A stretch of DNA of 64,000 bases from Microbispora bryophytorum (GTDB taxonomy: Bacteria; Actinomycetota; Actinomycetes; Streptosporangiales; Streptosporangiaceae): NCBI RefSeq assembly GCF_006874465.1, contig NZ_VIRL01000005.1:1-64000 (forward strand), read 5' to 3'. Below are positions 1-64,000 of the stretch, piece after piece. Under the pieces are notes generated by a model. It made no database searches. It had not been told where the DNA came from and saw only the letters and a program-made list of their open reading frames with translations. Both the position numbers and the translations under genes were made by a program. Position 1 is the stretch's first letter. Every line of letters begins with the position of its first letter.

Positions 1-795
1 CTCTACTACAACAAGGAGGTGCTGAAGAAGGCCGGGGTGGACGCGGACGCGGTGAAGGACTGGGCGTCGCTGACCGCGGCGCTGGAGAAGGTCAAGGCGG
101 CGGGCAAGAAGGGCATCACGTTCTCGGCCATCGGCACAGAGGAGGGCAGCTTCCAGTTCCTGCCCTGGTTCTGGGGCTCGGGCGCGAACCTCACGAAGCT
201 CGACTCACCCGAGGGCGTCTCGGCGGTGGCCCTGTGGGCCGACTGGTTGAAGAAGGGCTACGCGCCCAACTCGGTCATCAACAACACCCAGACCACGAGC
301 TGGCAGGAGTTCGCGACCGGGGACTTCGCCTTCGCCGAGAACGGTACCTGGCAGCTCGCCAACGCGAAGAAGGCCGGCTTCGACTACGGCATCATCCCGA
401 TCCCCGCCAAGGACGGCGGCACCGCCCCCGCCCCGACCGGCGGTGAGTTCGTGAGCATCCCGGTGCAGTCGGACACCGCGCGCTACGTCGCCTCCCAGAA
501 GCTCGTGAGCTGCCTGACCAGCACCGACAACTCCCTGGCGACCACGACCACGCTGTCGTACATCGCGCCGGCGGAAGCGGTGCAGGCCAAGCAGGTCGAG
601 CAGAACGCCGAGCTCAAGGTGTGGGTGGAGGCGGTCAAGGCCGCGAAGGGCCGTACCAGCGACAACCTGGGCACGAAGTACCCGAAGATCTCCGAGCCGA
701 TGTGGGGCGCCGTGCAGGCGGCGCTGAGCGGTTCCACGGCTCCTCAGGAGGCGATGGCGGCGGCCCAGTCGACGGCGGCGAGCGCGACCCAGTAA
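1..795 (+). CDS. ABC sugar-binding lipoprotein, 5' end missing
   Basis: C-terminal part (264 codons) of an extracellular solute-binding protein of the CUT1 sugar-import type. The reading frame is open from base 1, so the start, signal peptide and lipobox lie outside the window. The visible part opens with LYYNKEVLKKAGVD, the usual phrase where these proteins describe lobe 1 after the ligand cleft, and later has a W/G-rich segment (FLPWFWGSGANL) and QEFATGDFAFAENGTWQLAN, typical of the family. The stop codon TAA overlaps the ATG of the first permease (TAATG), so the three transport genes form one operon. No ATPase gene follows, as is common in actinomycetes where one MsiK-type ATPase serves many importers. 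Substrate unknown; the downstream GH63-type glycosidase suggests an oligosaccharide. Confidence 0.9.
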   Translation, partial: LYYNKEVLKKAGVDADAVKDWASLTAALEKVKAAGKKGITFSAIGTEEGSFQFLPWFWGSGANLTKLDSPEGVSAVALWADWLKKGYAPNSVINNTQTTSWQEFATGDFAFAENGTWQLANAKKAGFDYGIIPIPAKDGGTAPAPTGGEFVSIPVQSDTARYVASQKLVSCLTSTDNSLATTTTLSYIAPAEAVQAKQVEQNAELKVWVEAVKAAKGRTSDNLGTKYPKISEPMWGAVQAALSGSTAPQEAMAAAQSTAASATQ

Positions 796-1778
796 TGAGC
801 ACGAGCCGAGTGCCGCGAACGCCGGTGCGTTCCGCCCCCGCCCCCGCCCCCGTTCAGGGGCGGGAGCGCCGGGTGGCACGCACCCGGCCGGGGAAGCGGG
901 CGGCGCAGCAGTGGGCGGCGTGGGCGTTCCTCGCCCCCGTCGTCGTCTACCTGCTGATCTTCTACGCCTACCCGCTGTATCGCAACGTCGAGCTGAGCCT
1001 GCGCAACTACACGGTGCGCTCGTTCGTGCAGGGCGACGCGCCGTTCGCCGGAGTCGCCAACTACGCCAAGGTGTTCGCCGACGCCACCTTCGCGCCGGCG
1101 CTGTGGCACACCATCGTGTTCACGCTGGTGTCGCTGGCCTTCCAGTTCGTCATCGGGCTCGCCCTGGCCGTGTTCTTCAGCCGGAACTTCCGGCTGTCGG
1201 CCACACTGCGCGCGCTGTTCCTGGTGCCGTGGCTGCTGCCGCTGATCGTGTCCGCCTCGACCTGGTCGTGGATGCTCAACAGCGAGTCCGGGGTGGTCAA
1301 CACCGCCCTGAGCTGGGTCGGCGTCGGGCCGGTCAACTGGCTGACCTCCCCGGACTGGTCGCTGTGGTCGGTGATCATCGCCAACATCTGGATCGGCATC
1401 CCGTTCAACCTGGTCGTGCTCTACAGCGGCCTGCAGGCGATCCCATCGGCCGTGTACGAGGCGGCGGCGCTGGACGGGGCCGGCGCCTGGCAGCGGTTCT
1501 GGCGGGTGACCTTCCCGCTGCTGCGTCCCGTGTCGGCGATCACCGTCCTGCTGGGGCTGGTCTACACGCTCAAGGTGTTCGACATCATCTGGATCATGAC
1601 CAAGGGCGGGCCGAGCGACGCCTCCACGACGCTGGCCACCTGGTCCTACCGGCTGGGATTCGGCAACATGCTGCCCTCCTTCGGCCCCGGCGCGGCGGTC
1701 GGCAATCTGCTGATCCTCATGGCGCTGGCCTTCGGCCTCGTCTACATCCGCGTGCAGCGACGGCAGGCCGCGGCATGA
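795..1778 (+). CDS. CUT1 ABC sugar permease (MalF type)
   Basis: Inner-membrane permease of 327 residues. About 35 basic, Pro-rich cytoplasmic residues precede the first membrane helix (WAFLAPVVVYLLIFYAYPLY). The EAA loop that contacts the ATPase is clear near the C-terminal third: EAAALDGAGAWQRFWRV followed by the LLRP helix. The ATG at 795 overlaps the stop of the binding-protein gene by one base and fits family length, so it is preferred over longer in-frame starts. The stop overlaps the next permease start (ATGA). It should form the heterodimeric channel with that second permease. Confidence 0.95.
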   Translation: MSTSRVPRTPVRSAPAPAPVQGRERRVARTRPGKRAAQQWAAWAFLAPVVVYLLIFYAYPLYRNVELSLRNYTVRSFVQGDAPFAGVANYAKVFADATFAPALWHTIVFTLVSLAFQFVIGLALAVFFSRNFRLSATLRALFLVPWLLPLIVSASTWSWMLNSESGVVNTALSWVGVGPVNWLTSPDWSLWSVIIANIWIGIPFNLVVLYSGLQAIPSAVYEAAALDGAGAWQRFWRVTFPLLRPVSAITVLLGLVYTLKVFDIIWIMTKGGPSDASTTLATWSYRLGFGNMLPSFGPGAAVGNLLILMALAFGLVYIRVQRRQAAA

Positions 1779-2581
1779 GGCGGCTCACGACCGTCATCGG
1801 GCTGGCGCTGACCGCGGTGATGCTGTTCCCGGTCTACTGGATGATCAACGTCTCGTTCACCCGAGACCAGGACATGCGCAAGTCGCCGCCGTACTGGTTC
1901 CCCGTCCACGGGACGCTGGAGGGGTATCGCGCGGTGCTGGAGCAGCAGGGGCCCTACCTCGCCACCAGCCTCGTCGTGGGGCTGGGCACCGTCGTGCTGA
2001 CCCTCCTGGTCGCGGCGCCGGCGGCGTACTCGCTGGCCAAGCTGCGCCCGCGCGGCGGCGGCGTGCTGAGCTTCGTGCTGCTGATCGCGCAGATGATCCC
2101 GGGGATCATCATGGCGATGGGCTTCTACGCCATCTTCCTCACCACCGGCGTGCTCAACACCGTTCCCGGGCTGATCGTGGCCGACTCCACCCTCGCGGTG
2201 CCGTTCGCCGTGCTGATCCTCACCGCGTTCATGTCCGGCATCCCCGAGGAACTGCTGCAGGCGGCCCGCGTGGACGGCGCCGGGGTGATGCGCACGTTCG
2301 TCTCGATCGTGCTGCCGGTCTCCCGCAACTCGATCATCACGGTGTCGCTGTTCGCGTTCCTGTGGGCCTGGTCGGACTTCGTCTTCGCCTCCACCCTCGA
2401 CCAGGGCGGCGCCCACCAGCCGATCACGCTCGGCATCTACCACTACATCGGCAACAACAACCAGGAATGGAACGCCATCATGGCCACCGCCGTGGTCGCC
2501 TCCATCCCGGCCACCGTTCTGCTCATCGTCGCCCAGCGTTACGTCGCCGCGGGCGTCACCGCCGGCGCCGTCAAGGACTGA
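1775..2581 (+). CDS. CUT1 ABC sugar permease (MalG type)
   Basis: Second membrane subunit of the importer, 268 residues. It begins MRRLTTVIGLALTAVMLFPVYWMINVSF, the short N-terminus and first helix typical of MalG-like permeases, and carries the EAA loop ELLQAARVDGAGVMRTFVSI followed by VLPVSR. The ATG at 1775 overlaps the upstream stop by 4 bp, giving translational coupling. The glycosidase gene starts 28 bp downstream, so transporter and hydrolase are likely co-transcribed. Confidence 0.95.
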   Translation: MRRLTTVIGLALTAVMLFPVYWMINVSFTRDQDMRKSPPYWFPVHGTLEGYRAVLEQQGPYLATSLVVGLGTVVLTLLVAAPAAYSLAKLRPRGGGVLSFVLLIAQMIPGIIMAMGFYAIFLTTGVLNTVPGLIVADSTLAVPFAVLILTAFMSGIPEELLQAARVDGAGVMRTFVSIVLPVSRNSIITVSLFAFLWAWSDFVFASTLDQGGAHQPITLGIYHYIGNNNQEWNAIMATAVVASIPATVLLIVAQRYVAAGVTAGAVKD

Positions 2582-2608
2582 GCCTCTCCGAGAAGGGACC
2601 CCCTCTTC

Positions 2609-4330
2609 ATGACCGTCGCCGCTTCAGGCCCGGTGTTCTCCCTGCGGGAAATCCCGTTCAGCTACCGCGGCTCCTGGTTCGGCTTCTCGCCGGTGATCGC
2701 GCAGAAGACCTACGCCCCGGACGTGCACCTGGTCTCCCACCAGACCGGCATGCATCCGATCCTGCGGCTGGCGCCGTCCGCCGAGAGCGACGTCACCGCC
2801 ACGCCCCACCAGCTCACCTGGAGCCGCGCCGACGGCCGGATCGACCTCGCCTATGAGAACGCCGACACGGTGCGGCTGCGCGGCCGGGGCCTCGGGCTGA
2901 GCCTCCTGGCCGCCGACCCCGCCCTGACGCCGTTCAGCGGCCCGTACTTCTACCAGGACCCGGTGGACGGATCGTTCGTCTTCACCGTCTACCAGACCGG
3001 CCGCCGCTACCGGATCACGGTGCTCGCCGGTCAGGCCGAGGCGCGGGGCGCCCAGGCGCTCGGCACCGCCGAACGCGGCGTCGTCCTGAGCGGCGAGTGG
3101 GAGATCGCCGTCGAGGAGTACGAGACCGCGCGCGCCCCCTATGCGCGCACGGACGCCTTCGAGCAGGTGGCCGCGGCGGCGCGGGCCGAGTTCGACGCGT
3201 TCACCGCGGCGGTCGCGCCCTGGCGCAGCGACCGGACGCCCGCGGCCGAGCTGGCCGCCTACGTCCTGTGGTCGGCGACCGTGCGTCCGGCCGGGTTCGT
3301 CACCCGGCCCGCCGTGCTGATGTCCAAGCACTGGATGGACAAGGTGTGGAGCTGGGACCACTGCTTCAACGCCATCGCCCTCGCCGACGGCCTGCCGGGC
3401 CTGGCGTGGGACCAGTTCCGACTGCCCTTCGACCACCAGGACGACGCGGGCGCGCTGCCCGACTCCGTCACCCACTCGGAGATCCTCTACAACTTCGTGA
3501 AGCCGCCCATCCACGGCTGGGCCCTGCGCAGCCTCCCGCCGGCGGCCGAGCCGGAGGAGATCTACCGGCTGCTGGAACGCTGGACGACCTTCTGGCTCAC
3601 GGCGCGGCGCGTCCCGGGCGGTGACCTGCCGCACTACCAGCACGGCAACGACAGCGGCTGGGACAACGCCACCACCTTCGACCCCGAGCGCGTCGTCGAG
3701 ACCGCCGACCTGGCCGCCTTCCTCGTCCTGCAGCTGCGCGAGCTGGCCCGCCGGGCCCCGGACCCGGCCGCGGCGGCCCACTGGTCGGGCGCCGCCGACC
3801 GGATGCGCGACGCGCTGCTCGCCGAGCTGTGGACGGGGGACCGCTTCGTCGCCCGCGGCGCGAACTCCGGGCGCACCTGGTCGAGCTCCAGCCTGCTCGA
3901 CCTCATGCCCATCGTGCTCGGCGACGAGCTTCCCGAGCCGGTGCACACGGCGCTCGCCGCACGCATCGCCGCGCATCTGACCGCGTTCGGGCCCGCCACC
4001 GAGCACCCCGAGTCCGAGCACTACCAGGACGACGGCTACTGGCGGGGACCGATCTGGGCCCCGTCGACCGTGCTCATCGAGGACGGCCTGCGCCGCGCCG
4101 GCCACGTCGGGCTGGCCGACGAGATCAGCGCCCGCTTCCGCGCGCTCTGTGAGCGGTCCGGCTTCGCGGAGAACTTCGACGCGCGCACCGGCGAGGGGCT
4201 GCGCGACCGCGCCTACACCTGGACGGCCAGCGCCTACCTCATCCTCGCCGCCGCCGACGAAGCGCGGCGCGAACGGCGGACGCAGACGGCGGAGGCGGCG
4301 GCTTTGACACGACCGCGGACGCCTGCGTAG
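2609..4330 (+). CDS. GH63-type (MGH1-like) glycoside hydrolase
   Basis: Protein of 573 residues with an N-terminal beta-rich region (about 1-190) and a C-terminal (alpha/alpha)6 barrel of the GH63/MGH1-like clan. Landmark motifs are WSWDHCFNAIAL near residue 248, DDAGALPDSVTHSE near 278, GNDSGWDNATTFD near 346, YWRGPIWAPS near 477 and ENFDARTGEG near 525. The WDN-type Asp and the C-terminal Glu of ENF are where GH63 enzymes carry their catalytic acids. No signal peptide is visible, so it probably acts in the cytosol on an oligosaccharide brought in by the preceding importer. Known relatives include alpha-glucosidases (YgjK) and mannosylglycerate hydrolases; the substrate cannot be told from sequence. 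The 3' end contains the promoter of the following LacI gene. Confidence 0.85.
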   Translation: MTVAASGPVFSLREIPFSYRGSWFGFSPVIAQKTYAPDVHLVSHQTGMHPILRLAPSAESDVTATPHQLTWSRADGRIDLAYENADTVRLRGRGLGLSLLAADPALTPFSGPYFYQDPVDGSFVFTVYQTGRRYRITVLAGQAEARGAQALGTAERGVVLSGEWEIAVEEYETARAPYARTDAFEQVAAAARAEFDAFTAAVAPWRSDRTPAAELAAYVLWSATVRPAGFVTRPAVLMSKHWMDKVWSWDHCFNAIALADGLPGLAWDQFRLPFDHQDDAGALPDSVTHSEILYNFVKPPIHGWALRSLPPAAEPEEIYRLLERWTTFWLTARRVPGGDLPHYQHGNDSGWDNATTFDPERVVETADLAAFLVLQLRELARRAPDPAAAAHWSGAADRMRDALLAELWTGDRFVARGANSGRTWSSSSLLDLMPIVLGDELPEPVHTALAARIAAHLTAFGPATEHPESEHYQDDGYWRGPIWAPSTVLIEDGLRRAGHVGLADEISARFRALCERSGFAENFDARTGEGLRDRAYTWTASAYLILAAADEARRERRTQTAEAAALTRPRTPA

Positions 4331-4333
4331 CCT
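4304..4333 (+). promoter_or_regulatory. sigma70-like promoter of the lacI-type gene
   Basis: A perfect -35 TTGACA (4304-4309), 18-bp spacer and -10 TAGCCT (4328-4333) lie within the last codons of the glycosidase gene. The predicted transcription start (about 4340) falls inside the palindrome at 4338-4351 and about 25 bases before the ATG at 4364. This lets the repressor be made independently of the sugar operon. Confidence 0.6.
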
Positions 4334-4337
4334 GCGG

Positions 4338-4351
4338 TCGAATCGATTCGA
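4338..4351. promoter_or_regulatory. 14-bp palindromic LacI-type operator
   Basis: TCGAATCGATTCGA is a perfect 14-bp palindrome with the central CG expected of LacI-family operators. It sits on the predicted transcription start, so repressor binding there would give autoregulation. A weaker half-related inverted repeat, CATCG-N3-CGATG, covers 4354-4366 and includes the ATG. The main operon promoter is upstream of the window, so a second copy there cannot be checked. Confidence 0.6.
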
Positions 4352-4363
4352 AGCATCGCGTCG

Positions 4364-5392
4364 ATGAGCTGCCGCGGGGGACGGGTGAACATCGGGGAGA
4401 TCGCCAAGCGGGCGGGCGTGTCGCGGAGCACGGTCTCCTACGCTCTCAGCGGCAAGCGCGCGGTCTCCGCCGCGACCCGCCGACGCATCCTCCAGGTCAT
4501 CGACGACGTCGGCTACCGGCCCAACGCCTCCGCCAGAGCCCTGGCGGAGGGCCGCACCCGTGCCATCGGCCTGGTCATCCCGCCCGCCGGGCGGCGGCTG
4601 ACCCCGATCCAGCTCGGCTTCGTCGCCGATGTCGTGGCCGCCGCCGGCCGGCGCGAACTGGACGTGCTCCTGTCGCCCAGCGGCGGCGAGCACGACCGCT
4701 CGTTCGAGCGGATGGTCCGCGGTCGCCGCGTCGACGGCGTGATCCTGATGGAGGTCCGGCTGCGGGACGCGAGGGCCGCCCGCCTGCGGGAGTCGGGTGT
4801 GCCCTTCGTCGCGATCGGCCACACCGCGGACGCCGCGACCGGTTACTGGGTGGATCTGGACTACCAAGGGCTCGTCGCGAGCTGTGTGCGTCATCTGGCC
4901 GACCTCGGGCACCGCGAGATCGCCTTGATCAACCGGCCGCGAGAGCTGCTGGACTCCGGCTACGGCCCGGCCCGCCGCGCCCTGGACGGGTTCGAGGCCG
5001 CCGCGGCGGCACGGTCCCTGTCCGCGACCGCGTCGTGCTGCCCCGACGAGGCGGCGGCGGGCGAGACCTTCATCGAGGACCTGCTGGCGGCCCGGCCGGG
5101 AGTCACCGGCCTCGTCACGATCAACGAGGCGGCCCTGCCCGGCATCGAGCGCGCGCTGCGACGCCTCGGGCGCGCGGTGCCCCGGCACATCTCCGTCACC
5201 GGGGTCGTGGGGCGGCACTGGGCCGAGGAGTTCCATCCGCCGCTCACCGCGGCCGACGTCCCGATCACCGACATGGCGGAAAGGGCCGTGGAACTGCTGG
5301 CCGAGCGACTGGCCGAGCCCGGCACGCCGCCCCGCAACGTTCTGCTCGCCCCGCCGATCTCTCTGCGTTCGAGCACGGCGCCGCCGCCGTGA
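4364..5392 (+). CDS. LacI-family transcriptional repressor
   Basis: Sugar-responsive repressor of up to 342 residues. The N-terminal helix-turn-helix reads VNIGEIAKRAGVSRSTVSYALSG, followed by the hinge (YRPNASARALAEGRT) and a periplasmic-binding-protein-like effector domain to the C-terminus. Two starts are possible: ATG 4364, or GTG 4385, which puts VNIGEIAKRAG at the N-terminus as in most relatives and has GGGGGACGG upstream. Its position directly after the importer and glycosidase and the palindrome at its own promoter suggest it represses both itself and that operon. Confidence 0.93.
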   Translation: MSCRGGRVNIGEIAKRAGVSRSTVSYALSGKRAVSAATRRRILQVIDDVGYRPNASARALAEGRTRAIGLVIPPAGRRLTPIQLGFVADVVAAAGRRELDVLLSPSGGEHDRSFERMVRGRRVDGVILMEVRLRDARAARLRESGVPFVAIGHTADAATGYWVDLDYQGLVASCVRHLADLGHREIALINRPRELLDSGYGPARRALDGFEAAAAARSLSATASCCPDEAAAGETFIEDLLAARPGVTGLVTINEAALPGIERALRRLGRAVPRHISVTGVVGRHWAEEFHPPLTAADVPITDMAERAVELLAERLAEPGTPPRNVLLAPPISLRSSTAPPP

Positions 5393-5490
5393 ACGGGTTC
5401 CGCCGATCCGGCCGTTCTCGTGTCGTCTGCCCGAGAGGATAGGTTGGCTCACGATCATCGGGGCGCGAGTGGCCATGGGGAGGTTCGGGA

Positions 5491-7047
5491 GTGGTGCCGT
5501 CCACGCTCGGCGGTCGTTACGAGCTGGAGGAGCTGATCGGCCGGGGCGGGATGGGCGAGGTCTGGCGGGGCCGGGACCTGCGGGCCCACCGCCCCGTGGC
5601 GGTGAAGATCCTCGCGCCGCAGGTCGCCGGGGTCGCCTCGCGGGAGCGCTTCGCCCGTGAGGCCCGCGCCGCCGCCCGCGTGGTGCACCCGAACGTGGTC
5701 ACCGTGCTCGACGTGGGCGAGCAGGACGCGCGGCCCTATCTGGTGATGGAGCTGCTCACCGGCCGCAGCCTGGCCGAGGAGCTGCTCGACCGGGGCCGGT
5801 ACGGCGTGGCGGAGGCGTGCCGTCTCATGAGCCAGGCCGCCGCGGGCCTGGACGCCGCGCACCGCGCCGGGGTCGTGCACCGGGACGTCAAACCCGCCAA
5901 CCTGCACCTCACCGCGAGCGGCGTGCTCAAGGTGGTCGACTTCGGCGTCGCCCAGGTGGCGACCGAGGCGGCGCGGCTCACCATGGTGGGCGCGGTCGTC
6001 GGCACCGCCGCCTACCTGGCTCCGGAGCAGATCGACGGCAGGGGCGGCGGGTCCGCCTGCGATCTGTACGCGCTGGGGTGCGTCTGCTACGAGCTGCTGT
6101 GCGGGCATCCGCCGTTCACCGGGTCGGCCCCGGAGCTGGTCTACCAGCACATCCACCAGGCTCCGGTGCCGCCCAGCCGGCACCGTCCCGACATCCCCGC
6201 CGAGCTGGAGCGCCTCATCATGGCGCTGCTCGCCAAGGACTCCGCCGGCCGGCCCGCCGACGCGGAGGTCGCCCGCCGGATCCTGGCGGCCGTCGCCCTC
6301 GCCCCGGGGAACCCGCCGCGCGAGGCCGGGATGCCGCAGGCGCCGTACGGCGCGCGTGCGGGCGACACGGCGCTGCTGGACGCCACGCTGCTGGACGCCG
6401 CGCTGCTCGACGCCCCGCCGCCCGGCGTCGCGGCCGGTCGTGGGGCGGGGGCGTCGCCCGAGCGGCGCACGCTCATCCGGCTCGGGGCCGCGGTGGCGGG
6501 CCTCGCCGCGGTCACGATCGGGGTGGCGGCGCTGTCCGGCGGCGGCGGGCAGGCGGAATCCGCGGTCGCGGCCCAGTCGCCGGCGGCCGCCGGCGACTCA
6601 CCCACCCCGGAGAGGAAGGGCTCGGCCGCTCCGACGCCCCGGCCGAGCAGGACACCGTCTCTCAGGCCGTCCCCGAAGCCGTCCCCGAAGCCGTCTCCCA
6701 CGCCGTCCGCGCGCCGCGTCTACCGCAGCTACCAGGAGTGGCTGGCCGCCTTCGACCACGCCGTGCAGGAGCAGGAGCGCCGGGGCGGCATCGAGCCGAA
6801 GCTGGCCCGCGACGCCCACGAGGAGATCAGGAGGACGGCCAGGGACATGTCCAGGGACATGCCCAGGGGCCGGGACAGGGGAAGGGGCAGTGGCCGGGGC
6901 GGGGACGGGGGCGACAAGGCCGCGGAGCGCGTCCGCGACCTGCTCGGCAAACTCCAGCAGGCGCACCAGGACGGCCGGCTCGCCGACGGCCCGCTCGTCG
7001 ACTTCCTGAACGCCGCCGGCCTCAGCGCGCGGAGGGGCGGCGACTGA
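5491..7047 (+). CDS. membrane Ser/Thr protein kinase (PknB/Hanks type)
   Basis: Receptor-like kinase of 518 residues. The catalytic domain has the glycine loop GRGGMGEVW (17-25), ATP-binding Lys39 in VAVKIL, the catalytic loop HRDVKPAN (130-137, Asp132), DFG at 150-152 and APE at 177. A linker with three LLDA repeats leads to one membrane helix (about 328-349, IRLGAAVAGLAAVTIGVAAL). The outside part has a Pro/Ser/Lys linker with repeated PSPKPSPKPSP and then a charged helical tail (YQEWLAAFDHAV onward) ending in a basic RGRDRGRGSGRG stretch. No PASTA repeat is present. GTG 5491 is chosen because GGGGAGG lies 7 bases upstream. The 3' end overlaps the convergent Lrp gene by 26 bp. Ligand and substrates unknown. 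Confidence 0.93.
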   Translation: MVPSTLGGRYELEELIGRGGMGEVWRGRDLRAHRPVAVKILAPQVAGVASRERFAREARAAARVVHPNVVTVLDVGEQDARPYLVMELLTGRSLAEELLDRGRYGVAEACRLMSQAAAGLDAAHRAGVVHRDVKPANLHLTASGVLKVVDFGVAQVATEAARLTMVGAVVGTAAYLAPEQIDGRGGGSACDLYALGCVCYELLCGHPPFTGSAPELVYQHIHQAPVPPSRHRPDIPAELERLIMALLAKDSAGRPADAEVARRILAAVALAPGNPPREAGMPQAPYGARAGDTALLDATLLDAALLDAPPPGVAAGRGAGASPERRTLIRLGAAVAGLAAVTIGVAALSGGGGQAESAVAAQSPAAAGDSPTPERKGSAAPTPRPSRTPSLRPSPKPSPKPSPTPSARRVYRSYQEWLAAFDHAVQEQERRGGIEPKLARDAHEEIRRTARDMSRDMPRGRDRGRGSGRGGDGGDKAAERVRDLLGKLQQAHQDGRLADGPLVDFLNAAGLSARRGGD

Positions 7048-7501
7048 GGTCCTCGACCGCGCCGACGTCGCGGGTCCACGAGCCGAGCACGAGCAGGGTC
7101 TTGGTGCCGGTCACGTCGCCGGCGCGGCGCAGCCGGTCGATGACCTGCTGCAGGTGCCCGAGGTCGCGGACGCGGACGTGGATGAGCGCGTCCGGGTCCC
7201 CGGCGATGGTGAACACCTCCTGCACCTCCGGCACGTCCGTGACGGTACGGACGATCTTGCCGACCGGGGTCGTGCCCGGATAGCGCAGTTCGGTGAACGC
7301 CTCGATGCCCCAGCCGAGCTTGGCGTAGTCGATCCGCACGGTGAAGCCGGTGATGACGCCGATCTCCCGCAGGCGGTCGACCCGCCGCTTGACGGCGGCC
7401 ACCGACAGGCCGATCTCGGCCGCCATCTCGGAGAAGGTCCTGCGCCCGTCCTCGCGCAGCAGGCGCAGCAGCCGGTGGTCGATGTCGTCGATCTCCGCCA
7501 T
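7022..7501 (-). CDS. Lrp/AsnC-family regulator
   Basis: Regulator of 159 residues: an N-terminal winged helix-turn-helix (DDIDHRLLRLLREDGR, then FSEMAAEIGLSVAAVKRRVDRL) and a C-terminal RAM ligand-binding domain (about 65-150, with VQEVFTIAGDPDALIHVRV). A GAGGGAG ribosome site 7 bases before the ATG at 7501 fixes the start; longer in-frame starts lack this. It is divergent from the indolepyruvate oxidoreductase gene, the usual position for an Lrp paralogue controlling amino-acid catabolism, and probably senses an amino acid. Confidence 0.95.
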   Translation of the reverse strand: MAEIDDIDHRLLRLLREDGRRTFSEMAAEIGLSVAAVKRRVDRLREIGVITGFTVRIDYAKLGWGIEAFTELRYPGTTPVGKIVRTVTDVPEVQEVFTIAGDPDALIHVRVRDLGHLQQVIDRLRRAGDVTGTKTLLVLGSWTRDVGAVEDLSRRPSAR

Positions 7502-7678
7502 GGCGTGCTCCCTCTTCAGCCGGCCCGTCCAACCGGCGCGGCGCAAAGAACAGTAGCGTCCAACGCGGACTTCTCCATCTTTTTGCGTCTTGTCGGCCGT
7601 TTCCCGCGTGATGCTTGCGCGTACGCCCAGGGCGTTGGTGTGCTGTGGGTCACCCTCGGAACTCAGGAGGTTCGCACC
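7502..7678. promoter_or_regulatory. divergent promoter region, Lrp / indolepyruvate oxidoreductase
   Basis: A 177-bp divergent intergenic region. Its centre (7541-7590) is AT-rich for this genome and has GCAAAGA (7543-7549) facing a TCTTTTTGC stretch (7579-7586), an imperfect inverted repeat that is a plausible Lrp site. An AGGAGG ribosome site for the oxidoreductase is at 7665-7670. No clear -35/-10 pair was identified. Confidence 0.4.
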
Positions 7679-10600
7679 GTGTCTGCCCCCGCGTCCACGT
7701 CTCCCGTCTCGCTCGACGACAAGTACGCGGCCGAGCACGGCACCGTGCTGATCTCGGGCGTCCAGGCCCTCGTCCGGCTGACCCTGGAGCAGCGCCGCCT
7801 CGACGCCGAGCGCGGCCTGGACACGCGGGTCTTCGTCTCCGGATACCCCGGCTCACCGCTGGGCGGCGTCGACCTGGAGATGGCACGGGCCGCGCGGTTC
7901 CTCACGGAGGCGGGCGTGGTGGCCCGGCCCGGCCTCAACGAGGAGCTCGCGGCCACGGCGGTCGCGGGCACCCAGCTGCTCGCCCAGGTGCCGGGCCGTC
8001 GGCACGAGGGGGTGACCGGGTTCTGGTACGGGAAGAACCCGGGCCTCGACCGGGCCGCCGACGCGATCCGGCACGGCAACCTCGCCGGCACAGCGCCGCT
8101 CGGCGGGGCGGTCGCCTGGATCGGCGACGACCCCGGCAGCAAGTCCTCGACCGTGCCCAGCTCCTGCGAGCCGATGTGCCAGAGCCTGTCGATGCCGCTG
8201 CTCGCCCCCGGCTCCGTGGCGGAGGTCGTCGAGCTCGGGCTGCACGCGGTGGCGCTGTCGCGGGCCACCGGCCTGTGGGCAGGCCTGAAGATCGTCGCCG
8301 ACGTCGCCGACGCCTCCGCCACCGTCGACCTCGGACCGCTGCGCGACGACATCCGGTCGGGCGTCCCGGTGCCGGACCGCGCCGACCGGGGGGCGCCGCC
8401 CACCCTGGTCGGCCCGGCCTCGCTCGAGGCCGAGCACGACATGCTCACCCGCCGGCTCGGCCTGGCCCGCGAGTACGCCCGCGCGCACGGCCTCAACCGG
8501 GTGACCCACGACGCGCCGCGAGCCACGACGGGCGTGCTCGCGTCCGGCACCTCCTACGCCGTGGTCCTGCGCGCCCTCGCCGACCTCGGCCTGGACGAGG
8601 CCGCGATGGACCACCTCGGCCTGCGGCTCATCCGGCTCGCCATGCCGTTCCCGCTCGCGTACGACGACCTCGCCGCCATGACCGCAGGGCTCGACCGGGT
8701 GCTCGTGGTCGAGGACAAGGTGCCGTTCCTGGAGGGGCACCTCAAGCAGGCGCTGTACGACACCGGGCAGCGCCCCGACGTCATCGGCAGGGAACTGCTG
8801 ACGGCGCGCGGCACGGTCGGCGCGCAGGACGTGGCCGGGGCGCTCGCCACCTGTCTCGGCCCGGACCGCCTGCCCCGCCAAGCGGCGATCCTGGCGCCCG
8901 CCCCTGCCCGGCGCCGCGTCATGCTCCCGCTGGTCGCCGCCCGCACGCCGTACTTCTGCTCGGGCTGCCCGCACAACGCCGCGACGCGGGCCTCCAGCGA
9001 CACGCTGGTGGGCGCGGGCATCGGCTGCCACGCCATGATCGCCCTGGACGGGAACGGACGCGGCAGGCAGGTCGGCATGACGCAGATGGGGGGCGAGGGC
9101 GCCCAGTGGTTCGGCCTGGCCCCCTTCACCTCCGACCGCCACTTCACCCAGAACCTCGGCGACGGCACCTTCCACCACTCCGGCTCCCTGGCCGTACGCG
9201 CCGCCGTCGCGGCCGGCGTCTCGATGACGTACAAGCTGCTCTACAACGACGCGGTCGCGATGACCGGCGGGCAGCGCGCGGAGGGCCGCCTCGACGTCCC
9301 GGCGCTGACGCGGTGGCTGGCGGCCGAGGGGGTGCGCCGGGTGGTGGTCACCACGCCGGAGCCGCAGACCTACCGGGGCGTCCGGCTGGCGTCGATCGCG
9401 TCCGTACGGCACCGCGACGACCTCCCGGCCGTGGAGCGGGAGCTCGCCGCGGTCGACGGGGTGACCGTGCTCATCCACGACGACCGCTGCGCGGCCGAGG
9501 AGCGGCGGCTGCGCAAACGCGGGAAACTGCCCACGCCGACGGCCAGGGTCGTGGTCAACGAGCGCGTGTGCGAGGGCTGCGGCGACTGCGGGGACGCCTC
9601 CACCTGCCTGTCCGTGCAGCCGGTGGAGACCGAGTTCGGCCGCAAGACCCGCATCCACCAGGCGTCGTGCAACTCCGACCTGAGCTGCCTCAAGGGCGAC
9701 TGCCCGTCGTTCCTGCTCGTCGAGCCTCGCCCTCGGACCCCGCGTACGGTGCCCGAGCCGCCGGTGGCGCTGACCGAGCCCGTGGCGCGCTTCCCTGAGC
9801 GCGCGGCGCTGCTGCGGATGCCCGGCATCGGCGGCACGGGGGTGGTGACCGTCTCGCAGATCCTGCAGATGGCCGCCCACCTCGACGGCCTGCACGCCGC
9901 CGGGCTCGACCAGACCGGGCTGGCGCAGAAGGGCGGCCCCGTCGTCAGCGACGTGCGGATCTCTCCCCACCCGATCACCGGCTCGGTGCGCGCCGCCCGC
10001 GGCACCGCCGACGTCCTCATCGGCTTCGACGCGCTCGGCGCCGCCGCCGACGACACCCTCGCCGTCGCCTCGCCCGGGCGCACGGTCGCCGTCGTGAACA
10101 CCGCGATCGTGCCGACGGCCGCCATGGTCACCGGCCGCGCCGCGCTCTCCGGGGCCGGGGACGCGATCGCCCGCATCGCCTCGGCCACCGTGCCCGGCAC
10201 GGGCCTCCACCTGGACGCCGGAGCGCTGTCCGAGGCGCTGTTCGGCGATCACATGCCCGCCAACCTCGTGCTCGTCGGCGCGGCCTACCAGCACGGCTGC
10301 ATCCCGATCTCGGCGGACGCGATCGAGCGGGCCATTCGCCTCAACGGTGGTTCCAGCAGTGCGGCCGTGGAGCGGAACCTGGCCGCCTTCCGCTGGGGGC
10401 GGGCCGCCGTGATCGACCGCGAGGCCGTGTTCCGGGCTGCCGTCCCTCCGGAGCCGCCGGTCGTTCCGGTGGACGACGCCGCCCTGCGCGAGGCGGCGGG
10501 AACCGGGGCGATCGAGGAGGCGCTGGCCGTACGCGTCGCCGATCTGACCGGCTACCAGAACGCGGCCTACGCCCGCTCGTACGCCCGGGAGGTGCGCCGG

Positions 10601-11155
10601 GTGGCCGCGCTGGCCGCCGAACGGGCGGGGGAGGAGGCCGGGGCGCGCATCGGGCTCGCCTACGCCCGGGGCCTGCACAGGCTCATGGCGTACAAGGACG
10701 AGTACGAGGTCGCCCGGCTGCACCTCGACCCGGTGGAGCGGGCCCGGCGCGAGCGGGAGTTCGGCCCCGGCGCCGCCGTGTCGGTGCTGCTGCACCCGCC
10801 GCTGCTGCGGGCGATGGGCCTCACGCGCAAGATCAGGCTGCGCCGGTCCGCCGGCGTCGTGTTCCGCGGGCTGCGGGCCGCCCGCGTGCTGCGCGGCACC
10901 GCGTTGGACGTGTTCGGGTACGCCGCCGTCCGCCGGGTGGAGCGTACGCTGGTGGTGGAGTACCGCGAGCTGGTGAGGCGCGCGTTCGACCGGCTCACCC
11001 CGGCGACCGCCGCGGCCGTCGCGGAGATCGCCGCCCTGCCGGACCTGATCCGGGGGTACGAGGACATCAAGCTCGCCCGTGTCGCGGAGTTCCGCGACCG
11101 CGCCGCCGCCCTTCTCGCCGAGCTGAACGCGCCCGTCCTCCAGGAGTCATCGTGA
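7679..11155 (+). CDS. fused indolepyruvate:ferredoxin oxidoreductase family protein
   Basis: Protein of 1158 residues that joins the alpha and beta subunits of a 2-oxoacid:ferredoxin oxidoreductase. Order: an N-terminal pyruvate-ferredoxin-like domain (SGYPGSPLGG near 55); a TPP domain with a CSGCPHN cysteine pair near 425 and GDGTFHHS near 495; a 4Fe-4S cluster segment with C-x2-C-x2-C-x5-C near 631-643 and further cysteines (ASCNSDLSCLKGDCP); the catalytic gamma-like domain GIGGTGVVTVSQ near 715; then a long C-terminal extension. Such enzymes decarboxylate aryl or branched 2-oxoacids to acyl-CoA in the cytosol with ferredoxin as acceptor. GTG 7679 has AGGAGG 8 bases upstream. The stop overlaps the acyl-CoA dehydrogenase start (GTGA), so the product acyl-CoA may pass to that enzyme. 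Confidence 0.93.
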   Translation: MSAPASTSPVSLDDKYAAEHGTVLISGVQALVRLTLEQRRLDAERGLDTRVFVSGYPGSPLGGVDLEMARAARFLTEAGVVARPGLNEELAATAVAGTQLLAQVPGRRHEGVTGFWYGKNPGLDRAADAIRHGNLAGTAPLGGAVAWIGDDPGSKSSTVPSSCEPMCQSLSMPLLAPGSVAEVVELGLHAVALSRATGLWAGLKIVADVADASATVDLGPLRDDIRSGVPVPDRADRGAPPTLVGPASLEAEHDMLTRRLGLAREYARAHGLNRVTHDAPRATTGVLASGTSYAVVLRALADLGLDEAAMDHLGLRLIRLAMPFPLAYDDLAAMTAGLDRVLVVEDKVPFLEGHLKQALYDTGQRPDVIGRELLTARGTVGAQDVAGALATCLGPDRLPRQAAILAPAPARRRVMLPLVAARTPYFCSGCPHNAATRASSDTLVGAGIGCHAMIALDGNGRGRQVGMTQMGGEGAQWFGLAPFTSDRHFTQNLGDGTFHHSGSLAVRAAVAAGVSMTYKLLYNDAVAMTGGQRAEGRLDVPALTRWLAAEGVRRVVVTTPEPQTYRGVRLASIASVRHRDDLPAVERELAAVDGVTVLIHDDRCAAEERRLRKRGKLPTPTARVVVNERVCEGCGDCGDASTCLSVQPVETEFGRKTRIHQASCNSDLSCLKGDCPSFLLVEPRPRTPRTVPEPPVALTEPVARFPERAALLRMPGIGGTGVVTVSQILQMAAHLDGLHAAGLDQTGLAQKGGPVVSDVRISPHPITGSVRAARGTADVLIGFDALGAAADDTLAVASPGRTVAVVNTAIVPTAAMVTGRAALSGAGDAIARIASATVPGTGLHLDAGALSEALFGDHMPANLVLVGAAYQHGCIPISADAIERAIRLNGGSSSAAVERNLAAFRWGRAAVIDREAVFRAAVPPEPPVVPVDDAALREAAGTGAIEEALAVRVADLTGYQNAAYARSYAREVRRVAALAAERAGEEAGARIGLAYARGLHRLMAYKDEYEVARLHLDPVERARREREFGPGAAVSVLLHPPLLRAMGLTRKIRLRRSAGVVFRGLRAARVLRGTALDVFGYAAVRRVERTLVVEYRELVRRAFDRLTPATAAAVAEIAALPDLIRGYEDIKLARVAEFRDRAAALLAELNAPVLQESS

Positions 11156-12291
11156 CCGTCGACCGTCTGCTGCCCGGCCCGGACGCCCGGGACCTCATCG
11201 AGCTGACCCGTGAGATCGCCGACAAGGAACTCGCCCGCCGCGTCGACGAGCACGAGCGCGCGGAGACCTACCCGGAGGGGCTGTTCGCCACGCTCGGGGC
11301 CGCCGGGCTCCTCGGCCTTCCCTACCCGGAGGAGCACGGCGGCGGCGGCCAGCCGTACGAGGTGTATCTCCAGGTGATCGAGGAGCTGGCCGCGCGGTGG
11401 GCCGCCGTCGCGGTCGCGGTCAGCGTGCACACGCTGTCCTGTCTGCCTCTGGCGGTGTACGGCACACCGGAGCAGCGGGAGCGCTGGCTGCAGGACATGC
11501 TCGCCGGGCGGCTGATCGGCGGCTACAGCCTGTCGGAGCCCCAGGCCGGGTCGGACGCCGCGGCTCTGACCTGCAAGGCCGAGAAGACCGAGGGCGGCTA
11601 CCGGATCACCGGCACCAAGGCGTGGATCACCCACGGCGGCCGGGCGGACTTCTACGCGTTGTTCGCCCGCACGGGCTCCGGCTCGCACGGCATCTCCTGC
11701 TTCCTCGCGCCCGGCGCCGCCGAGGGCCTGACCTTCGGCCGCCCCGAGGAGAAGATGGGCCTGCACGCCGTCCCCACCACGACCGCCCACTGGGACGGCG
11801 TGCTGATCGACGCCGACCGCCGCATCGGTGAGGAGGGCCAGGGCCTGTCCATCGCCTTCGGCGCACTCGACTCCGGCAGGCTGGGCATCGCCGCCTGCGC
11901 CGTCGGCCTCGCCCAGGCCGCGCTCGACGAGGCCGTCGCGTACGCCAAGGAGCGCGAGGCGTTCGGCAAGAAGATCATCGACCACGAGGGGCTCGGCTTC
12001 CTGCTCGCCGACATGGCCGCCGGGGTGGACTGCGCCCGGGCGACGTACATCGACGCGGCCCGCCGCCGCGACGCCGGCCTGCCGTACAGCAGGCAGGCCA
12101 GCGTCGCCAAGCTCGTCGCGACCGACACCGCGATGCGGGTCACCACCGACGCGGTCCAGGTCCTCGGCGGCTACGGCTACACGCGCGAGTTCCGCGTCGA
12201 GCGCTACATGCGCGAGGCCAAGATCATGCAGATCTTCGAGGGCACCAACCAGATCCAGCGCCTGGTCATCAGCCGCCACCTCGCCAAGTAG
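11152..12291 (+). CDS. acyl-CoA dehydrogenase
   Basis: FAD-dependent dehydrogenase of 379 residues, full family length. It has the substrate/FAD signature YSLSEPQAGSDAAAL, the ITGTKAWITHGG segment, FGKKIIDHEGLGFLLADMA, the QVLGGYGYTREFRVERYMREAK signature and, near the end, the catalytic-base motif with Glu363 in IFEGTNQIQR. It is translationally coupled to the oxidoreductase by a 4-bp overlap and probably oxidises the short acyl-CoA that enzyme makes. Its last 72 bases recur at 17147-17218 in a diverged copy, which makes this 3' end a likely attachment site of the neighbouring island. Confidence 0.95.
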   Translation: MTVDRLLPGPDARDLIELTREIADKELARRVDEHERAETYPEGLFATLGAAGLLGLPYPEEHGGGGQPYEVYLQVIEELAARWAAVAVAVSVHTLSCLPLAVYGTPEQRERWLQDMLAGRLIGGYSLSEPQAGSDAAALTCKAEKTEGGYRITGTKAWITHGGRADFYALFARTGSGSHGISCFLAPGAAEGLTFGRPEEKMGLHAVPTTTAHWDGVLIDADRRIGEEGQGLSIAFGALDSGRLGIAACAVGLAQAALDEAVAYAKEREAFGKKIIDHEGLGFLLADMAAGVDCARATYIDAARRRDAGLPYSRQASVAKLVATDTAMRVTTDAVQVLGGYGYTREFRVERYMREAKIMQIFEGTNQIQRLVISRHLAK

Positions 12292-12332
12292 CCTCTGACA
12301 GGCGAAAACCCCGCTTCCCCTGCTGGGTGGCG
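12220..12332 (+). repeat. direct repeat copy A: acyl-CoA dehydrogenase 3' end plus terminator
   Basis: The last 24 codons of the dehydrogenase (12220-12291) and about 40 bases beyond match 17147-17260. In the coding part 65 of 72 bases agree; six of the seven differences are synonymous and the seventh swaps Lys for Arg. That pattern means both copies evolved as coding sequence, as when an integrating element carries a gene 3' end from an earlier host. See copy B. Confidence 0.8.
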
Positions 12333-12337
12333 GGGTT
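12307..12337 (+). terminator. terminator after acyl-CoA dehydrogenase
   Basis: Perfect 8-bp stem AACCCCGC (12307-12314) / GCGGGGTT (12330-12337), 15 bases after the stop codon. Only a short T run follows. Confidence 0.65.
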
Positions 12338-12898
12338 CGTCGTGTGTGGGAGTAGTTCCAATTGATCCTTGTTCCGTCCCTGTTCCGTAAGAGACCTCGC
12401 GTGGACGGAACAGGCGGTCGTCAATCGCCTTGCGGGCACGGCCGTGGGAGCCGAGCATTGTGGAAGCGGACGGTGAACCCACAGAGTTGCTGACCGCGCT
12501 GCGGTCTTCGGCCAGTTGCGGCCAACGACGACCACGCACTGACCGCCAGGGCAACCTCGTGTTGACGCGTTCTGCGCATTTGATCGGAAACTCGATATGC
12601 GTGTTTCCTGCATCCAATTCATTTCGGAAGCGGAAGGTCAGGCTACCGCGGGGCTTCTGTTCTTCGGGCCTGACGGGCCCCGCGGTACGGGCCCCCTTGC
12701 CACCGGATGAGCGGGCTGGGCACTTGCGGTGGTGGTGCTGTACAGGAGAGAAGCACAGCAACGGGACCGCACTGTGGCTCACTCTGACATCCTCCAGCAC
12801 ATGTCCAAGCAGGGCCGAAGCCTCTCCAAGTCGTGCTCGGCTCCCGTTCGCAAGCAGACGCTCAAGACGACAACGGTTCCGTCGGCAGTTCGAGATCG
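12338..12898. other. gene-poor start of the mobile island
   Basis: I see no convincing gene here. It contains GTTCCGTCCCTGTTCCGT (12371-12388), nearly identical to 17025-17042 at the other end of the island. It also holds a perfect 9-bp inverted repeat CTGTTCCGT/ACGGAACAG (12380-12413) and a strong hairpin with a perfect 11-bp stem TACCGCGGGGC/GCCCCGCGGTA (12644-12687). Composition is less G/C-rich than the flanks. Confidence 0.5.
12644..12687. terminator. 11-bp-stem hairpin
   Basis: TACCGCGGGGC (12644-12654) pairs perfectly with GCCCCGCGGTA (12677-12687) across a 22-base loop. No T-tract follows. It could end transcripts coming from the membrane-protein gene on the minus strand, or be a DNA structure tied to the element. 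Confidence 0.4.
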
Positions 12899-13378
12899 CT
12901 ACACGCGGAGCTGCTGGATATCAATTGCCGCTGCCTGAGCAAAGTCGAGAAGGGCTCGGCGGGCCTTCCGGCCTCGCTCAGCACGATCTTGTTCATCTGT
13001 AGCGTCGTGGATTTCCTCGGCCAGCCTCAATGCCAACGACGCCAAGCTATCGAGTTTCTGGTTCGTTGTGACCAGTCGCAGCCTGAAGAGCGCGGCCGTC
13101 GCGTTGGCGCGCTGGCGATAGGACTCATCGCGTGCGGTAGCGTACGCAGGGCTCTGGGAGTCTTCCTGCTCCCTGTGCCATCGGTCGTTCTGGCTCTTCC
13201 GGAAGTCCGTAAGTGCGCCGGCGAAGGTGCTGTACGCCGCCAGACGTTCTTGCCACAGTCGTTCTTCCCGCGCTGACTGGCGCGCCTGCTTGGCAGTCCG
13301 TATCTGGAAAACATATGTGGCGGTGGCTCCCAACAGTGTTCCCAAGATTGCTACGAGGCTCGTCACCACGCTCTCCAT
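12899..13378 (-). CDS. small membrane-anchored coiled-coil protein (KilB-like)
   Basis: Protein of 159 residues. One N-terminal membrane helix (about 3-24, VVTSLVAILGTLLGATATYV) is followed by a charged, Arg/Glu/Ala-rich helical region with strong coiled-coil character (ERLWQERLAAYSTFAGALTDFRKSQNDR). This layout resembles small proteins annotated as KilB in actinomycete integrative elements, where spread or kil functions are proposed; I give this link low weight. It lies inside the island, so transfer or maintenance is a reasonable guess. The start is the ATG at 13378. Confidence 0.6.
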   Translation of the reverse strand: MESVVTSLVAILGTLLGATATYVFQIRTAKQARQSAREERLWQERLAAYSTFAGALTDFRKSQNDRWHREQEDSQSPAYATARDESYRQRANATAALFRLRLVTTNQKLDSLASLALRLAEEIHDATDEQDRAERGRKARRALLDFAQAAAIDIQQLRV

Positions 13379-13740
13379 GTGACCAGTGGATCACGCGCGC
13401 GTGCCGCCGTCATGTGTTCAGCGTTCCGGTTCTGCCTCCACATCTCGTGATCTTGCTAACGCAGTCGCTAACAACCACCTTGGACTGTCCTCGACGACTG
13501 TGGGCCTCTCCTTCGCCCGATTACGTCATAAGGCAGGACCTTTGACTGTTCGTGTACGGATGTGGACGCGGTCGAACTGGCTACAGATCTGAGGGCGGCA
13601 CGGTGGCTGAGGCCGTGACGACCGCGGACTTCGGTGCCCGTTGTACGGGCTGGGGCGATCACCGGCAAGGCCCTCCTCCGTCGGGCCTTGCCACCGGGTG
13701 ACCATGGCTGAGGCGACAGCAGTGCCTGCAGCAACGTCTC
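13379..13740. other. non-coding part of the island
   Basis: No credible gene. Contains a strong hairpin at 13664-13692 (10-bp perfect stem GGCAAGGCCC/GGGCCTTGCC). Bases 13706-13740 (GACAGCAGTG, CAGCAACGTC) are related to 16493-16520 and lead into a tRNA-Phe-like fragment. Confidence 0.5.
13664..13692. terminator. 10-bp-stem hairpin
   Basis: GGCAAGGCCC (13664-13673) pairs perfectly with GGGCCTTGCC (13683-13692), loop 9 bases, no T-tract. Confidence 0.45.
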
Positions 13741-13812
13741 CGTCAGCCGAGCAGGGTGACTGCTCCGCCTGAAAGCGGAAGGTCGGCAGTTCGACCCTGC
13801 CCCTGACCACCA
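13741..13812 (+). pseudogene. tRNA-Phe 3' fragment (attachment-site scar)
   Basis: The 3' half of a tRNA-Phe is recognisable. The anticodon stem TCCGC/GCGGA (13764-13768, 13775-13779) has a 6-base CTGAAA loop, one A short of the normal CTGAAAA with anticodon GAA. A perfect T-arm follows, GGCAG-TTCGACC-CTGCC (13785-13801), then a 7-base acceptor strand CCTGACC, A73 and encoded CCA (13810-13812). The matching 5' acceptor strand (GGTCAGG) and a proper D-arm are absent, so it cannot be a functional tRNA. This is what remains when an element integrates in a tRNA gene and carries or displaces its 3' end. A terminator follows. Confidence 0.75.
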
Positions 13813-13826
13813 CCCTTGAACAGCCC

Positions 13827-13861
13827 AAACGCCCCAAGCGATCACGCTCCGGGGCGTTTTT
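13827..13861 (+). terminator. terminator behind the tRNA-Phe fragment
   Basis: Stem AAACGCCCC (13827-13835) / GGGGCGTTT (13851-13859) with an inner AGCG/CGCT pair, followed by a T run to 13861: a textbook intrinsic terminator, probably inherited with the tRNA. Confidence 0.75.
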
Positions 13862-14028
13862 GATCTCCAGTGACACCAACGCTGACAGCAACGACCAGAG
13901 CGATGCGGCTCGCAGGATGAGTTGGGTCGGTGGCGCCTCTCCGCAAGTACGGCCGGCATGGGCGTTGGGTGCCCTCGTGTTCAGAAGTCGACTCCCCACA
14001 ATCGTGATGTCCCCGTATTGAATACGTG

Positions 14029-14058
14029 TTGCAGTGGCGTGGATACCATCCGTAAACT
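14029..14058 (+). promoter_or_regulatory. candidate promoter of the OLD nuclease gene
   Basis: TTGCAG (14029-14034), 18-bp spacer, TAAACT (14053-14058). The region is much more AT-rich than the genome average. The predicted transcript start near 14065 leaves a leader of about 45 bases to the ATG at 14112. Confidence 0.45.
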
Positions 14059-14111
14059 TAGCCATCCTTCAATAGATGGCTCTCAAGGACAGGTATCGGT
14101 GGCATAAGACC

Positions 14112-15863
14112 ATGATTAAGGACATGCGCCTGCGTAACTTCAAAGCCTTCGAGAAGTTCGCCATGAATTTCCAAGATACCTCCTTCCTCGTGGGTCCAAA
14201 CAGCGCAGGGAAGAGTACCGTTCTCACTGCACTCCGTCTGGCGGAAGCGTGCCTGCGACTGGCACGTAGAACTCGTCCATCGCTTGCATGCCAACATCGC
14301 GACGTGTGGGTTCAGGCGCACCCAACGCCTATTAGGGAGTTCGAGGCGTTGAACGAAAGCATCCGCTTCGACTTCCGGAATGAAGAGACGAGCCTGGAGC
14401 TCACCTGGCGCTCGGGATATAAATTGCGTGCGGTGTGGCTTCCTGATTCTGGCGATGAGGAAAGATCTGAGCCGTTTTTCTACCTGCTCGATAAGGATGG
14501 CCGGGTACCGCGAACGCCGAAGGAAGTAAGGGAAGGATACCCAACAGTCGGTATCAATCCTACGCTATCTCCTCTGGAGCATGAGGAACAGATCTTGAGT
14601 GACGACTACGTTCGCAAAAACTTTGCGACGAGGCTGAGTAGTCGCCACTTTAGGAACAATCTCCGGATGCTCGTAGGCGACGGCGAGTGGGAGGGATTTC
14701 TAGACTTTGCCAACCCCTGGCTGGGCGGGATCAAGCTGTCGAAGCCGCTAAGTCGATACGGCGCCGATGGGGAATCCAGCATTGATGTTTTCTACACGGA
14801 GCCAGGAAGTCGCGTAGAGAAAGAACTCGTATGGGCCGGGGACGGGGTGCAAATCTGGCTCCAACTCCTTATGCACCTCTATCGAGCGCAGAGCCTTCCG
14901 ACGCTCGTTCTAGACGAGCCGGAGGTATTCCTACACGCGGACCTGCAACGTCGACTGGTGCGCCTGCTCGACTCGTTGCGCGCACAAGTGGTGCTGGCGA
15001 CGCACTCCAGCGAGGTGCTGGCGGAAGCGCCTCGGGATGCGATCGTGTGGGTCGACAAAACTCGTTCAAGAGCCATCCGTTCACCCAAAGATGAATCCAT
15101 GGCAGGATTGGATGCTGCACTGGGAAGTGCCTTTAATCTTGGTTTGGCGCGCGCTCTCCGAGCGCGGGGCGTTCTCTTCATCGAAGGTAAAGATCAAAAA
15201 ATTCTCAAACTTCTGGGCAGGCAGCTCGGGCTAGAACGAATCATTCAGGAGACCGCGCTTGCTGTAGTACCCATCAATGGTTATTCGAACTGGAACCATG
15301 TAGAGCCGTTCAAGTGGTTCGCTGATCAATTCCTGCAAAACGCTGTGCGCTCAATGATCCTTCTTGACAGAGACTACAGGACAGATCGGCAGGTCGCCGC
15401 TGTCGAGGGGAAGCTGAAAGACGCGGGATTTCAGGCTCACGTCTGGAACAGGAAAGAGCTTGAGAGCTACCTGTTGCTGCCCACTGTCATATCGCGCCTT
15501 AGCAAGTGTCCGACGGAAACAGTCTCGACTGAGCTTGATCGGATAGTGGCAGGCATGGAGGATCCCATCTTTTCTCGTTTTTTCGCGGAGGTCCAGAACG
15601 AGAAGAGGTACAATCCTCGCGAGACGGTTGCCCTCCATAGAGAAGCGCAGCAGGAATTCCGGGCTAAGTGGGGAAGTCTCGATTTTCGGTATTCAAACTG
15701 CCCGCCTAAAGATGTCCTCGCCGAGATGAATCGATTTCTCCAAGGAGTGGGATTCAAAGCGGTTTCATTTGAGGGAATCGCAAAGAATGTCAAGGTCGAG
15801 GAGGTGCCTGAAGAAATGGTCCAGGTCCTGATGGAGATCAATGCGCTACCTGACTCAAAGTAG
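14112..15863 (+). CDS. OLD-family ATP-dependent nuclease (AAA ATPase + TOPRIM)
   Basis: Protein of 583 residues counted from ATG 14112; an in-frame ATG at 14076 would add 12. Relatives start MIxxxRLxNFKxF, as here with MIKDMRLRNFKAF. Domain 1 is an SMC/Rad50-like ATPase: Walker A GPNSAGKST (28-36), Walker B with Asp268-Glu269 in LVLDEPEVFLH, switch His298 in ATHSSEVL. Domain 2 is a TOPRIM nuclease: Glu358-x2-Asp361 in FIEGKDQKIL and the Asp419-x-Asp421 pair in ILLDRDYR, then LESYLLLP. All key residues are present, so the enzyme looks intact. OLD proteins act in phage defence (P2 Old, GajA of Gabija). No UvrD-like partner is adjacent, so this is a stand-alone (class 1-like) form. Codon use is far more A/T-rich than neighbours, pointing to recent transfer. 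Confidence 0.88.
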   Translation: MIKDMRLRNFKAFEKFAMNFQDTSFLVGPNSAGKSTVLTALRLAEACLRLARRTRPSLACQHRDVWVQAHPTPIREFEALNESIRFDFRNEETSLELTWRSGYKLRAVWLPDSGDEERSEPFFYLLDKDGRVPRTPKEVREGYPTVGINPTLSPLEHEEQILSDDYVRKNFATRLSSRHFRNNLRMLVGDGEWEGFLDFANPWLGGIKLSKPLSRYGADGESSIDVFYTEPGSRVEKELVWAGDGVQIWLQLLMHLYRAQSLPTLVLDEPEVFLHADLQRRLVRLLDSLRAQVVLATHSSEVLAEAPRDAIVWVDKTRSRAIRSPKDESMAGLDAALGSAFNLGLARALRARGVLFIEGKDQKILKLLGRQLGLERIIQETALAVVPINGYSNWNHVEPFKWFADQFLQNAVRSMILLDRDYRTDRQVAAVEGKLKDAGFQAHVWNRKELESYLLLPTVISRLSKCPTETVSTELDRIVAGMEDPIFSRFFAEVQNEKRYNPRETVALHREAQQEFRAKWGSLDFRYSNCPPKDVLAEMNRFLQGVGFKAVSFEGIAKNVKVEEVPEEMVQVLMEINALPDSK

Positions 15864-15897
15864 ATAGGCGGCCCGCCACTGGTCGCCTATCTACTTT
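15857..15897. terminator. bidirectional terminator between OLD gene and integrase remnant
   Basis: Perfect 14-bp stem AAAGTAGATAGGCG (15857-15870) / CGCCTATCTACTTT (15884-15897) with a 13-base loop. It includes the OLD stop codon and, because the arms end in A and T runs, works in both directions. Confidence 0.75.
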
Positions 15898-15898
15898 C

Positions 15899-16160
15899 CT
15901 ACTCCAACGTCTGGCTCAGTTTCTTCAAGGCATGGCGTTTGTCATCGAGGGAGGCGTGGGCGTAGATGGTCATCGTGACCTCGATGTCGCTGTGGCCGAC
16001 GATGTCGCGGACGACCTGGGGCGGGACGCTGAGGTTGAGCAGGAGCGTCACGCAAGTGTGGCGGAGGTCGTGAAAGCGCATGTCGCCGAGCCCGACCGCC
16101 TTGCGGATGGCTCCCCAGCTACGTCAGAGGTTGTCCGGCTCCATGGGCGTCCCACAGGGC
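15899..16160 (-). pseudogene. tyrosine integrase, C-terminal remnant with in-frame stop
   Basis: The C-terminal catalytic part of a phage-type tyrosine recombinase: HDLRHTCVTLLL (catalytic His and Arg), DIVGHSDIEVTMTIYAH (second His and nucleophile Tyr), ending KKLSQTLE. Upstream in the same frame GTPMEPDNL is followed by a TGA and then RSWGAIRKAVGLGDM, so a single stop interrupts what relatives read as DNLxRSW. Everything before about 16160 is lost, where a HAD fragment on the other strand begins. The gene cannot make an active recombinase. Confidence 0.8.
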
Positions 16161-16161
16161 G

Positions 16162-16494
16162 GACAACCAGCTCGGGAAAATTCAGCAGACCGGGTTGGCC
16201 GAGGCCGTGGACGCCTACGCACTGTCGGGCGTTGAAGGCATCCGTAAGCCCGACGTTGCATTGTTTGAGATCGCGGCCAAGCGTTGCGGCGTGACTCTCG
16301 CCGAGGGCGGATGGATGATCGGTGATAACCTCACCGCCGATATAGTCGGCGGGGGTGCTGCGGGTTTCCGAACGACCTAGATCGATCGAGGCACCTGGCC
16401 CGACGCCAACCACCAGGCCGACCATGTGGTCACGGATGTACTCGAAGCTATTGAGATCTTGCTGGCATGCAGCGAGGGCGGCGGCGCGCGATGA
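16162..16494 (+). pseudogene. HAD-family hydrolase remnant
   Basis: Reads DNQLGKIQQTGLAEAVDAYAL, then GVEGIRKPDVALFEIAAKRCG and GWMIGDNLTADIVGGG, the C-terminal two thirds of a HAD phosphatase with motif III Lys (RKPD) and motif IV (GDN). The N-terminal nucleophile motif and a start codon are missing. A TAG at 16378-16380 stands where relatives have a Trp, after which the frame continues as IDRGTWPDANHQADHVV to a TGA at 16492. It abuts the integrase remnant at about 16160, marking a deletion or recombination joint. Confidence 0.75.
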
Positions 16495-16620
16495 CAGCAG
16501 TGGTGACAGCAACGTCGGCCAACAGAGGCATCCGGCGGCAGCCATCCACCACCCTCTGACCACAGTCTCCGGGACCCGGGCAGGGCGATTGTTCCGCCTG
16601 AAAAGCGGACGGTCGTGCTG
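16489..16620 (+). repeat. second tRNA-Phe-like scar
   Basis: Contains the complete tRNA-Phe anticodon arm TCCGC-CTGAAAA-GCGGA (16593-16609, anticodon GAA) preceded by CAGGGCGATTG, parallel to CAGGGTGACTG of the first scar (13752 onward). Upstream, GACAGCAGTG and CAGCAACGTC also match the first scar, with about 60 extra bases between. No T-arm or acceptor survives. The pair of scars bounds the segment with the OLD nuclease and broken integrase. Confidence 0.6.
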
Positions 16621-16632
16621 TCGCGTAGCAGG

Positions 16633-17007
16633 CTATCTCCGCATGGAAGGGACGTCGTAGGCAGGCGGCTGGCTGTTCATCAGCTCGGTCAGGGTCTTAT
16701 CTGTGAGGGCAAGCTCGAAGGCGTTGCCTGCTTGCTGCGGATCCCAGCCGTGCCCGAGCGCCGTGCGTATGACCGCCGTCACAAGCGCTGGCCGTATTGC
16801 CATCGTCCGTTCTCCCAACCATGCGTCCGGCCGTGAGCAGGGAAGCGACACCAAAAGGACACGACTCGACGCGTCGGCAAGTTCCACCGCGAAGGTCATC
16901 GGCCCCCAGCTGTTCCCCTGGCAATACGTGGGCTTACGGCGGACGCGCCAGCGGAATACGCTGTCATTGACGGTGATGAGCCGCGAACCCTGCTTCGGGA
17001 TCGCCAT
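16633..17007 (-). CDS. conserved small hypothetical protein
   Basis: Protein of 124 residues starting MAIPKQGSRLITVND, with a basic RWRVRRKPTY stretch and GPMTFAVELAD, and no signal or membrane helix. I recognise the style of a small cytosolic protein common in actinomycetes but know no function. AGGAGG 7 bases before the ATG at 17007 decides the start. It is the last gene before the island's right repeat, with the GTTCCGTCACTGTTCCGT repeat (17025-17042) just upstream, possibly in its promoter. It may be cargo of the island or part of the former locus. Confidence 0.75.
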   Translation of the reverse strand: MAIPKQGSRLITVNDSVFRWRVRRKPTYCQGNSWGPMTFAVELADASSRVLLVSLPCSRPDAWLGERTMAIRPALVTAVIRTALGHGWDPQQAGNAFELALTDKTLTELMNSQPPAYDVPSMRR

Positions 17008-17146
17008 TGGCAACCTCCTGCCCTGTTCCGTCACTGTTCCGTGGGATGGCCGAGAACAGCGAGAAACGATGAGAGCCAGCCGTAACGGTAACCCCTGGTC
17101 ACGCTTCTGATCGACGGATTTTCGCAAGTGGACACGGAGGGGATCG

Positions 17147-17260
17147 AAGATCATGCAAATCTTCGAAGGCACCAACCAGATCCAGCGCCTCGTAATCAGC
17201 CGTCACCTGGCCAGGTAGCCCTTACATGCGAAGACCCCGATTTCCTGTGCTGGGAGGCGG
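17147..17260 (+). repeat. direct repeat copy B: displaced acyl-CoA dehydrogenase 3' end
   Basis: Encodes KIMQIFEGTNQIQRLVISRH and then LAR-stop, the C-terminus of an acyl-CoA dehydrogenase, with no gene body in front. The match to 12220-12332 continues about 40 bases past the stop into the terminator region. It is the displaced end expected at the far side of an element integrated in the 3' end of the dehydrogenase gene, about 4.9 kb away. Confidence 0.8.
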
Positions 17261-17350
17261 CCCGCCGCGTCATCGCCGGCTCGGCCTGGTCGCTGATCTG
17301 CAGATCGGCGGCCACCTGCTGCGCGGTCCGGCCGGCCCGCCCACCAGCTC

Positions 17351-17384
17351 CGGCCCCGTCCTCTTCCGGAGGCGGGGCCGTTTG
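17351..17384. terminator. terminator downstream of the lipoprotein gene
   Basis: CGGCCCCG (17351-17358) pairs with CGGGGCCG (17373-17380); inner CCTC/GAGG pairs extend the stem, and TTT follows on the plus strand. It lies between the right repeat and the convergent lipoprotein gene. Confidence 0.65.
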
Positions 17385-17397
17385 GCGCGTTTCGGAT

Positions 17398-17853
17398 CTA
17401 TTCGACGATCTCGTTGAGCGCGTCCTCGTACGCCTTGGCATCGGAGGGGGCCATGTCCTTGTCCACGCGCACCACGACGTTCCCCTTCACATATGTGTAC
17501 TCAGCCAGCATCGGAGTCTTCCCGAGCGCCTGTATGTACTCGGCGCGGGCCTCGGCGCCGTCGGCGTCCTCGAACACCTCGACACTGCCCGCCTTATCGA
17601 CATTGACCCTGCTATCGGTGAACTCGGCCTTGCTGAGGTAGCCGTTGGGGCGGCCAAGCAGCTTGTTCGGGTCAGTGTTCTCGTCGTAGACGGTGCCGAG
17701 CTTGGCGGGCACTCCGTTGGTGCCGAGGGCGCCGATGATGGCAGTGGCGTCCTTGTTCGTCGTGGCCCCGCCGCAGGCGGTGAGGAGGCCGACCAGTGCG
17801 AGCGCGGCGGCGGCGCGAGGGTGTCGTCGTAATTGGATCATGAGGTCATGCAT
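17398..17853 (-). CDS. putative secreted lipoprotein
   Basis: Protein of 151 residues with a basic N-terminus, a hydrophobic core (AAAALALVGL) and a lipobox LTAC ending at Cys27, so it should be lipid-anchored outside the membrane. The mature part contains YDENTDPNKLLGRPNGYLSKAEF and a single compact domain with alternating charged residues. I recognise no family. An in-frame ATG four codons later is an alternative start. It is the first chromosomal gene right of the island. Confidence 0.8.
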   Translation of the reverse strand: MHDLMIQLRRHPRAAAALALVGLLTACGGATTNKDATAIIGALGTNGVPAKLGTVYDENTDPNKLLGRPNGYLSKAEFTDSRVNVDKAGSVEVFEDADGAEARAEYIQALGKTPMLAEYTYVKGNVVVRVDKDMAPSDAKAYEDALNEIVE

Positions 17854-18067
17854 ACATTCTGGATCGATCCAGGCGTGGCAGTGTTGATGTGATTGAGATC
17901 GGATGCTCTGTAGGCCGAACGGACGGTGGGTGGCCTCGGTGTGGAGGGTGGCGAGACGCCGCGGACCCCGCCGGGCCGAGAGGTTCGCTTCCGTTCACGA
18001 CATCGAGCCGGAGTGCGGGAAGCCGCGCACCCCGATCGGTGTTCTCATCGGGCAGACCATACTGTTG

Positions 18068-18083
18068 AGCGGTTATATCCGCT
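18068..18083. promoter_or_regulatory. inverted repeat before the FMN reductase gene
   Basis: AGCGG-TTATAT-CCGCT, a perfect 5-bp-arm inverted repeat whose AT-rich centre contains a -10-like TATATC (18075-18080). A regulator bound here would block the promoter. No regulator gene is adjacent. Confidence 0.45.
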
Positions 18084-18105
18084 TATGAGTGTTTTGGGGG
18101 AGATT

Positions 18106-18681
18106 GTGGCGAAGCCTGTTCTGCAGATCGTCATCGCCAGCACGCGTCCCGGGCGGGTCGGGCTGCCGGTCGCGGAGTGGTTCTATGAGCGCGCGGCCGC
18201 CCAGGACCTCTTCGAGGTCGAGCTTGTCGACCTGGCGGAGGTGAACCTGCCGTTCATGAACGAGCCCAACCACCCCCGCCTCCGGCAGTACGTCCACCAG
18301 CACACCAAGGAGTGGAGCGCGACCATCGAGCGCGGCGACGCGTTCGTGTTCGTCACGCCGGAGTACAACTACGGCTTCAACGCCGTCCTGAAGAACGCCC
18401 TCGACTACCTGCACCACGAGTGGCACTACAAGCCGGCCGGGTTCGTCAGCTACGGCGGCGTATCCGCGGGCACGCGGGCCGTGCAGATGCTCAAGCAGGT
18501 CGTCACCACGCTGAAGATGGTGCCGCTGTTCGAGGCGGTCTCGATCCCCTTCGTCGCCCAGCTCCTCGACGAGGAGGGCCGCCTCCAGCCCAATGAGGTC
18601 ATGAACTCGGCGGCGGACGCGATGGTGGCCGAACTGGCCCGGCTCGCCCCCGCGCTGCGGCACCTGCGTCCCGCCGGCTGA
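18106..18681 (+). CDS. NADPH-dependent FMN reductase family protein
   Basis: Flavodoxin-like reductase of 191 residues. FMN-phosphate loop near the N-terminus (VIASTRPGRVGLPVAEWF), central FVTPEYNYGFNAVLKNALDYL and the SYGGVSAGTRAV loop, all diagnostic of the NADPH:FMN/azoreductase family. GTG 18106 has GGGGGAG just upstream and gives the usual N-terminus VAKPVLQIV; ATG 18085 would add seven residues but lacks a ribosome site. It is cytosolic and reduces FMN, quinones or azo compounds. A similar but distinct paralogue lies at 42535. Confidence 0.9.
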   Translation: MAKPVLQIVIASTRPGRVGLPVAEWFYERAAAQDLFEVELVDLAEVNLPFMNEPNHPRLRQYVHQHTKEWSATIERGDAFVFVTPEYNYGFNAVLKNALDYLHHEWHYKPAGFVSYGGVSAGTRAVQMLKQVVTTLKMVPLFEAVSIPFVAQLLDEEGRLQPNEVMNSAADAMVAELARLAPALRHLRPAG

Positions 18682-19175
18682 TCACGCAGGGGGCAGCACG
18701 CCGGTCTCCGGGTCCCGCTCCGTGAGGCAGTAGACCCCGCCGGCCGGGTCACGCATGACGATCCAGTGCCGCCCCCGCGTCACGCACACCGCGCCGTGCC
18801 GTTCGTGCAGCGCGCGAACGGCATCGGGGTCGGCGCAGGCCAGGTCGACATGGGCCGACCGGCCGGGGCCCTCGCCGAGCCGCTGCAGGAGGATCCGCAC
18901 CGGCGTCCCCGGCGTCGTCAGCGCCGTGAACTCGGGCAACGGTCCCCGGCGCGGGGACCACCCGGTCAGCGCCGCCCAGAACGCCTCCTCCTCCTCGTAC
19001 GCGTCGGGCGCGATGTCGAGGCTGACCTGGTCGAGGCGGGTGGCGGCGAACACCGGCGGGAGCCGGGCCGTCCCCGGCGGGAGGACAGGCGCGTGCCGGT
19101 GACGGCGGTCCAGAACGCCGCGGCCGCCTCGAACCGCTCGCGCGGCCGGTCCACGAAGGCGAGCACCCGCCGCAC
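18682..19175 (-). pseudogene. two-domain VOC (glyoxalase-like) protein, apparently frameshifted
   Basis: A GTG at 19175, 4 bases after the HAD stop, opens a frame reading AFVDRPRERFEAAAAFWTAV and TGTRLSSRRG, the start of a two-domain VOC protein. Around 19090 the homology leaves this frame and resumes in another with VFAATRLDQVSLDIAPD, a second FWAALTGWSPRRG, and HWIVMRDPAGGVYCLTERD up to the stop at 18682. The second domain alone would be 123 residues if started at 19053. Either a frameshift with a short deletion or a sequencing error separates the halves. VOC proteins bind metals and act on small electrophiles or bind antibiotics. Confidence 0.65.
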
Positions 19176-19179
19176 CGTC

Positions 19180-19806
19180 TCAGCACGCCTCCTCGAACAG
19201 CGCCAGCAGCGCCGTCTCCAGGTCCGCGGGGGTGCGGTAGACGACCCCGGTCATGCCGAGCACCCTCGCCGCGTCGACGTTCTCGGCCCGGTCGTCGATG
19301 AACAGGCACCGCTCCGGCGGCGCGCCCGCGTGCTCGGCGGCGATCTCGAAGATCCGTGGGTCGGGCTTGGCCACCCCCACGTCGTAACTGCTCACGACGT
19401 GGTCGAAGGCGTCGTGCAACTCCAGCTCGTGCAGGTGGGCGGCCAGTTCCGAGGTGGCGTTGCTGACGAGCACGACGGGGACGCGGGCGCGCGCCCGCGT
19501 GAGCAGCGCGAGCACCTCCTCGTCCGCCCAGGTGCGGGCGGCCAGCCAGTCGGCGGTCAGCGCGCTCGCCCGCGCGGCCGAGCCCACCAGCCCGGCGAGG
19601 ACGGGAACGGCCGAGGCCAGCCACTCCTCACGGGTCACCAGCCCGGTCAGGGCCGGGACCACAAGCGCCGACTCGCCGGTCACCCGTGCCACGGTCCCCG
19701 GTTCCACGCCGTACGCCCGCTCGATCTCCGCCTGCTGCTCAAGATCCTGAAATTTCAGGACGCCGTCGAAGTCGCACAGCACCGCGTCGAATGCTCTGGC
19801 CGCCAT
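19180..19806 (-). CDS. HAD-superfamily hydrolase
   Basis: Phosphatase-type HAD protein of 208 residues. Motif I DFDGVL (Asp12 nucleophile, Asp14 acid), motif II VSNAT, motif III Lys in VAKPDPRIF and motif IV FIDDRAEN are all present, with a helical cap between motifs I and II. It probably dephosphorylates a small cytosolic metabolite; substrate unknown. The VOC gene follows after 4 bases, suggesting co-transcription. It is unrelated in detail to the HAD remnant in the island. Confidence 0.92.
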   Translation of the reverse strand: MAARAFDAVLCDFDGVLKFQDLEQQAEIERAYGVEPGTVARVTGESALVVPALTGLVTREEWLASAVPVLAGLVGSAARASALTADWLAARTWADEEVLALLTRARARVPVVLVSNATSELAAHLHELELHDAFDHVVSSYDVGVAKPDPRIFEIAAEHAGAPPERCLFIDDRAENVDAARVLGMTGVVYRTPADLETALLALFEEAC

Positions 19807-19847
19807 GGTCCGAGACTACGACGCGCAGCGTGGCGCATCCGCGCGCG

Positions 19848-20999
19848 TCAGGTGATGAGGCGGTGGCCGCCGGGGCTGAGGGAGTTCATGAAGAGCCGGT
19901 CGGCTCCAGGGAGGGAGGCCAGCCGCAGCAGCCAGTCGCGGGCCGTGATGCGCAGGCGGCTGGACGGCGCCATCCAGGGGAGGAAGCGGCGGCCGAACGA
20001 CTGGACGTCGCCCACGACCGGTCGCATACGCGCCGCGTACCGGTCGAGGGCGGGGGACAGGTCGCCGGAGGCGGCCGTGCGCAGTTCGCCGGCGAGCACC
20101 CACGCCGCGGCCACCGCGAGGGACGCGCCGTGCCCGGCGAACAGGGAGACCGCCTGGCAGGCGTCGCCGAGCAGGACCACACGGCCGCTGCTCCACCGCG
20201 GGGCCTCGACCTGTGTCACCTGGTCGTAGTACAGCTCCGGCGGTTGCGGGCACCGGCCGAGCACCTCGGGCAGGATCCAGCCGAGCTGCCCGAAGTGCTC
20301 GCGCAGCGAGGCGGCCGGGTCGGCGGGAACGGCGGGGTCGGGCTCGTGGCGCAGGAACAGCAGGGCGAGCCGGTTCCCGCCCACCGCGTAGGCGCCGGCC
20401 ATCAGATGCGGCACGGTCAGCATCCGATAGCGCGGGCCGACCAGCCGGCTGAGGTCCTCGTCCTCGACCACGTATGCGGCCACGTGGTGGTCGAGATAGC
20501 GGATGAAGCGCTCCTCGGGACCCAAGACCAGCTCCCTGACCCGCGAGTGCACGCCGTCGGCGCCGACCAGCAGGTCCGCCTCGTGCCGGGTGCCGTCGGT
20601 CAGTTCGACCTCGACGCCCCCGTCGTCCTGCCTGACGGCCGCGACCGTCGTGCCGTACCGCACCGGCGCGCGCACCTGCTCGGCGAGTACGCGGGCGAGG
20701 TCGCCCCGCAGCAGGCTGACCACCTCAGCGAATCCCTCCTTGACGGCGAGACGGCTGGTCTGCCGTCCGGAGCCGTCGACGTAACCGATCTCGTGGACGG
20801 GGTGGCGGACCTCCTCCAGCCGGGGACGCAGCCCCATCCGCCCGGCCGCCTCCAGCCCCGGGCCGTAGAAGTCGATCATGTATCCGCCCTCGCGGAACGC
20901 CGGAGCGCGCTCGACCATTTCGACGTCCCAGCCGGCGCGCTCCAGGTGCCAGGCCAGGGCCGTCCCGGCTATCCCGGCGCCGCAGACGATCGCTCTCAT
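19848..20999 (-). CDS. FAD-dependent aromatic-ring-hydroxylase-type monooxygenase
   Basis: Class A flavoprotein of 383 residues: Rossmann motif GAGIAGTALAWHLERAG followed by the Glu of MVER, a central DLLVGADGVHSRVR, and the FAD-binding LLGDACQAVSLFAGHG near residue 275. It resembles the p-hydroxybenzoate hydroxylase/TetX group, which hydroxylates aromatic compounds or inactivates drugs using NAD(P)H and O2. Its ATG overlaps the stop of the preceding TetR gene (ATGA), so regulator and enzyme are co-expressed and the TetR protein probably senses the enzyme's substrate. Confidence 0.9.
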   Translation of the reverse strand: MRAIVCGAGIAGTALAWHLERAGWDVEMVERAPAFREGGYMIDFYGPGLEAAGRMGLRPRLEEVRHPVHEIGYVDGSGRQTSRLAVKEGFAEVVSLLRGDLARVLAEQVRAPVRYGTTVAAVRQDDGGVEVELTDGTRHEADLLVGADGVHSRVRELVLGPEERFIRYLDHHVAAYVVEDEDLSRLVGPRYRMLTVPHLMAGAYAVGGNRLALLFLRHEPDPAVPADPAASLREHFGQLGWILPEVLGRCPQPPELYYDQVTQVEAPRWSSGRVVLLGDACQAVSLFAGHGASLAVAAAWVLAGELRTAASGDLSPALDRYAARMRPVVGDVQSFGRRFLPWMAPSSRLRITARDWLLRLASLPGADRLFMNSLSPGGHRLIT

Positions 21000-21589
21000 G
21001 TCTCACTGCCCTCCTCGTGTCCGTCCGTACGCACCATCGCCCGCAGCGGCCCGGCCAGAGCGGTGAGGTCGAGGCCGGGGTCGAGCCCGCGGTGCAGCAC
21101 CAGGCCGTCCACCGCCGCGACCAGGACCGCCGCGGTGGCCTCGGTGTCGCCTGCGTGGCCGCGGTCACGCAGCCAGGAGGCGATCTGTGTGCGGGAATCG
21201 GCGACGATCTCGTGCAGCAGGTCGCGGAGCTCCGGCAGCCGGGCGGCCGCCAGGTACATCTCCACGATCAGCAGGGAGGCGGGGTCGGTTCCCGTGTAGC
21301 GGGACAGCTCGCCCAGCAGCCACTCGACGCCGGTCTCGGGGTCGGGCTGCTCCGCCAGCCGCCCGGTCAGCTCCTCCAGCATCGCGCGCGCGACCCCGGT
21401 CGAGGCCGTGATCAGCAGGTCGGGCAGCGACGCGAAGTGGTAGTGGACGACTCCGGGGGCGACCCCGGCCCGCTCGGCCACCATCCGCGTGCTCACGCCG
21501 CCCCAGCCGACCTCGGCGATCAGGGCCGCCGCCGCGCCCAGCAGCCGCTGCCGTGTGGTCCTGCCCCGGTCGGCGGACGCCTCTGCCAT
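20996..21589 (-). CDS. TetR-family regulator
   Basis: Regulator of 197 residues. N-terminal helix-turn-helix RQRLLGAAAALIAEVG, then VSTRMVAERAGVAPGVVHYHF, and a helical ligand-binding domain. The start is ATG 21589, giving MAEASADRGRTTRQRLL. It is translationally coupled to the FAD monooxygenase downstream. Inverted and direct repeats just upstream (21618-21659) are candidate autoregulatory operators. Confidence 0.93.
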   Translation of the reverse strand: MAEASADRGRTTRQRLLGAAAALIAEVGWGGVSTRMVAERAGVAPGVVHYHFASLPDLLITASTGVARAMLEELTGRLAEQPDPETGVEWLLGELSRYTGTDPASLLIVEMYLAAARLPELRDLLHEIVADSRTQIASWLRDRGHAGDTEATAAVLVAAVDGLVLHRGLDPGLDLTALAGPLRAMVRTDGHEEGSET

Positions 21590-21617
21590 CTCCCACGTGC
21601 TCCGTTCGGTTCTCGTA

Positions 21618-21659
21618 CGACCGTCTCGGTCGGTCGACTTGGACGATCGACTTGGACGA
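21618..21659. promoter_or_regulatory. candidate TetR operator region
   Basis: CGACCG-TCT-CGGTCG (21618-21632) is a perfect 6-bp-arm inverted repeat, followed by two copies of CGACTTGGACGA (21635-21646 and 21648-21659, period 13). Both lie 30-70 bases before the TetR start. Confidence 0.5.
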
Positions 21660-21787
21660 CTGCCCAGAAGCCTAACACCGGACATGAGGTCGCCGTCGCG
21701 GGGGATGGGCGAATACAGGGGGAGACCCCGCCGCCGAGGGGAGGGACCGGTCATGATGCCGAGGGCTCCGGCGGGCGGGGCGCCGCC

Positions 21788-22669
21788 GTGATCGTCACGG
21801 TGGTTCTCGGTCTCGCGGCGGCGGCCTTCCTCGGCCTCGGCTGGGTCGCGCAGCAGCACGTCGCGTACACCGAACCGCTGGGCGAGATGCTGCACGTGCG
21901 CCTGCTGTTCGACCTGGCGCGCAAGCCGGTCTGGCTGGCGGGGATCGTCGCGATGATCGGCGGGCAGGTCCTCGGGGCGCTGGCCCTGCGGCGTGCCGAC
22001 GTGGCGTCCGTGGAGCCGCTCCTGGCGACCAACCTCATCTTCGCCCTCGCCGCCGCGGCCCTGTTCTACAAGGAGCGCCTGGGAGCGGCGGAGTGGCTGG
22101 GCGCGGTGCTGGTCAGCGGCGGCGTGGCCGCCTTCCTCGTGGCCGGCCGCCCCCAGGGCGGCGGGGTGCCGGCGCCGGGCTCCGCGGTGTGGATCGCCGT
22201 GCTGGCCGTGGTGGGAGTGGCCGCGGGCGTGGTCGCCGTGGCGCTTCGGATGCCCCTGCAGCCCAAGGCGATGCTGCTCGCCGCGGCCGCGGGGGCGTTG
22301 TACGGCCTCCAGGACGCGCTGACCCGCGGGTCCCTGCTGATCCTGGCATGGGGACCGGTGGCGCTGTTCACCTCGTGGGAGCCCTACCTGCTCCCCGTGA
22401 TCGCGGCGACCGGCATCCTGCTCAACCAGAGCGCCTTCGACGCCGCGCCGCTGCGGATCTCGCTGCCCGCCACCACCGCGACCGAGCCGATCATCGGGAT
22501 CGTCCTGGGAGTCGTGATCTTCGGCGAGCGCCTGCGCGTCGATCCGCCGGCTCTCGCGGGGGAGGTCGGCGGCCTGGTGGCGCTCGTGGCGGGGATCGTC
22601 ATCCTCGGCCGCTCGCCGTTCCTGGCCAAGTCGGAGCAGGTGCAGCAGGCCCCTCGCGACCGCACCTGA
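21788..22669 (+). CDS. DMT-superfamily (EamA-like) transporter
   Basis: Integral membrane protein of 293 residues with about ten hydrophobic segments in two repeat halves. The end of each half carries the EamA-type Glu-containing loop: FYKERLGAAEWLGAVLVSGGV in the first and IFGERLRVDPPALAGEVGGL in the second. Such proteins export metabolites or drugs, sometimes sugars or amino acids. GTG 21788 is the best start (VIVTVVLGLAAAAF), with only a weak G-rich ribosome site. It is divergent from the TetR/monooxygenase pair and could share its control, though 200 bp separate them. Confidence 0.85.
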   Translation: MIVTVVLGLAAAAFLGLGWVAQQHVAYTEPLGEMLHVRLLFDLARKPVWLAGIVAMIGGQVLGALALRRADVASVEPLLATNLIFALAAAALFYKERLGAAEWLGAVLVSGGVAAFLVAGRPQGGGVPAPGSAVWIAVLAVVGVAAGVVAVALRMPLQPKAMLLAAAAGALYGLQDALTRGSLLILAWGPVALFTSWEPYLLPVIAATGILLNQSAFDAAPLRISLPATTATEPIIGIVLGVVIFGERLRVDPPALAGEVGGLVALVAGIVILGRSPFLAKSEQVQQAPRDRT

Positions 22670-22775
22670 ACCGGGGGCGGGCTACTCGGTCGACCTCGGC
22701 ACGTCGGGCCGCACCGGCCGGGCTGTGGTCCACACGATGCGGCGACGTGAACTTACGGGGTGACGACCCCGGTGA

Positions 22776-22804
22776 GGGGCCCGCCGGTCGGCCGGCGGGG
22801 CCCG
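22776..22804. terminator. hairpin between convergent genes
   Basis: GGGCCCGCCGG and CCGGCGGGGCCC pair with one bulged G across a very short loop. It lies in the 183-bp gap between the transporter and the convergent peptidase. Two GTACGGCTACCG repeats follow. Confidence 0.5.
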
Positions 22805-22852
22805 CGCGTACGGCTACCGGGTACGGCTACCGCGTGCGGATCGGCGCGGGGA

Positions 22853-24427
22853 TCACTGAGCGGGCGCGGCGTGCCCCCGGCTGCGGTGAGCAGCGGTGGA
22901 ACCGGTGGTGGCCGCGGCGGTGCGCGCGGCGGCCGCGGTGGGGCGGTTGTCCGGACCGGGCAGGTCCCGGCTGAACGCGTACACGGCCGCGGCGGTGGCG
23001 ATCGCGCCGGTGTTCAGCGCGAGGGCCTTGTCGCTGATGTTGGCGGTGGTGTCGCAGGCCTGGTGGTAGCAGGGGTCGTACGCCTGGCCCGCGGTGCCGC
23101 CGAACATCGTCTGCTCCTCGGGCGTCTTGACGCCCTCGGCACCGGTGAACGTCCCGCCGGACGGAATCCCGGCCGCGATGAACGGCCCGTAGTCCGACCG
23201 TCCGTCGAAGTCGGTGCCGTTGTGGCGCTGACGGAGCGTGTCGAAGTACTTCTCGAAGAGCTTCTCGATCTCGCCGGAGCCCTCGGGACCGGGGCCGGCG
23301 CCGGTGGCGTCGGAGTCGTCGCCGTCGTAGATCTTCAGGGCGTAGTTCGGGGAGGCGACCATGTCGAAGTTCAGGTACACCTTGATCTTGGCCAGGTCGG
23401 CGGGGGACAGGCTCGCGACGTAGTGCTCGGCGCCGAGCAGGCCGAGCTCCTCCGCGCTCCAGAAGGAGAAGCGCAGCTTGTTCCTGGTCGGGATCTTGCC
23501 CAACGCGGTGGCGACCTCCAGGATCGCGGCGCTGCCGGAGCCGTTGTCGTTGATGCCGGGCCCCGCCAGCACGCTGTCGAGGTGCGCCCCGAGCTGCACC
23601 ACCTTGTTCGCGTCGCCCCACCGCGAGTCGGCGACGACGTTGTGGGTCTTACGGATTTCGCTCGTGGTGTCGGTCTTCACCCGTACGGACGTGCCGGCGG
23701 CGGACAGCTCCTCGCCGACCGCGAAGCTCACGCCCACGGCGGGGATGTGCACGGTGGGCTCGCCCAGCGTGCCCTGCAGGGTGTCGGTGCGCCCGGGCTG
23801 GCCCTCGTTCATGATGATCACCGCGGACGCGCCCGCGGCCTGCGCGTTCTCGGCCTTCACCTGGAAGTTGCAGGTGCCGCGCTGCACCAGTGCGACGGCG
23901 CCGGCCGGGAAGCCGGCGAAGTCGGCGGCCTCGCAGCCGGAGGTCGACGTGTTGGCCGTGGGGCCGGGAGGCAGCACGAGGTCGACGTTCCGGACGGCTC
24001 CGGTGACGTCTCCCGATCCGGAGTAGGTCATCGTGGCGAAGTCGCCGACACTGCTGCCGTCCGGCGGGGTGGGCGCGTACGTCTTGGCGGAGGGCGCGGT
24101 CCGCTGCAGGACCGCGGTGGAGTTCTCCTTGAAGAACGGGAAGTCGAACTCCTGCAGGGTCACCGTGTAGCCGGCCTTCTTCAGCGCTCCGGCGACGTAG
24201 TCGCGGGAGGCCGCGTAACCGGGAGTGCCGGCGGCGCGGGTGCCGCCGTTGGCGTTCGCGATGTCCTGCAGCTTGCGCAGATGCTTCTTCACCGCCGACG
24301 CGACCACCGTCTGCGCGATGCGGGCGGGGCCGGGATCGGCGTTCGCCGGTGCGGCCGGCAGGAGGGGAAGCACGAGGGCGGACGCCGCGGTGGCGACGGC
24401 GGCCCGCATGCCAAGCGAGGCGCGCAT
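22853..24427 (-). CDS. secreted M28 aminopeptidase with PA domain
   Basis: Exported metallopeptidase of 524 residues. The signal peptide (MRASLGMRAAVATAASAL onward) ends near ANA-DPG. A protease-associated domain about 130-235 (CEAADFAGFPAGAVALVQRG) is inserted before the catalytic M28 domain. Zinc ligands and catalytic residues are visible: His-x-Asp in GAHLDSV, Asp in INDNGSGS, Glu-Glu in SAEELGLLG, Asp in NFDMV and His in CYHQACD. It is like the Streptomyces griseus aminopeptidase, which releases hydrophobic N-terminal residues. An Ala/Thr-rich tail follows. ATG 24427 has AAAGGAGA upstream, so it is preferred to the ATG 7 codons earlier. Confidence 0.93.
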   Translation of the reverse strand: MRASLGMRAAVATAASALVLPLLPAAPANADPGPARIAQTVVASAVKKHLRKLQDIANANGGTRAAGTPGYAASRDYVAGALKKAGYTVTLQEFDFPFFKENSTAVLQRTAPSAKTYAPTPPDGSSVGDFATMTYSGSGDVTGAVRNVDLVLPPGPTANTSTSGCEAADFAGFPAGAVALVQRGTCNFQVKAENAQAAGASAVIIMNEGQPGRTDTLQGTLGEPTVHIPAVGVSFAVGEELSAAGTSVRVKTDTTSEIRKTHNVVADSRWGDANKVVQLGAHLDSVLAGPGINDNGSGSAAILEVATALGKIPTRNKLRFSFWSAEELGLLGAEHYVASLSPADLAKIKVYLNFDMVASPNYALKIYDGDDSDATGAGPGPEGSGEIEKLFEKYFDTLRQRHNGTDFDGRSDYGPFIAAGIPSGGTFTGAEGVKTPEEQTMFGGTAGQAYDPCYHQACDTTANISDKALALNTGAIATAAAVYAFSRDLPGPDNRPTAAAARTAAATTGSTAAHRSRGHAAPAQ

Positions 24428-24441
24428 TGGGCTCTCCTTTG

Positions 24442-24470
24442 GGTCCAATGACGGTCCGAACGGTCCAATG
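24442..24470. repeat. three GGTCC repeats in the M28 peptidase promoter region
   Basis: GGTCC occurs at 24442, 24453 and 24462, two of them as GGTCCAATG, just upstream of the peptidase ribosome site. Could be a regulator site; no candidate regulator known. Confidence 0.3.
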
Positions 24471-24583
24471 GTCTGCTCCCGATGGACACTGATCGGGAAC
24501 CTAACCGGGTTTGACTGATTCGGAAAGGACCTGTTTTCTGGCCCGCCGGGGTATTGCGCGGGCCCGCCTCGCCGCGCGCTGGC

Positions 24584-25459
24584 TCAGCGGTCGCTCGCCC
24601 AGTCGAGCAGCGTCTCGGCGGTGTCCCAGCGGCGGTTGGCGACGTTCTCGCCGAGGATGATCCCGATCAGCCGGTGGCCGCCCCGGTCGGCCGCGAACGC
24701 CAGGCAGAACCCGGCGGCGTTCGTCGAGCCGGTCTTCACGCCGATCGCGCCCGGCAGGCCGAGCATGTGGTTGGTGTTGTACCAGTCGTACCGGCCGTCC
24801 TCCGTCGAGTGCTCGCTGGTCGACGTGATCTTCTTGAAGACCGGGTTCCGCAGCGCGATCTCCGCGAGCCTGGCCTGGTCGCGGGCGGTGGAGTAACCGT
24901 CGCCATGGGAGGTCGGGAGCCCGTCGGCGTTGACGTAGAGGGTGTCGTTCAGTCCGAGTTGGCGTGCGGTGGCGTTCATCTTGTCCACGAAACCGGGCAC
25001 GCCGGGGCCGTACACGCGGGCCAGGGCGTGCGCCGCGTCCGCGCCCGAGGGCAGCAGCAGCGCGTACAGCAGCTCGTGGACCGGCAGGGTGTCGCCGGGC
25101 TCGAGGTCGGCCGTCGTGCCGTCGTTGTCCTCGGCGTACTCGACGTCCTCCCGCTTGATCGTGACCTCGTCGTCGAGGTTCGCGTCGCGCAGGACGATGT
25201 AGGCGGTCATCATCTTGGTCAGGCTGGCGACCGGCATGCGCTTGCCGGCCTGCTTGTCCAGCAGGTCCTTCCCGGTCGTGGCGTCCCACAGATAGACGGC
25301 CCGCCCATGCACCTGCGGCGGCGCGTACGCGAGCGTGGAAAGGTGCCGCGCCGGGCCGGGTGCGGCCAGGGCGGCAGGCGCGAGAACCGGCGACGCCACC
25401 CCCGTGACCAGGGCAAAAGCGACCATGGAGACACCAAGAGAAAGTTTCCGAGCGGACAT
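24584..25459 (-). CDS. D-alanyl-D-alanine carboxypeptidase (S11, PBP5-like)
   Basis: Penicillin-binding protein of 291 residues that trims D-Ala from peptidoglycan stem peptides outside the membrane. A signal peptide starts MSARKLSLGVSMVAFALVTG and ends at ALAAPG. Active-site motifs: SLTK (Ser-x-x-Lys), SGAD in PSGADAAHALA (SGA in place of the commoner SGN) and KTG in GVKTGST. There is no C-terminal amphipathic anchor, so it may be released. ATG 25459 gives the best signal peptide; longer in-frame starts add a non-typical N-terminus. Confidence 0.93.
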   Translation of the reverse strand: MSARKLSLGVSMVAFALVTGVASPVLAPAALAAPGPARHLSTLAYAPPQVHGRAVYLWDATTGKDLLDKQAGKRMPVASLTKMMTAYIVLRDANLDDEVTIKREDVEYAEDNDGTTADLEPGDTLPVHELLYALLLPSGADAAHALARVYGPGVPGFVDKMNATARQLGLNDTLYVNADGLPTSHGDGYSTARDQARLAEIALRNPVFKKITSTSEHSTEDGRYDWYNTNHMLGLPGAIGVKTGSTNAAGFCLAFAADRGGHRLIGIILGENVANRRWDTAETLLDWASDR

Positions 25460-25728
25460 GCGAATCAGCGTGCCATGACTATTCGGGCATTTCGGATGAA
25501 ACATCGCAAAATATCGGCAAAGTGCCGACACTCATGTGACATATGTGGTTTGGTGTGGCTTCTCGGGTAATTCGCCGCCGCTTCGTGGCGGATCCGCCGC
25601 CCGCCGTCGCCGGTGGTGACCGCGGTGCTCCCAGCGCACCATCGTCAGCGGATACGTATTCCTGCCGATGTGCCGGACGGGCTGCGGTCTCTACCGTCGA
25701 GGGCGCCGACGAGACCCCGAGGTGAGCC

Positions 25729-27000
25729 ATGCGCGTGCTGACCGCGTTCCTGTCCGCCCTTCTGATGACCTCCTCAATCACCGTCACCTCCACGGCCGCC
25801 GAGGCCGTGGCCAAGCCCCCGCCGCCGCCCGCGACGTCCGCCGTCGACGTCGTCTACCAGCGGGCCCACTTCGGGCCCGGCCTGCGGGAGGGCGTGAAGC
25901 CGGGCAACACCCTGTCCTTCGCCGCCCCCGTGGGCACGATCTCCTACAGCGACGCACTCGGCACCAAGACCTGGGAGTACGCCCGGTGGACCGGCACCGA
26001 GCGTCCCATCGGGTTCGCCGCCACCGAGCTGGTGGCCTCCTGGAACGCCGACGTGCCCGCCGGCAGCTGGCTGCAGGTCGAGATGCGCGGCCGCCACTCC
26101 GCCGGGCAGACGAAGTGGTACGTACTCGGCCGCTGGGCGTACGGCGACGAGGACATCCGCCGCACGTCGCTGTCCGGACAGCGGGACGCCGACGGCACCG
26201 TCTCGGTCGACACGTTCGTGGCCGCGGCGGGCAAGGCGATCACCTCCTACCAGTTGCGCGTCACGCTGTACCGCACGCCGGGCTCGGCCGTGCAGCCGGT
26301 CGTGCGCGAACTCGGCGCGATGGCCTCCGCCGTGCCCGACCGGGCGAGCGTCCCGGTCAGCCCCGGCGGCATCGCCTGGGGCGTCGAGCTGCCCGTGCCC
26401 CGCCGGTCGCAGAACGTCCACGAGGGCCACTACCCAGAGTGGGACGGCGGGGGAGAGGCGTGGTGCAGCCCGACCTCGACCACCATGGTCCTCGGCTACT
26501 GGGGCAAGTGGCCCGGCAAGCAGGACACCTCCTGGGTGGATCCCTCCGATCCCAACCCCGAGGTCGACTACGCCGCCCGGTACACCTACGACTACGCGTA
26601 CGAGGGAGCGGGCAACTGGCCGTTCAACACGGCCTACGCGGGACGGTACGGACTGGAGGGATTCGTCACCCGGCTCCGCTCGCTGACCGAGATGGAGCGG
26701 CTGATCCGGGCCGGCATCCCGGTCGTCACCTCGCAGTCGTTCAAGGCCGAGGAACTGCCCGGCGCGGGATACGGCACCAACGGTCATCTCATGGTCATCA
26801 TCGGCTTCACCGCCGACGGTGACGTGATCGCCAACGACCCCGCGTCGCCGGACAACGACGCGGTGCGCCACGTCTACCCGCGGGCCGCCTTCGAGAACGT
26901 CTGGCTGCGCAGCACCGGCAGCGGCGGGATCGTGTACGTCATCCACCCGAAGAACCGCCCCCTGCCGCCCACCACGCCGGGGCTGCCGGCCAACTGGTGA
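25729..27000 (+). CDS. secreted C39-like papain-fold peptidase
   Basis: Exported protein of 423 residues. Signal peptide about 1-25 (FLSALLMTSSITVTSTAAEA), then a Pro-rich linker and a beta-rich N-terminal domain (about 40-210). The C-terminal cysteine-peptidase-like domain has Cys246 in EAWCSPTSTTMVLGYW and His353 in TNGHLMVIIGF, followed by IANDPAS, the Cys/His/Asn-Asp set of peptidase C39-like folds. These often process or degrade peptides outside the cell. It is monocistronic, with 269 bp before it in which I see no further gene. Confidence 0.88.
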   Translation: MRVLTAFLSALLMTSSITVTSTAAEAVAKPPPPPATSAVDVVYQRAHFGPGLREGVKPGNTLSFAAPVGTISYSDALGTKTWEYARWTGTERPIGFAATELVASWNADVPAGSWLQVEMRGRHSAGQTKWYVLGRWAYGDEDIRRTSLSGQRDADGTVSVDTFVAAAGKAITSYQLRVTLYRTPGSAVQPVVRELGAMASAVPDRASVPVSPGGIAWGVELPVPRRSQNVHEGHYPEWDGGGEAWCSPTSTTMVLGYWGKWPGKQDTSWVDPSDPNPEVDYAARYTYDYAYEGAGNWPFNTAYAGRYGLEGFVTRLRSLTEMERLIRAGIPVVTSQSFKAEELPGAGYGTNGHLMVIIGFTADGDVIANDPASPDNDAVRHVYPRAAFENVWLRSTGSGGIVYVIHPKNRPLPPTTPGLPANW

Positions 27001-27044
27001 CGGTCACGCCGGGCCCGGCGGTGTTGGACCCGGGCCCGGCCCTC

Positions 27045-27068
27045 CTATAGTCAGTCAGGTGACTGACT
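27045..27068 (+). promoter_or_regulatory. leaderless promoter and TetR operator over the start codon
   Basis: AGTCAGTCA-GG-TGACTGACT (27049-27068) is a perfect 9-bp-arm inverted repeat spanning the GTG start (27059). A -10-like TATAGT (27045-27050) ends 8 bases before the GTG, so the transcript probably begins at or near the start codon. Binding of the regulator would fully block its own gene. Confidence 0.65.
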
Positions 27069-27673
27069 CGACGAGTGTCCGGGTGAGGGCCGCGAGCGCC
27101 AAGCGGCAGCGGCTCATGGCCGCCGCCGCCGAGGTGGTGCACCAGCAGGGCGCGGAACGGACCACCATCGCCGACATCGCCCGCGCCGCCGACGTGCCGG
27201 TCGGCAACGTGTACTACTACTTCAAGACCAAGGACGAGCTCGTCGCCGCCGCGCTGGCCGAGCACGCCCGCCACCTGCGGGATCTCACCGAACGGCTGGA
27301 GCGTCTGCCCGACCCCCGGGAGCGGCTCAAGGGCCTGGTGGAGACGTGGGTCGGCGGGCGCGATCTCGCGGCCCGGTACGGCTGCCCGACCGGCACACTC
27401 GCCGCCGAGCTGGACAAACGCGACGAGGGCGGCCTGGACGCGGAGGCGGGCCGGGTGATCCGGCTGCTGCTCGACTGGGTGGAGCGCCAGTTCCGCGAGC
27501 TTGGCCTGCCCGAGCCCGACGGTCTCGCGCTGACCCTGGTGGGCGCCTACCAGGGCATGTCGCTGCTGGCCAACGCCCTGCGCGACCCCGAGATCATGAC
27601 GCGCGAGGGGGCCCGGCTGATCGGGTGGCTCGACTCACTGGGCGGCTCATCGGGCGGCTCATCGGGCGCCTGA
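27059..27673 (+). CDS. TetR-family regulator
   Basis: Regulator of 204 residues with helix-turn-helix TTIADIARAADVPVGNVYYYF and the recognition pair YFKTKDEL, then an alpha-helical effector domain containing GCPTGTLAAELDK as in AcrR/YxaF-type regulators. It ends in a Gly/Ser-rich GGSSGGSSGA tail. The start codon lies inside its presumed operator and no ribosome site precedes it, fitting leaderless translation. The last 15 bp overlap the convergent hydrolase gene. No obvious target gene is adjacent on the same strand. Confidence 0.93.
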   Translation: MTDSTSVRVRAASAKRQRLMAAAAEVVHQQGAERTTIADIARAADVPVGNVYYYFKTKDELVAAALAEHARHLRDLTERLERLPDPRERLKGLVETWVGGRDLAARYGCPTGTLAAELDKRDEGGLDAEAGRVIRLLLDWVERQFRELGLPEPDGLALTLVGAYQGMSLLANALRDPEIMTREGARLIGWLDSLGGSSGGSSGA

Positions 27674-29344
27674 CCCTGCCACGCGCTTCGCGAGCAGGGT
27701 GGTCAGCGCCGCGGTCCGCCCGTCGTCCCACCCGTCCGGCGGCGCGATCCGCGCCCATGCGGCGATCACCTCGCCGTCGTAGTCGTGCCCGTGCCCCGGG
27801 GGCGCGTCGAGGGAGAACACCAGATCGGCGGTGATCTGCCAGAACGTCACGAACGGATACCACCGCATCCAGGGCAGCACGTCGGCGCCGCGCCGCTCCT
27901 CCAGCCAGTCGGGCCGGGTGAGGACGAGCCGGGGCGTCCACCACACGATCGGGTCGGAGGGGTGCTGGAGGTAGACGACCCGCGGGGCGTTCCACGGTGA
28001 CGCGGGGAGATTCAGGTCAGAGGGGTGGTTGGCGAAGCGCACGGTCTCGCCGTCCCGGTAGACGGGCAGCGCCTCCCTGCTGCCGGGATCGCGGCCGTCG
28101 ACGAGCCGCCGCCACAGCGCGCTGCTGTCCGGCGGCCCGACGAACAGCGCGCCGTCGGTGCGCTCGCGCAGGTCCCGGTCGCCGCCGAACGCCGACTCCG
28201 CGCCGAACGCCCCCAGGCTCTCCCCGAAGACCAGCAGCTTGGGCCGGTGACCGGCGGGCAGCTTCGACCAGCGGGCGTACACCTGGTCGAACAGCTCGCG
28301 CCCGGCCGTCATGGCCCGCTCGCGGTCCACCAGGAACGACAGCCAGCTCGGCAGGTAGGAGTACTGCATGGAGACCAGCGCGGTGTCGCCGCCGTACATG
28401 AACTCCAGGGCGGCGGCCGCCTGCGGGTCCACCCAGCCGGTGCCGGTCGTCGTGATCACGCAGAGCACCCTGCGGCCGAACGCGCCGGTCCGCTCCAGTT
28501 CCCGTACGGCCAGGGCGGCCCTTTCGCGGGTGGTCTCGGCGGAGTCGAGCCCCGCGTAGACCCGGATCGGGGCGACGGCGGGCCGCCCGCTGAAGCGGCT
28601 CAGCTCGCCCACCGCCGGCGCGTCGGCGGCGAAGGCGCGGCCCTCAAGCCCGAGGGACGCCCAGGAGACGAGCGAGGAGGGGCTGCCCGACAGCGTGGCG
28701 GCCACCGGCGGGGTGACGCCGGGGGCGGTCTCGGTGTTGATCGCGGCGAAGCTGCGGTCGGCCCCCTTGAGCAGGGCCTCGGCGAGGATCCCGTCGGTCA
28801 GGAAGACGGCCAGCACGCCCACCCCGAGCCCCGCGGCGAACTGCGCGGCCGTGGCGGGAAACCACCGCCCTAGGAGGCGGCCGAGCGCCCGCGCCGCGAT
28901 CCGCAACGCCCGGGCGGCGGCCAGCAGGGCGAGGAACAGGGCCGCCGCGATCAGCGGGACGCCGAGGTAGTTGAGCCGCTCCGGCGGGTCCAGTCCCATC
29001 AGCACGTAGATGTCCTGCTGCGCGCGCACGCCCAGGACCAGCGAGGCGGCGCCGAGACCGCAGCCGAACGTCGCGACCAGGCGCCGGACCCGCCGCCGTC
29101 CCGTGCGGTTCCACGCCGCGCGCCACCTCGCCGGGAGTCGTGCCGCGGCTGGGCGCAGGAGCGCGCCGGCGAACACTCCCACCAGGTATCCGGTGGCGGT
29201 GAGCACGCCCGCGATGATCCCCTGCAGCGTCCAGGGCCGGGGCAGCAACGACGGCGTGAGGGACAGGGAGAAGAAGGCGGCGGCGAGGACGATCCCGGCC
29301 GTGTCCAGCGGAGGATTGAGACGCAGCCGCTGTCTTTCCCCCAT
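27659..29344 (-). CDS. membrane alpha/beta-hydrolase family protein
   Basis: Protein of 561 residues with an N-terminal membrane domain of four to five helices (about 15-205) and a C-terminal alpha/beta-hydrolase-like domain. The nucleophile elbow GESLGAFG is near residue 371, and the conserved HPSDPIVWW segment near 455 may supply acid residues; a candidate His is in HGHDYDG. This two-part layout matches a family of actinobacterial membrane hydrolases of unknown substrate. ATG 29344 has GGGGATCAG upstream. The gene overlaps the convergent TetR gene at its 3' end. Confidence 0.85.
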   Translation of the reverse strand: MGERQRLRLNPPLDTAGIVLAAAFFSLSLTPSLLPRPWTLQGIIAGVLTATGYLVGVFAGALLRPAAARLPARWRAAWNRTGRRRVRRLVATFGCGLGAASLVLGVRAQQDIYVLMGLDPPERLNYLGVPLIAAALFLALLAAARALRIAARALGRLLGRWFPATAAQFAAGLGVGVLAVFLTDGILAEALLKGADRSFAAINTETAPGVTPPVAATLSGSPSSLVSWASLGLEGRAFAADAPAVGELSRFSGRPAVAPIRVYAGLDSAETTRERAALAVRELERTGAFGRRVLCVITTTGTGWVDPQAAAALEFMYGGDTALVSMQYSYLPSWLSFLVDRERAMTAGRELFDQVYARWSKLPAGHRPKLLVFGESLGAFGAESAFGGDRDLRERTDGALFVGPPDSSALWRRLVDGRDPGSREALPVYRDGETVRFANHPSDLNLPASPWNAPRVVYLQHPSDPIVWWTPRLVLTRPDWLEERRGADVLPWMRWYPFVTFWQITADLVFSLDAPPGHGHDYDGEVIAAWARIAPPDGWDDGRTAALTTLLAKRVAGSGAR

Positions 29345-29462
29345 CTGATCCCCGATCCACGAACCGTCCGCCGGCCTCTGGGGCAGGCAGGCTATCAAGG
29401 TCACGAACGGGTCACGCACGGGGTGGGGGCACGTCCCGGTCGTCGGGAGCGGGTGCGGGTGC

Positions 29463-30035
29463 TCAGCCCCAGTGGTCGCCCCATCCCCACAGGTTGGGGC
29501 CGAGGGCGGCGGCCTGGTCGTCCTGCTCCACGCCGAACCGGCCGCGGAAGAACAGCATCGGGCGCTGCTCGGTGTCGACGGTTTCGAGCTCGCACACGTG
29601 ACCGATGATCACGTCGTGGTCCCCCGCGACGTGCACGTCGCGCACCTCGCCGTGCACGCGCAGCAGCACCTGCCGCAACGCCGGAGTTCCCCACCGCGAC
29701 AGGTCCCAGTCGAGTCCCGCGAACTTGGCGCCCTTGCTGGAGCCGAACCGGCCACACAGATCGACCTGGTCCTCGCCGAGCACGTTCACGCAGAAGCGGC
29801 CCGACTTCCTGATCCGCGGCCAGGCGTGGCCCTTGTGGTCGGCGCAGAACAGGATCAGCGGCGGTTCGAGGGATACCGATGCGAAGGACTGGCAGGCGAA
29901 GCCCACCGGTTCGCCGTCGTCGAGGCCCGTGACCACGGTCACGCCGGTCGCGAACATGCCCAGCGCACGCCGGAACTCGGCCGGTGCCGGCGGCGCCACC
30001 TCGGTGAACTCGGGGTCGGCGTGTGCAGCGGTCAT
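29463..30035 (-). CDS. flavin reductase (HsaB-like component of a two-component monooxygenase)
   Basis: Flavin reductase of 190 residues. FRRALGMFATGVTVVTG, GFACQSFASVSLEPPLILFC, SGRFCVNVLGEDQ and the FAGLDWD segment match the HpaC/HsaB group, which supplies reduced FMN to a partner oxygenase. AGGTGAG precedes ATG 30035. No oxygenase is adjacent; the HsaA-like oxygenase at 44042 is the only fitting partner in this window, 14 kb away. That pairing is an inference. Confidence 0.9.
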   Translation of the reverse strand: MTAAHADPEFTEVAPPAPAEFRRALGMFATGVTVVTGLDDGEPVGFACQSFASVSLEPPLILFCADHKGHAWPRIRKSGRFCVNVLGEDQVDLCGRFGSSKGAKFAGLDWDLSRWGTPALRQVLLRVHGEVRDVHVAGDHDVIIGHVCELETVDTEQRPMLFFRGRFGVEQDDQAAALGPNLWGWGDHWG

Positions 30036-30233
30036 GGACTCACCTCGCGTGCGTGTCGGTGCCTCACGTAACGAACTTACAAACCCCTCGTGAGCGGATC
30101 GCACGGGATCCCGGTCAACGGAAGCCTCTCGCTCATCGGGATGATCGTCGTGTTCGCGGCGTCTGTCCAGTTGGCGTCACGGAAGAGCCGCCGCTGCTTT
30201 CGCACGGCGTGGGCGCACCAGGAGGCGATGCCG

Positions 30234-31715
30234 TCAGGACTGGGCGAACATCTGGTCGTAGACGCCGGAGTGCCGACGGCCCGCCATGAAGCCCAGGAAC
30301 CGGCGGACGAACTCGCCCCGCGTCAACTGCTCGCCTCCGCCGCCCGGGTCGTGGTCGAACGCCGTGCGGAAGAGAGCCCGGTACTCCCGCGCGTCGATGA
30401 CCTGGTCGTCGTCGGTGTCGGTGACGTCGAACAGGACTTCGGCGATCCTGATGAGGGCGGAGCCGGCCATGGCGGCGGCGGCCGCGGCGTACTCGTGGCC
30501 GGTGATGCGTCCGTCGCCGTCGGTGTCGAGCTCTTTCTGCAGCTCGCGCCACCAGTCGGCGAAGGCGGCGAACAGGCGGTCCTCGTCCTGGACGTCGAGA
30601 TCGAGGCGGGTGGCGATCTCCCGGGCCATCGCGGCGAGGTCGGGCCAGTCGAGGTGGCCGTCGCCGGTCTGGTCCAGGACCTCGGAGAAGAACCGTGCGG
30701 CGGAGCGCGTCGCCGCGTCGCCGGCGGCCGGCGTCTCCGGATCGGGCGTGAGGAGGCGCAGGAGCGCCCCCGCCTTCGACACACCACGGCGTAGCCCGTC
30801 CAGCGCGCGCAGCCCTTCCGGCGCGGGTGCCCCGGCCGGGACGTCGTCGTTGCGCTGCGGGGCGTACGCCGGGTCGAGCATGGTCATGACCGTGTCGAGC
30901 CGCGTCCACGCCTCCGGCAGCACCCGGGTCGCGAGCCGGGTGGACAGGTAGGCGGCGTGCATCAGCGTGCGCGTGCCCGGCAACTCGGCGAGCCCCAGGC
31001 GCGCGCGGAGCGGCTCGGGCAGCGACGCCACGACGATCGCGGTGGCGGCGGGACCAGCGAGCGCCCTGCCCGCCGCCCACACCGCAGGCCGGTCGCGGAG
31101 CAGCGGGGGAGCGGGCACCTGCGCGAACAGGCGGTCGAGGACGACGTGGACCGCTTCGGTGTTCTCCAGTCGCTCCTCGACGACGGACGCGTAGTAGCGC
31201 CAGAACTCCCGCAGCGTGGGTGGGAGCTTCCCGCCGTAGGGGTCCATCAGGGCGAGGAACGACTGGAACTCGGCGTACAGCCGGTCCAAGGTGGGGCCGT
31301 CGAGGGACTCGCCGCTCAACCGGCACATCGTGACCGTGGACTCGAACAGCGTCGCCACCACCCAGGCGCGCGCCTCGGAATCCGCGGCGTTGAACGGGCG
31401 GCCCTCGACGTCGGTCCCGGTGATGCGGGCGTGCAGGCGGTTGAGCCGGGCCGCCTCCCGCTGCCGCACCCGCGCGTCGGGGTCGACCATTCGCTGTGCG
31501 CTGAGCACGGTGTTGCGCAGCCGGCGCCACGGGTGCGCGACGAAGGTCGAATTGGTGATCAGCGCGGCGCCGATCTGCGGGTGCGCGGCCTCCAAGACGA
31601 TGGCCCGGGTCGCCACCAGCCCCCAGCGCGTCTGCCGGGTCAACTGGTGGAGCATCGATCCCGGGCCGAGCGGATCGGCGTCTGTTCCGGCCGCTGTGGC
31701 GTCGCTCATTGACAT
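30234..31715 (-). CDS. DUF2236 (MpaB/Lcp-like) protein with C-terminal EF-hands
   Basis: Protein of 493 residues joining two parts seldom seen together. Residues about 1-320 resemble DUF2236 proteins, the family of heme oxygenases that includes latex-clearing protein (LTRQTRWGLVATRAIVLEAAHP, FVAHPWRRLRNTV, ARAWVVATLFES). Residues about 340-480 carry EF-hand calcium loops: DQTGDGHLDWPD near 347, DTDGDGRITGHE near 396 and DTDDDQVIDARE near 429, arranged as in calerythrin-like proteins. There is no signal peptide. ATG 31715, with AGGAAAGGG upstream, lies inside the 3' end of the cis-prenyltransferase gene (10-bp overlap), so the two are translated together. Activity is unknown; a Ca2+-responsive oxygenase acting on a lipid or polyprenyl substrate is one possibility. 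Confidence 0.85.
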   Translation of the reverse strand: MSMSDATAAGTDADPLGPGSMLHQLTRQTRWGLVATRAIVLEAAHPQIGAALITNSTFVAHPWRRLRNTVLSAQRMVDPDARVRQREAARLNRLHARITGTDVEGRPFNAADSEARAWVVATLFESTVTMCRLSGESLDGPTLDRLYAEFQSFLALMDPYGGKLPPTLREFWRYYASVVEERLENTEAVHVVLDRLFAQVPAPPLLRDRPAVWAAGRALAGPAATAIVVASLPEPLRARLGLAELPGTRTLMHAAYLSTRLATRVLPEAWTRLDTVMTMLDPAYAPQRNDDVPAGAPAPEGLRALDGLRRGVSKAGALLRLLTPDPETPAAGDAATRSAARFFSEVLDQTGDGHLDWPDLAAMAREIATRLDLDVQDEDRLFAAFADWWRELQKELDTDGDGRITGHEYAAAAAAMAGSALIRIAEVLFDVTDTDDDQVIDAREYRALFRTAFDHDPGGGGEQLTRGEFVRRFLGFMAGRRHSGVYDQMFAQS

Positions 31716-32431
31716 CCCTTTCCTGTGGTGGCCGGTGCCTGTGCGGCGCCGAACCGGCGGTCGCGCCGTCGGTAGACCTCCAGGCATTCCCAGAAGTGCC
31801 CGGCCCGGAAGTCCGGCCACAGCACCCGGGGGAAGACCCATTCGGCGTATGCCACCTGCCAGAGCATGAAGTTGGAGATCCGCTGCTCTCCGGAGGTGCG
31901 GATGACCAGGTCCACCTCCGGCATGTCGGGGTGGGGCAGACGGCGGGCGAAACTCTCCTCGGTGACCAGCTCGGCCGGCACCCCGTCGCGGATCAGCGAC
32001 CGGGCGGCCTCGACGATGTCGCGGCGGCCGCCGTGGTCGAAGGCCACCGTCAACGTCATCCGGCGGTTGTCGCGGGTCAGCGTCATCAAATCGGCGATGT
32101 CCCGGGCCAGCGCGGGCGGGATTCGCGGGTCGGCGACCCCGAGGAATCGGCAGCGGATCCCGCGTGTGTGCAGTGACAGGGCGTGTTTGCGGACGGCCCG
32201 GCGCACCAGTCGCAGCAGGACGTCGACCTCGGGGGCCGGGCGCCGCCAGTTCTCGGTGGAGAAGGCATACAGGCTCAACCACTCGACGCCGGCCGTGTGG
32301 GCCGCCTCGATGACGTCGATCACGGCGACCTCCGCCGCCCGATGCCCCTCGGTGCGGGGCAGCGACCGCTGTGCGGCCCACCGGCCGTTCCCGTCCATGA
32401 CGCACGCCACGTGACGAGGGATGTCTCTCAC
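31706..32431 (-). CDS. uppS: isoprenyl transferase (cis-prenyl diphosphate synthase)
   Basis: Enzyme of 241 residues that adds isoprene units in cis to make a polyprenyl diphosphate, the usual source of lipid carriers for the cell wall. Signature HVACVMDGNGRWAAQR holds the catalytic Asp; AFSTENWRRP and DLVIRTSGEQRISNFMLWQ follow as in UppS. GTG 32431 gives VRDIPRHVAC, the family's normal N-terminus; an ATG 38 codons earlier would add an atypical Pro/Arg-rich stretch. The GTG overlaps the stop of a 20-codon leader frame. Its end overlaps the DUF2236-EF-hand gene. Actinomycetes usually have several paralogues, so this may be a specialised one. Confidence 0.92.
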   Translation of the reverse strand: MRDIPRHVACVMDGNGRWAAQRSLPRTEGHRAAEVAVIDVIEAAHTAGVEWLSLYAFSTENWRRPAPEVDVLLRLVRRAVRKHALSLHTRGIRCRFLGVADPRIPPALARDIADLMTLTRDNRRMTLTVAFDHGGRRDIVEAARSLIRDGVPAELVTEESFARRLPHPDMPEVDLVIRTSGEQRISNFMLWQVAYAEWVFPRVLWPDFRAGHFWECLEVYRRRDRRFGAAQAPATTGKGCQ

Positions 32432-32490
32432 CCTGCCGTGAGAGCTACTACGCGGACGGTGAGGACACGACGGAAGACTCCCATTGACAC
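32428..32490 (-). CDS. possible 20-residue leader peptide
   Basis: Short frame MSMGVFRRVLTVRVVALTAG (GTG start at 32490) in a different frame from the prenyltransferase, ending in GTGA so that its stop overlaps the synthase start. The context GGAAAGGGTGTCAATGGG closely resembles the start region of the DUF2236 gene (GGAAAGGGATGTCAATGAG), suggesting a real translation start. It might couple or attenuate synthesis. Confidence 0.3.
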   Translation of the reverse strand: MSMGVFRRVLTVRVVALTAG

Positions 32491-32545
32491 CCTTTCCGAG
32501 ACCGTTGCGGGGTCTCCCAGGACCCCTCGGCGACGACCATTTCAC

Positions 32546-32769
32546 GGTGCGTGAGAGAGCGACTACTTACCGTTGGTAGTCACAGTCCTTACTTCGGAGG
32601 TTTCGGTCCCGGACGACCGCCCCGGCTGGCGGGGTGGCCCCCGACGGCATCGGCCCAGGTAAAGACGTGTTTTGTCCTATTTACACCTTTCTGGGGATGT
32701 GTGTACCTTTAGGCCACACGGCAGGGGTACCCGGCCACACTTCAGCGCCATATCCGTTGCCGTGTCGTT
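32546..32769. other. promoter-bearing intergenic region
   Basis: Divergent spacer between the prenyltransferase and the muramidase. The stretch 32655-32720 is AT-rich for this genome (AAAGACGTGTTTTGTCCTAT and nearby) and probably contains the promoter of the riboswitch transcript. I see no gene. Confidence 0.5.
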
Positions 32770-32935
32770 GCCCGGACCGCGCGGTGATCGCGCGGCCGCC
32801 GAATCCGCGTCATGTGGAGCCGGGGACCCACTCTCTTCGGGGTGAATCGGCGCGCAGGCCCCCAGATGCGCCCGTAGGGCACTTCCTGCCCGAACCCGTC
32901 AGCTAACCCGGTAGGCGGCATGGAAGCAAGGAGTC
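32770..32935 (+). ncRNA. c-di-AMP (ydaO/yuaA-type) riboswitch
   Basis: Leader RNA with the conserved blocks of the ydaO motif: GCCGAATCCG (about 32798), GTGGAGCCGGGGACCCA (about 32815), GGGGTGAATCGG (about 32839), AGGGCACTTCCTGCCCGAA and CCCGTCAGCTAACCCGGTAG (32875-32915), ending GGCATGGAAGCAAGGAG. In actinobacteria this RNA binds c-di-AMP and commonly turns off genes for cell-wall hydrolases. Here it precedes a GH25 muramidase. The AAGGAG near its 3' end probably serves as the ribosome site of that gene, so control could be translational or transcriptional. Confidence 0.85.
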
Positions 32936-32944
32936 AACCCCGTC

Positions 32945-33658
32945 ATGTGCACCCATCGGCTCTCCCCCGGGAGCCGGCCCTCCCGCCGGCGCCTGCGCTC
33001 CGCCCTCGCGGCGGCGACCCTCGCCATCTCGGCCGCCGTCACGGCGGGCGTCGCCCTGCCCGCCCCGGCCTACGCGAACCCGCACACGTACGGCCAGGAC
33101 GTCTCCGGCTACGAGGCCGACCACGACTGGATGAACAGCCGCGCGCAGTTCGGCTTCATCAAGGCCACGGAGGGGACCGACTGGGTCGATTCGTCCTTCC
33201 CCCGGCACTGGCAGGAGCTGGCCAAGAAGGGCATCGTCCGCGGCGCCTACCACTACGGCCACCCCTCCGACGACCCCATCGCCGACGCCAACCACTTCCT
33301 CAAGGTGGTGAACTCGCAGCCGAGCAAGCCCGGCGACATCCTGGTCCTCGACCTGGAGGACACCGACGGCGAGTCCGTCGAGCACGTCAACAAGTGGGCC
33401 AAGACCTGGCTGGAGTACGTGACGGCCAAGACCGGCGCCAGGCCGATGTTCTACAGCGGGTGGAACTTCGCCAACAAGTACGGCCGCGGCCTCGGCCAGT
33501 ACCCCCTGTGGGTGGCCCACTACAGCAAGGCCCCGGGTGACATCACGCCGCCCGCCGACTGGAAGTCCTGGGCGATCCACCAGTACACCGACTCGCCCAT
33601 CGACCAGAACGTCTCCACGCTGACGCCGGCCCAGCTGCGCGCCCTCGGCCGGCCGTAG
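32945..33658 (+). CDS. secreted GH25 muramidase (lysozyme)
   Basis: Exported peptidoglycan hydrolase of 237 residues. A long Arg-rich N-terminus and signal peptide (SALAAATLAISAAVTAGVAL) end near AYA-NPH. The GH25 barrel begins with GQDVSGYEADHDW (catalytic-side Asp), has FGFIKATEGTDWVD, GAYHYGHPSDD and the acid pair in LVLDLEDTDG (Asp and Glu), and covers the rest of the protein with no cell-wall-binding domain. It cleaves the MurNAc-GlcNAc bond. AAGGAG lies 12 bases before the ATG at 32945. Expression should respond to c-di-AMP through the riboswitch in its leader. Confidence 0.95.
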   Translation: MCTHRLSPGSRPSRRRLRSALAAATLAISAAVTAGVALPAPAYANPHTYGQDVSGYEADHDWMNSRAQFGFIKATEGTDWVDSSFPRHWQELAKKGIVRGAYHYGHPSDDPIADANHFLKVVNSQPSKPGDILVLDLEDTDGESVEHVNKWAKTWLEYVTAKTGARPMFYSGWNFANKYGRGLGQYPLWVAHYSKAPGDITPPADWKSWAIHQYTDSPIDQNVSTLTPAQLRALGRP

Positions 33659-33670
33659 CCCGTACGGGCC

Positions 33671-33694
33671 CCGGGGTGGGACGCCCCACCCCGG
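33671..33694. terminator. bidirectional hairpin between muramidase and secDF
   Basis: CCGGGGTGGG (33671-33680) / CCCACCCCGG (33685-33694), a perfect 10-bp stem with a 4-base loop between convergent genes. No T-tract. Confidence 0.6.
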
Positions 33695-33711
33695 AACCCG
33701 GGCCGGCCGGG

Positions 33712-35958
33712 TCAGACCACGGCGCCGGAACCGTCGCGCCGCGCGGGCCTGGCACGCGGGGCCGCGGGAACCGGTGGCGGCTGGGTGGTGCGCTTCTCCA
33801 GCGCGATCGCCGCCGGTCCGGCCACGAACGACGACGACAGCGTCCCCACGATGATGCCGATCAGCAGGGCGACGGCGAAGTCGCGCAGCGAGTCGCCGCC
33901 GAACACCGCCAGCGCCGCCAGGATGAACAGCGCACCGAGCCCGGTGTTGACCGTGCGCGGCACGGTCTGCAGGATCGCGGTGTTCACCACCCGGACGAAC
34001 GGCTCCCCGCGCCGCACCGGCCACAGCTCCCGCACCCGGTCGAAGAGCACGACCTTGTCGTTGACCGAATAGCCGATGATGGTGAGCATCGCGGCCAGGA
34101 ACACCCCGTCGATCGGCTTGCCCATCCAGGCGAACGCTCCGACGACGACGGCCGCGTCCACGAACAGCGCCGCCACGGCCGCCGCGCCGAACGTCCACCG
34201 GAACCGGAACGCCAGGTAGGCGAGCTGCGCCGCGAGCGCGACGGCGAGCGCGATGAGCGCGTTGCGGCGCAGCTCCTCGCCGAGGCTCGGCCCGATGAGC
34301 TCGTCGCGCTGCTTGGCGACCTCGCCCACACTCCGGTCCAGCGCCTCCTCCATGCGGACCACGTCGTCGGCGCTGATCTGCCCGGTGCGGACCGAGATCG
34401 CGTCGTCCGACTGCTGCACGACGGCCGAGGGGAACCCGGCGTCCGCCACCGCCTGCCTGGCCGCCGCGACGTCGACGGGTTTGCTCGTGCCGAACTCCAC
34501 GATCCGGCCGCCGGTGAACTCGACGCCGTAGTTCAGGCCGCGGGTGACCAGCCCCGCCCCCGCCAGCACGAGCAGCCCGGCCGCGACGGCGAGCCACAGC
34601 CGCCTGCCGCGCATCAGGTCCGGGTCGCGCCGGGTCAACCAGGTCCTGACCCGGCCGATCGAGCCGATCCCGGACGCCCGGGGGCCGATCCTGGCGATGA
34701 GGGCCGCGGTGAGCACCCGGGTGATCAGCATCGCCGAGACCAGCGAGGCGAGCACGCCGATGGCCAGCGTCACGCCGAAGCCCTTCACCGGCCCGGAGGC
34801 GAGCCAGAACAGCAGCCCCGCGGCGAGCAGGGTGGTGATGTTGGAGTCGGCGATCGCGCTCCAGGCGTTCTTGAAGCCCCGGTCGAGGGCCGCCTTGAGG
34901 CCCCGGCGGGGCGCCGCGCCGTACTCCTCCCTGGCCCGTTCGAAGACCAGCACGTTGGCGTCCACCGCCATGCCGATCGCCAGGACGAACCCGGCCAGGC
35001 CGGGCAGTGTGAGCGTGGCCCCCATGGCCACGAGCCCGGCGTACGAGATCAGGCCGTAGCAGGCGAGCGCGACCGCGGCCAGCACGCCCACCAGCCGGTA
35101 GACGACGCCGATGAACACCGCGGTCAGAATCACCCCGACGAGGCCGGCCTTGGCGCTCGCGGCGATGGCGTCGGCGCCGAGGGTCGGGCCGACCGTGCGC
35201 TGCTCGACCAGTTCCAGCGGCACCGGGAGCGAGCCGCCCTTGATCAGCACCGCGAGGTTCTGTGCCTCCTGCGGGGTGAACGACCCGGTGATCTGCGTGG
35301 TGCCGCCGGAGATCCCCACCTCGCAGGCGATCGACTCGTCCACCTGCGGCGAGGAGATGATCTCCTTGTCGAGGACGATGGCGACGCGGCGCTTGTGGTC
35401 GCCGGGCGGCGCGCAGGCCGCCTTCCCGGTCAGCTCCCGCCAGGGGCCGGGTTCCTTGAAGTCGATCGTGACGAACCAGCCGGGCCCCGCCTGGGGGTCG
35501 CTGCGCGCGGCGGCGTCGGTGACGCCGGCCCCGCTGAGGGCGACCGGGCCGAGCTTCAGCTTCTGGCCGCTCTCGTCGGCGACCGCGTCCCTGTCTTCGC
35601 CCTCGGCGGGACCGAGCACCGGATGGAAGTTGAGCTGGGCGGTCTTGCCGATGACCGCGGAGGCCTCGCGCGGGTCGAGCACGCCGGGCAGTTCGACGAT
35701 GATCCGCCTTTCGCCGGAGCGGACCAGGGTGGGATCGACGACTCCGAGGGCGTCCGCCCGGCGCCGGAGCACGTCGAGGGCACGGTCGGTGGCGTCGGCG
35801 TCCGCCTTGACCGTGGGGGAGTCCTTCGTCTCGAAGACGAGCTGGGTGCCGCCGCGCAGGTCGAGGCCGAGGCGCGGGGCCATGGTGAGGGCGAGCAGAA
35901 GTGAGGTCGCGATGACGGCGAGCGCCGCCACCGCACGCCACATGGGCGCACGGGACAT
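33712..35958 (-). CDS. secDF: fused SecDF protein-export membrane protein
   Basis: Single chain of 748 residues joining SecD and SecF, which use the proton gradient to pull proteins out of the Sec channel. SecD half: first helix, then LGLDLRGGTQLVFE and a large exterior domain (about 35-255), then helices with GFVLAIGMAVDANVLVFERAREE. SecF half starts near 410 with LNYGVEFTGGRIVEFG and ends with helices containing IIGYSVNDKVVLFDRVRE and FAVALLIGIIVGTLSSSFVAGPAA. Most actinomycetes carry separate secD and secF next to yajC; this fused copy has no such neighbours, so it is probably an accessory paralogue. Confidence 0.95.
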   Translation of the reverse strand: MSRAPMWRAVAALAVIATSLLLALTMAPRLGLDLRGGTQLVFETKDSPTVKADADATDRALDVLRRRADALGVVDPTLVRSGERRIIVELPGVLDPREASAVIGKTAQLNFHPVLGPAEGEDRDAVADESGQKLKLGPVALSGAGVTDAAARSDPQAGPGWFVTIDFKEPGPWRELTGKAACAPPGDHKRRVAIVLDKEIISSPQVDESIACEVGISGGTTQITGSFTPQEAQNLAVLIKGGSLPVPLELVEQRTVGPTLGADAIAASAKAGLVGVILTAVFIGVVYRLVGVLAAVALACYGLISYAGLVAMGATLTLPGLAGFVLAIGMAVDANVLVFERAREEYGAAPRRGLKAALDRGFKNAWSAIADSNITTLLAAGLLFWLASGPVKGFGVTLAIGVLASLVSAMLITRVLTAALIARIGPRASGIGSIGRVRTWLTRRDPDLMRGRRLWLAVAAGLLVLAGAGLVTRGLNYGVEFTGGRIVEFGTSKPVDVAAARQAVADAGFPSAVVQQSDDAISVRTGQISADDVVRMEEALDRSVGEVAKQRDELIGPSLGEELRRNALIALAVALAAQLAYLAFRFRWTFGAAAVAALFVDAAVVVGAFAWMGKPIDGVFLAAMLTIIGYSVNDKVVLFDRVRELWPVRRGEPFVRVVNTAILQTVPRTVNTGLGALFILAALAVFGGDSLRDFAVALLIGIIVGTLSSSFVAGPAAIALEKRTTQPPPVPAAPRARPARRDGSGAVV

Positions 35959-35991
35959 GAAGCCTCCACAGGCGTACGAGTGGGAAAGGTC

Positions 35992-36405
35992 TCAGTACGC
36001 GGTGGAGGGAGGAGCGCGGGCCGTGGCGGGCCGGCGCGGGAACTGGGCGGGCGGGCCGTCGTGGTGCGGCCCGGCCCGGGTGACCCGGGTGCCGCCGCGC
36101 GGCGCCGCCGGGTTGGGCAGCACGACCGGGCCGCCGGACGCGCCGGCGCCGCCCGCTCCCGCCTGGACCCGAGGTGGGTCGCCCTGGGCCGGTCGCGTCG
36201 CGTGCGCGGGAGTGCGGGCCGCCGGGCGGCCCGCGGCGAGCTGGGAGCCCTGGTGATGGCGAGGGCCGGCGTCGACGTGAGCGCTGTGGACGCCGGCGGC
36301 GCGATACGGCGTCTGCGTCGCGGACGCGGACGCCGGCACGCCGCCGGAGGTCAGGAGGATCGCGTGCAGCAGGAGCAGCAGCGCGGCGGTCAGCCTGCGT
36401 CGCAC
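35992..36405 (-). CDS. small exported Pro/Gly/Arg-rich protein
   Basis: Hypothetical protein of 137 residues. GTG 36405 has GGGAGGG 5 bases upstream and opens a signal-like segment (VRRRLTAALLLLLHAILLTSG, cleavage near ASA-TQT). The mature part is low-complexity, rich in Pro, Gly, Ala, His and Arg, with no recognised domain. It ends 33 bp before the SecDF start on the same strand. A similar small exported protein is divergent at 36630. Confidence 0.55.
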   Translation of the reverse strand: MRRRLTAALLLLLHAILLTSGGVPASASATQTPYRAAGVHSAHVDAGPRHHQGSQLAAGRPAARTPAHATRPAQGDPPRVQAGAGGAGASGGPVVLPNPAAPRGGTRVTRAGPHHDGPPAQFPRRPATARAPPSTAY

Positions 36406-36629
36406 GGGTTCCCTCCCTCCCACGAACCGGTCTTGCGGCCACCGTAGCGAGTTCCGTGCGCGGGTGCCGCGTGCCGTACCCGCGCCAGGGGGAACGGAAA
36501 AACGCGCCCAGGCGGACGGGAGCGTGTCCGGAATGCGGGTACGCACTACGAATGGCGGAAATCGGGCAGGGGCCGATAGGGAGAAACGGGCAACGGAAAA
36601 CGCGGATGACCGTTTCGCGAAGGTGGGTT

Positions 36630-37013
36630 ATGGTCGGTCTCATGGCGACCTCACGACGTGGCACGTGCGGGTCCACCGCCTTCACGTTGGTGGTGGGCCT
36701 GCTGATGCTTGCCCTCGCGCTGGTCGCCTCCACGCCCGCCTGGTATGGCGGCGACCCCGCCCAGCGCATGCCGCAGGCCGCCGCCGAGGTGTGGACGCCG
36801 GGGGCGTGGACGCCGCAGTCGGCGACGCTGCCGACGGGCGCCGCCGGTCCCGAGCATCTGCCGTTCCCGTCCCGGCCGCATAATGTGGCGGCCGCGCCTG
36901 CGGCTCCCGTCTCCGCGCCGGCGCAGGCCCGGCACCACGAGGACATCGTCCTCAGCCCGCAACAGACCGGGCATCGCACCGCCGGCTCGCGCAGCCCGCC
37001 ACAGTCCCTGTGA
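36630..37013 (+). CDS. small membrane-anchored hypothetical protein
   Basis: Protein of 127 residues with one N-terminal membrane segment or signal (FTLVVGLLMLALALVASTPAW) and a Pro/Ala-rich tail containing HNVAAAPAAPVSAPAQARHH. ATG 36630 has AAGGTGGG a few bases upstream. No family recognised. It is divergent from the small exported protein at 35992-36405; the 220-bp gap probably holds both promoters. Confidence 0.5.
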   Translation: MVGLMATSRRGTCGSTAFTLVVGLLMLALALVASTPAWYGGDPAQRMPQAAAEVWTPGAWTPQSATLPTGAAGPEHLPFPSRPHNVAAAPAAPVSAPAQARHHEDIVLSPQQTGHRTAGSRSPPQSL

Positions 37014-37314
37014 CCCGAGCCCGCTCGGAGCGCGCCGGAACCGCGGCACCGTCCCGGTCCTCGTCCGCGCGCGCCTGACCCGTCCCCGGCCACGCCGGCC
37101 CGGCGCGTCGCACTTCGCCATACCGCCAGCCGCCCAGCCGTCCGGCGGCGCGACCACGCGTCGTGCCCCGGCGGTCGTGGCGCGCCCCGGGCCGCCCTCC
37201 GAGCGTTTCGGCCATCAGCACATGCGGGTCCGCCCGCGTACCCGTCTCGCGCACCGGCATCGGTGCGTCGATGGCGCGCGTGCTCGCGCGCCGCCTCATC
37301 CCTCACCTGGAGTG

Positions 37315-37692
37315 ATGCCGCTTATGGCAGAGATCAGGTCGCCGCGCCTCCTCATGGAGGAGTGCCGGCGGTACACGACGCAGCTGTCCGAGCTGCGCAT
37401 GCTGCTCGAAGAGCGGCTCCACGCCGCCCAGGCCGAGCTGGCCCGGCTGCGGGACCCGTACGACCCCTGCGAGGTGGCGCCGTCCGCCGCCCGCACCCGG
37501 CCGTCCGCCGCGCGCGTACGGCAGGCGCGTCTCGACGTCGCCGCGATCGAGGCGGCGCTGGAGCGGATGGATCGGGGCCTCTACGGCACCTGCACCCGAT
37601 GCGAGGTGTTCCTGCCGCTCGACCGGCTCCGGCTCGCGCCGCACGTGCAGCAGTGCGCCTCCTGCGCCGGCGAGACCCGGTTGACGGCATGA
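37315..37692 (+). CDS. TraR/DksA C4-type zinc-finger protein (first)
   Basis: Protein of 125 residues. The N-terminal half is a helical hairpin/coiled coil (TTQLSELRMLLEERLHAAQAE) and the C-terminal part is a DksA-type C4 zinc finger: CTRC-x17-CASC, with the family phrase RMDRGLYGTCTRC. DksA relatives bind in the RNA polymerase secondary channel. GGAG precedes ATG 37315; a second in-frame ATG lies at 37324. Its stop overlaps the MreB-like gene (ATGA), the first link of a three-gene operon. Confidence 0.88.
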   Translation: MPLMAEIRSPRLLMEECRRYTTQLSELRMLLEERLHAAQAELARLRDPYDPCEVAPSAARTRPSAARVRQARLDVAAIEAALERMDRGLYGTCTRCEVFLPLDRLRLAPHVQQCASCAGETRLTA

Positions 37693-38477
37693 CGGCCCTG
37701 GCCCTCGACCTCGGCACCGCGCGGATCCGGCTGCTGCTGTCCAGCAGCACGACGATCAGGGAGCGGCCGTCGGCGTGCGGCGATCCGGAGGCGCGCCGGT
37801 GGCCGGTGCGGCACGGCATGGTCGCCGACATGCCGGGATGCGCCCGGCTGGTCCGCACGGCGCTGAGCGACGCCGTGACCGAGCGGCACCCGCCGCTGGA
37901 GCGCGTCCTGCTCGGCGTGCCCGTCGCGGCCTCGCGACTGGACCGGCGGGCCGCGTACGCGGCGGTCAGCAGCGCCGCCCGCTGCCGGGTGGCGATCGTC
38001 GAGGAGCCGCTGGCCGCGGCGGTCGGCTGCGGTGTGGACATCGCCGACCCGAGGCCCCGGCTCCTGCTGGACGCGGGAGCGGGGATCGCCGAGGCCGTCG
38101 TCATCCGCGCCGGAGAGATCGCCGACGCGGGCGCCGTGCAGGTCGCCGGGCAGGTCGGCGCGGGCGAGCCGGCGGAGGGCGCCGGCTGCCCGCCCTACGC
38201 GCGGGAACGCGTCGTGGCGATGGTCGCCGACCTGATCGCGCGTGTTCCCGCCGCCCTGCGGGCGACCGTCCGGCAGCAGGGCCTGCTGATCACGGGCGGC
38301 GGCGCCCGCGACCCGGAGCTGGCCCGCAAGCTCTGCGCGGAGCTGCGGATCACCGTCAGCCCCGTGGCCGATCCCGCCAACGCGACCGTCAGAGGGCTGG
38401 CCTGCCTGCTTGGCACCTCTGGCTCTTCTGGCACCTCTGCCATCGGACGAAAGGACATCGACGATGACCACCAGTGA
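37689..38477 (+). CDS. short MreB-like actin-fold ATPase
   Basis: Protein of 262 residues with the three nucleotide-binding motifs of the actin/Hsp70 fold: phosphate-1 ALDLGTARIRLLL at the N-terminus, phosphate-2 LLLDAGAGIAEAVVI near 120 and the adenosine motif LLITGGGARDPELARKL near 200. VEEPLAAAVGCGVDI is also MreB-like. It is about 80 residues shorter than normal MreB and lacks an evident membrane-insertion loop. It overlaps a DksA-like gene at each end (4 and 14 bp), so all three are translated together. Truncated MreB-like proteins are known in Streptomyces (I recall SCO6166); their role is not settled. Confidence 0.85.
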   Translation: MTALALDLGTARIRLLLSSSTTIRERPSACGDPEARRWPVRHGMVADMPGCARLVRTALSDAVTERHPPLERVLLGVPVAASRLDRRAAYAAVSSAARCRVAIVEEPLAAAVGCGVDIADPRPRLLLDAGAGIAEAVVIRAGEIADAGAVQVAGQVGAGEPAEGAGCPPYARERVVAMVADLIARVPAALRATVRQQGLLITGGGARDPELARKLCAELRITVSPVADPANATVRGLACLLGTSGSSGTSAIGRKDIDDDHQ

Positions 38478-38802
38478 CGAGTTCACCGCCATCAGCGAGC
38501 CGCAGAGGCAGGCGATGCGCGCCGACCTGGAGGAGCAGCTCCACCGGCGTGAGGTGCAGCTGCGTGACCTGCGGGCCGCCGTCGACGGCGGCAACGACGA
38601 CACCGCCAGGCTCGCGCTGCTCGCCGACGTCGCCGCCACCGAGCGGGCGGTGGCCGAGCTGTGCAAGGCGCTGGAGCGGGTCGAGGAGGGAAACTACGGC
38701 CGCTGCGCCGACTGCACCGCGGTCATCCCGTTCGGCCGGCTGAAGATCCGGCCCATGGCCCGTTACTGCATCGCCTGCCAGCGGCGCCACGAGGCCCGCT
38801 GA
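38464..38802 (+). CDS. TraR/DksA C4-type zinc-finger protein (second)
   Basis: Protein of 112 residues, paralogous in plan to the first: coiled-coil N-terminus (MRADLEEQLHRREVQLRDL) and C4 zinc finger CADC-x17-CIAC with the phrase VEEGNYGRCADC. The start lies 14 bp inside the MreB-like gene, so expression is coupled. A strong terminator follows. The two zinc-finger proteins differ enough to be distinct partners rather than a recent duplication. Confidence 0.9.
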   Translation: MTTSDEFTAISEPQRQAMRADLEEQLHRREVQLRDLRAAVDGGNDDTARLALLADVAATERAVAELCKALERVEEGNYGRCADCTAVIPFGRLKIRPMARYCIACQRRHEAR

Positions 38803-38810
38803 CGCCCGGT

Positions 38811-38853
38811 GCCGCCCGCTCCGCTCCGCGCTAGCGGCGGCGGAGCGGGCGGC
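38811..38853 (+). terminator. strong terminator of the DksA-MreB-DksA operon
   Basis: Perfect 14-bp stem GCCGCCCGCTCCGC (38811-38824) / GCGGAGCGGGCGGC (38840-38853) with an inner CCGC-GCTA-GCGG hairpin in the loop, 8 bases after the last gene. Confidence 0.75.
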
Positions 38854-38988
38854 GGTTCGTGACGGCACCCGGTCGTACCAGGTGACGGTGGCGCCGTTGC
38901 CGAAGGACCACCTGCGGCCCGGCTGCACGAGCTCGTCGAGCAGCCGGTGGAGTGTCTGGTCTCGGCGGCCGTGTGACGGACCGCGGTG

Positions 38989-40794
38989 TCAGCTCGCCGG
39001 CACCGGGTCCGACGCAGCGGGCTGGGCCCCGGTGAGTTGGGCCCCGGTGAGTTGAGAGCGGTACAGCCGGGCGTAGGCGCCTCCCGCCGCCAGCAACCGG
39101 TCGTGCGTGCCCTGCTCGACGATCCGCCCCTCGTCCATCACGAGGATCACGTCGGCGTTCCTGACGGTCGACAGCCGGTGCGCGATGACGAACCCGGTGC
39201 GCCCGGCCCGCAGCGAGGTCATGGCCCGCTGCACCAGCACCTCGGTGCGGCTGTCGAGCGCGCTGGTGGCCTCGTCGAGCACCAGGATCGGGGGATCGGC
39301 CAGGAACGCGCGGGCGATGGTGACGAGCTGGCGCTCGCCCGCGCTCAGCCCCTCGCCGTCGTCGTCGACCACCGTGTCGTACCCGCCGGGCAGCGTGCGC
39401 ACGAGGTGGTCGACGCCGGTGGCCCTGGCCACCTCGACGATCCGCTCACGCGGCACGTCGCCGGCGCCGTACGCGATGTTGTCGGCGATCGTGCCGTGCC
39501 GCAGCCAGGTGTCCTGCAGCACCATGCCGATCCTGGCGCGCAGCTCCTGCCTGGGCACCCGGGCGATGTCCACCCCGTCGACCGTGATCCGCCCGCCCGT
39601 GACGTCGTAGAAACGCATGAGCAGGTTGATCAGCGTGGTCTTGCCCGCGCCCGTCGGGCCGACGATCGCGACGGTCTGCCCCGGCTCCGCGACCAGGGAC
39701 AGGTCCTCGATGAGGGGACGATCCGGTGCGTACCGGAACGAGACGGTCTCGAACGTCACCCGTCCCGTGGCCGTGGCCGGAAGGTGGACGGGGTCGGCGA
39801 CGGGCTCCTCCTCGTCCTCGTCGAGCAGCTCGAAGATCCGGCCGGCCGAGGCGAGCACCGACTGCAGGAGGGTGGACATCGACGCGACCTGGTTGACCGG
39901 CTGCCCGAACTGCAGGCAGTACTGGATGAACGCCTGCACGTCGCCGATCGACAGCGCGCCGGCCGCCACCCGCAGGCCGCCGATCACCGCGACGAGCACG
40001 TAGTTGAGGTTCATGACGAGCGACATCGACGGGCCGATCAGGCTCGACAGCAGTTGCGCCCGGAACCCGGCGCGGAACACCGCGTCGTTGCGCTCGCCGA
40101 ACTCCCGTACGGCCTGGCGCCGCCGGCCGAAGACCCCGACCAGGGCGTGCCCGGTGTAGGTCTCCTCGATGTGGGCGTTGAGCAGGCCCGTGGCGGCGAA
40201 TTGCTCGGCGAACCTCGGCTGGGCCCGCCTGCCGACCACCCTGGCCGCCACGACGGACAGTGGCACCATGACGACCGAGACCAGGGCGAGCAGCGGCGAG
40301 GTCCACACCATCATCGCCAGCACGCCGACGAGCATGAGCAGCGCGGTGACCGCCACGGTGAGCACCTGCTGCAGCGTCTGGCCGACGTTGTCGACGTCAT
40401 TGGTGGCGCGGGAGAGCACGTCGCCCCGCTGCCGCCCGTCGAAGTAGGCCAGCGGCAGCCGCGCGAGCTTGGCCTGGGTCCGCTCCCGCAGCCGGAAGAC
40501 CAGCCGCTGCGCGATGGTCGCGGTCGCCCGCTGCTGGGCGAAGGAGAGGAGGAACGCGGCCAGATAGCAGGCGAGGGCGCTCAGCAGGACCCGGCCGGTC
40601 GCGGCGAAGTCCACCCGGTGGTGCCCGGACACGGCCGACAGCACCAGGTCGGTGGCCGCGCCGAGCAGCCGGGGGACCGCGACGGTCAGGGCCACGGCCG
40701 CTGCCGCGCAGGCCAGGGCGGCCACGGCGAGCGGGAGTTCGGGGCGGGCCGTCTCCAGCAGACGCCGTACGGCGCCTCGGTTCCGGGCTGTCAT
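38989..40794 (-). CDS. ABC exporter half, canonical ATPase site
   Basis: Half-transporter of 601 residues: six membrane helices (about 20-310) and a nucleotide-binding domain with Walker A GPTGAGKTT, signature LSAGERQL, Walker B ILVLDEATSALD (catalytic Glu present) and switch His in FVIAHRLST. Its ATG overlaps the stop of the other half (ATGA). The two very different halves should form a heterodimeric exporter in which this subunit supplies the hydrolytic Glu and His. Located in the TetR-controlled divergon, it probably expels a hydrophobic compound. Confidence 0.93.
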   Translation of the reverse strand: MTARNRGAVRRLLETARPELPLAVAALACAAAAVALTVAVPRLLGAATDLVLSAVSGHHRVDFAATGRVLLSALACYLAAFLLSFAQQRATATIAQRLVFRLRERTQAKLARLPLAYFDGRQRGDVLSRATNDVDNVGQTLQQVLTVAVTALLMLVGVLAMMVWTSPLLALVSVVMVPLSVVAARVVGRRAQPRFAEQFAATGLLNAHIEETYTGHALVGVFGRRRQAVREFGERNDAVFRAGFRAQLLSSLIGPSMSLVMNLNYVLVAVIGGLRVAAGALSIGDVQAFIQYCLQFGQPVNQVASMSTLLQSVLASAGRIFELLDEDEEEPVADPVHLPATATGRVTFETVSFRYAPDRPLIEDLSLVAEPGQTVAIVGPTGAGKTTLINLLMRFYDVTGGRITVDGVDIARVPRQELRARIGMVLQDTWLRHGTIADNIAYGAGDVPRERIVEVARATGVDHLVRTLPGGYDTVVDDDGEGLSAGERQLVTIARAFLADPPILVLDEATSALDSRTEVLVQRAMTSLRAGRTGFVIAHRLSTVRNADVILVMDEGRIVEQGTHDRLLAAGGAYARLYRSQLTGAQLTGAQPAASDPVPAS

Positions 40795-42533
40795 GCGGCC
40801 ACCTCCTGGCCTGTCTGGGAGAAGACGATCTCGCGGTAGGCGGGGCACGAGGCCATCAGCTCCTCGTGGGTTCCCGACCCGGCGACGCGGCCCTCGTCGA
40901 GCACCACCAGCCGGTCGGCGTGCCGGGTCGAGGAGATCCGCTGGGCGACCAGGACGACGGCGACGTCACGGGTCTCCCGCGCCAGCGCGTCGGCGAGCGC
41001 CCGCTCGGTGACCGGGTCGAGCGCGGAGAACGGGTCGTCGAGCAGCAGCACCCGGGGGCGGGCGACCAGGGCCCGCGCCACCGTCAGGCGCTGCCGCTGG
41101 CCGCCGGACAGCGACGCGCCTCCCTGCCCGAGCGCCGTGTCCAGGCCCTCCGGCAGCGCCTCCACGAAGTCGCGCGCCTGCGCGACGTCCAGCGCGTGCC
41201 ACAGCTCGGCGTCCGTCGCCTCGGGCCTGCCATACCTGAGGTTGCCGCCGATGGTGCCGGAGAACAGGTACGGCCGCTGCGGCACCAGCCCCACGACGCC
41301 GGCCGGCTCCTCCGGGGGCAGCGACGCGAGGTCCGTCCCGTCGAGGAGCACCCGCCCGCCGGTCGGATCGAGCAGCCGGGCCACGAGGTTGAGCAGGGTC
41401 GTCTTGCCCGAGGCGGTGGAGCCGACGACGGCGACGGTCTCGCCGGGGCGGACGAGGAGGTTCACGCCCCGCAGCACCGGTTCCTCGGCCCCCGGATAGC
41501 GCAGGTGCGCGTCGCGGACCTCGACCTCTCCCTTCCACGTCCGGCCCTGCCACATCCGGTCGGCGCCGGTCGGCGGCGCGTCCGGTTCCGTCCCGGTCTC
41601 CAGCACCTCGCGCACCCGCAGGGCGCAGACCCGGGCGCGCGGCGCGGCCAGGACGGTGAAGGTCGCGAGCAGGGCCGACCCCAGGATCACGGCCAGGTAG
41701 TTGAGGAACGCCACCAGCGAGCCCACCTGGGTGACGCCGTCGTCCACGAGGCGCCCGCCGTACCAGACCACCGCCACGCCGCACAGGTTGCCGATCAGCA
41801 TCCCGGCGGGATACATCACCGCCGCCAGCCGCGCGGCGCGGACGGCGAAGCCCAGCAGCGCGCCGTTGACCTCGGCGAACCTGGCGCGTTCGCGGTCCTC
41901 GGCGGCGAACGCCCGGACGACCCGGACCCCGGCGATCTGCTCGCGCACCAGCCGGTTGACCTGGTCGACGCCGCGCTGCGTCGCCTGCGACAGCGGGGTG
42001 AGCCGGTGCAGGATCACCCACAGGACGGCCGACAGCGCGGGCAGCGCGACCAGCAGCAGCGTGGACAGGCGCAGGTCCTGCCGCAGCGCCATGACCACCC
42101 CGCCGAGGAAGATCATGGGCGTGGCGGCCAGGCCGGTCAGCCCCATGAAGACGAGCGTCTGCACCTGCTGCACGTCGCCGACCGTGCGGGTGATCAGGGA
42201 CGGCACCCCGAAGCGGCCCACCTCGCGGGACGAGAACGACTGGACCTTCGCGTAGACGGCCGCGCGCAGGTCGTGAGCGACGGCGGCGGCGGTCCTGGCG
42301 GCGAGGACTCCCACCACGGCCGAGCACAGGACCTGTGCCAGCGTCCCGGCCACCATGACGCCGCCCAGACGCAGGATCAGCCCGGTGTCGCCGCGCAGCA
42401 CGCCGTCGTCGATGAGCGCGGCGTTGACCGTGGGCAGCAGGAGGGCGGCGAGCGCCTGCGCGATCTGGAGCACGGCGATCAGGGAGACGGCGCCGCGACG
42501 GGAACGCAGACTGGAGCGGAGCAGGGAGCCCAT
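40791..42533 (-). CDS. ABC exporter half, degenerate ATPase site
   Basis: Half-transporter of 580 residues with six membrane helices and an ATPase domain: Walker A GSTASGKTT, signature LSGGQRQR, Walker B VLLLDDPFSALD. Two residues differ from active sites: the catalytic Glu after Walker B is Asp, and the switch His is Gln (VVLVAQRIS). This is the pattern of the degenerate subunit in heterodimeric exporters such as TM287/288. It starts 1 bp after the FMN reductase gene ends, so reductase and both exporter halves form one operon. Confidence 0.93.
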   Translation of the reverse strand: MGSLLRSSLRSRRGAVSLIAVLQIAQALAALLLPTVNAALIDDGVLRGDTGLILRLGGVMVAGTLAQVLCSAVVGVLAARTAAAVAHDLRAAVYAKVQSFSSREVGRFGVPSLITRTVGDVQQVQTLVFMGLTGLAATPMIFLGGVVMALRQDLRLSTLLLVALPALSAVLWVILHRLTPLSQATQRGVDQVNRLVREQIAGVRVVRAFAAEDRERARFAEVNGALLGFAVRAARLAAVMYPAGMLIGNLCGVAVVWYGGRLVDDGVTQVGSLVAFLNYLAVILGSALLATFTVLAAPRARVCALRVREVLETGTEPDAPPTGADRMWQGRTWKGEVEVRDAHLRYPGAEEPVLRGVNLLVRPGETVAVVGSTASGKTTLLNLVARLLDPTGGRVLLDGTDLASLPPEEPAGVVGLVPQRPYLFSGTIGGNLRYGRPEATDAELWHALDVAQARDFVEALPEGLDTALGQGGASLSGGQRQRLTVARALVARPRVLLLDDPFSALDPVTERALADALARETRDVAVVLVAQRISSTRHADRLVVLDEGRVAGSGTHEELMASCPAYREIVFSQTGQEVAA

Positions 42534-42534
42534 C

Positions 42535-43125
42535 TCAGCCCCCGTACGGACGCGCCGCCCGCGCGTCGCGCAGGGCCCGGCCGAACCAGACGAGCTCGTC
42601 GAGCATGACCTTGGCGGCGCCCTCCGGGCCCGCCGCGTCCTTCGGCCAGTTCCCCTCCGCGTCGAACAGCGTCCAGGGGCTCTGGAAGGCGACGGAGTCG
42701 CGGATCGTCACCGCGTGCAGCTCCGCGAAGACCAGCCGGAGCTGCTCGACGGCCCGCAGGCCGCTGGACATGCCGCCGTAGCAGACGAACCCGACGGGCT
42801 TGGCCGCCCACTCCCGGTGGTAGCTGTCGATCATCAGTTTGAGCGCGGCGGGGAAGCTGCGGTTGTATTCCGGGGTCACGACGACGAAGGCGTCCGCCGC
42901 CTCCACGCGGGGCCGCAGCCCGGTCACCTCCTGCGGCCTCTCGCCGCCGAAGTGCCCGCGCAGCCCGTCGGGGAGCCGGGTCTCGGCCAGGTCGATCACG
43001 TCGAGCGCGACGTCGTCGCGCCGCTCCGCCTGACCGGCGAACCAGTTCGCGACGAGGGGCGCCACCCTCCCGTCCCGGACGCTACCGATGATCATCGCCA
43101 CATTGAGCCGGTCTTCTCCGGACAT
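42535..43125 (-). CDS. NADPH-dependent FMN reductase
   Basis: Flavodoxin-like reductase of 196 residues: phosphate loop IIGSVRDGRVAPLVANWF, FVVVTPEYNRSFPAALKLMID and GFVCYGGMSSGLRAV. GGAGGAA precedes ATG 43125. First gene of the exporter operon and divergent from the TetR/HsaA-like operon across a region with four repeated palindromes. It could supply reduced flavin to the monooxygenase on the other side, or reduce a quinone or nitro compound before export. Confidence 0.92.
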   Translation of the reverse strand: MSGEDRLNVAMIIGSVRDGRVAPLVANWFAGQAERRDDVALDVIDLAETRLPDGLRGHFGGERPQEVTGLRPRVEAADAFVVVTPEYNRSFPAALKLMIDSYHREWAAKPVGFVCYGGMSSGLRAVEQLRLVFAELHAVTIRDSVAFQSPWTLFDAEGNWPKDAAGPEGAAKVMLDELVWFGRALRDARAARPYGG

Positions 43126-43143
43126 GCTTCCTCCACGAGATGA

Positions 43144-43212
43144 GTACGTCGTACGCAACGCGTACAACGTACGCGCAGATGTGTACGGCGTACAAGTGGG
43201 AGTACGATGTAC
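43144..43212. promoter_or_regulatory. four GTAC-N3-GTAC operator-like palindromes
   Basis: The divergent region contains GTACGTCGTAC (43144-43154), GTACAACGTAC (43162-43172), GTACGGCGTAC (43183-43193) and GTACGATGTAC (43202-43212). Centres are 18, 21 and 19 bp apart, about two helical turns each, so four regulator dimers could sit on one face of the DNA. The second copy extends to the 7-bp-arm palindrome CGCGTAC-AAC-GTACGCG. The TetR protein encoded next to them is the obvious ligand. Confidence 0.75.
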
Positions 43213-43238
43213 ACACCGAACCGGGGAGGAACGCGACG

Positions 43239-43979
43239 ATGGCCGGGAAGAAGACGGACGATGCGGACGACGGCGCCCAGGAGTCCATCTGGCAGCGGAT
43301 GGAGCGTCCCGCCCGGCCTCCCCGCGCGGCGCTGACCCACGCGCAGATCGCGGCGGCGGCCGTGGAGATCGCCGACGCCGAGGGGCTCGACGCGGTCTCG
43401 ATGCGCCGGCTGGCCGAGCGGCTCGGCGTCGCCACCATGGGCCTCTACCGCTATGTGCGCGGCAAGGACGACGTGATCGAGCTGATGGTGGACGCGGTCT
43501 ACGCCGAGGAAGCGCGGGCCGGAGAGGGCGGGGACTGGCGGGAGGTCCTGCGCGTGTCCGCCCTGCGGCTGCGCGCTCTCACCCTGCGCCATCCCTGGCT
43601 GGTCGAGACCACGGCCCAGGCCGGGCCGCTGACCCCCAATTTCGTCGCGCGCACCGACCGGCTCCTCGCCTCGCTGGACGGTCTCGGTCTCGACGCCGAC
43701 ACGGCGATGACCGTGATCGGCACGGTCACCGCGTTCGTCACCGGGGCGACCACCGCCCGGATCAGGATGGTCAGGCTGATGCGCAAGGAGGGCGCGGAGA
43801 AGATGGACGACCTGCGCAGCCTCTATTCATCGAGAATGAAGTGGCTGCTGGAGTCGGGCCGCTATCCCGCGTTCGAGCGCTACATCCGCCAGGGCGTCAG
43901 GAAGGACGACGACGACTGGCAGTTCGAGCTGGGGCTGGACAGCGTCCTCGACGGCATCGCGGCCCGGCTGCCCATCTGA
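43239..43979 (+). CDS. TetR-family regulator of the divergon
   Basis: Regulator of 246 residues. Helix-turn-helix VSMRRLAERLGVATMGLYRYV with the YRYVRGKDDVIELM continuation is like TetR(class C)/TcmR-type regulators, followed by a C-terminal ligand domain that includes HPWLVETTAQAGPLTPN. GGGGAGGA lies 9 bases before ATG 43239. The gene lies between the four palindromes and the HsaA-like gene 62 bp downstream, so it probably controls both divergent operons and itself. Confidence 0.93.
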   Translation: MAGKKTDDADDGAQESIWQRMERPARPPRAALTHAQIAAAAVEIADAEGLDAVSMRRLAERLGVATMGLYRYVRGKDDVIELMVDAVYAEEARAGEGGDWREVLRVSALRLRALTLRHPWLVETTAQAGPLTPNFVARTDRLLASLDGLGLDADTAMTVIGTVTAFVTGATTARIRMVRLMRKEGAEKMDDLRSLYSSRMKWLLESGRYPAFERYIRQGVRKDDDDWQFELGLDSVLDGIAARLPI

Positions 43980-44041
43980 AAACGCGGCACCGCCATCATG
44001 GACGGCATCTGACCGGCGAGCGTGACACGGAGGACTCCCAG

Positions 44042-45208
44042 ATGAGCAACGAGGTCCTGGACGCGGTTCGGGCGCTGCTGCCGAAGATCGCCGAACGGGC
44101 CCGGTCCACCGACGAGGACCGGCGGGTCCCGGCGGAGTCGATCAGTGAGCTGGCCCGGGCCGGAGTCTTCCGGATGCTGCAGCCCAAGAGGTACGGCGGC
44201 CTGGAAGGCGATCCGGTGAGCTTCTACGAGGTGGTCCGGGAGATCTCGGCGGTGTGCGGGTCCACCGGCTGGACCGTCGCCGTGCTCGGCGTGCACCCCT
44301 GGCAGCTCGCCCTGTTCGAGGAGGCCGCCCAGGACGAGGTGTGGGGAGGCGACCCGGACGCGCTGATCTCCTCGTCGTACGCGCCGGTCGGACGGCTCGT
44401 TCCCGTCGAGGGCGGCTATCGGCTGTCCGGCCGGTGGCGGTTCTCCTCGGGCTGCGAGCACGCGTCGTGGGCGATGCTGGGCGGCCTCGTCCTCGGCGAC
44501 CAGGACAGGCCGGTGGACTTCATGACCGTGCTGGTGCCCCGCTCCGACTACCTCATCGCGGACGTGTGGGACGTCATAGGGCTGCGCGGCACGGGCAGCA
44601 ACGACATCCTCGTCGAGGACGCCTTCGTGCCCGCCCACCGCGTGATGCGCAACCACGAGATGGCGCAGCTGCGCGGCCCCGGCCAGAAGGTGAACACCGG
44701 CCCGCTCTTCCGCATCCCGTTCGGCACCGTGTTCACCACCACGATCACCGCCCCGGTCATCGGGATGGCCGCCGGCTGCTACCGGTCGTACGTGAGCGCG
44801 ATGCGCGACCGCGTACGGCTCAGCCTGGGCGGCGCCCGGTTCACCGAGGACCAGTTCGCGCAGGTCGCCGTCGCCCGGGCGGCGTCGGAGATCGACGCGG
44901 CGATCCTGCAGACCGACCGCAACGTGCGGGAGGTGTACGAGCACGCGGTGCGGGGCGAGACGATCCCGGCCGAGCTGCGGCTGCGGGCGCGCAGGGACCA
45001 GGTGCGCGCCACCGAGCGGGCGCTGGAGGCGATCGACATCCTGTTCAAGACCGCCGGGGGCAACTCTCTCAGCCGGGGCAACCCCATCGAGAGGGCCTGG
45101 CGCGACGCCCACGCGGGCAGCGTCCACGTGGCCAACGACGTGGAGCGGGCCCTCGCGATGTACGGCAAGGGCGAGTTCGGCCTGACGGTCGAGGACAACC
45201 TGATCTGA
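44042..45208 (+). CDS. HsaA-like flavin-dependent monooxygenase (oxygenase component)
   Basis: Protein of 388 residues with the acyl-CoA-dehydrogenase fold of group D flavin monooxygenases. It lacks the usual catalytic Glu of dehydrogenases and has CGSTGWTVAVLGVHPWQLALF, GRWRFSSGCEHASWAMLGG and WDVIGLRGTGSND, as in HsaA, the oxygenase of steroid 3-HSA hydroxylation, and related indole or phenol hydroxylases. It needs FMNH2 from a separate reductase. GGAGG lies 8 bases before ATG 44042. No steroid-degradation genes surround it, so the true substrate is probably another aromatic compound, perhaps one that the TetR protein senses. Confidence 0.88.
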   Translation: MSNEVLDAVRALLPKIAERARSTDEDRRVPAESISELARAGVFRMLQPKRYGGLEGDPVSFYEVVREISAVCGSTGWTVAVLGVHPWQLALFEEAAQDEVWGGDPDALISSSYAPVGRLVPVEGGYRLSGRWRFSSGCEHASWAMLGGLVLGDQDRPVDFMTVLVPRSDYLIADVWDVIGLRGTGSNDILVEDAFVPAHRVMRNHEMAQLRGPGQKVNTGPLFRIPFGTVFTTTITAPVIGMAAGCYRSYVSAMRDRVRLSLGGARFTEDQFAQVAVARAASEIDAAILQTDRNVREVYEHAVRGETIPAELRLRARRDQVRATERALEAIDILFKTAGGNSLSRGNPIERAWRDAHAGSVHVANDVERALAMYGKGEFGLTVEDNLI

Positions 45209-45283
45209 ACCGCCGGAGACGACGGCGCCCGCTCGTCCCACCGAGTGGCACGGACCGTTGGCAGGCAACTGTTCACCGCCGTG

Positions 45284-45309
45284 ATGGCCCGGGATCGGTC
45301 TCGGGCCAT
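45284..45309. terminator. inverted repeat between monooxygenase and membrane protein
   Basis: ATGGCCCG (45284-45291) / CGGGCCAT (45302-45309), perfect 8-bp arms, 10-base loop, no T-tract. It lies 12 bases before the next start codon, so it could be a terminator or an operator. Confidence 0.4.
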
Positions 45310-45320
45310 ACGCTGCAGAC

Positions 45321-46673
45321 GTGGCGCTGGAGATCCTCACGTTCCTTTTCGCGGGGTTCGGGCTCGGCTCGATGGTGCTCGCGGCCCGGTCGGTCCCGTC
45401 GGCCCCCGGTGCGCTCGTACGCCGGCGTCCCCCGGTCTGGGGATCGGCGCTCCTCGTGGGCGGTTGCGTGATCATGGCGCTCGCCGCGTGGTCCACGCAC
45501 GAAGACGTGCACTACGACGACTTCGGATCGGCCGTGACCCTGCTGGTGACCATAGTGGGCGGTGCCCTGGTCCTTCTCGGCCTGGGCCCCTTCCTCGCAC
45601 TGCTGCTGGGGGTCGCGGGGCGATGGTCCGTTCTCGCGCGTGATCGTGCCCGGACAGTGCCCTGGATCGCGGCGACGATGTCCGCCACGGCCCTCGCGGT
45701 CACGGTGGTGATCGTGGCGGCCGCCGCGACGTCACAGAACAGGGCCGACTACAGACCCGAGGCCCGGCCCGGCGCCCTCCTCGTACGCTACTTCTCCGAG
45801 GCGGACGCGCCGGCCGCGCTCGCGGCCGTGCGGCGCGAACTGCCGGGTGTTCCCGTCGTCCAGACCTACCGCCACCGGGAGATCCGGCCCTACAGCCTGC
45901 ACGCCGACGGCGCGGATCTGCCGGAGCAGGACGGCTTCGTCACATCCGGCGTCATCGGCGACGGCGCACTGCTCCGCTATCTCACCGGAGACCCGTCGAC
46001 GCCCTACGAGGAGAACACGGCCGTGGTGGTCACGACCGGCGACGCCGAGGTCGCCTCCATGACGATCGAGTACAGCCTCTTCGGCCAGGATGACGACACG
46101 GCACCGGTGGTCAAGCAGGTCCCCGCGGTCGTCGTCAGGCCCGCCGATCCTTCGGTGGAGGAGGTCTTCCTTCCGGCCAAGGTCTTCCGGGGCCTCGGCC
46201 AGGACCTCAGACCTGATGCGCTGATCGTCGATCCCTCCGTGCACTCCACTTCCGTGACCGAGCAGCGGCGGCTGGACCGGTCGCTCGGCGGCGTGGCGCA
46301 GACATACGTCGAACGGGGGTACCAGCCTCCGTCCGACTGGCGGATCGTCGTCGTGGCCGCGGTCGTCGTCGCGCTCGCGGGCGCGCTGGCCGCGGCCGGA
46401 GGCTCGGACGCGCGGTCGTGGCAGGCCGCCGCGCGCCGTGCGGCGCTGGCCGCCGCCATCGGCACGGCGGTGGGTGTGGCCGCAGGATGCCTCGCCGGCC
46501 TGCTCCTGGCGTGGCCGGTCACGACCTCCTCCGCGTGGGAGCCGCCGCCCCGGGCGGGATTCGCCACGCCGTGGCCGTGGATCGCCGCCCTGGCCGCCGG
46601 CCTGCCCGTGCTCGCTGCGGCCGTCGCCGCCCCGGTCTTCACTGCGCGCGTGCGACGTTCCGCACGCCGGTGA
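45321..46673 (+). CDS. membrane protein of unknown function (FtsX/MacB-like layout)
   Basis: Protein of 450 residues with four N-terminal membrane helices (ALEILTFLFAGFGLGSMVLA, then about 40, 70 and 115), a large exterior domain (about 140-340) and three C-terminal helices (IVVVAAVVVALAGALAAAGG, then two more). This arrangement recalls the C-terminal half of FtsX-type ABC permeases, but no ATPase is adjacent and I cannot confirm the family. The start is GTG 45321 with no strong ribosome site. Confidence 0.7.
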   Translation: MALEILTFLFAGFGLGSMVLAARSVPSAPGALVRRRPPVWGSALLVGGCVIMALAAWSTHEDVHYDDFGSAVTLLVTIVGGALVLLGLGPFLALLLGVAGRWSVLARDRARTVPWIAATMSATALAVTVVIVAAAATSQNRADYRPEARPGALLVRYFSEADAPAALAAVRRELPGVPVVQTYRHREIRPYSLHADGADLPEQDGFVTSGVIGDGALLRYLTGDPSTPYEENTAVVVTTGDAEVASMTIEYSLFGQDDDTAPVVKQVPAVVVRPADPSVEEVFLPAKVFRGLGQDLRPDALIVDPSVHSTSVTEQRRLDRSLGGVAQTYVERGYQPPSDWRIVVVAAVVVALAGALAAAGGSDARSWQAAARRAALAAAIGTAVGVAAGCLAGLLLAWPVTTSSAWEPPPRAGFATPWPWIAALAAGLPVLAAAVAAPVFTARVRRSARR

Positions 46674-46739
46674 CGCTCCCGTACTGACGCAAAATCCAGG
46701 TTAAGTCCTGGCCACTATCTTCCCCTCTCGCCCAAAATT

Positions 46740-46757
46740 CGTTATAACAACATAACG
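46740..46757. promoter_or_regulatory. inverted repeat, candidate GntR operator of the sugar operon
   Basis: CGTTAT-AACAAC-ATAACG, perfect 6-bp arms, with a further TAACG half-site just after (46761-46765). It is a markedly AT-rich island 53 bases before the TTG start of the binding protein. The operon encodes its own GntR regulator, the probable ligand. Confidence 0.6.
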
Positions 46758-46809
46758 ATGTAACGACGCCCGGTCGGCGGCGGCGTACAGCGGGGAGGAG
46801 GCGACCCCC

Positions 46810-48129
46810 TTGAGAACTGTCGGAGCGATCTCACTAGGTGCCGTGCTGGCGCTCGCGCTGGCCGGATGCGGCGGCTCGGGTGATTCCGGAGCGGCCGGCG
46901 GCCCGCAGACGATTTCATTCCTTACCCATTGGGGACCCGAGCAGGTGACGGCGCTCAAGGCCGCAGCCGCCGCGTTCCACACCAAAAATCCCGATGTCAC
47001 CGTCGACATCCGGCCGGTTCCGTTCGCCAATCTGCTCAGCACGCTGAGGACGCAGGGCTCGAGCCCGAACGGTCCCACCATCGCGGGCATCTACGACCTC
47101 TGGCTTCCCGAACTGGTGCGGGACGGTCTCGCCGCCTCCGCCCCCTCGGGGGCGGCAGCGGACGTCAAGGCGGGCTGGCCGGGCAACATGGTCGACGACG
47201 TCACCAAGCAGGGCCAGGTGCGCGGCTATCCGAACGAGGTCGACCTCTACGCGCTCAACTACAACAAGAAGCTGTTCGCCGAGGCGGGCATCCCCGCGCC
47301 GCCCAAGACCTGGGACGAGCTGGTGGCCGACGCCGCCAAGCTGACCAAGCGCGACGGCGACAAGGTGACGCAGCAGGGCCTCGGCGTGATCACGAGCTGG
47401 GCTTCGGGCGCCGTCCACCCCTGGCTGTCGCTGGTGAACTCCAACGGCGGGCAACTGCTCGACGGCAGCACTCCCAAGCTGGACGACCCGAAGGTCGTGG
47501 CCGCCGCGCAGCTCTACGCGGACCTCGTCAAGAGCGGGGCCACCCAGCCGTCCATGAGCAGCGCCAACGCCAACACGACCGGGCCGTACCTCGACAACTT
47601 CGTCAACGGGAAGACCGGCATGATCATCATGGCGAACTGGTGGCAGAGTTCGCTCAAGCAGGCGATGGGCGACCGCTACTCCGACATCGGCGTGGCGCCG
47701 GTGCCGGTCGGCCCGGACGGCACGGCGTCGGCGGGCGTGTCCTACTCCTGGCTGACGATGGTGAACGGCAAGGCCTCGCCGGCCAAGCAGGACGCGGCGT
47801 GGAAGTTCCTCCAGTTCCTCAACGGACCCGACAGCGGCAAGGGCGGATCGTCCGCGATGGGCGACATCCTGATGTCGATGGGCATCCTGCCCAGCAGGAC
47901 CAGTGACCTCACGGCGCACAAGGCCGACCTGTCCGACCCGTTCATCGCGGCGTACGTCGCGGAGTTGCCGAACGCCAAGCCCTTCCCGACCGTGCTGGGC
48001 GGCGAGGCCATGAGCCAGGCCGTGCAGAAGCACATCGAGAACATCGTGTTCGGCAAGGAGACCGCGCAGCAGGCGATGACCGCGGCGCAGAACGAGGTCG
48101 CCGCCATCCTCGCCAAGGCCGGGGCATGA
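46810..48129 (+). CDS. sugar-binding lipoprotein of a CUT1 ABC importer
   Basis: Solute-binding protein of 439 residues. The signal ends in lipobox LALAGC at about residue 19, so the protein is anchored outside the membrane. The mature protein has ISFLTHWGPEQVTALKAAAAAFH, YALNYNKKLFAEAGIPAPPKTWDEL and GKTGMIIMANWWQSSLK, all typical of the family. The start is TTG 46810, preceded by GGGGAGGAGG 8-9 bases upstream; the rare start may lower expression. It overlaps the first permease by 4 bp. Amino-sugar or disaccharide uptake is suggested by the ROK kinase and SIS protein downstream. Confidence 0.95.
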   Translation: MRTVGAISLGAVLALALAGCGGSGDSGAAGGPQTISFLTHWGPEQVTALKAAAAAFHTKNPDVTVDIRPVPFANLLSTLRTQGSSPNGPTIAGIYDLWLPELVRDGLAASAPSGAAADVKAGWPGNMVDDVTKQGQVRGYPNEVDLYALNYNKKLFAEAGIPAPPKTWDELVADAAKLTKRDGDKVTQQGLGVITSWASGAVHPWLSLVNSNGGQLLDGSTPKLDDPKVVAAAQLYADLVKSGATQPSMSSANANTTGPYLDNFVNGKTGMIIMANWWQSSLKQAMGDRYSDIGVAPVPVGPDGTASAGVSYSWLTMVNGKASPAKQDAAWKFLQFLNGPDSGKGGSSAMGDILMSMGILPSRTSDLTAHKADLSDPFIAAYVAELPNAKPFPTVLGGEAMSQAVQKHIENIVFGKETAQQAMTAAQNEVAAILAKAGA

Positions 48130-49031
48130 CGGTCCAGACGTCCCACACCGCTAGGCGGGGGGCGGCGATCGCCTTCCTCTCGCCGGCGATGGCGGTCATC
48201 GTCCTGTTCGTCGCCGTGCCGATCGCCCTGACGTTCTGGATCAGCCTGCACGACTGGTCGATGTACACGCCGCTGTCGCAGATGACGTGGCGGGGCCTGG
48301 GCAACTACGCGGACCTGCTGCACAGCGACGACTTCCTGAACGCGCTCGAAAACACCCTGGTGTACGTCGTGATCGTCCTGGTGACGACGGTTCCGCTGGC
48401 CCTGGCGCTCGGGATGCTGCTCTACTTCCCCAAGATGGCGGGCAAGGGGGTGGCGCGGGCCGCTCTGTTCTCGACCTACGTGATCCCCACGGTGGCCATC
48501 GCGATCGTCTGGGGAGCGCTCTACGCGCCCGACTACGGCCCGCTCTCGCAGGCGCTCGGCGCTGTCGGGATCGATTCGCCCGCCTGGCTGAGCGACCCCC
48601 AGACGGCGCTGCTCTCCCTGGGCGTCTTCCACGTCTGGCAGATGACCGGTTACTACACGATCCTGGTCATCGCGGGGCTCACCCAGATCCCCGACGACGT
48701 GTACGAGGCGGCCCGCATCGACGGCGCCGGCTTCTGGCGGCAGACGTTCAGCGTCACGCTGCCCCTGCTCCGCCGTACGACGACGTTCATCGTGCTGATC
48801 GCCGCGATCAACGCGATCCAGGTCTTCGACCCCGTCTACATCCTCACCCAGGGCGGGCCGGCCGAGAGCACCACGGTCCTGTCGTACGCGATCCAGCGGG
48901 CGGCGTTCCAGAACGGGATGGCGGGCCAGGCGAGCGCGATGGCCTTCAGCCTGCTGCTCGTGCTGGTGGCCGTCGCGGGCGTCGTCCTCGCGGCGATGCG
49001 CCGGAGGACGGCGGCGGAGGGACGGTCATGA
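48126..49031 (+). CDS. CUT1 ABC sugar permease (MalF type)
   Basis: Permease of 301 residues with six membrane helices. First helix near AAIAFLSPAMAVIVLFVAVP; EAA loop VYEAARIDGAGFWRQTFSVT followed by LPLLRR. Overlaps its neighbours by 4 bp on both sides (ATGA), giving a tightly coupled operon. Confidence 0.95.
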   Translation: MTVQTSHTARRGAAIAFLSPAMAVIVLFVAVPIALTFWISLHDWSMYTPLSQMTWRGLGNYADLLHSDDFLNALENTLVYVVIVLVTTVPLALALGMLLYFPKMAGKGVARAALFSTYVIPTVAIAIVWGALYAPDYGPLSQALGAVGIDSPAWLSDPQTALLSLGVFHVWQMTGYYTILVIAGLTQIPDDVYEAARIDGAGFWRQTFSVTLPLLRRTTTFIVLIAAINAIQVFDPVYILTQGGPAESTTVLSYAIQRAAFQNGMAGQASAMAFSLLLVLVAVAGVVLAAMRRRTAAEGRS

Positions 49032-49852
49032 GGCGGACGGTACGCGCGGCCACGGCTCTCGCCTTCGGGCTGGTCATCCTGGTGCCGCTGTTCCCCCTGT
49101 ACTGGATGGTCATCTCGGCCCTGAAGGGTCCGGAAGAGCTCCAGAAGGCGCCGCCGACCTGGTTCCCGTCCCACGTGACGCTCTCCGCGTTCGGCGAGGT
49201 CTTCAAGGCCGTCCCCTTCGGCAGCGCCTTCCTCAACAGCGTCCTGATCGCCGGGGTCTCCACGCTGTCGGTCCTGGTGACCAGCGTCATGGCGGGCTTC
49301 GTGTTCGCGAAGTACCGATTCCGGGGCCGCGACCTGCTCTTCTGGTCGGTCGTCGCCACGATGTTCCTGCCGCCGATCGTGACCCTGGTGCCGTTGTACT
49401 GGCTGGTCTCCACGATGGGCCTGGCCGACTCCTACCTGGGCGTGATGCTGCCCTGGCTGGCCAACGCCTTCGGCATCTTCCTGATGCGGCAGTTCATCGC
49501 GGACGTTCCCGAGGAGCTGATCGAGGCCGCCCGGCTGGATGGCGCCTCGGAGGCGCGCATCGTCTGGCAGATCGTCACGCCGTTGCTGCGCCCCGCGCTG
49601 GTCAGCCTCGCGATCTTCGCCTTCGTCTTCTACTGGAACAACTTCCTGTGGCCGCTGTCGATCCTGCAATCGGACGACAAGTTCCCCGTCGTCCTCGCGC
49701 TGAGCCGACTGCTGTCCTACAGCACGAGCGTGCAGTACCAGAACGTGGTCATGGCCGGAGCGCTGATCGCCAGCGTGCCCACGATCGTGGTGTTCCTGCT
49801 CGCCCAGCGCGTGTTCGTGCAGAGCATCTCCCGGACGGGGGTGAAGGGATGA
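49028..49852 (+). CDS. CUT1 ABC sugar permease (MalG type)
   Basis: Permease of 274 residues starting MRRTVRAATALAFGLVILVP and continuing to LYWMVISALKGPEEL, with EAA loop ELIEAARLDGASEARIVWQI and LLRPALVS. Partner of the preceding permease; 4-bp overlap with both neighbouring genes. No ATPase gene in the operon. Confidence 0.95.
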   Translation: MRRTVRAATALAFGLVILVPLFPLYWMVISALKGPEELQKAPPTWFPSHVTLSAFGEVFKAVPFGSAFLNSVLIAGVSTLSVLVTSVMAGFVFAKYRFRGRDLLFWSVVATMFLPPIVTLVPLYWLVSTMGLADSYLGVMLPWLANAFGIFLMRQFIADVPEELIEAARLDGASEARIVWQIVTPLLRPALVSLAIFAFVFYWNNFLWPLSILQSDDKFPVVLALSRLLSYSTSVQYQNVVMAGALIASVPTIVVFLLAQRVFVQSISRTGVKG

Positions 49853-50691
49853 CGACGTTCGTCGGCATCGACGTCGGCGGCACCTCCGTACGGGTCCTGG
49901 CCGAGACGCCGGACGGACGCGGCGAGCTGGTCACGGCTCCGGTGGCCGGCTCCTACGACGCGTTCCTCACCCAGGTGACCGGGCTCTGCGCGGGAACGGC
50001 ACGACCGGCGGGAGTCGGGGTCGGCCTGCCGGGGACCTCCGGCGAGAGCGGGCCGCTGTTCGTCCCCGCGCTGCCGTGGCTGGAGGGCCGTCCGCTGCGG
50101 GAGGACCTGGAGGCGCGCCTCGACGCGCCGGTGCGGCTCGGCCTGGACGGCCACCTCACCCTGCTCGCCGAGGCCGCGGAAGGCGCGGCCAAGGGGGTCG
50201 GGTCCGCCGTTCTGCTGGCCGTCGGGACCGGCATCGGCGGCGCCCTCCTGATCGACGGCAGGATCTGGCGTGGGGTCCACGGCAGCGCCGGATCGTGGGG
50301 CTGGTTGCCGGCCGGCATGCCGGACGACCCGGTTCACGATTCGGCGCACGGCCCGTTCGAGCAGGCCGCCTCCGGCTCCTCGCTGCGCGACGGCCCCGCC
50401 CTGGTGGCGGCGGCCCGCGCGGGGGACGAGCGGGCACGCGCCGCGCTCGACGCGTACGCCGCCCGCCTCGGCAGGGGAGTCGCGGCTGTCGCCAGCACGA
50501 TCGATCCCGAGATCATTCTCATCGGCGGCGGGCTGGCCGACGCGATGGACGTCCTCGGCCCTCCGCTGCAGCGGCATGTCGCGAGGTTCGCCTCACCCGA
50601 CGGCCGCCGGGTGCCCGTGCGGCCAGCCGCCCTGGGCTCCCGGGCGGGCGTCGTGGGGGCACTCCTCATCGCCAGAACGGAGGAATGGTGA
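49849..50691 (+). CDS. ROK/BadF-like sugar kinase
   Basis: Protein of 280 residues with actin-like kinase motifs: phosphate-1 GIDVGGTSVRVLAE at the N-terminus, an Asp in RLGLDGHLTLLAEA where ROK kinases have the catalytic base, and phosphate-2 AVGTGIGGALLIDGRI followed by GVHGSAGSWGW. The usual ROK zinc-site Cys/His motif and the GExGH phrase are not seen, so it may be a divergent ROK or BadF-type kinase. It probably phosphorylates the sugar brought in by the importer. Overlaps the GntR gene start. Confidence 0.85.
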   Translation: MTTFVGIDVGGTSVRVLAETPDGRGELVTAPVAGSYDAFLTQVTGLCAGTARPAGVGVGLPGTSGESGPLFVPALPWLEGRPLREDLEARLDAPVRLGLDGHLTLLAEAAEGAAKGVGSAVLLAVGTGIGGALLIDGRIWRGVHGSAGSWGWLPAGMPDDPVHDSAHGPFEQAASGSSLRDGPALVAAARAGDERARAALDAYAARLGRGVAAVASTIDPEIILIGGGLADAMDVLGPPLQRHVARFASPDGRRVPVRPAALGSRAGVVGALLIARTEEW

Positions 50692-51428
50692 TCGTCAACA
50701 GGCTGGACCCCACTTCCGGAGTGCCTCTCTACCTGCAGGTCGAACGGAGCCTGCAGCAACGCGTCGACGTCGGCGAGTGGGTGCCCGGCGAGCGGCTGCC
50801 GACCGAGGAGGAGCTGGGCAAGGCGTACGGCGTGAGCCGCGTCACGGTCCGGCAGGCGGTGGCCCGGCTGGTCGACCGCGGGGTGCTGGTCCGGGAACAG
50901 GGCCGGGGCACCTTCGTCCGCGACACGAGCCTGACCGCCGGCGCACGGTGGGTCACGTCCTTCACCGCCGAGCTCGCGCAGCTCGGCCACAGCGCGGGCT
51001 CGCGGGTCCTCGGCCAGACGGTCGTCACGGCGGGCGAGGAGGATCTGCCCCCCGAGATGCAGTTGCCGGCCGACGCCCGGATGCTGCGGCTGCGCAGGCT
51101 CAGGACCGACGGCTCCCGGCCGGTGGGCGTGCAGACCGCGCTCCTCCCGCTCGACCGGTTTCCGGGTCTCGCCGACATCGACTTCACCGACCGGTCGCTC
51201 TACCGCACCCTCAACGAGCGCTACGGGCTGGTCCCGCGCGAGGCCGTCGAGACCTTCACGGTCGGCGGCGTGCTCGACGAGGACGCCACGACCTTAGGAG
51301 TGGCCCCGGGCGCCCACGCGTTCTACGTCGAACGCCTCACCTTCGACGCCCATGGCCCGTTCGAACACGTACGCAGCGTCATGCGCGGTGACCGATACCG
51401 CGTGCGACTGGCGTTGCGGACCTCATGA
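50685..51428 (+). CDS. GntR-family regulator (HutC/UTRA type)
   Basis: Regulator of 247 residues. Winged helix: VPLYLQVERSLQQRV, then GERLPTEEELGKAYGVSRVT and REQGRGTFV, followed by a UTRA ligand domain from about 90 (ARWVTSFTAELAQLGH). UTRA regulators bind phosphorylated sugars or amino sugars, fitting the kinase and SIS genes next to it. ATG 50685 or GTG 50688 may be used; GGAGG is very close to both. Probable target: the inverted repeat at 46740. Confidence 0.93.
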   Translation: MVIVNRLDPTSGVPLYLQVERSLQQRVDVGEWVPGERLPTEEELGKAYGVSRVTVRQAVARLVDRGVLVREQGRGTFVRDTSLTAGARWVTSFTAELAQLGHSAGSRVLGQTVVTAGEEDLPPEMQLPADARMLRLRRLRTDGSRPVGVQTALLPLDRFPGLADIDFTDRSLYRTLNERYGLVPREAVETFTVGGVLDEDATTLGVAPGAHAFYVERLTFDAHGPFEHVRSVMRGDRYRVRLALRTS

Positions 51429-51439
51429 AAGGAACTCCC

Positions 51440-52198
51440 GTGAGTTACACCCGAACCCTGATGTCCATCCTTGACCGGCTCGACTCCACGCAGGAGGAGG
51501 CCCTGGCGACCGTGGCCGAGCGCTGCGCGGACGCCATCCAGAACGGCGGCCTGATCCACCTGTTCGGCAGCGGCCACTCGGTGATCCCCACCATGGACGC
51601 CTTCCCCAGGTACGGCAGCTTCGCGGGCATCCACCCGCTCACCGATCCCCGGCTGATGTGGCACAACGTGCTGGGGCCGGGCGGTGTGCGCGAACTGCTC
51701 TGGCTGGAGCGCACCGAGGGGTACATCAAGCAGTACCTGGACCACGAGCCGCTCGCCTCCGGCGACGTGATGGTGGTCTACAGCCACGGCGGCAGGAACG
51801 CGGCGCCCGTCGAGGCGGCCATGTACGCCGCCGAGCGCGGCCTGTTCACCGTCGCGGTCACCTCGGTGGCCAACCTCGAACGCCCGGCCGAGCACTCCAG
51901 CGGCCGGCGGATCGCGGAGATCTGCGACGTCACGATCGACACCGGCGTGCCGGTGCAGGACGCCATCATCGAGGTGGACGGCTGGGACCGTCCGACAGGA
52001 GGCGCCTCGACGGTGGTGGCCAGCGTGGTCAGCCACGAGATCGTCACCCGGACGGCCGCCGTGCTCGCCGGCCGGGGCGTCGTGGTGCCGACGTTCGTCT
52101 CCCCGACCGTGCCCGGGGCCACCGTGTCGTCGAACGACGAGGTGTTCGCCGACCACCAGCGCCGCCTGCACGCTGCCGAGGGCCGCGACCGGCGGTGA
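51440..52198 (+). CDS. SIS-domain (phosphosugar-binding) protein
   Basis: Protein of 252 residues counted from GTG 51440, which has AAAGGA 6 bases upstream; ATG 51425 overlapping the GntR stop is the alternative. GGLIHLFGSGHSVIPTMDAF and DVMVVYSHGGRNAAPVEAAMYA are the two sugar-phosphate loops of the SIS fold, and it resembles the UPF0309 group. These are isomerases or etherases acting on phosphorylated (amino)sugars, which would be the next step after the kinase. Last gene of the operon, with a terminator after it. Confidence 0.88.
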   Translation: MSYTRTLMSILDRLDSTQEEALATVAERCADAIQNGGLIHLFGSGHSVIPTMDAFPRYGSFAGIHPLTDPRLMWHNVLGPGGVRELLWLERTEGYIKQYLDHEPLASGDVMVVYSHGGRNAAPVEAAMYAAERGLFTVAVTSVANLERPAEHSSGRRIAEICDVTIDTGVPVQDAIIEVDGWDRPTGGASTVVASVVSHEIVTRTAAVLAGRGVVVPTFVSPTVPGATVSSNDEVFADHQRRLHAAEGRDRR

Positions 52199-52202
52199 GG
52201 TG

Positions 52203-52223
52203 ACGGCCGACGGCCGACGGCCG
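52203..52223 (+). repeat. 7-bp tandem repeat ACGGCCG x3
   Basis: Three perfect tandem copies of ACGGCCG just after the SIS stop codon, with weaker copies following. Short enough to vary between strains. Confidence 0.6.
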
Positions 52224-52244
52224 ACGTCTGATGGCCGATGTCCG

Positions 52245-52278
52245 AGGGCCTGATCGCCGTAGCCGGTGGTCAGGCCCT
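52245..52278. terminator. bidirectional terminator between SIS and MocR genes
   Basis: AGGGCCTGA (52245-52253) / TCAGGCCCT (52270-52278), a perfect 9-bp stem with a 16-base loop, followed by TCCTC. Lies between convergent genes. Confidence 0.65.
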
Positions 52279-52281
52279 TCC

Positions 52282-53673
52282 TCATTCGAGCAGTTCGACC
52301 GCGTGCGCGAACTGCTCCACGGGTCTCCAGAACGGCAGCCGCAGCCGGGAACGCTGCGCGTTCGAGGGGGAGAAGGCCGGGCCGGCGGTGACCAGCACGC
52401 CCTTCTCGCGTGCCCGTCCGGCCAGGGCGACGGCGTCGGTTCCGGTGTCGATCCACAGGGCCGTGCCGCCGTGCGGCGGCGTCCACCGCCACGCCGGGCG
52501 TCGTTCCGCCAGGACCGCCGCCGCCTCGGCGAGATGGGCGCGCAGGCGCCGGGAGCGCTCCCGCCGGGCCCGGTCGGCCTGCGCCAGGAGTTCGGCGGTC
52601 ACCATCTGGTCGAGCACCGGAGCCGCCAGGTCCAGTGCCGCCTTGGTTTGCGTCAACCGCGTGATCATCGGACGCTCCGCGCGGATCCACCCGACCCGCA
52701 GCCCGCCCCAGAGCAGTTTGGACGCGGTGCCGATGCGGACCACCGAGCCGGGATCCGCCGGCTCGGGCAGCGGGGGCCGCACCCCGCGGTCGTCGAGGAC
52801 GAGGTCGGCGCAGGATCGGTCCTCGATCGTCAGCACGCCGTGCCTGCCGACGATCTCACTGAGCCGCTCCCGGCCCGCCGCCGGCCAGCTGATCCCGGTG
52901 GGGTTGTGCGCCGCGGGCTGGCAGTAGAGGAGGGCGGCCCGATGCGCGACCCGTTCGAGGTGGTCGAGATCGAGGCCGTCCTGCCGTACGGGCACCCCCG
53001 TCAGCCGCGCCCCGGCCGTACGGAACGCCTCGATCGCGCCCCGGTAGCCCGGCTCCTCGACCAGGACCTCGTCTCCCGGCGCGACCAGGGACGACGCGCA
53101 CAACCAGACGGCCTGCTGGGAGCCGGAGGTGACGAGGATCTGGTCGGGCGCGGTGGGCAGCCCCTGCACGGTGTACTGCTCGGCCACGACCGTGCGGAGA
53201 CGGGGCAGCCCCGCGGCGTAGTAGCCGTCGTCCGCGAGATAGACGTCGAGCTCGCGCAGGTCGACCGCCGACACGGCGTCGCGCACCAGCGACAGGGCGG
53301 GCAGGGCGCCGCTGGAAAGGTCCAGCTCGACGGGGCGGCGGGTGCGGCCGAAGGACGCCAGCCGTCCCTCGACGACGTGATCCCCTCCCGCGCCGCGGCC
53401 GCGCCGCACGCGCGACCCGGACCCCTGCCGGGAGGTCAGCCGCCCCCGCGCGGCCAGCTCCGCGTACGCCTCGGCGACGGTCCCGCGGGAGACCCCGAGC
53501 GCGGCGGCCAGCGCGCGTTGCGGCGGCAGCGCGGCCCCCTCGACCAGCACGTTTCCGGCGATCAGTTCGGCGAGCGCGCCGGCGAGCGCGTGCGGCAGCG
53601 GCACGTCCTCCGTCCGCCACCCGCCGATCAGGCGGGCCAACGCGGCGCTGTCGACATGTTCCGCACGTGCCAT
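52282..53673 (-). CDS. MocR/PdxR-type GntR-aminotransferase regulator
   Basis: Protein of 463 residues: an N-terminal GntR winged helix (LPPQRALAAALGVSRGTVAEAY) and a C-terminal fold-type I aminotransferase-like domain. The PLP Lys is in GTASKLLWGGLRVGW and the substrate-side segments YCQPAAHNPTG and EEPGYRGAIE are present. MocR regulators sense PLP or amino compounds. ATG 53673 is chosen because it gives the usual N-terminus. It is divergent from the Tm-1-like gene, which is its likely target along with itself; CCAAT-N8-ATTGG lies between. Confidence 0.93.
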   Translation of the reverse strand: MARAEHVDSAALARLIGGWRTEDVPLPHALAGALAELIAGNVLVEGAALPPQRALAAALGVSRGTVAEAYAELAARGRLTSRQGSGSRVRRGRGAGGDHVVEGRLASFGRTRRPVELDLSSGALPALSLVRDAVSAVDLRELDVYLADDGYYAAGLPRLRTVVAEQYTVQGLPTAPDQILVTSGSQQAVWLCASSLVAPGDEVLVEEPGYRGAIEAFRTAGARLTGVPVRQDGLDLDHLERVAHRAALLYCQPAAHNPTGISWPAAGRERLSEIVGRHGVLTIEDRSCADLVLDDRGVRPPLPEPADPGSVVRIGTASKLLWGGLRVGWIRAERPMITRLTQTKAALDLAAPVLDQMVTAELLAQADRARRERSRRLRAHLAEAAAVLAERRPAWRWTPPHGGTALWIDTGTDAVALAGRAREKGVLVTAGPAFSPSNAQRSRLRLPFWRPVEQFAHAVELLE

Positions 53674-53676
53674 GGA

Positions 53677-53694
53677 CCAATTCTGCGTGATTGG
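53677..53694. promoter_or_regulatory. inverted repeat in the MocR divergent region
   Basis: CCAAT-N8-ATTGG (53677-53681 / 53690-53694), 4 bases upstream of the MocR start codon, in the only AT-richer part of the 91-bp spacer. Candidate operator for MocR. Confidence 0.5.
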
Positions 53695-53764
53695 CCTGGC
53701 CGATGCCGCGACGGGCGGACATCCTCGACCGTACGCGCAGGTCGACGACGACAGGGAGGTCGCG

Positions 53765-55024
53765 GTGGCGACGGTGGTGCTGCTGGGAACGCTGGACACC
53801 AAGACCGAGGAGTATCGCTGGGTCCGCGATCAACTGCGCGACGCGGGCTGCGACGTGCTTTTGATCAACGTCGGCACCTTCGCCCACGGGGCGGAGCTCG
53901 CCGACATCGGTGCGGACGAGGTGGCGCGGGCGGCGGGCGCCGAGCTCGACCGGCTCCGCGACGCCGGTGACCGCGGCGCCGCGATGGACGCGATGGCGAC
54001 CGGCGCCGCCGTGATCGTCCGGCGGCTGCTCGACGAGGGGCGTCTCGACGGGCTGCTCGCGATCGGCGGCTCCGGCGGCTCGTCGGTCGCCGCCCGGGCG
54101 CTCCAGGCCCTGCCCGTCGGAGTGCCCAAGCTGCTGGTCTCGACGATGGCCTCGGGCGACGTCCGCCCCTACGTCGGAGACGTGGACGTCACCCTCATGT
54201 ACTCCGTCGTGGACATCTCCGGCATCAACCGGCTCTCGCGGGCGGTCCTCGGCAACGCCGCCGCCGCGGTGGCCGGCATGGCCCAGCGGTACGCGCGGGT
54301 CCGCGGCGAGAGCGGGGACGACATCGGCGACGAGCGCAAGCTCGTGGCCGCCACGATGTTCGGGCTCACCACGCCCGCCGTCGACGAGGCCCGCGACGAA
54401 CTGACCGGCCTCGGATACGAAGTGCTGGTCTTCCACGCCACGGGATCCGGCGGGCGGGCGATGGAGGCCCTCGCCGCCTCCGGCATGCTCGACGGCGTCC
54501 TCGACCTGACCACCACCGAACTGGCCGACGACCTCGTCGGAGGGGTGCTCACCGCCGGCCCCGACCGGCTGGAGGCGGCCGGGCGGGCCGGCATCCCGCA
54601 GGTGGTCAGCGTCGGCGCGCTCGACATGGTCAACTTCGGGCCCCGGGACACCGTCCCGGAAAGGTTCGCGGACCGGAGGTTCCTGGTGCACAACCCCACG
54701 GTCACCCTCATGCGGACCACCCGCGACGAGATGGCGGCGCTGGGCGCCAGGATCGGCGACAAGCTCCGCCGCGCCACCGGGCCCGTGGAGGTCTACCTGC
54801 CGGCGAAGGGCGTCTCCGGGATCGACGTCGAAGGCGGGCCCTTCGCCGACCCCGACGCCGACGCCGCCTGCTTCACCGCGCTGCGGGACGCACTGAAGGA
54901 CACCGGCGTCCCCGTCCACGACGTAGACGCCGCCATCAACGATCCGGGCTTCGGCCGGACCGCGGCGCAAGCCCTGCACCGCCTCATCAGTGCGTCCGAT
55001 TTCGCACGCCGAACTGGAGAATGA
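53765..55024 (+). CDS. Tm-1-like ATP-binding (UPF0261) protein
   Basis: Protein of 419 residues of the UPF0261 family, related to the N-terminal domain of the tomato Tm-1 resistance protein. It begins [17 protein letters not shown] and has [32 protein letters not shown] (phosphate-binding loops) and [15 protein letters not shown], then [18 protein letters not shown] 53765 has GGGAGG 5 bases upstream. The biochemical role is not established. It is almost always paired with the PEP-hydrolase-like gene that follows here after 1 bp. Confidence 0.92.
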
Positions 55025-55025
55025 G

Positions 55026-55865
55026 ATGAACCGCGAGACAGCTCTCGAACGCCTGCGCGCCGCCGCCGAGGCCGGCCGGCCCATCATCGGAGCCGGCGCC
55101 GGCACCGGCCTGTCGGCCAAGGCCGCCGAGACCGGCGGCGTCGACCTGCTCATCATCTACAACTCGGGCCGCTACCGCATGGCCGGCCGGGGGTCGCTCG
55201 CCGGGCTGCTTCCGTACGGCGACGCCAACGCGATCGTCGTCGACATGGCCAGGGAGGTCCTCCCGGTCGTGCGCGACACCCCCGTGCTGGCCGGGGTCTG
55301 CGGCACGGACCCCTTCCGTCTCATGGGCCCTTTCCTCGACCAGCTGAAGGCGATGGGCTTCGCCGGCGTGCAGAACTTCCCCACCGTGGGCCTGTACGAC
55401 GGCAAGTTCCGGCAGAACCTCGAGGAGACGGGGATGGGGTATCGGCTCGAGGTGGACATGATCAGGGAAGCGCGGCGGCGTGACCTGCTCACCGCCCCCT
55501 ACGTCTTCGACGCCGAGCAGGCCGCGGCGATGGCCGAGGCCGGAGCCGACGTCCTCGTGCCCCACGTCGGGCTGACCACGAGCGGCAGCATCGGCGCCGA
55601 GACCGCCCTCACCCTCGAAGAGGCGGCCGCCGCGGTGCAGGAGATGCGCGACGCCGCCGTCGCGGTCAACCCCGACGTCATCGTGCTGTGCCACGGCGGT
55701 CCCATCGCCGAACCGGAGGACGCCCAGTTCGTGCTCGATAACACGAACGGGATCGCGGGCTTCTTCGGGGCCTCGTCGATGGAGCGCCTCCCTACGGAGA
55801 AGGCGATCGCCGCCCAGGCGACCCAGTTCAAGCGCCTCCGGCTCGGCGGGCCGATCTCGGGATGA
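55026..55865 (+). CDS. TIM-barrel phosphoenolpyruvate-hydrolase-family protein
   Basis: Protein of 279 residues with a TIM-barrel pattern: [58 protein letters not shown] and [13 protein letters not shown]. This family is annotated as phosphoenolpyruvate hydrolase-like and is related to the C-terminal domain of plant Tm-1. The ATG at 55026 is one base after the stop of the Tm-1-like gene. In plants the two domains are one protein, so here the two chains probably work as one complex. Confidence 0.92.
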
Positions 55866-55954
55866 GCGCGCGCATCACCCCGAGCGGGTAGGCCCGCTCG
55901 TCTGCCGCAACGCCACCGGCGCGATCGACAAGGCCACGCCGGTGCGGGAGGATC

Positions 55955-55983
55955 TTGACCCGTCCGGAGGCGAAACCTAGCCT
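55955..55983 (+). promoter_or_regulatory. sigma70-like promoter of the condensation-domain gene
   Basis: TTGACC (55955-55960), 17-bp spacer, TAGCCT (55978-55983), 53 bases before the ATG. Confidence 0.6.
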
Positions 55984-56035
55984 TCTTGGAAGCGTTCGCC
56001 CATCCCGCCCGCGACACGGTCCGCGAAGGAGAGTC

Positions 56036-57337
56036 ATGCGGCTTTCTGTGGAATTCGCCTCCGGTCGTTCCGGGACAACGGAGCTCGCCTGGGGGCAGCG
56101 GGACATATGGGAAGCCATCGACGGTGTGGGGCCGGACAGCGCGCACTATTTCAACGTGCCCCGGGTCCTGTCCGTCCCGCGTGCGGGCGGCCCGCGCCCT
56201 CCCCGGGTCGTGGGGGCCGCCCTGGCGGCGGTGATGGGCCGCCACGACGCCCTGCGATCCCTGGTACGGATCGGCGCGGCCGGGCCGTACCAGGAGGTGG
56301 CGGCGGCCGGGACCGTGTCGATCGAGCTGGTCGAGGCGGCGCACGGCGACGCGGACGACGCTGCGGCGGACCTCGTCGACCGCCTGGCCGGTCGATCCTT
56401 CGGCGACGGCGAGCAGCCGCTGCGCGCCGGTCTCGTGGTCTGCGACGGCGCCGCCACCCATGTGGCGCTCGTGCTCAATCACGTCGTCGCGGACTGGCGC
56501 GCGGCCGATGTCGTGGTGCGCGACCTGCGGATGCTGCTCCTCCGCGGGACGATCCCCCGGCCGCCGTCGCTGCAGTTGCTCGACCTGGTGCGGGATGAGG
56601 AGGCGGCGTCGGCCCGTTCCGAGCGGATGATCGCGCAGTGGGAGACGCTTCTCCGGACCGTGCCGTCCGGCATGTTCCCGAAAGCGGTCGCGGCGGGCGC
56701 GACGCCGAGGTACGCGCGGGCCGTGCTGTCCTCGCCCCGGCTCAACCACGCCGCCCAGGTGCTCGCCGGCCGTACCGGTGTCAGCACCGCCACCGTCCTG
56801 CTGGTGGCGGTCACCATGCTGCTGCGGGAGCTGACCGGGCACGAGGTGTGCGCGATCACCCCGATCGTGCACAACCGCTTCAGCGACCGGACCCGGGACC
56901 TGGTCACCAGCCTGAACCAGCTGGGCCTTTTCACCCTGGGCCCAAGCGGAAGCCTTTCCGAGACCCTGGTGAGCGCCTATCCGGCCGTTCTCGCCTCCTA
57001 TCGTCGCGCCCGCTTCGACTCGCTGGCTCTGAAGGCGATGATCGACCGGATGAGCGCCGACCGGGGCGTCCCCATGTTCCCGTCGTGCTGTTTCAACGAC
57101 CTGCGCCTTGGCGAGGATCCGGGCGGCGCCGGCCCCGAGGACGGGGAGTCCGAGCTGGAGTGGCTCCCCAGCACGGACAAGCGCAGCTGCGACTTCTGTG
57201 TGGCCTTGATGCGCTGGAAGGGCACGCTCGGCGTGGAGTTGATCGCCGACACCACCCGTCTGCCCAAGGGCGAGATAGCCGCCCTGCTGCACCGGCTGGA
57301 GTCCTTCGTGGTCGGCGCGGCTCAGCCGTCCTCCTAG
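56036..57337 (+). CDS. stand-alone condensation-domain protein
   Basis: Protein of 433 residues with the fold of a nonribosomal peptide synthetase condensation domain. LAWGQRDIWEAID matches the early C1-type motif, and the active-site motif HHxxxDG appears as LNHVVADWRA (second His and Asp kept, the first His is Asn, the Gly is Trp). Later TVLLVAVTMLLRELTG and TSLNQLGLFTL fit the C-terminal half. AAGGAGA precedes ATG 56036. No carrier or adenylation domain is nearby, so it may act on a carrier protein encoded elsewhere or be an acyltransferase of the PapA kind. It has its own promoter. Confidence 0.8.
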   Translation: MRLSVEFASGRSGTTELAWGQRDIWEAIDGVGPDSAHYFNVPRVLSVPRAGGPRPPRVVGAALAAVMGRHDALRSLVRIGAAGPYQEVAAAGTVSIELVEAAHGDADDAAADLVDRLAGRSFGDGEQPLRAGLVVCDGAATHVALVLNHVVADWRAADVVVRDLRMLLLRGTIPRPPSLQLLDLVRDEEAASARSERMIAQWETLLRTVPSGMFPKAVAAGATPRYARAVLSSPRLNHAAQVLAGRTGVSTATVLLVAVTMLLRELTGHEVCAITPIVHNRFSDRTRDLVTSLNQLGLFTLGPSGSLSETLVSAYPAVLASYRRARFDSLALKAMIDRMSADRGVPMFPSCCFNDLRLGEDPGGAGPEDGESELEWLPSTDKRSCDFCVALMRWKGTLGVELIADTTRLPKGEIAALLHRLESFVVGAAQPSS

Positions 57338-57359
57338 AAGGGTCGTCCTCCTAGAAGGG
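57328..57359 (+). repeat. 17-bp tandem duplication at the stop codon
   Basis: GTCCTCCTAGAAGGG occurs at 57328-57342 and again at 57345-57359 (period 17). The first copy contains the TAG stop of the condensation protein. Confidence 0.6.
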
Positions 57360-57531
57360 AGGGCTCGCGACAGCGCCGCTCGACGGCGAGGGCCGGGCCG
57401 TCCTCCTTTCGCGGGGTGGCGGTGACCACGCCGCCGATGGCGGGGTCGTATTCGGCGCGCACGATCTCGATGGCCTGCGTCGTGGCCGTCCTGGGCGTAC
57501 GGGGCCTTGCCGCGACCAGCCTGCACCGCCT

Positions 57532-60490
57532 TCACCGAGCGGCCGCCTGACCGTCTCCCGGCCACCGCCCGTCAACTCGCGGCCTCCTCATGCGGGCCGG
57601 GTGGTAGGTGAAGGTCCAGCGGTCGGTGCCGGTCTTGTGGCGGGTGTAGCGGTCGGGGTGCTGGTAGCGGTCGCGGTTGTGGAACTGGCAGGCCGGGCCG
57701 AGGAGTTTCAGGTCGGTCAGGCCGCCGGTGCTCCAGTTGTCGGCGTGGTCGATCTGGCACATGGTGGCGGGCAGCGGGCAGCCGTCGATCCAGCAGGTGG
57801 CGTAGCGGGCGTAGACGCGCCCGTCGCTGGGCCGGGGTGGCCAGGCGAACCTTGCGGCCCATGTCCAGCACCTGCCCCTCGGCGTCCATCACCAGCCGCA
57901 CCAGCGCGGAGGTGCGGGCCAGGCGATGCACACTGGAGACCGGCAGCATCTGCCCGGTCGCCAGCAACAACCCCGGCGCCGCCCCCCACAGCGCCCCCGG
58001 CACCGCCCCGAGCAGCGTCTCCGACGCTGTTCCCGCTGGCCTCCCCGGCGGCGTCCGGGGCGCTGTCCCCGGGGGTGTCCCCGGCCCCGGCTCGCCCGGC
58101 GGTGTCCCCGGCTCCGGCCACGACGCGCCCGGCGCCGTTCCCGGCTCTGACTCCGATGGCCTTCCCGGCTCCGCCTGCGGTTGCCTCCCCAGCTCCGGCG
58201 CCCCCGGTGCCGCGCCTTGCCCCGTCCCTGCCGCCGACTGCTCATTGTGTACGTCGTTGTGGCATTCGGGCGTGCCCTGCGCATGCCGGCAGTCCCCCGC
58301 AGGCTGGTGCCCGGCGTGAGTGTGATGCGCGGCGGCGTCCTCAGGGGGAGGGTCCGGCCATTGCGCTGCGTGGGACTGCGCTGCGCTGGGAGGCGCCGCG
58401 TGTGGAGGCGCGCTACCACCGTAGGTAGGCCATGCTGTTCTGGCGCGCATTGTCCCGGTGTGGGCCGCGCCACGGTCGCGGGCTCGATCCTTGGTGGGTG
58501 CGGTGTTGTCGCTCTCAGCGGAGGCCGTGCTCGCGTCACCAGCACCACCGCCCTCGGCCGGGGCGGCGTTCGCGGTGTCGTGATCGCCGGCCCGCTGCTC
58601 ACGAACCCCGCGCCCACCGGCCTCGTGCTCACTAGTCCCGCGCTCACAGGCTCCGTGCTCGCGGGTTCGGTGCTCGTCGGCCTCGTGCTCGCAGGCCTCC
58701 TGTTCGTCAACTTCGGGGTCGCGAGACTCCTTTTCGCAGGGGGCGGTGGCGGCCAGGTCAAGGTCGGTGCTCCCGGCGGCGGTGTCCGCGGCTGCATCGG
58801 CATTGGCATCGGCTGCCGGACCGGCTGCCGCCTCGGCATCGGCTGCCGGGGTGGCTGCTGTTGCGGCCTCGGCGGTGTCGGGGTCACGTGGCTGGTAGTG
58901 GCCCTCACCCCGAGCAGGCGTGGCAGCACCGGTCATGCCCGCGTCGCCCACATCGCTGGGGTGCGCGTCGCCGGGGTCGTCGTCGCTGAGGTTGCCGGGG
59001 TCGGCGTCGGTGGGGATGGCGTCTTCGACGTCGCTGTCTTCCACGGGGCAGGGCCCGTCAACGCTTCCAGCGTCGCCGAATGCGCCAGTGTCCTCGCTGC
59101 CCCACCCATCCTCACTGTCCGCACCCTCGGCATCCTGAGCGTCCCGGCCGTCCCCGGCGCCCTGCACGCCCTCGCCGTTTTCGGCGTTCTCGCCGTCCCG
59201 GCCGCCCTCGGCGCGGTGCGCGCCCTGGGCGTCCCGGCCGTCCTCGGTGTCCTCAGCACCCTGCGCGTCAGCGTCCTCGGCCTCTTCGGCGTTCTCGCCG
59301 CCCTCGGTGTCCTCGGCTCTGTCCTGACCCTGGACGTCCTCGGCGTTCTCGGCATCCTGGGCGTCTTCGATGTCTTCGGGGTGGTCGGGGCCGGGGCCGG
59401 GGCCGGGTTCGGGGGCGGGGTCTTCGGGGTGGTCGGGTTGGGGGTCGGTGGGGAGAGATTCGGCGTTGACCAGGACCAGGAGCTCGGCGACGATCTTCTG
59501 CTCCATGAGCGCGATGAACGCATCCGCCTGGCGGACCCGCAGCGGCCGGTCATCGCCCTCCGCGCGTGGCTTGGCGTAAGCATCCAACAGCGCCCGCAAC
59601 CGCGCGGCCGCCTCACGCGGCAGATAGAACTCCCCCTCCAAGCCCCCACCCGCAGTGGGGCGGACCCGCAGAAACCGCCGCCCGTAGTCCGCCCGCTCGT
59701 CCCGCTCCTCACCGTCAGGGTCGAGCACCGCCCGCAGATACCGCCCCGCCTTGGCCACCTCCGCCGGCCCCGCCTTACCCGCCAACTCCAGCAAAATCGG
59801 CTCAGCCAGCCCCGCATGCTCATCGCTCAACCGCGCGGTGGCCGTACAGATCGCCTCCACCACCCCCGCCGACAACACCCCGGCGGCGAACTTCTCCCGC
59901 ACCTTCGGCAGGCGGGCCAACTCCACCGCCAAGGTCAGCAGACGGCCCGCCCCCGCCACGCTCATCCCGGCGGCGGTGCGCAGCCAACTGCGGGTGGAGG
60001 CATGCCCATGCTGTCTGGCCTGCCCCGCCCGATGCACCTTCCCCACCCGATCGGCAAGAGCGCACGTGATCCGATCCCGCGCGAACAGCAAATCCTCGGC
60101 CTCGACCACGCAGATGTCCGCATCGCCCGGCAACGCCGCCAACGCCAACGCCTGCGCCGGCTCACGCAACGAACCCACCAACACCCACGACGACCGAGCT
60201 CGCTCGGCACCCCCAGGCCCGGCACCCCCAGGCCCGGCATTCGCGGCACAGTCGTCGGTGGTCCCGTCATTCTGACCATGGGTCGTATCGCCATTACGCG
60301 GACCATTTCCCCGGCCCCCGGAATCGCGCTTCTCGGGTTCAAGCGGAAAGGGGCCAAAGGAGTATTTGTCGCGTGCGAGCGAACTGTTGAACGACCACAG
60401 CGGCGAATCGGCGATGAGCCGATCCCACCAGCCGTCATCAGCCTTATTGGTACGACGAGGGCGATCGGGATCCAGATTGAATAGATCCAT
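57532..60490 (-). pseudogene. DUF222/HNH endonuclease family protein, frameshifted, with giant acidic linker
   Basis: From ATG 60490 (GGAGGGTGAG upstream) the frame encodes a DUF222 domain (about 95-340: VLVGSLREPAQALALAAL, GMSVAGAGRLLTLAVELARL, REAAARLRALLDAYAKPRAEGDDRP). Then come about 450 residues of low complexity: first Asp/Glu/Ala repeats (DAQDAENAEDVQ style), then Glu/His/Arg and Pro/Gly/Thr-rich runs. After MGRKVRLATPAQRRA, near 57819, the homology jumps to another frame: VYARYATCWIDGCPLPATMC, then QIDHADNWSTGG and FHNRDRY, the HNH domain (His, Asn, His visible), ending at 57532. One extra base explains it. Unless that is a sequencing error or programmed, the nuclease domain is not made. 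DUF222/HNH genes are abundant, repeat-like mobile genes in actinomycetes. Confidence 0.75.
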
Positions 60491-60683
60491 CTCACCCTCC
60501 TCCGTGATTCGAAATCTTGTGCTAATTCTTTCACTCGGTCTTTGTGGGAAGCAACTGGCGGAACGGATTAGTTGGAGTTACAGGTGTATTCGAGCGGCTT
60601 CGCGGGAGAAAACGCCGCAAAGCGCACGTCCCGTCGAGGATCGTTATGAACGCACCGACGAGGATCACTGGGAGGGCGAGCCA
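60491..60683. other. AT-richer promoter region of the DUF222 gene
   Basis: The 60 bases before the DUF222 start (to about 60550) are AT-rich for this genome and probably carry its promoter. No gene recognised. Confidence 0.4.
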
Positions 60684-60906
60684 GCGGCAGCGCCCCAGCA
60701 CAGCGGTCCGGCACGGCGCCCCAGCGCAGTAGGTTCCGGCACGGCGGTCCCGGCACGCGGCCCCAGGGCGGTGGTCCCGGCACGGTGGTCCCAGCACAGC
60801 GGTCCGGCACGGTGGTCCCGGCACGGCGCCCCCAGCGCACCGGTCCCAGCACAGTTGGTCTCGGCGCGGCGCCCCAAGCACAGCGGCCCCGGCACGGCGG
60901 TTCCGG
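60684..60906. repeat. degenerate GC-rich tandem repeat, about 16 units of 12-15 bp
   Basis: Consensus GGCACGGYGGTCCC(A), with variants such as GGCACGGCGCCCCA and GCACAGCGGTCC, repeated about 16 times with period near 14. Several frames stay open across it and read as Gly/Pro/Val/Arg repeats, which is why long ORFs here should not be trusted. It ends about 280 bp before the prfC start. Confidence 0.75.
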
Positions 60907-61189
60907 CCGGCTCCGTTGGGGAAGAGGACCTGCTTCGTCTCCTGGTCGTGGTGGAGGTCCCGGCCGGAGCCGGTCCGGTCACGGTGGACAGGGCCGGAAT
61001 CGGCCCGATGCCGGCGTCGCGAGTGCCGGTTTCCTGACTGCCGGGCCGCGCGCCGGGAGCCGCCGATTCCGGGGCGCGGCGCCCGGCGCGGTAACCTCAA
61101 CCGTCCTAACGCTGTTTGGGAGCACGGATGGCCTGCACGCACGACCGCACCACGACGACCCGCGCCCGCGCCGACAGGGGGATCCTGCG
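60907..61189. other. intergenic region before prfC
   Basis: GC-rich spacer; a GGGGG stretch lies 10-14 bases before the prfC ATG. No gene or clear promoter was identified. Confidence 0.4.
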
Positions 61190-62788
61190 ATGAGCACCGC
61201 CACAAGTGAGGCGGCCCGCCGCCGCACGTTCGCGGTGATCAGCCACCCGGACGCCGGAAAGTCCACGATGACCGAGGCGCTCGCCCTGCACGCCTCGGCG
61301 ATCACCCAGGCGGGAGCCGTACACGGCAAGGCCGGCCGGCGGGGCGTGACGTCCGACTGGATGGAGATGGAGCGGGCCCGCGGCATCTCCATCACCTCGG
61401 CCGCGCTGCGCTTCGACTACCGCGGCCACATGTTCAACCTGGTCGACACCCCCGGCCACGCGGACTTCTCCGAGGACACCTACCGCGTGCTGGCCGCGGT
61501 CGACTGCGCGGTCATGCTGCTCGACGCGGCCAAGGGCATGGAGCCGCAGACCATGAAGCTGTTCGAGGTCTGCCGTCACCGTCGCATCCCCGTCATCACG
61601 TTCGTCAACAAGTGGGACCGGCCGGGCCAGGAGCCGCTGGAACTGCTCGACGAGATCGAGGAGCGCACCGGCCTGCGTCCCACGCCGGTCACCTGGCCGA
61701 TCGGCGTCGCGGGAAACTTCCACGGCGTGGTCGACCGGATGGAGGGCCGCGCGGTTCGCTACACCCGCACCCCCGGCGGCGCCACGAAGGCGCTGGAGAC
61801 CGAGCTGACTCCCGAGCAGGGCGCCGCCGAGCTCGGGGCCGACTGGACCCGCGCGTGGGAGGAGACCGATCTGCTCGCCGCGATCGGCGCCGAGCACGAC
61901 CAGAAGGCGTTCGAGGCGCACGAGTCCACGCCGGTGCTGTTCGGCGCGGCGCTGTCCAACTTCGGCGTGGCCCGGCTGCTCGACGTGCTCGTCGACCTCG
62001 CCCCCGCCCCGGCGCCCCGGCCGGACGTCGAGGGAACCGTCCGGCCGCTGGACGCGCCGTTCTCCGGCCTGGTCTTCAAGGTGCAGGCCAACATGGACCC
62101 CGCCCATCGCGACCGGATCGCGTTCGTCCGGGTCTGCTCCGGCCGGTTCGAGCGCGGCATGGTGCTCACCCACGCCGCCACCGGCCGCCCCTTCGCCACC
62201 AAGTACGCCCAGTCGGTGTTCGGCCAGGAGCGCGCCACCATCGACGAGGCGTACCCGGGAGACGTGGTCGGGCTGGTGAACGCCACCGCGCTGCGGCCCG
62301 GGGACACCCTCTACGAGGGGAAGCCGGTGGAGTTCCCGCCCATCCCCAGCTTCGCCCCCGAGCACTTCGCCGTGGCCCGGTCCCGGAGCACCGCCAAGTC
62401 CAAGCAGTTCCGCCGGGGCATCGACCAGCTCGACGGCGAGGGCGTGATCCAGGTGCTCCGCTCCGACCTGCGCGGCGACCAGGCCCCCGTGCTCGCCGCG
62501 GTCGGGCCCATGCAGTTCGAGGTCGTGCAGCACCGCCTGGCCACCGAGTTCGGCGCGGAGATCATCCTCGACCGGCTGGAGTACACCCTCGCCCTCCGCA
62601 CCGACGCCGAGTCCGCGGAGGTGCTGCGGCGCCAGCGCGGCGCGGAGGTGCTCTCCCGCAGCCGCGACCAGGCCCTGCTCGCCGTGTTCACCGACCAGTG
62701 GCGCATGCGCTCCATCCAGCGCGAGCACGAGGGCCTGACCCTGGAACCGCTGATCGCCGGCCGGGGCATCCCCGGCGCGACCGGCTGA
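61190..62788 (+). CDS. prfC: peptide chain release factor 3
   Basis: Translational GTPase of 532 residues that removes RF1/RF2 from the ribosome after peptide release. GTPase motifs: G1 HPDAGKST (19-26), G3 DTPGHADF near 88 and G4 NKWD near 142 (RF3 usually has NKLD). The C-terminal half has the RF3 phrases STAKSKQFRRGIDQLDGEG and GPMQFEVVQHRLATEFG, which separate it from EF-G. Length is normal. Monocistronic, followed by a 15-bp duplication and the convergent P450. Confidence 0.96.
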   Translation: MSTATSEAARRRTFAVISHPDAGKSTMTEALALHASAITQAGAVHGKAGRRGVTSDWMEMERARGISITSAALRFDYRGHMFNLVDTPGHADFSEDTYRVLAAVDCAVMLLDAAKGMEPQTMKLFEVCRHRRIPVITFVNKWDRPGQEPLELLDEIEERTGLRPTPVTWPIGVAGNFHGVVDRMEGRAVRYTRTPGGATKALETELTPEQGAAELGADWTRAWEETDLLAAIGAEHDQKAFEAHESTPVLFGAALSNFGVARLLDVLVDLAPAPAPRPDVEGTVRPLDAPFSGLVFKVQANMDPAHRDRIAFVRVCSGRFERGMVLTHAATGRPFATKYAQSVFGQERATIDEAYPGDVVGLVNATALRPGDTLYEGKPVEFPPIPSFAPEHFAVARSRSTAKSKQFRRGIDQLDGEGVIQVLRSDLRGDQAPVLAAVGPMQFEVVQHRLATEFGAEIILDRLEYTLALRTDAESAEVLRRQRGAEVLSRSRDQALLAVFTDQWRMRSIQREHEGLTLEPLIAGRGIPGATG

Positions 62789-62791
62789 GCG

Positions 62792-62821
62792 GCGGCCGCA
62801 CGCGCCGCGGCCGCACGCGCC
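62792..62821. repeat. 15-bp tandem duplication
   Basis: GCGGCCGCACGCGCC is present twice in tandem (62792-62806, 62807-62821) between the convergent prfC and P450 genes. Confidence 0.6.
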
Positions 62822-62845
62822 GGGCCCGGATCACACGGGCGCCCT

Positions 62846-64000
62846 TCACGTCCCCAGGCGTACGGGAAGACGGGTGAGGCGCCAGGAGAACGGGAGGAAC
62901 TGCCGGTCGAGATCCTCCGGCGCGACGGCGAGTTCGAGCCGGGGGTGGCGGCGCAGCAGCGCGCCGAAGGCCACCTCGCCCTCCTGGCGGGCCAGCGCCG
63001 CGCCCAGGCAGTAGTGCAGGCCGTGGCCGAAGCCGACGTGGACCTCCTTGTGGCCGTCGGGCTCGCGGGTGATGTCCAGCCGGTCGGGATCGTCGAAGCG
63101 CCGGGGGTCGTAGTTGGCGGAGACCAGCACCGCCATCACGGGCTCGCCCCGGCGCACGGTCATGCCGCCGAAGTCGACGTCCTCGGCCGCGTACCGGATC
63201 CGGGTGCCCTGGACGGGCCCGCACCAGCGCATCAGCTCGTGGACGGCGCGCGGCAGCAGTCCCGGGTCGGTCCGCAGCGCGGCGAGCTGGTCCGGGTGGG
63301 TCAGCAGGGCGGCGGTGCCGTTGCCGATGAGGTGGGCGGTGGTCTCGTGCCCGGCGAGGACGAGCGTGAGGACCATGGTGACCATCTCGGTGTCGGTCAG
63401 CCGGTCGCCGTCCTCGTCGTGGGCGCGGATCAGACCGGTCAGCAGGTCGCCGGCCGGCTCGGCGCGGCGGCGGGCGATGAGCTCCTGGATGTAGGTCACC
63501 ATGTGCCGCAGCGGCTCGGCCACCGCTCCCGGTTGGAGCGAGACCAGGCTCCTGCCCCACTCCCGCCACAGCGGGCGGTCCTCCTCGGGGATGCCGACCA
63601 GCTCGCAGATGACGGTGATCGGCAGCGGGTAGGCGAAGTGCTCGATCAGGTCGGCGGCGCCGTCCTCGGCGTGGCCGGGCAGCCGGTCGAGGAGCTCCTC
63701 GGCGATCTCCTCGACGCGGGGGCGCAGCTCCGCCACGCGGCGGGCGGTGAAGGCGCGCGAGACCAGCCGGCGCAGCCGGAGGTGGTCCTCGCCGTCGGCG
63801 TCGAGAACGCTGTCCAGGATGTACGCGGCGTATTCGCGGGGGATCCCGCGGGCCTCGATGAGCTGCTCGCGGATGTTGTGCACGTCCGCTCCCGGCACGT
63901 TGGCCGGGTTGTTGACGAACCGGCGGTCGCTCAGCACGGTCTTGACGTCGTCGTAGTGCGTGACGAGCCAGACCGGGGAGTCCAGGCCGGGGAAGGAACC
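62846..64000 (-). CDS. cytochrome P450, N-terminus beyond the window
   Basis: C-terminal 384 codons of a bacterial P450; the frame is open to base 64000 (GSFPGLDSPVWLVTHYDDV before the GTG at 63937), so the true start lies outside. I-helix oxygen-binding motif AGHETT, K-helix ExxR as ELMR, heme loop GFGHGLHYCLGAALAR with the ligand Cys. The R/V-rich PADL-type segment before the heme and the HETTAH phrase suggest a CYP107-like tailoring enzyme. It hydroxylates or epoxidises a small molecule with electrons from a ferredoxin. Its operon partners are not visible. Confidence 0.95.
   Translation of the reverse strand, partial: GSFPGLDSPVWLVTHYDDVKTVLSDRRFVNNPANVPGADVHNIREQLIEARGIPREYAAYILDSVLDADGEDHLRLRRLVSRAFTARRVAELRPRVEEIAEELLDRLPGHAEDGAADLIEHFAYPLPITVICELVGIPEEDRPLWREWGRSLVSLQPGAVAEPLRHMVTYIQELIARRRAEPAGDLLTGLIRAHDEDGDRLTDTEMVTMVLTLVLAGHETTAHLIGNGTAALLTHPDQLAALRTDPGLLPRAVHELMRWCGPVQGTRIRYAAEDVDFGGMTVRRGEPVMAVLVSANYDPRRFDDPDRLDITREPDGHKEVHVGFGHGLHYCLGAALARQEGEVAFGALLRRHPRLELAVAPEDLDRQFLPFSWRLTRLPVRLGT

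Follow-up and report, generated by a model that had tools for sequence, protein, structure and literature searches.

Probable remains of an AICE-derived element at the 3' end of an acyl-CoA dehydrogenase gene, and related integrases at such ends

The 3' end of an acyl-CoA dehydrogenase (ACD) gene, acd1, is the target of an insertion that is very probably a decayed element derived from an actinomycete integrative and conjugative element (AICE), with a tyrosine integrase specific for ACD 3' ends, whose arrival replaced the tail of the gene. The island lies in a stretch of 64,000 nucleotides from Microbispora bryophytorum, hereafter the window, and its features are collected in the table. ACD paralogs are numerous in the genomes compared; acd1, acd2 and acd3 are labels coined here for such paralogs. 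The best solved relative of acd1 is 3nf4, and its reading frame is complete after the insertion. Related elements repeatedly insert at ACD tails in soil actinomycetes.

An earlier note on this DNA had claimed that the end of the dehydrogenase recurs downstream without a gene body, and this is so. The 24 final codons of the acd1 ORF, stop included (12220-12291, copy A), reappear at 17147-17218 (copy B), where a stop lies in frame 13 codons upstream. Our recount gave exactly the figures of the note: 65 of 72 coding bases are identical, six of the seven substitutions fall in third positions and are silent, and the seventh replaces Lys with Arg. When the terminator beyond the stop is included, the repeat spans 114 nt at 86% identity (copy B, 17147-17260); its 74-nt form is the longest direct repeat family among those listed in 10500-19500. 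The enclosed DNA is indeed less GC-rich, with 59.4% in 12300-17140 against 71.3% in the window. A match to the int-alpA RNA at 12278-12350 (RF02996, 31.2 bits against an Rfam gathering score of 35.8) did not recur in seven other site-bearing loci (E up to 0.5), and thus we take it as a chance similarity of the terminator-like hairpin. Empty sites, which the note had predicted in close relatives, were found in seven of 12: there the acd1 stop is followed by the NADPH-FMN reductase gene within about 90-300 bp, and in the window the two are 5.8 kb apart.

Features of the acd1 locus (window coordinates)
Feature	Position	Strand	Basis
acd1, ACD gene, insertion target	11152..12291	+	Pfam Acyl-CoA_dh N/M/C domains
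Copy A, gene-side attachment site: last 24 codons with stop, terminator-like hairpin	12220..12350	+	repeat with 17147-17260; sharp left edge
C-terminal relic of cognate ACD-site tyrosine integrase, convergent with acd1, overlapping arm repeat	12369..12467	-	identity to L087 and L023 integrases
Arm-type tandem repeat TGTTCCGTCCCTGTTCCGT, ~141 bp right of core	12370..12388	+	pattern search, islands compared
tRNA-Phe 3' end and downstream DNA, from a different, probably nested, element	13764..13870	+	best match in relatives, 97%
Cargo AAA ATPase, OLD/GajA-like, possible defence gene	14076..15863	+	AAA_21, 2.9e-26
C-terminal remnant of another tyrosine integrase, probably that of nested tRNA-type element	15899..16087	-	PF00589, 2.4e-11
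Second, diverged tRNA-Phe-like fragment	16565..16615	+	82% to 13736-13785
Element-borne ORF by distal att site, common to other ACD-site elements	16633..17007	-	L024, L169
Arm-type tandem repeat TGTTCCGTCACTGTTCCGT, ~132 bp left of core	17024..17042	+	pattern search, islands compared
Copy B, distal attachment site: ACD end without gene body, shortened terminator	17147..17260	+	repeat; left edge; upstream stop
Short IS-transposase relic	17286..17333	-	45/48 bases match IS-like gene in L102, opposite strand
Lipoprotein-like ORF within insert	17398..17853	-	absent at this position in relatives
Return of native post-ACD DNA ahead of the NADPH-FMN reductase gene at 18091	18009..18090	+	L049, L050

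Copies A and B are both attachment sites for a single family of tyrosine integrases. Next to each of them in the window stands a tandem repeat of arm type, TGTTCCGT-N3-TGTTCCGT, whose distance from the core agrees with that in related islands. The window holds only these two, and 100 shuffles of it gave none. Across 15 Microbispora genomes all 15 exact arm repeats adjoin an ACD end (degraded in one case), with no occurrence of the reversed pattern used as control, so that the repeat provides a simple signature of ACD-end sites. Both arms (core distance about +140 and -133) are present in nine of the 13 two-copy islands measured (the window, L021, L022, L023, L024, L086, L159, L148 and G098); the other four lack one arm, on the gene side in L040 and L097 and on the distal side in L158 and L161. 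No arm was found near the third end copy of L023, and the gene-side spacing differs at acd3 sites (104-161). The acd1 locus of G007 (L041) has the right arm, its second copy not being found within the stretch examined, and a scan of 22 ACD loci gave 10 in which both the arms and a second copy are missing.

The common block itself has an abrupt start: in 13 gene/copy pairs, which come from three ACD genes, homology sets in at one and the same codon. Mean identity over ten-base steps in these pairs is 0.20-0.31 from -60 to -21, 0.44 from -20 to -11 and 0.88 from -10 to -1, and reaches 0.95-0.98 across the 30 bases after the edge; several of the pairs share similar non-ACD DNA to its left. End copies occur at acd1, acd2 and acd3, and the genome of the window uses the same kind of site in two of these genes, acd1 in the window and acd2 elsewhere (L021).

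The arm repeat beside acd1 overlaps what is left of the cognate integrase. This relic is in frame and comprises the last 33 integrase residues. Against the acd1-site integrase of L087, an element of Nonomuraea maritima, it shows 85% identity (residues 387-419, E 1.3e-12), and against that of L023, an element of M. catharanthi CR1-09, 81% (residues 387-412, E 8.3e-5); its ending, RPREVSYGTGTEQ, is close to those of two acd1-site enzymes, L087 and L109. The suggestion that integrases might adjoin ACD 3' ends in other genomes proved fruitful: of the 25 relatives of the integrase that come from named genomes, 22 are encoded convergently to the 3' end of an ACD gene, with three paralogs in use, and three lie elsewhere (L090, L102, L103). 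Searching 394 genomes of the class at E of at most 1e-90 added seven loci, and in the 1.5 kb examined no ACD gene adjoins any of them. More distant integrases sit beside gene ends that are duplicated, among them that of glutamine synthetase; going by C-termini, we take the neighbours at L124, L128 and L129 to be glutamine-synthetase-like, that at L125 Smr-like and that at L068 rhamnogalacturonan-lyase-like. In plasmid and phage collections (94 and 1029 records) all integrases were below 60% identity, the best among the matches listed reaching 37%, and thus neither an excised copy nor a phage source was found.

Intact relatives carry the hallmarks of AICEs. Their integrase adjoins the att site, where the window retains only the 33-residue relic, and they encode a Rep protein (RepSA, PF20199, 8.2e-167 in L085 and 3.9e-167 in L087) and an FtsK/SpoIIIE-type Tra (PF01580, 3.1e-23 in L087), as well as DUF2637 genes. 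Attachment repeats flank the island as attL and attR, with an empty attB in relatives; the target is an ACD gene and not the tRNA 3' end of tRNA-targeting AICEs. When compared with the window insert, RepSA, Tra and DUF2637 of L087 gave no match below E 0.8 (Tra, below E 1.7).

What fills the insert today is of mixed origin. ARAGORN found no tRNA gene in the window and placed a tRNA-Phe(gaa) at the L137 match of the 13764-13870 fragment. The ORF at 14076-15863 resembles AriA (3e-25), Old (8e-18) and GajA (8e-18) in PADLOC. The one at 16633-17007 has a counterpart beside the distal copy of L024 (70% over 44 aa) and a translation similar by eye in L169. The lipoprotein-like ORF had no match in the 12 orthologous loci or in L024, and occurs in two of 15 genomes of the genus, its own included, the other copy being at a different place (G003:C12). 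Native DNA is recognised again at 18009-18090, which matches at 77-82% the DNA some 12-21 bp past the acd1 stop in L049 and L050. The limit at 17260 proposed earlier therefore does not hold: the insert reaches about 18008, with 788 bp of non-native DNA after copy B. Given this foreign DNA, copy B is not simply a host end displaced against its native flank, and one has to suppose either a second element, since lost, or a rearrangement.

The first of these would make the window the trace of two tandem elements, with copy B joining the island (12292-17146) to another, at 17221 to about 18008, that has lost its distal end. We regard this as a real possibility, if not quite a probable one. The element-type terminator and the 788 bp that follow copy B would be explained, and comparable arrangements exist: G007 has three-end arrays (L023), and in G004 (L025) and at L097 copies have an arm on either side. 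However, neither a right arm repeat after copy B nor a third end copy was detected, and the IS relic at 17286-17333 offers another source for the extra DNA. That copy B is instead what remains of a duplicated ACD gene, the rest having been deleted, is extremely improbable. The abundance of paralogs and the coding nature of the repeat are in its favour, but it does not account for a start at the same codon in 13 pairs and three genes, nor for arm repeats at near-fixed distances. Synteny in 12 orthologous loci led us to reject it: a full second ACD gene, which the earlier note named as the finding that would overturn its reading, is present in no relative examined, and at E 1e-6 the DNA separating acd1 from the reductase gene contains no second acd1-like gene.

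The same note had seen an integrase remnant in the island, and a PF00589 fragment is indeed present at 15899-16087; we rejected it as the cognate enzyme, and that it made the island is very unlikely. It is the only island integrase fragment recognised in a Pfam scan of six window ORFs, and it has a distant likeness to the integrase of L087, with 33% identity across 52 residues (E 2.7e-4). Yet ACD-site integrases adjoin the ACD end, which is where the 85%-identical relic sits (12369-12467), and the other fragment, which belongs to a different integrase, lies between the tRNA-Phe pieces at 13764 and 16565.

Empty sites, integrases and att anatomy thus support the earlier proposal of an element that inserts at the gene's 3' end and brings a replacement end. 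To explain these data we propose that a circular element would carry an attP block copying the last ~22-24 ACD codons, from ATC-(ATG/ACC)-CAG-ATC through the stop and terminator, with one arm repeat ~132 bp to the left of the core and another ~142 bp to the right, the latter reached by the 3' end of the integrase gene. The integrase would bind these arms, and strand exchange probably takes place close to the abrupt left boundary of the block. Recombination with a chromosomal ACD end would give the gene the element's end and move the old one beyond the island, and since the gene receives a replacement the enzyme would stay whole. The element was presumably once mobile by Tra-driven conjugation; the window copy later took up further DNA, including an IS and the relic of a tRNA-Phe-type element, and lost nearly all of its integrase.

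More widely, we lean towards the view that these enzymes belong to an undescribed AICE-type integrase superfamily specialised in the 3' ends of conserved metabolic-enzyme genes. One group would have switched among ACD paralogs at least three times on our tree, reading the near-invariant DNA of the EGTNQIQR motif (which, from MCAD, we take to contain the catalytic glutamate) and swapping tails between hosts, and sister groups would act with similar att architecture at glutamine synthetase and histidine-phosphatase (phosphoglycerate-mutase-like) genes. Every insertion gives a functioning metabolic enzyme new C-terminal codons; with each integration trading the tail of a catabolic enzyme for that of another host, we envision these elements as carriers of enzyme 3' ends. 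Integrases are thought to favour tRNA genes because these are conserved. Here, one integrase group relies on conserved coding DNA at the ends of related enzyme genes and passes from one paralog to another, so that the evolution of target choice becomes directly testable. Moreover, integrases of about 419 residues, a mapped att block and natural attB sites in several actinomycete genera, with Microbispora and Nonomuraea as candidates, could yield tools for chromosomal insertion.

Islands that end in protein genes and restore them are known from e14/phage 21 in icd and SXT in prfC. As in ACD-site elements their attP carries a replacement gene end; they use other gene families, whereas ACD-site integrases use three paralogs of one enzyme family. 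Among the matches listed in a search of open-licence PMC titles and abstract openings, we found no published description of an element at an ACD 3' end, which leaves its absence unproved. AICEs such as pSAM2, SLP1 and pSLS share with the ACD-site relatives the tyrosine integrase, RepSA and FtsK-like Tra, and with ACD-site elements the restored gene 3' end as target and the tandem arrays. According to the AICE survey, the vast majority of tyrosine-type AICEs occupy tRNA 3' ends, the pSLS subfamily excepted (Ghinet et al. 2011, PMC3218068), in contrast to the protein-gene ends used here; the pSLS subfamily may or may not coincide with our group, and the word dehydrogenase is absent from the survey's main text. 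The M. abscessus prophage prophiT49-3 also integrates in an acyl-CoA dehydrogenase gene (attB-21 in the FadE gene MAB_1851), but as described it does so with a serine integrase, at about position 280 of 1140 bp and so away from the 3' end, with no repair and a presumed inactivation of the gene (PMC9934374). Helper-embedded satellites, in their published account, likewise have one integrase clade that repeatedly hits protein genes; these are prophage late genes, whereas the ACD-site group has turned to metabolic genes of the host (PMC10111431).

The last 24 codons of acd1, an acyl-CoA dehydrogenase (ACD) gene, recur downstream (copies A and B; table) with 65 of 72 bases identical; of the seven differences, six are silent and one exchanges Lys for Arg. 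Past the stop the likeness takes in a terminator-like hairpin and reaches 17260 (114 nt at 86%), and copy B has no gene body, its frame meeting a stop 13 codons upstream. The DNA between the copies is poorer in GC (59.4%, against 71.3% for the whole window). These features confirm what the earlier note had described. The insert that it placed at 12220-17260 is also present, but it is longer than claimed: native flank resumes only at ~18009, so the insert measures ~5.7 kb and copy B lies inside it, followed by 788 bp of foreign DNA. This tail could be another, truncated element or debris that arrived later, and we prefer neither reading.

Features of the acd1 locus and its insert (window positions)
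Feature	Position	Remark
acd1, acyl-CoA dehydrogenase gene	11152-12291	
Copy A	12220-12291	acd1 gene end
Piece matching tRNA-Phe 3' ends and downstream DNA of relatives	13764-13870	
AAA ATPase cargo ORF	14076-15863	resembles OLD, GajA and AriA defence proteins
Piece matching tRNA-Phe 3' ends and downstream DNA of relatives	16565-16615	
Copy B	17147-17218	repeat of copy A
IS relic	17286-17333	within tail after copy B
Lipoprotein-like ORF		in tail after copy B; of 15 genus genomes only 2 have it, its own being one

The acd1 locus was compared in 12 genomes of the genus, Microbispora. As expected of a mobile island, seven of these relatives (L042, L043, L045, L046, L047, L049, L050) have an empty site, an NADPH-FMN reductase gene following the ACD stop by ~90-300 bp; the same gene stands at 18091 in the window. 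In the other five (L041, L044, L048, L051, L052) the gap is ~1.0 to 3.7 kb. A decayed ACD end ahead of the reductase is clear in L044 (51 nt at 86%) and L052 (70 nt at 77%) and weaker in L051, where it is visible only in translation; L048 shows no trace of an end copy between acd1 and the reductase. L041 (acd1 of genome G007), at 1423-2997, has a right arm repeat and an element-type terminator at acd1, and no distal end copy between acd1 and the reductase; the only gene before the reductase is presumably transporter-like, and the site is possibly a partly deleted element.

An integrase remnant does exist inside the insert, as the earlier note held, but the relic at 15899-16087 is the C-terminal part of a different tyrosine integrase (33% identical to that of L087 over 52 residues). 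The cognate relic was recognized with two complete relatives. The L023 integrase (419 aa, PF00589 and PF14659) matches 12390-12467 on the minus strand with residues 387-412 (81%), and that of L087, from an acd1-site element of Nonomuraea maritima, reaches farther (residues 387-419 at 12369-12467, 85%, E 1.3e-12). This relic is convergent with acd1, overlaps the arm repeat, and sits where intact elements have their integrase 3' end. Those last 33 residues are all that we found of an L087-type integrase in 12292-18008, and the L087 Tra, RepSA and DUF2637 proteins have no match there below E 0.8; the window copy is a relic. A second ACD-site island of the same genome lies at acd2 (L021, G000:C71:280500-290500, at 1968-6960). 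It holds an integrase relic together with a cargo ORF of 947 aa, and the similar ORF of L023 (975 aa) encodes a GH2-family glycosidase with ricin-type lectin repeats.

The different integrase relic and the AAA ATPase ORF both lie between the tRNA-Phe pieces, and the ATPase frame is still open though the rest of the island has decayed. Most likely, a tRNA-Phe-type element, whole or in part, has become nested in the ACD-site island. Elsewhere, one relative carries seven tRNA-Phe 3'-end-like fragments in 20 kb (G005:C22:14861-33456), likely a tandem array of such elements.

Pairs of a distal end copy and a gene-side site were found in 13 islands, of which the G098 element (L145/L146) spans ~20 kb. 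The core, the end block shared by gene and copy, is accompanied by an arm, the tandem repeat TGTTCCGT-N3-TGTTCCGT, usually ~140 bp to the right of the core on the gene side and ~133 bp to the left of the distal one (12370 and 17024 in the window). Both arms are present in nine of the 13 (window, L021, L022, L023, L024, L086, L148, L159, G098 element), and one is missing in four (gene side, L040 and L097; distal side, L158 and L161); a third end copy in L023 has no arm nearby. Gene-side spacing at acd3 deviates: four loci gave 104, 108, 108 and 161, L110 and L155 among them being one and the same place. Among 22 ACD loci scanned, an arm stands no more than 600 bp from a core in 12, and ten have neither arm nor second copy. 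With at most one mismatch, the pattern occurs twice in the window and never in 100 shuffles. Its exact form occurs 15 times in 15 genus genomes, every time beside an ACD end (one of them degraded), and the reversed pattern not once.

Over 13 gene/copy pairs, identity averaged in ten-base steps is 0.20-0.31 from -60 to -21, 0.44 from -20 to -11, 0.88 from -10 to -1 and 0.95-0.98 in the block's first 30 bases, fading beyond stop and terminator. Upstream, a stretch like TGATCGA...TTTTCGC, which is not ACD DNA, is common by eye to the window, G098, L024, L040 and L086 copies. We envision that the integrase binds the arm repeats, that crossover falls near the left edge of the shared block, and that the element would excise and transfer. 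End copies flanked by arms on both sides occur in L025 (G004:C1, ~8792) and L097 (~3790), both on the minus strand; an attP or a tandem-element junction should look like this. A sub-threshold match to Rfam RF02996 int-alpA (31.2 bits, gathering 35.8) at 12278-12350 covers the ACD stop and terminator, raising the question whether this RNA family includes att-site terminators.

The association of integrases with ACD 3' ends, which the earlier note proposed to search for, recurs: of 25 integrase relatives found by a scan of named genomes, 22 converge on such an end, at 24-1726 bp. The others are L090 (other DNA downstream), L102 (a short relic by an IS) and L103 (24% identity, another phylum). 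Three paralogs are targeted, acd1 (ending ...IFEGTNQIQRLVISRHLAK), acd2 (...IYEGTNQIQRMVMARQLLK) and acd3 (...IFEGTSEIQRL...), in hosts that include Microbispora, Nonomuraea, Sphaerisporangium, Microtetraspora, Acrocarpospora and Kribbella. In a 50-integrase tree, acd1 users form one side of a branch (support 100/99), and starred branches force the acd3 label to change at least three times and the acd2 label at least four times; a switch of target between paralogs is thus well supported. Weak forks place L121, L122 and L132, whose neighbours are different or unseen, among ACD users, and L090 falls within a starred group; ACD users may not be strictly one clade.

By tblastn with an ACD-site query, integrases at least 52% identical target ACD except L090 and L102, a cut-off that rests on the loci examined here. 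L055 (which coincides with L022; gap 1312), L086, L099, L100 and L104 failed the window/ORF rule of this comparison; an ACD end nevertheless lies 24-1726 bp away. None of 26 distant loci (24-47% identical) has an ACD end within 1.5 kb, the neighbours of L121 and L131 being hidden by contig ends. Many distant integrases converge on other protein genes, and Pfam assigned six C-terminal pieces: glutamine synthetase (L127, L141), histidine phosphatase (L142), inositol monophosphatase (L144), EPSP-synthase family (L138) and GNAT (L132). Among 12 distant loci with longer DNA, seven have a second copy of the target end (L124, L127, L129, L130, L132, L141, L142), each with another shared stretch ~120-150 bp leftward. 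The copies are strongest in L141 (92 nt at 98.9%) and L129 (87 nt at 94%), and short and weaker in L124 (E 0.006) and L132 (E 1e-4); L068, L125, L128, L138 and L144 gave no acceptable copy, L125 and L138 over 6.6 and 8.7 kb only. Thus, an architecture similar to that of ACD sites serves several protein-gene ends.

Intact relatives L085 and L087 carry RepSA, and L087 also an FtsK/SpoIIIE Tra and DUF2637, the module set described for actinomycete integrative and conjugative elements (AICEs) in a 2011 survey (PMC3218068). The element would work like an AICE, and its intact relatives have the gene content that defines AICEs. Among the matches listed from the open-licence literature, as far as those texts were available, we recognized no ACD 3'-end element, and the only published ACD-gene integration found is a serine-integrase prophage inside an ACD gene of M. 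abscessus (PMC9934374). According to the 2011 survey, the vast majority of tyrosine-type AICEs target tRNA 3' ends, the pSLS subfamily being the exception (PMC3218068). Leaving that subfamily aside, the element described here differs from that majority in its target, an ACD gene 3' end here and tRNA 3' ends there.
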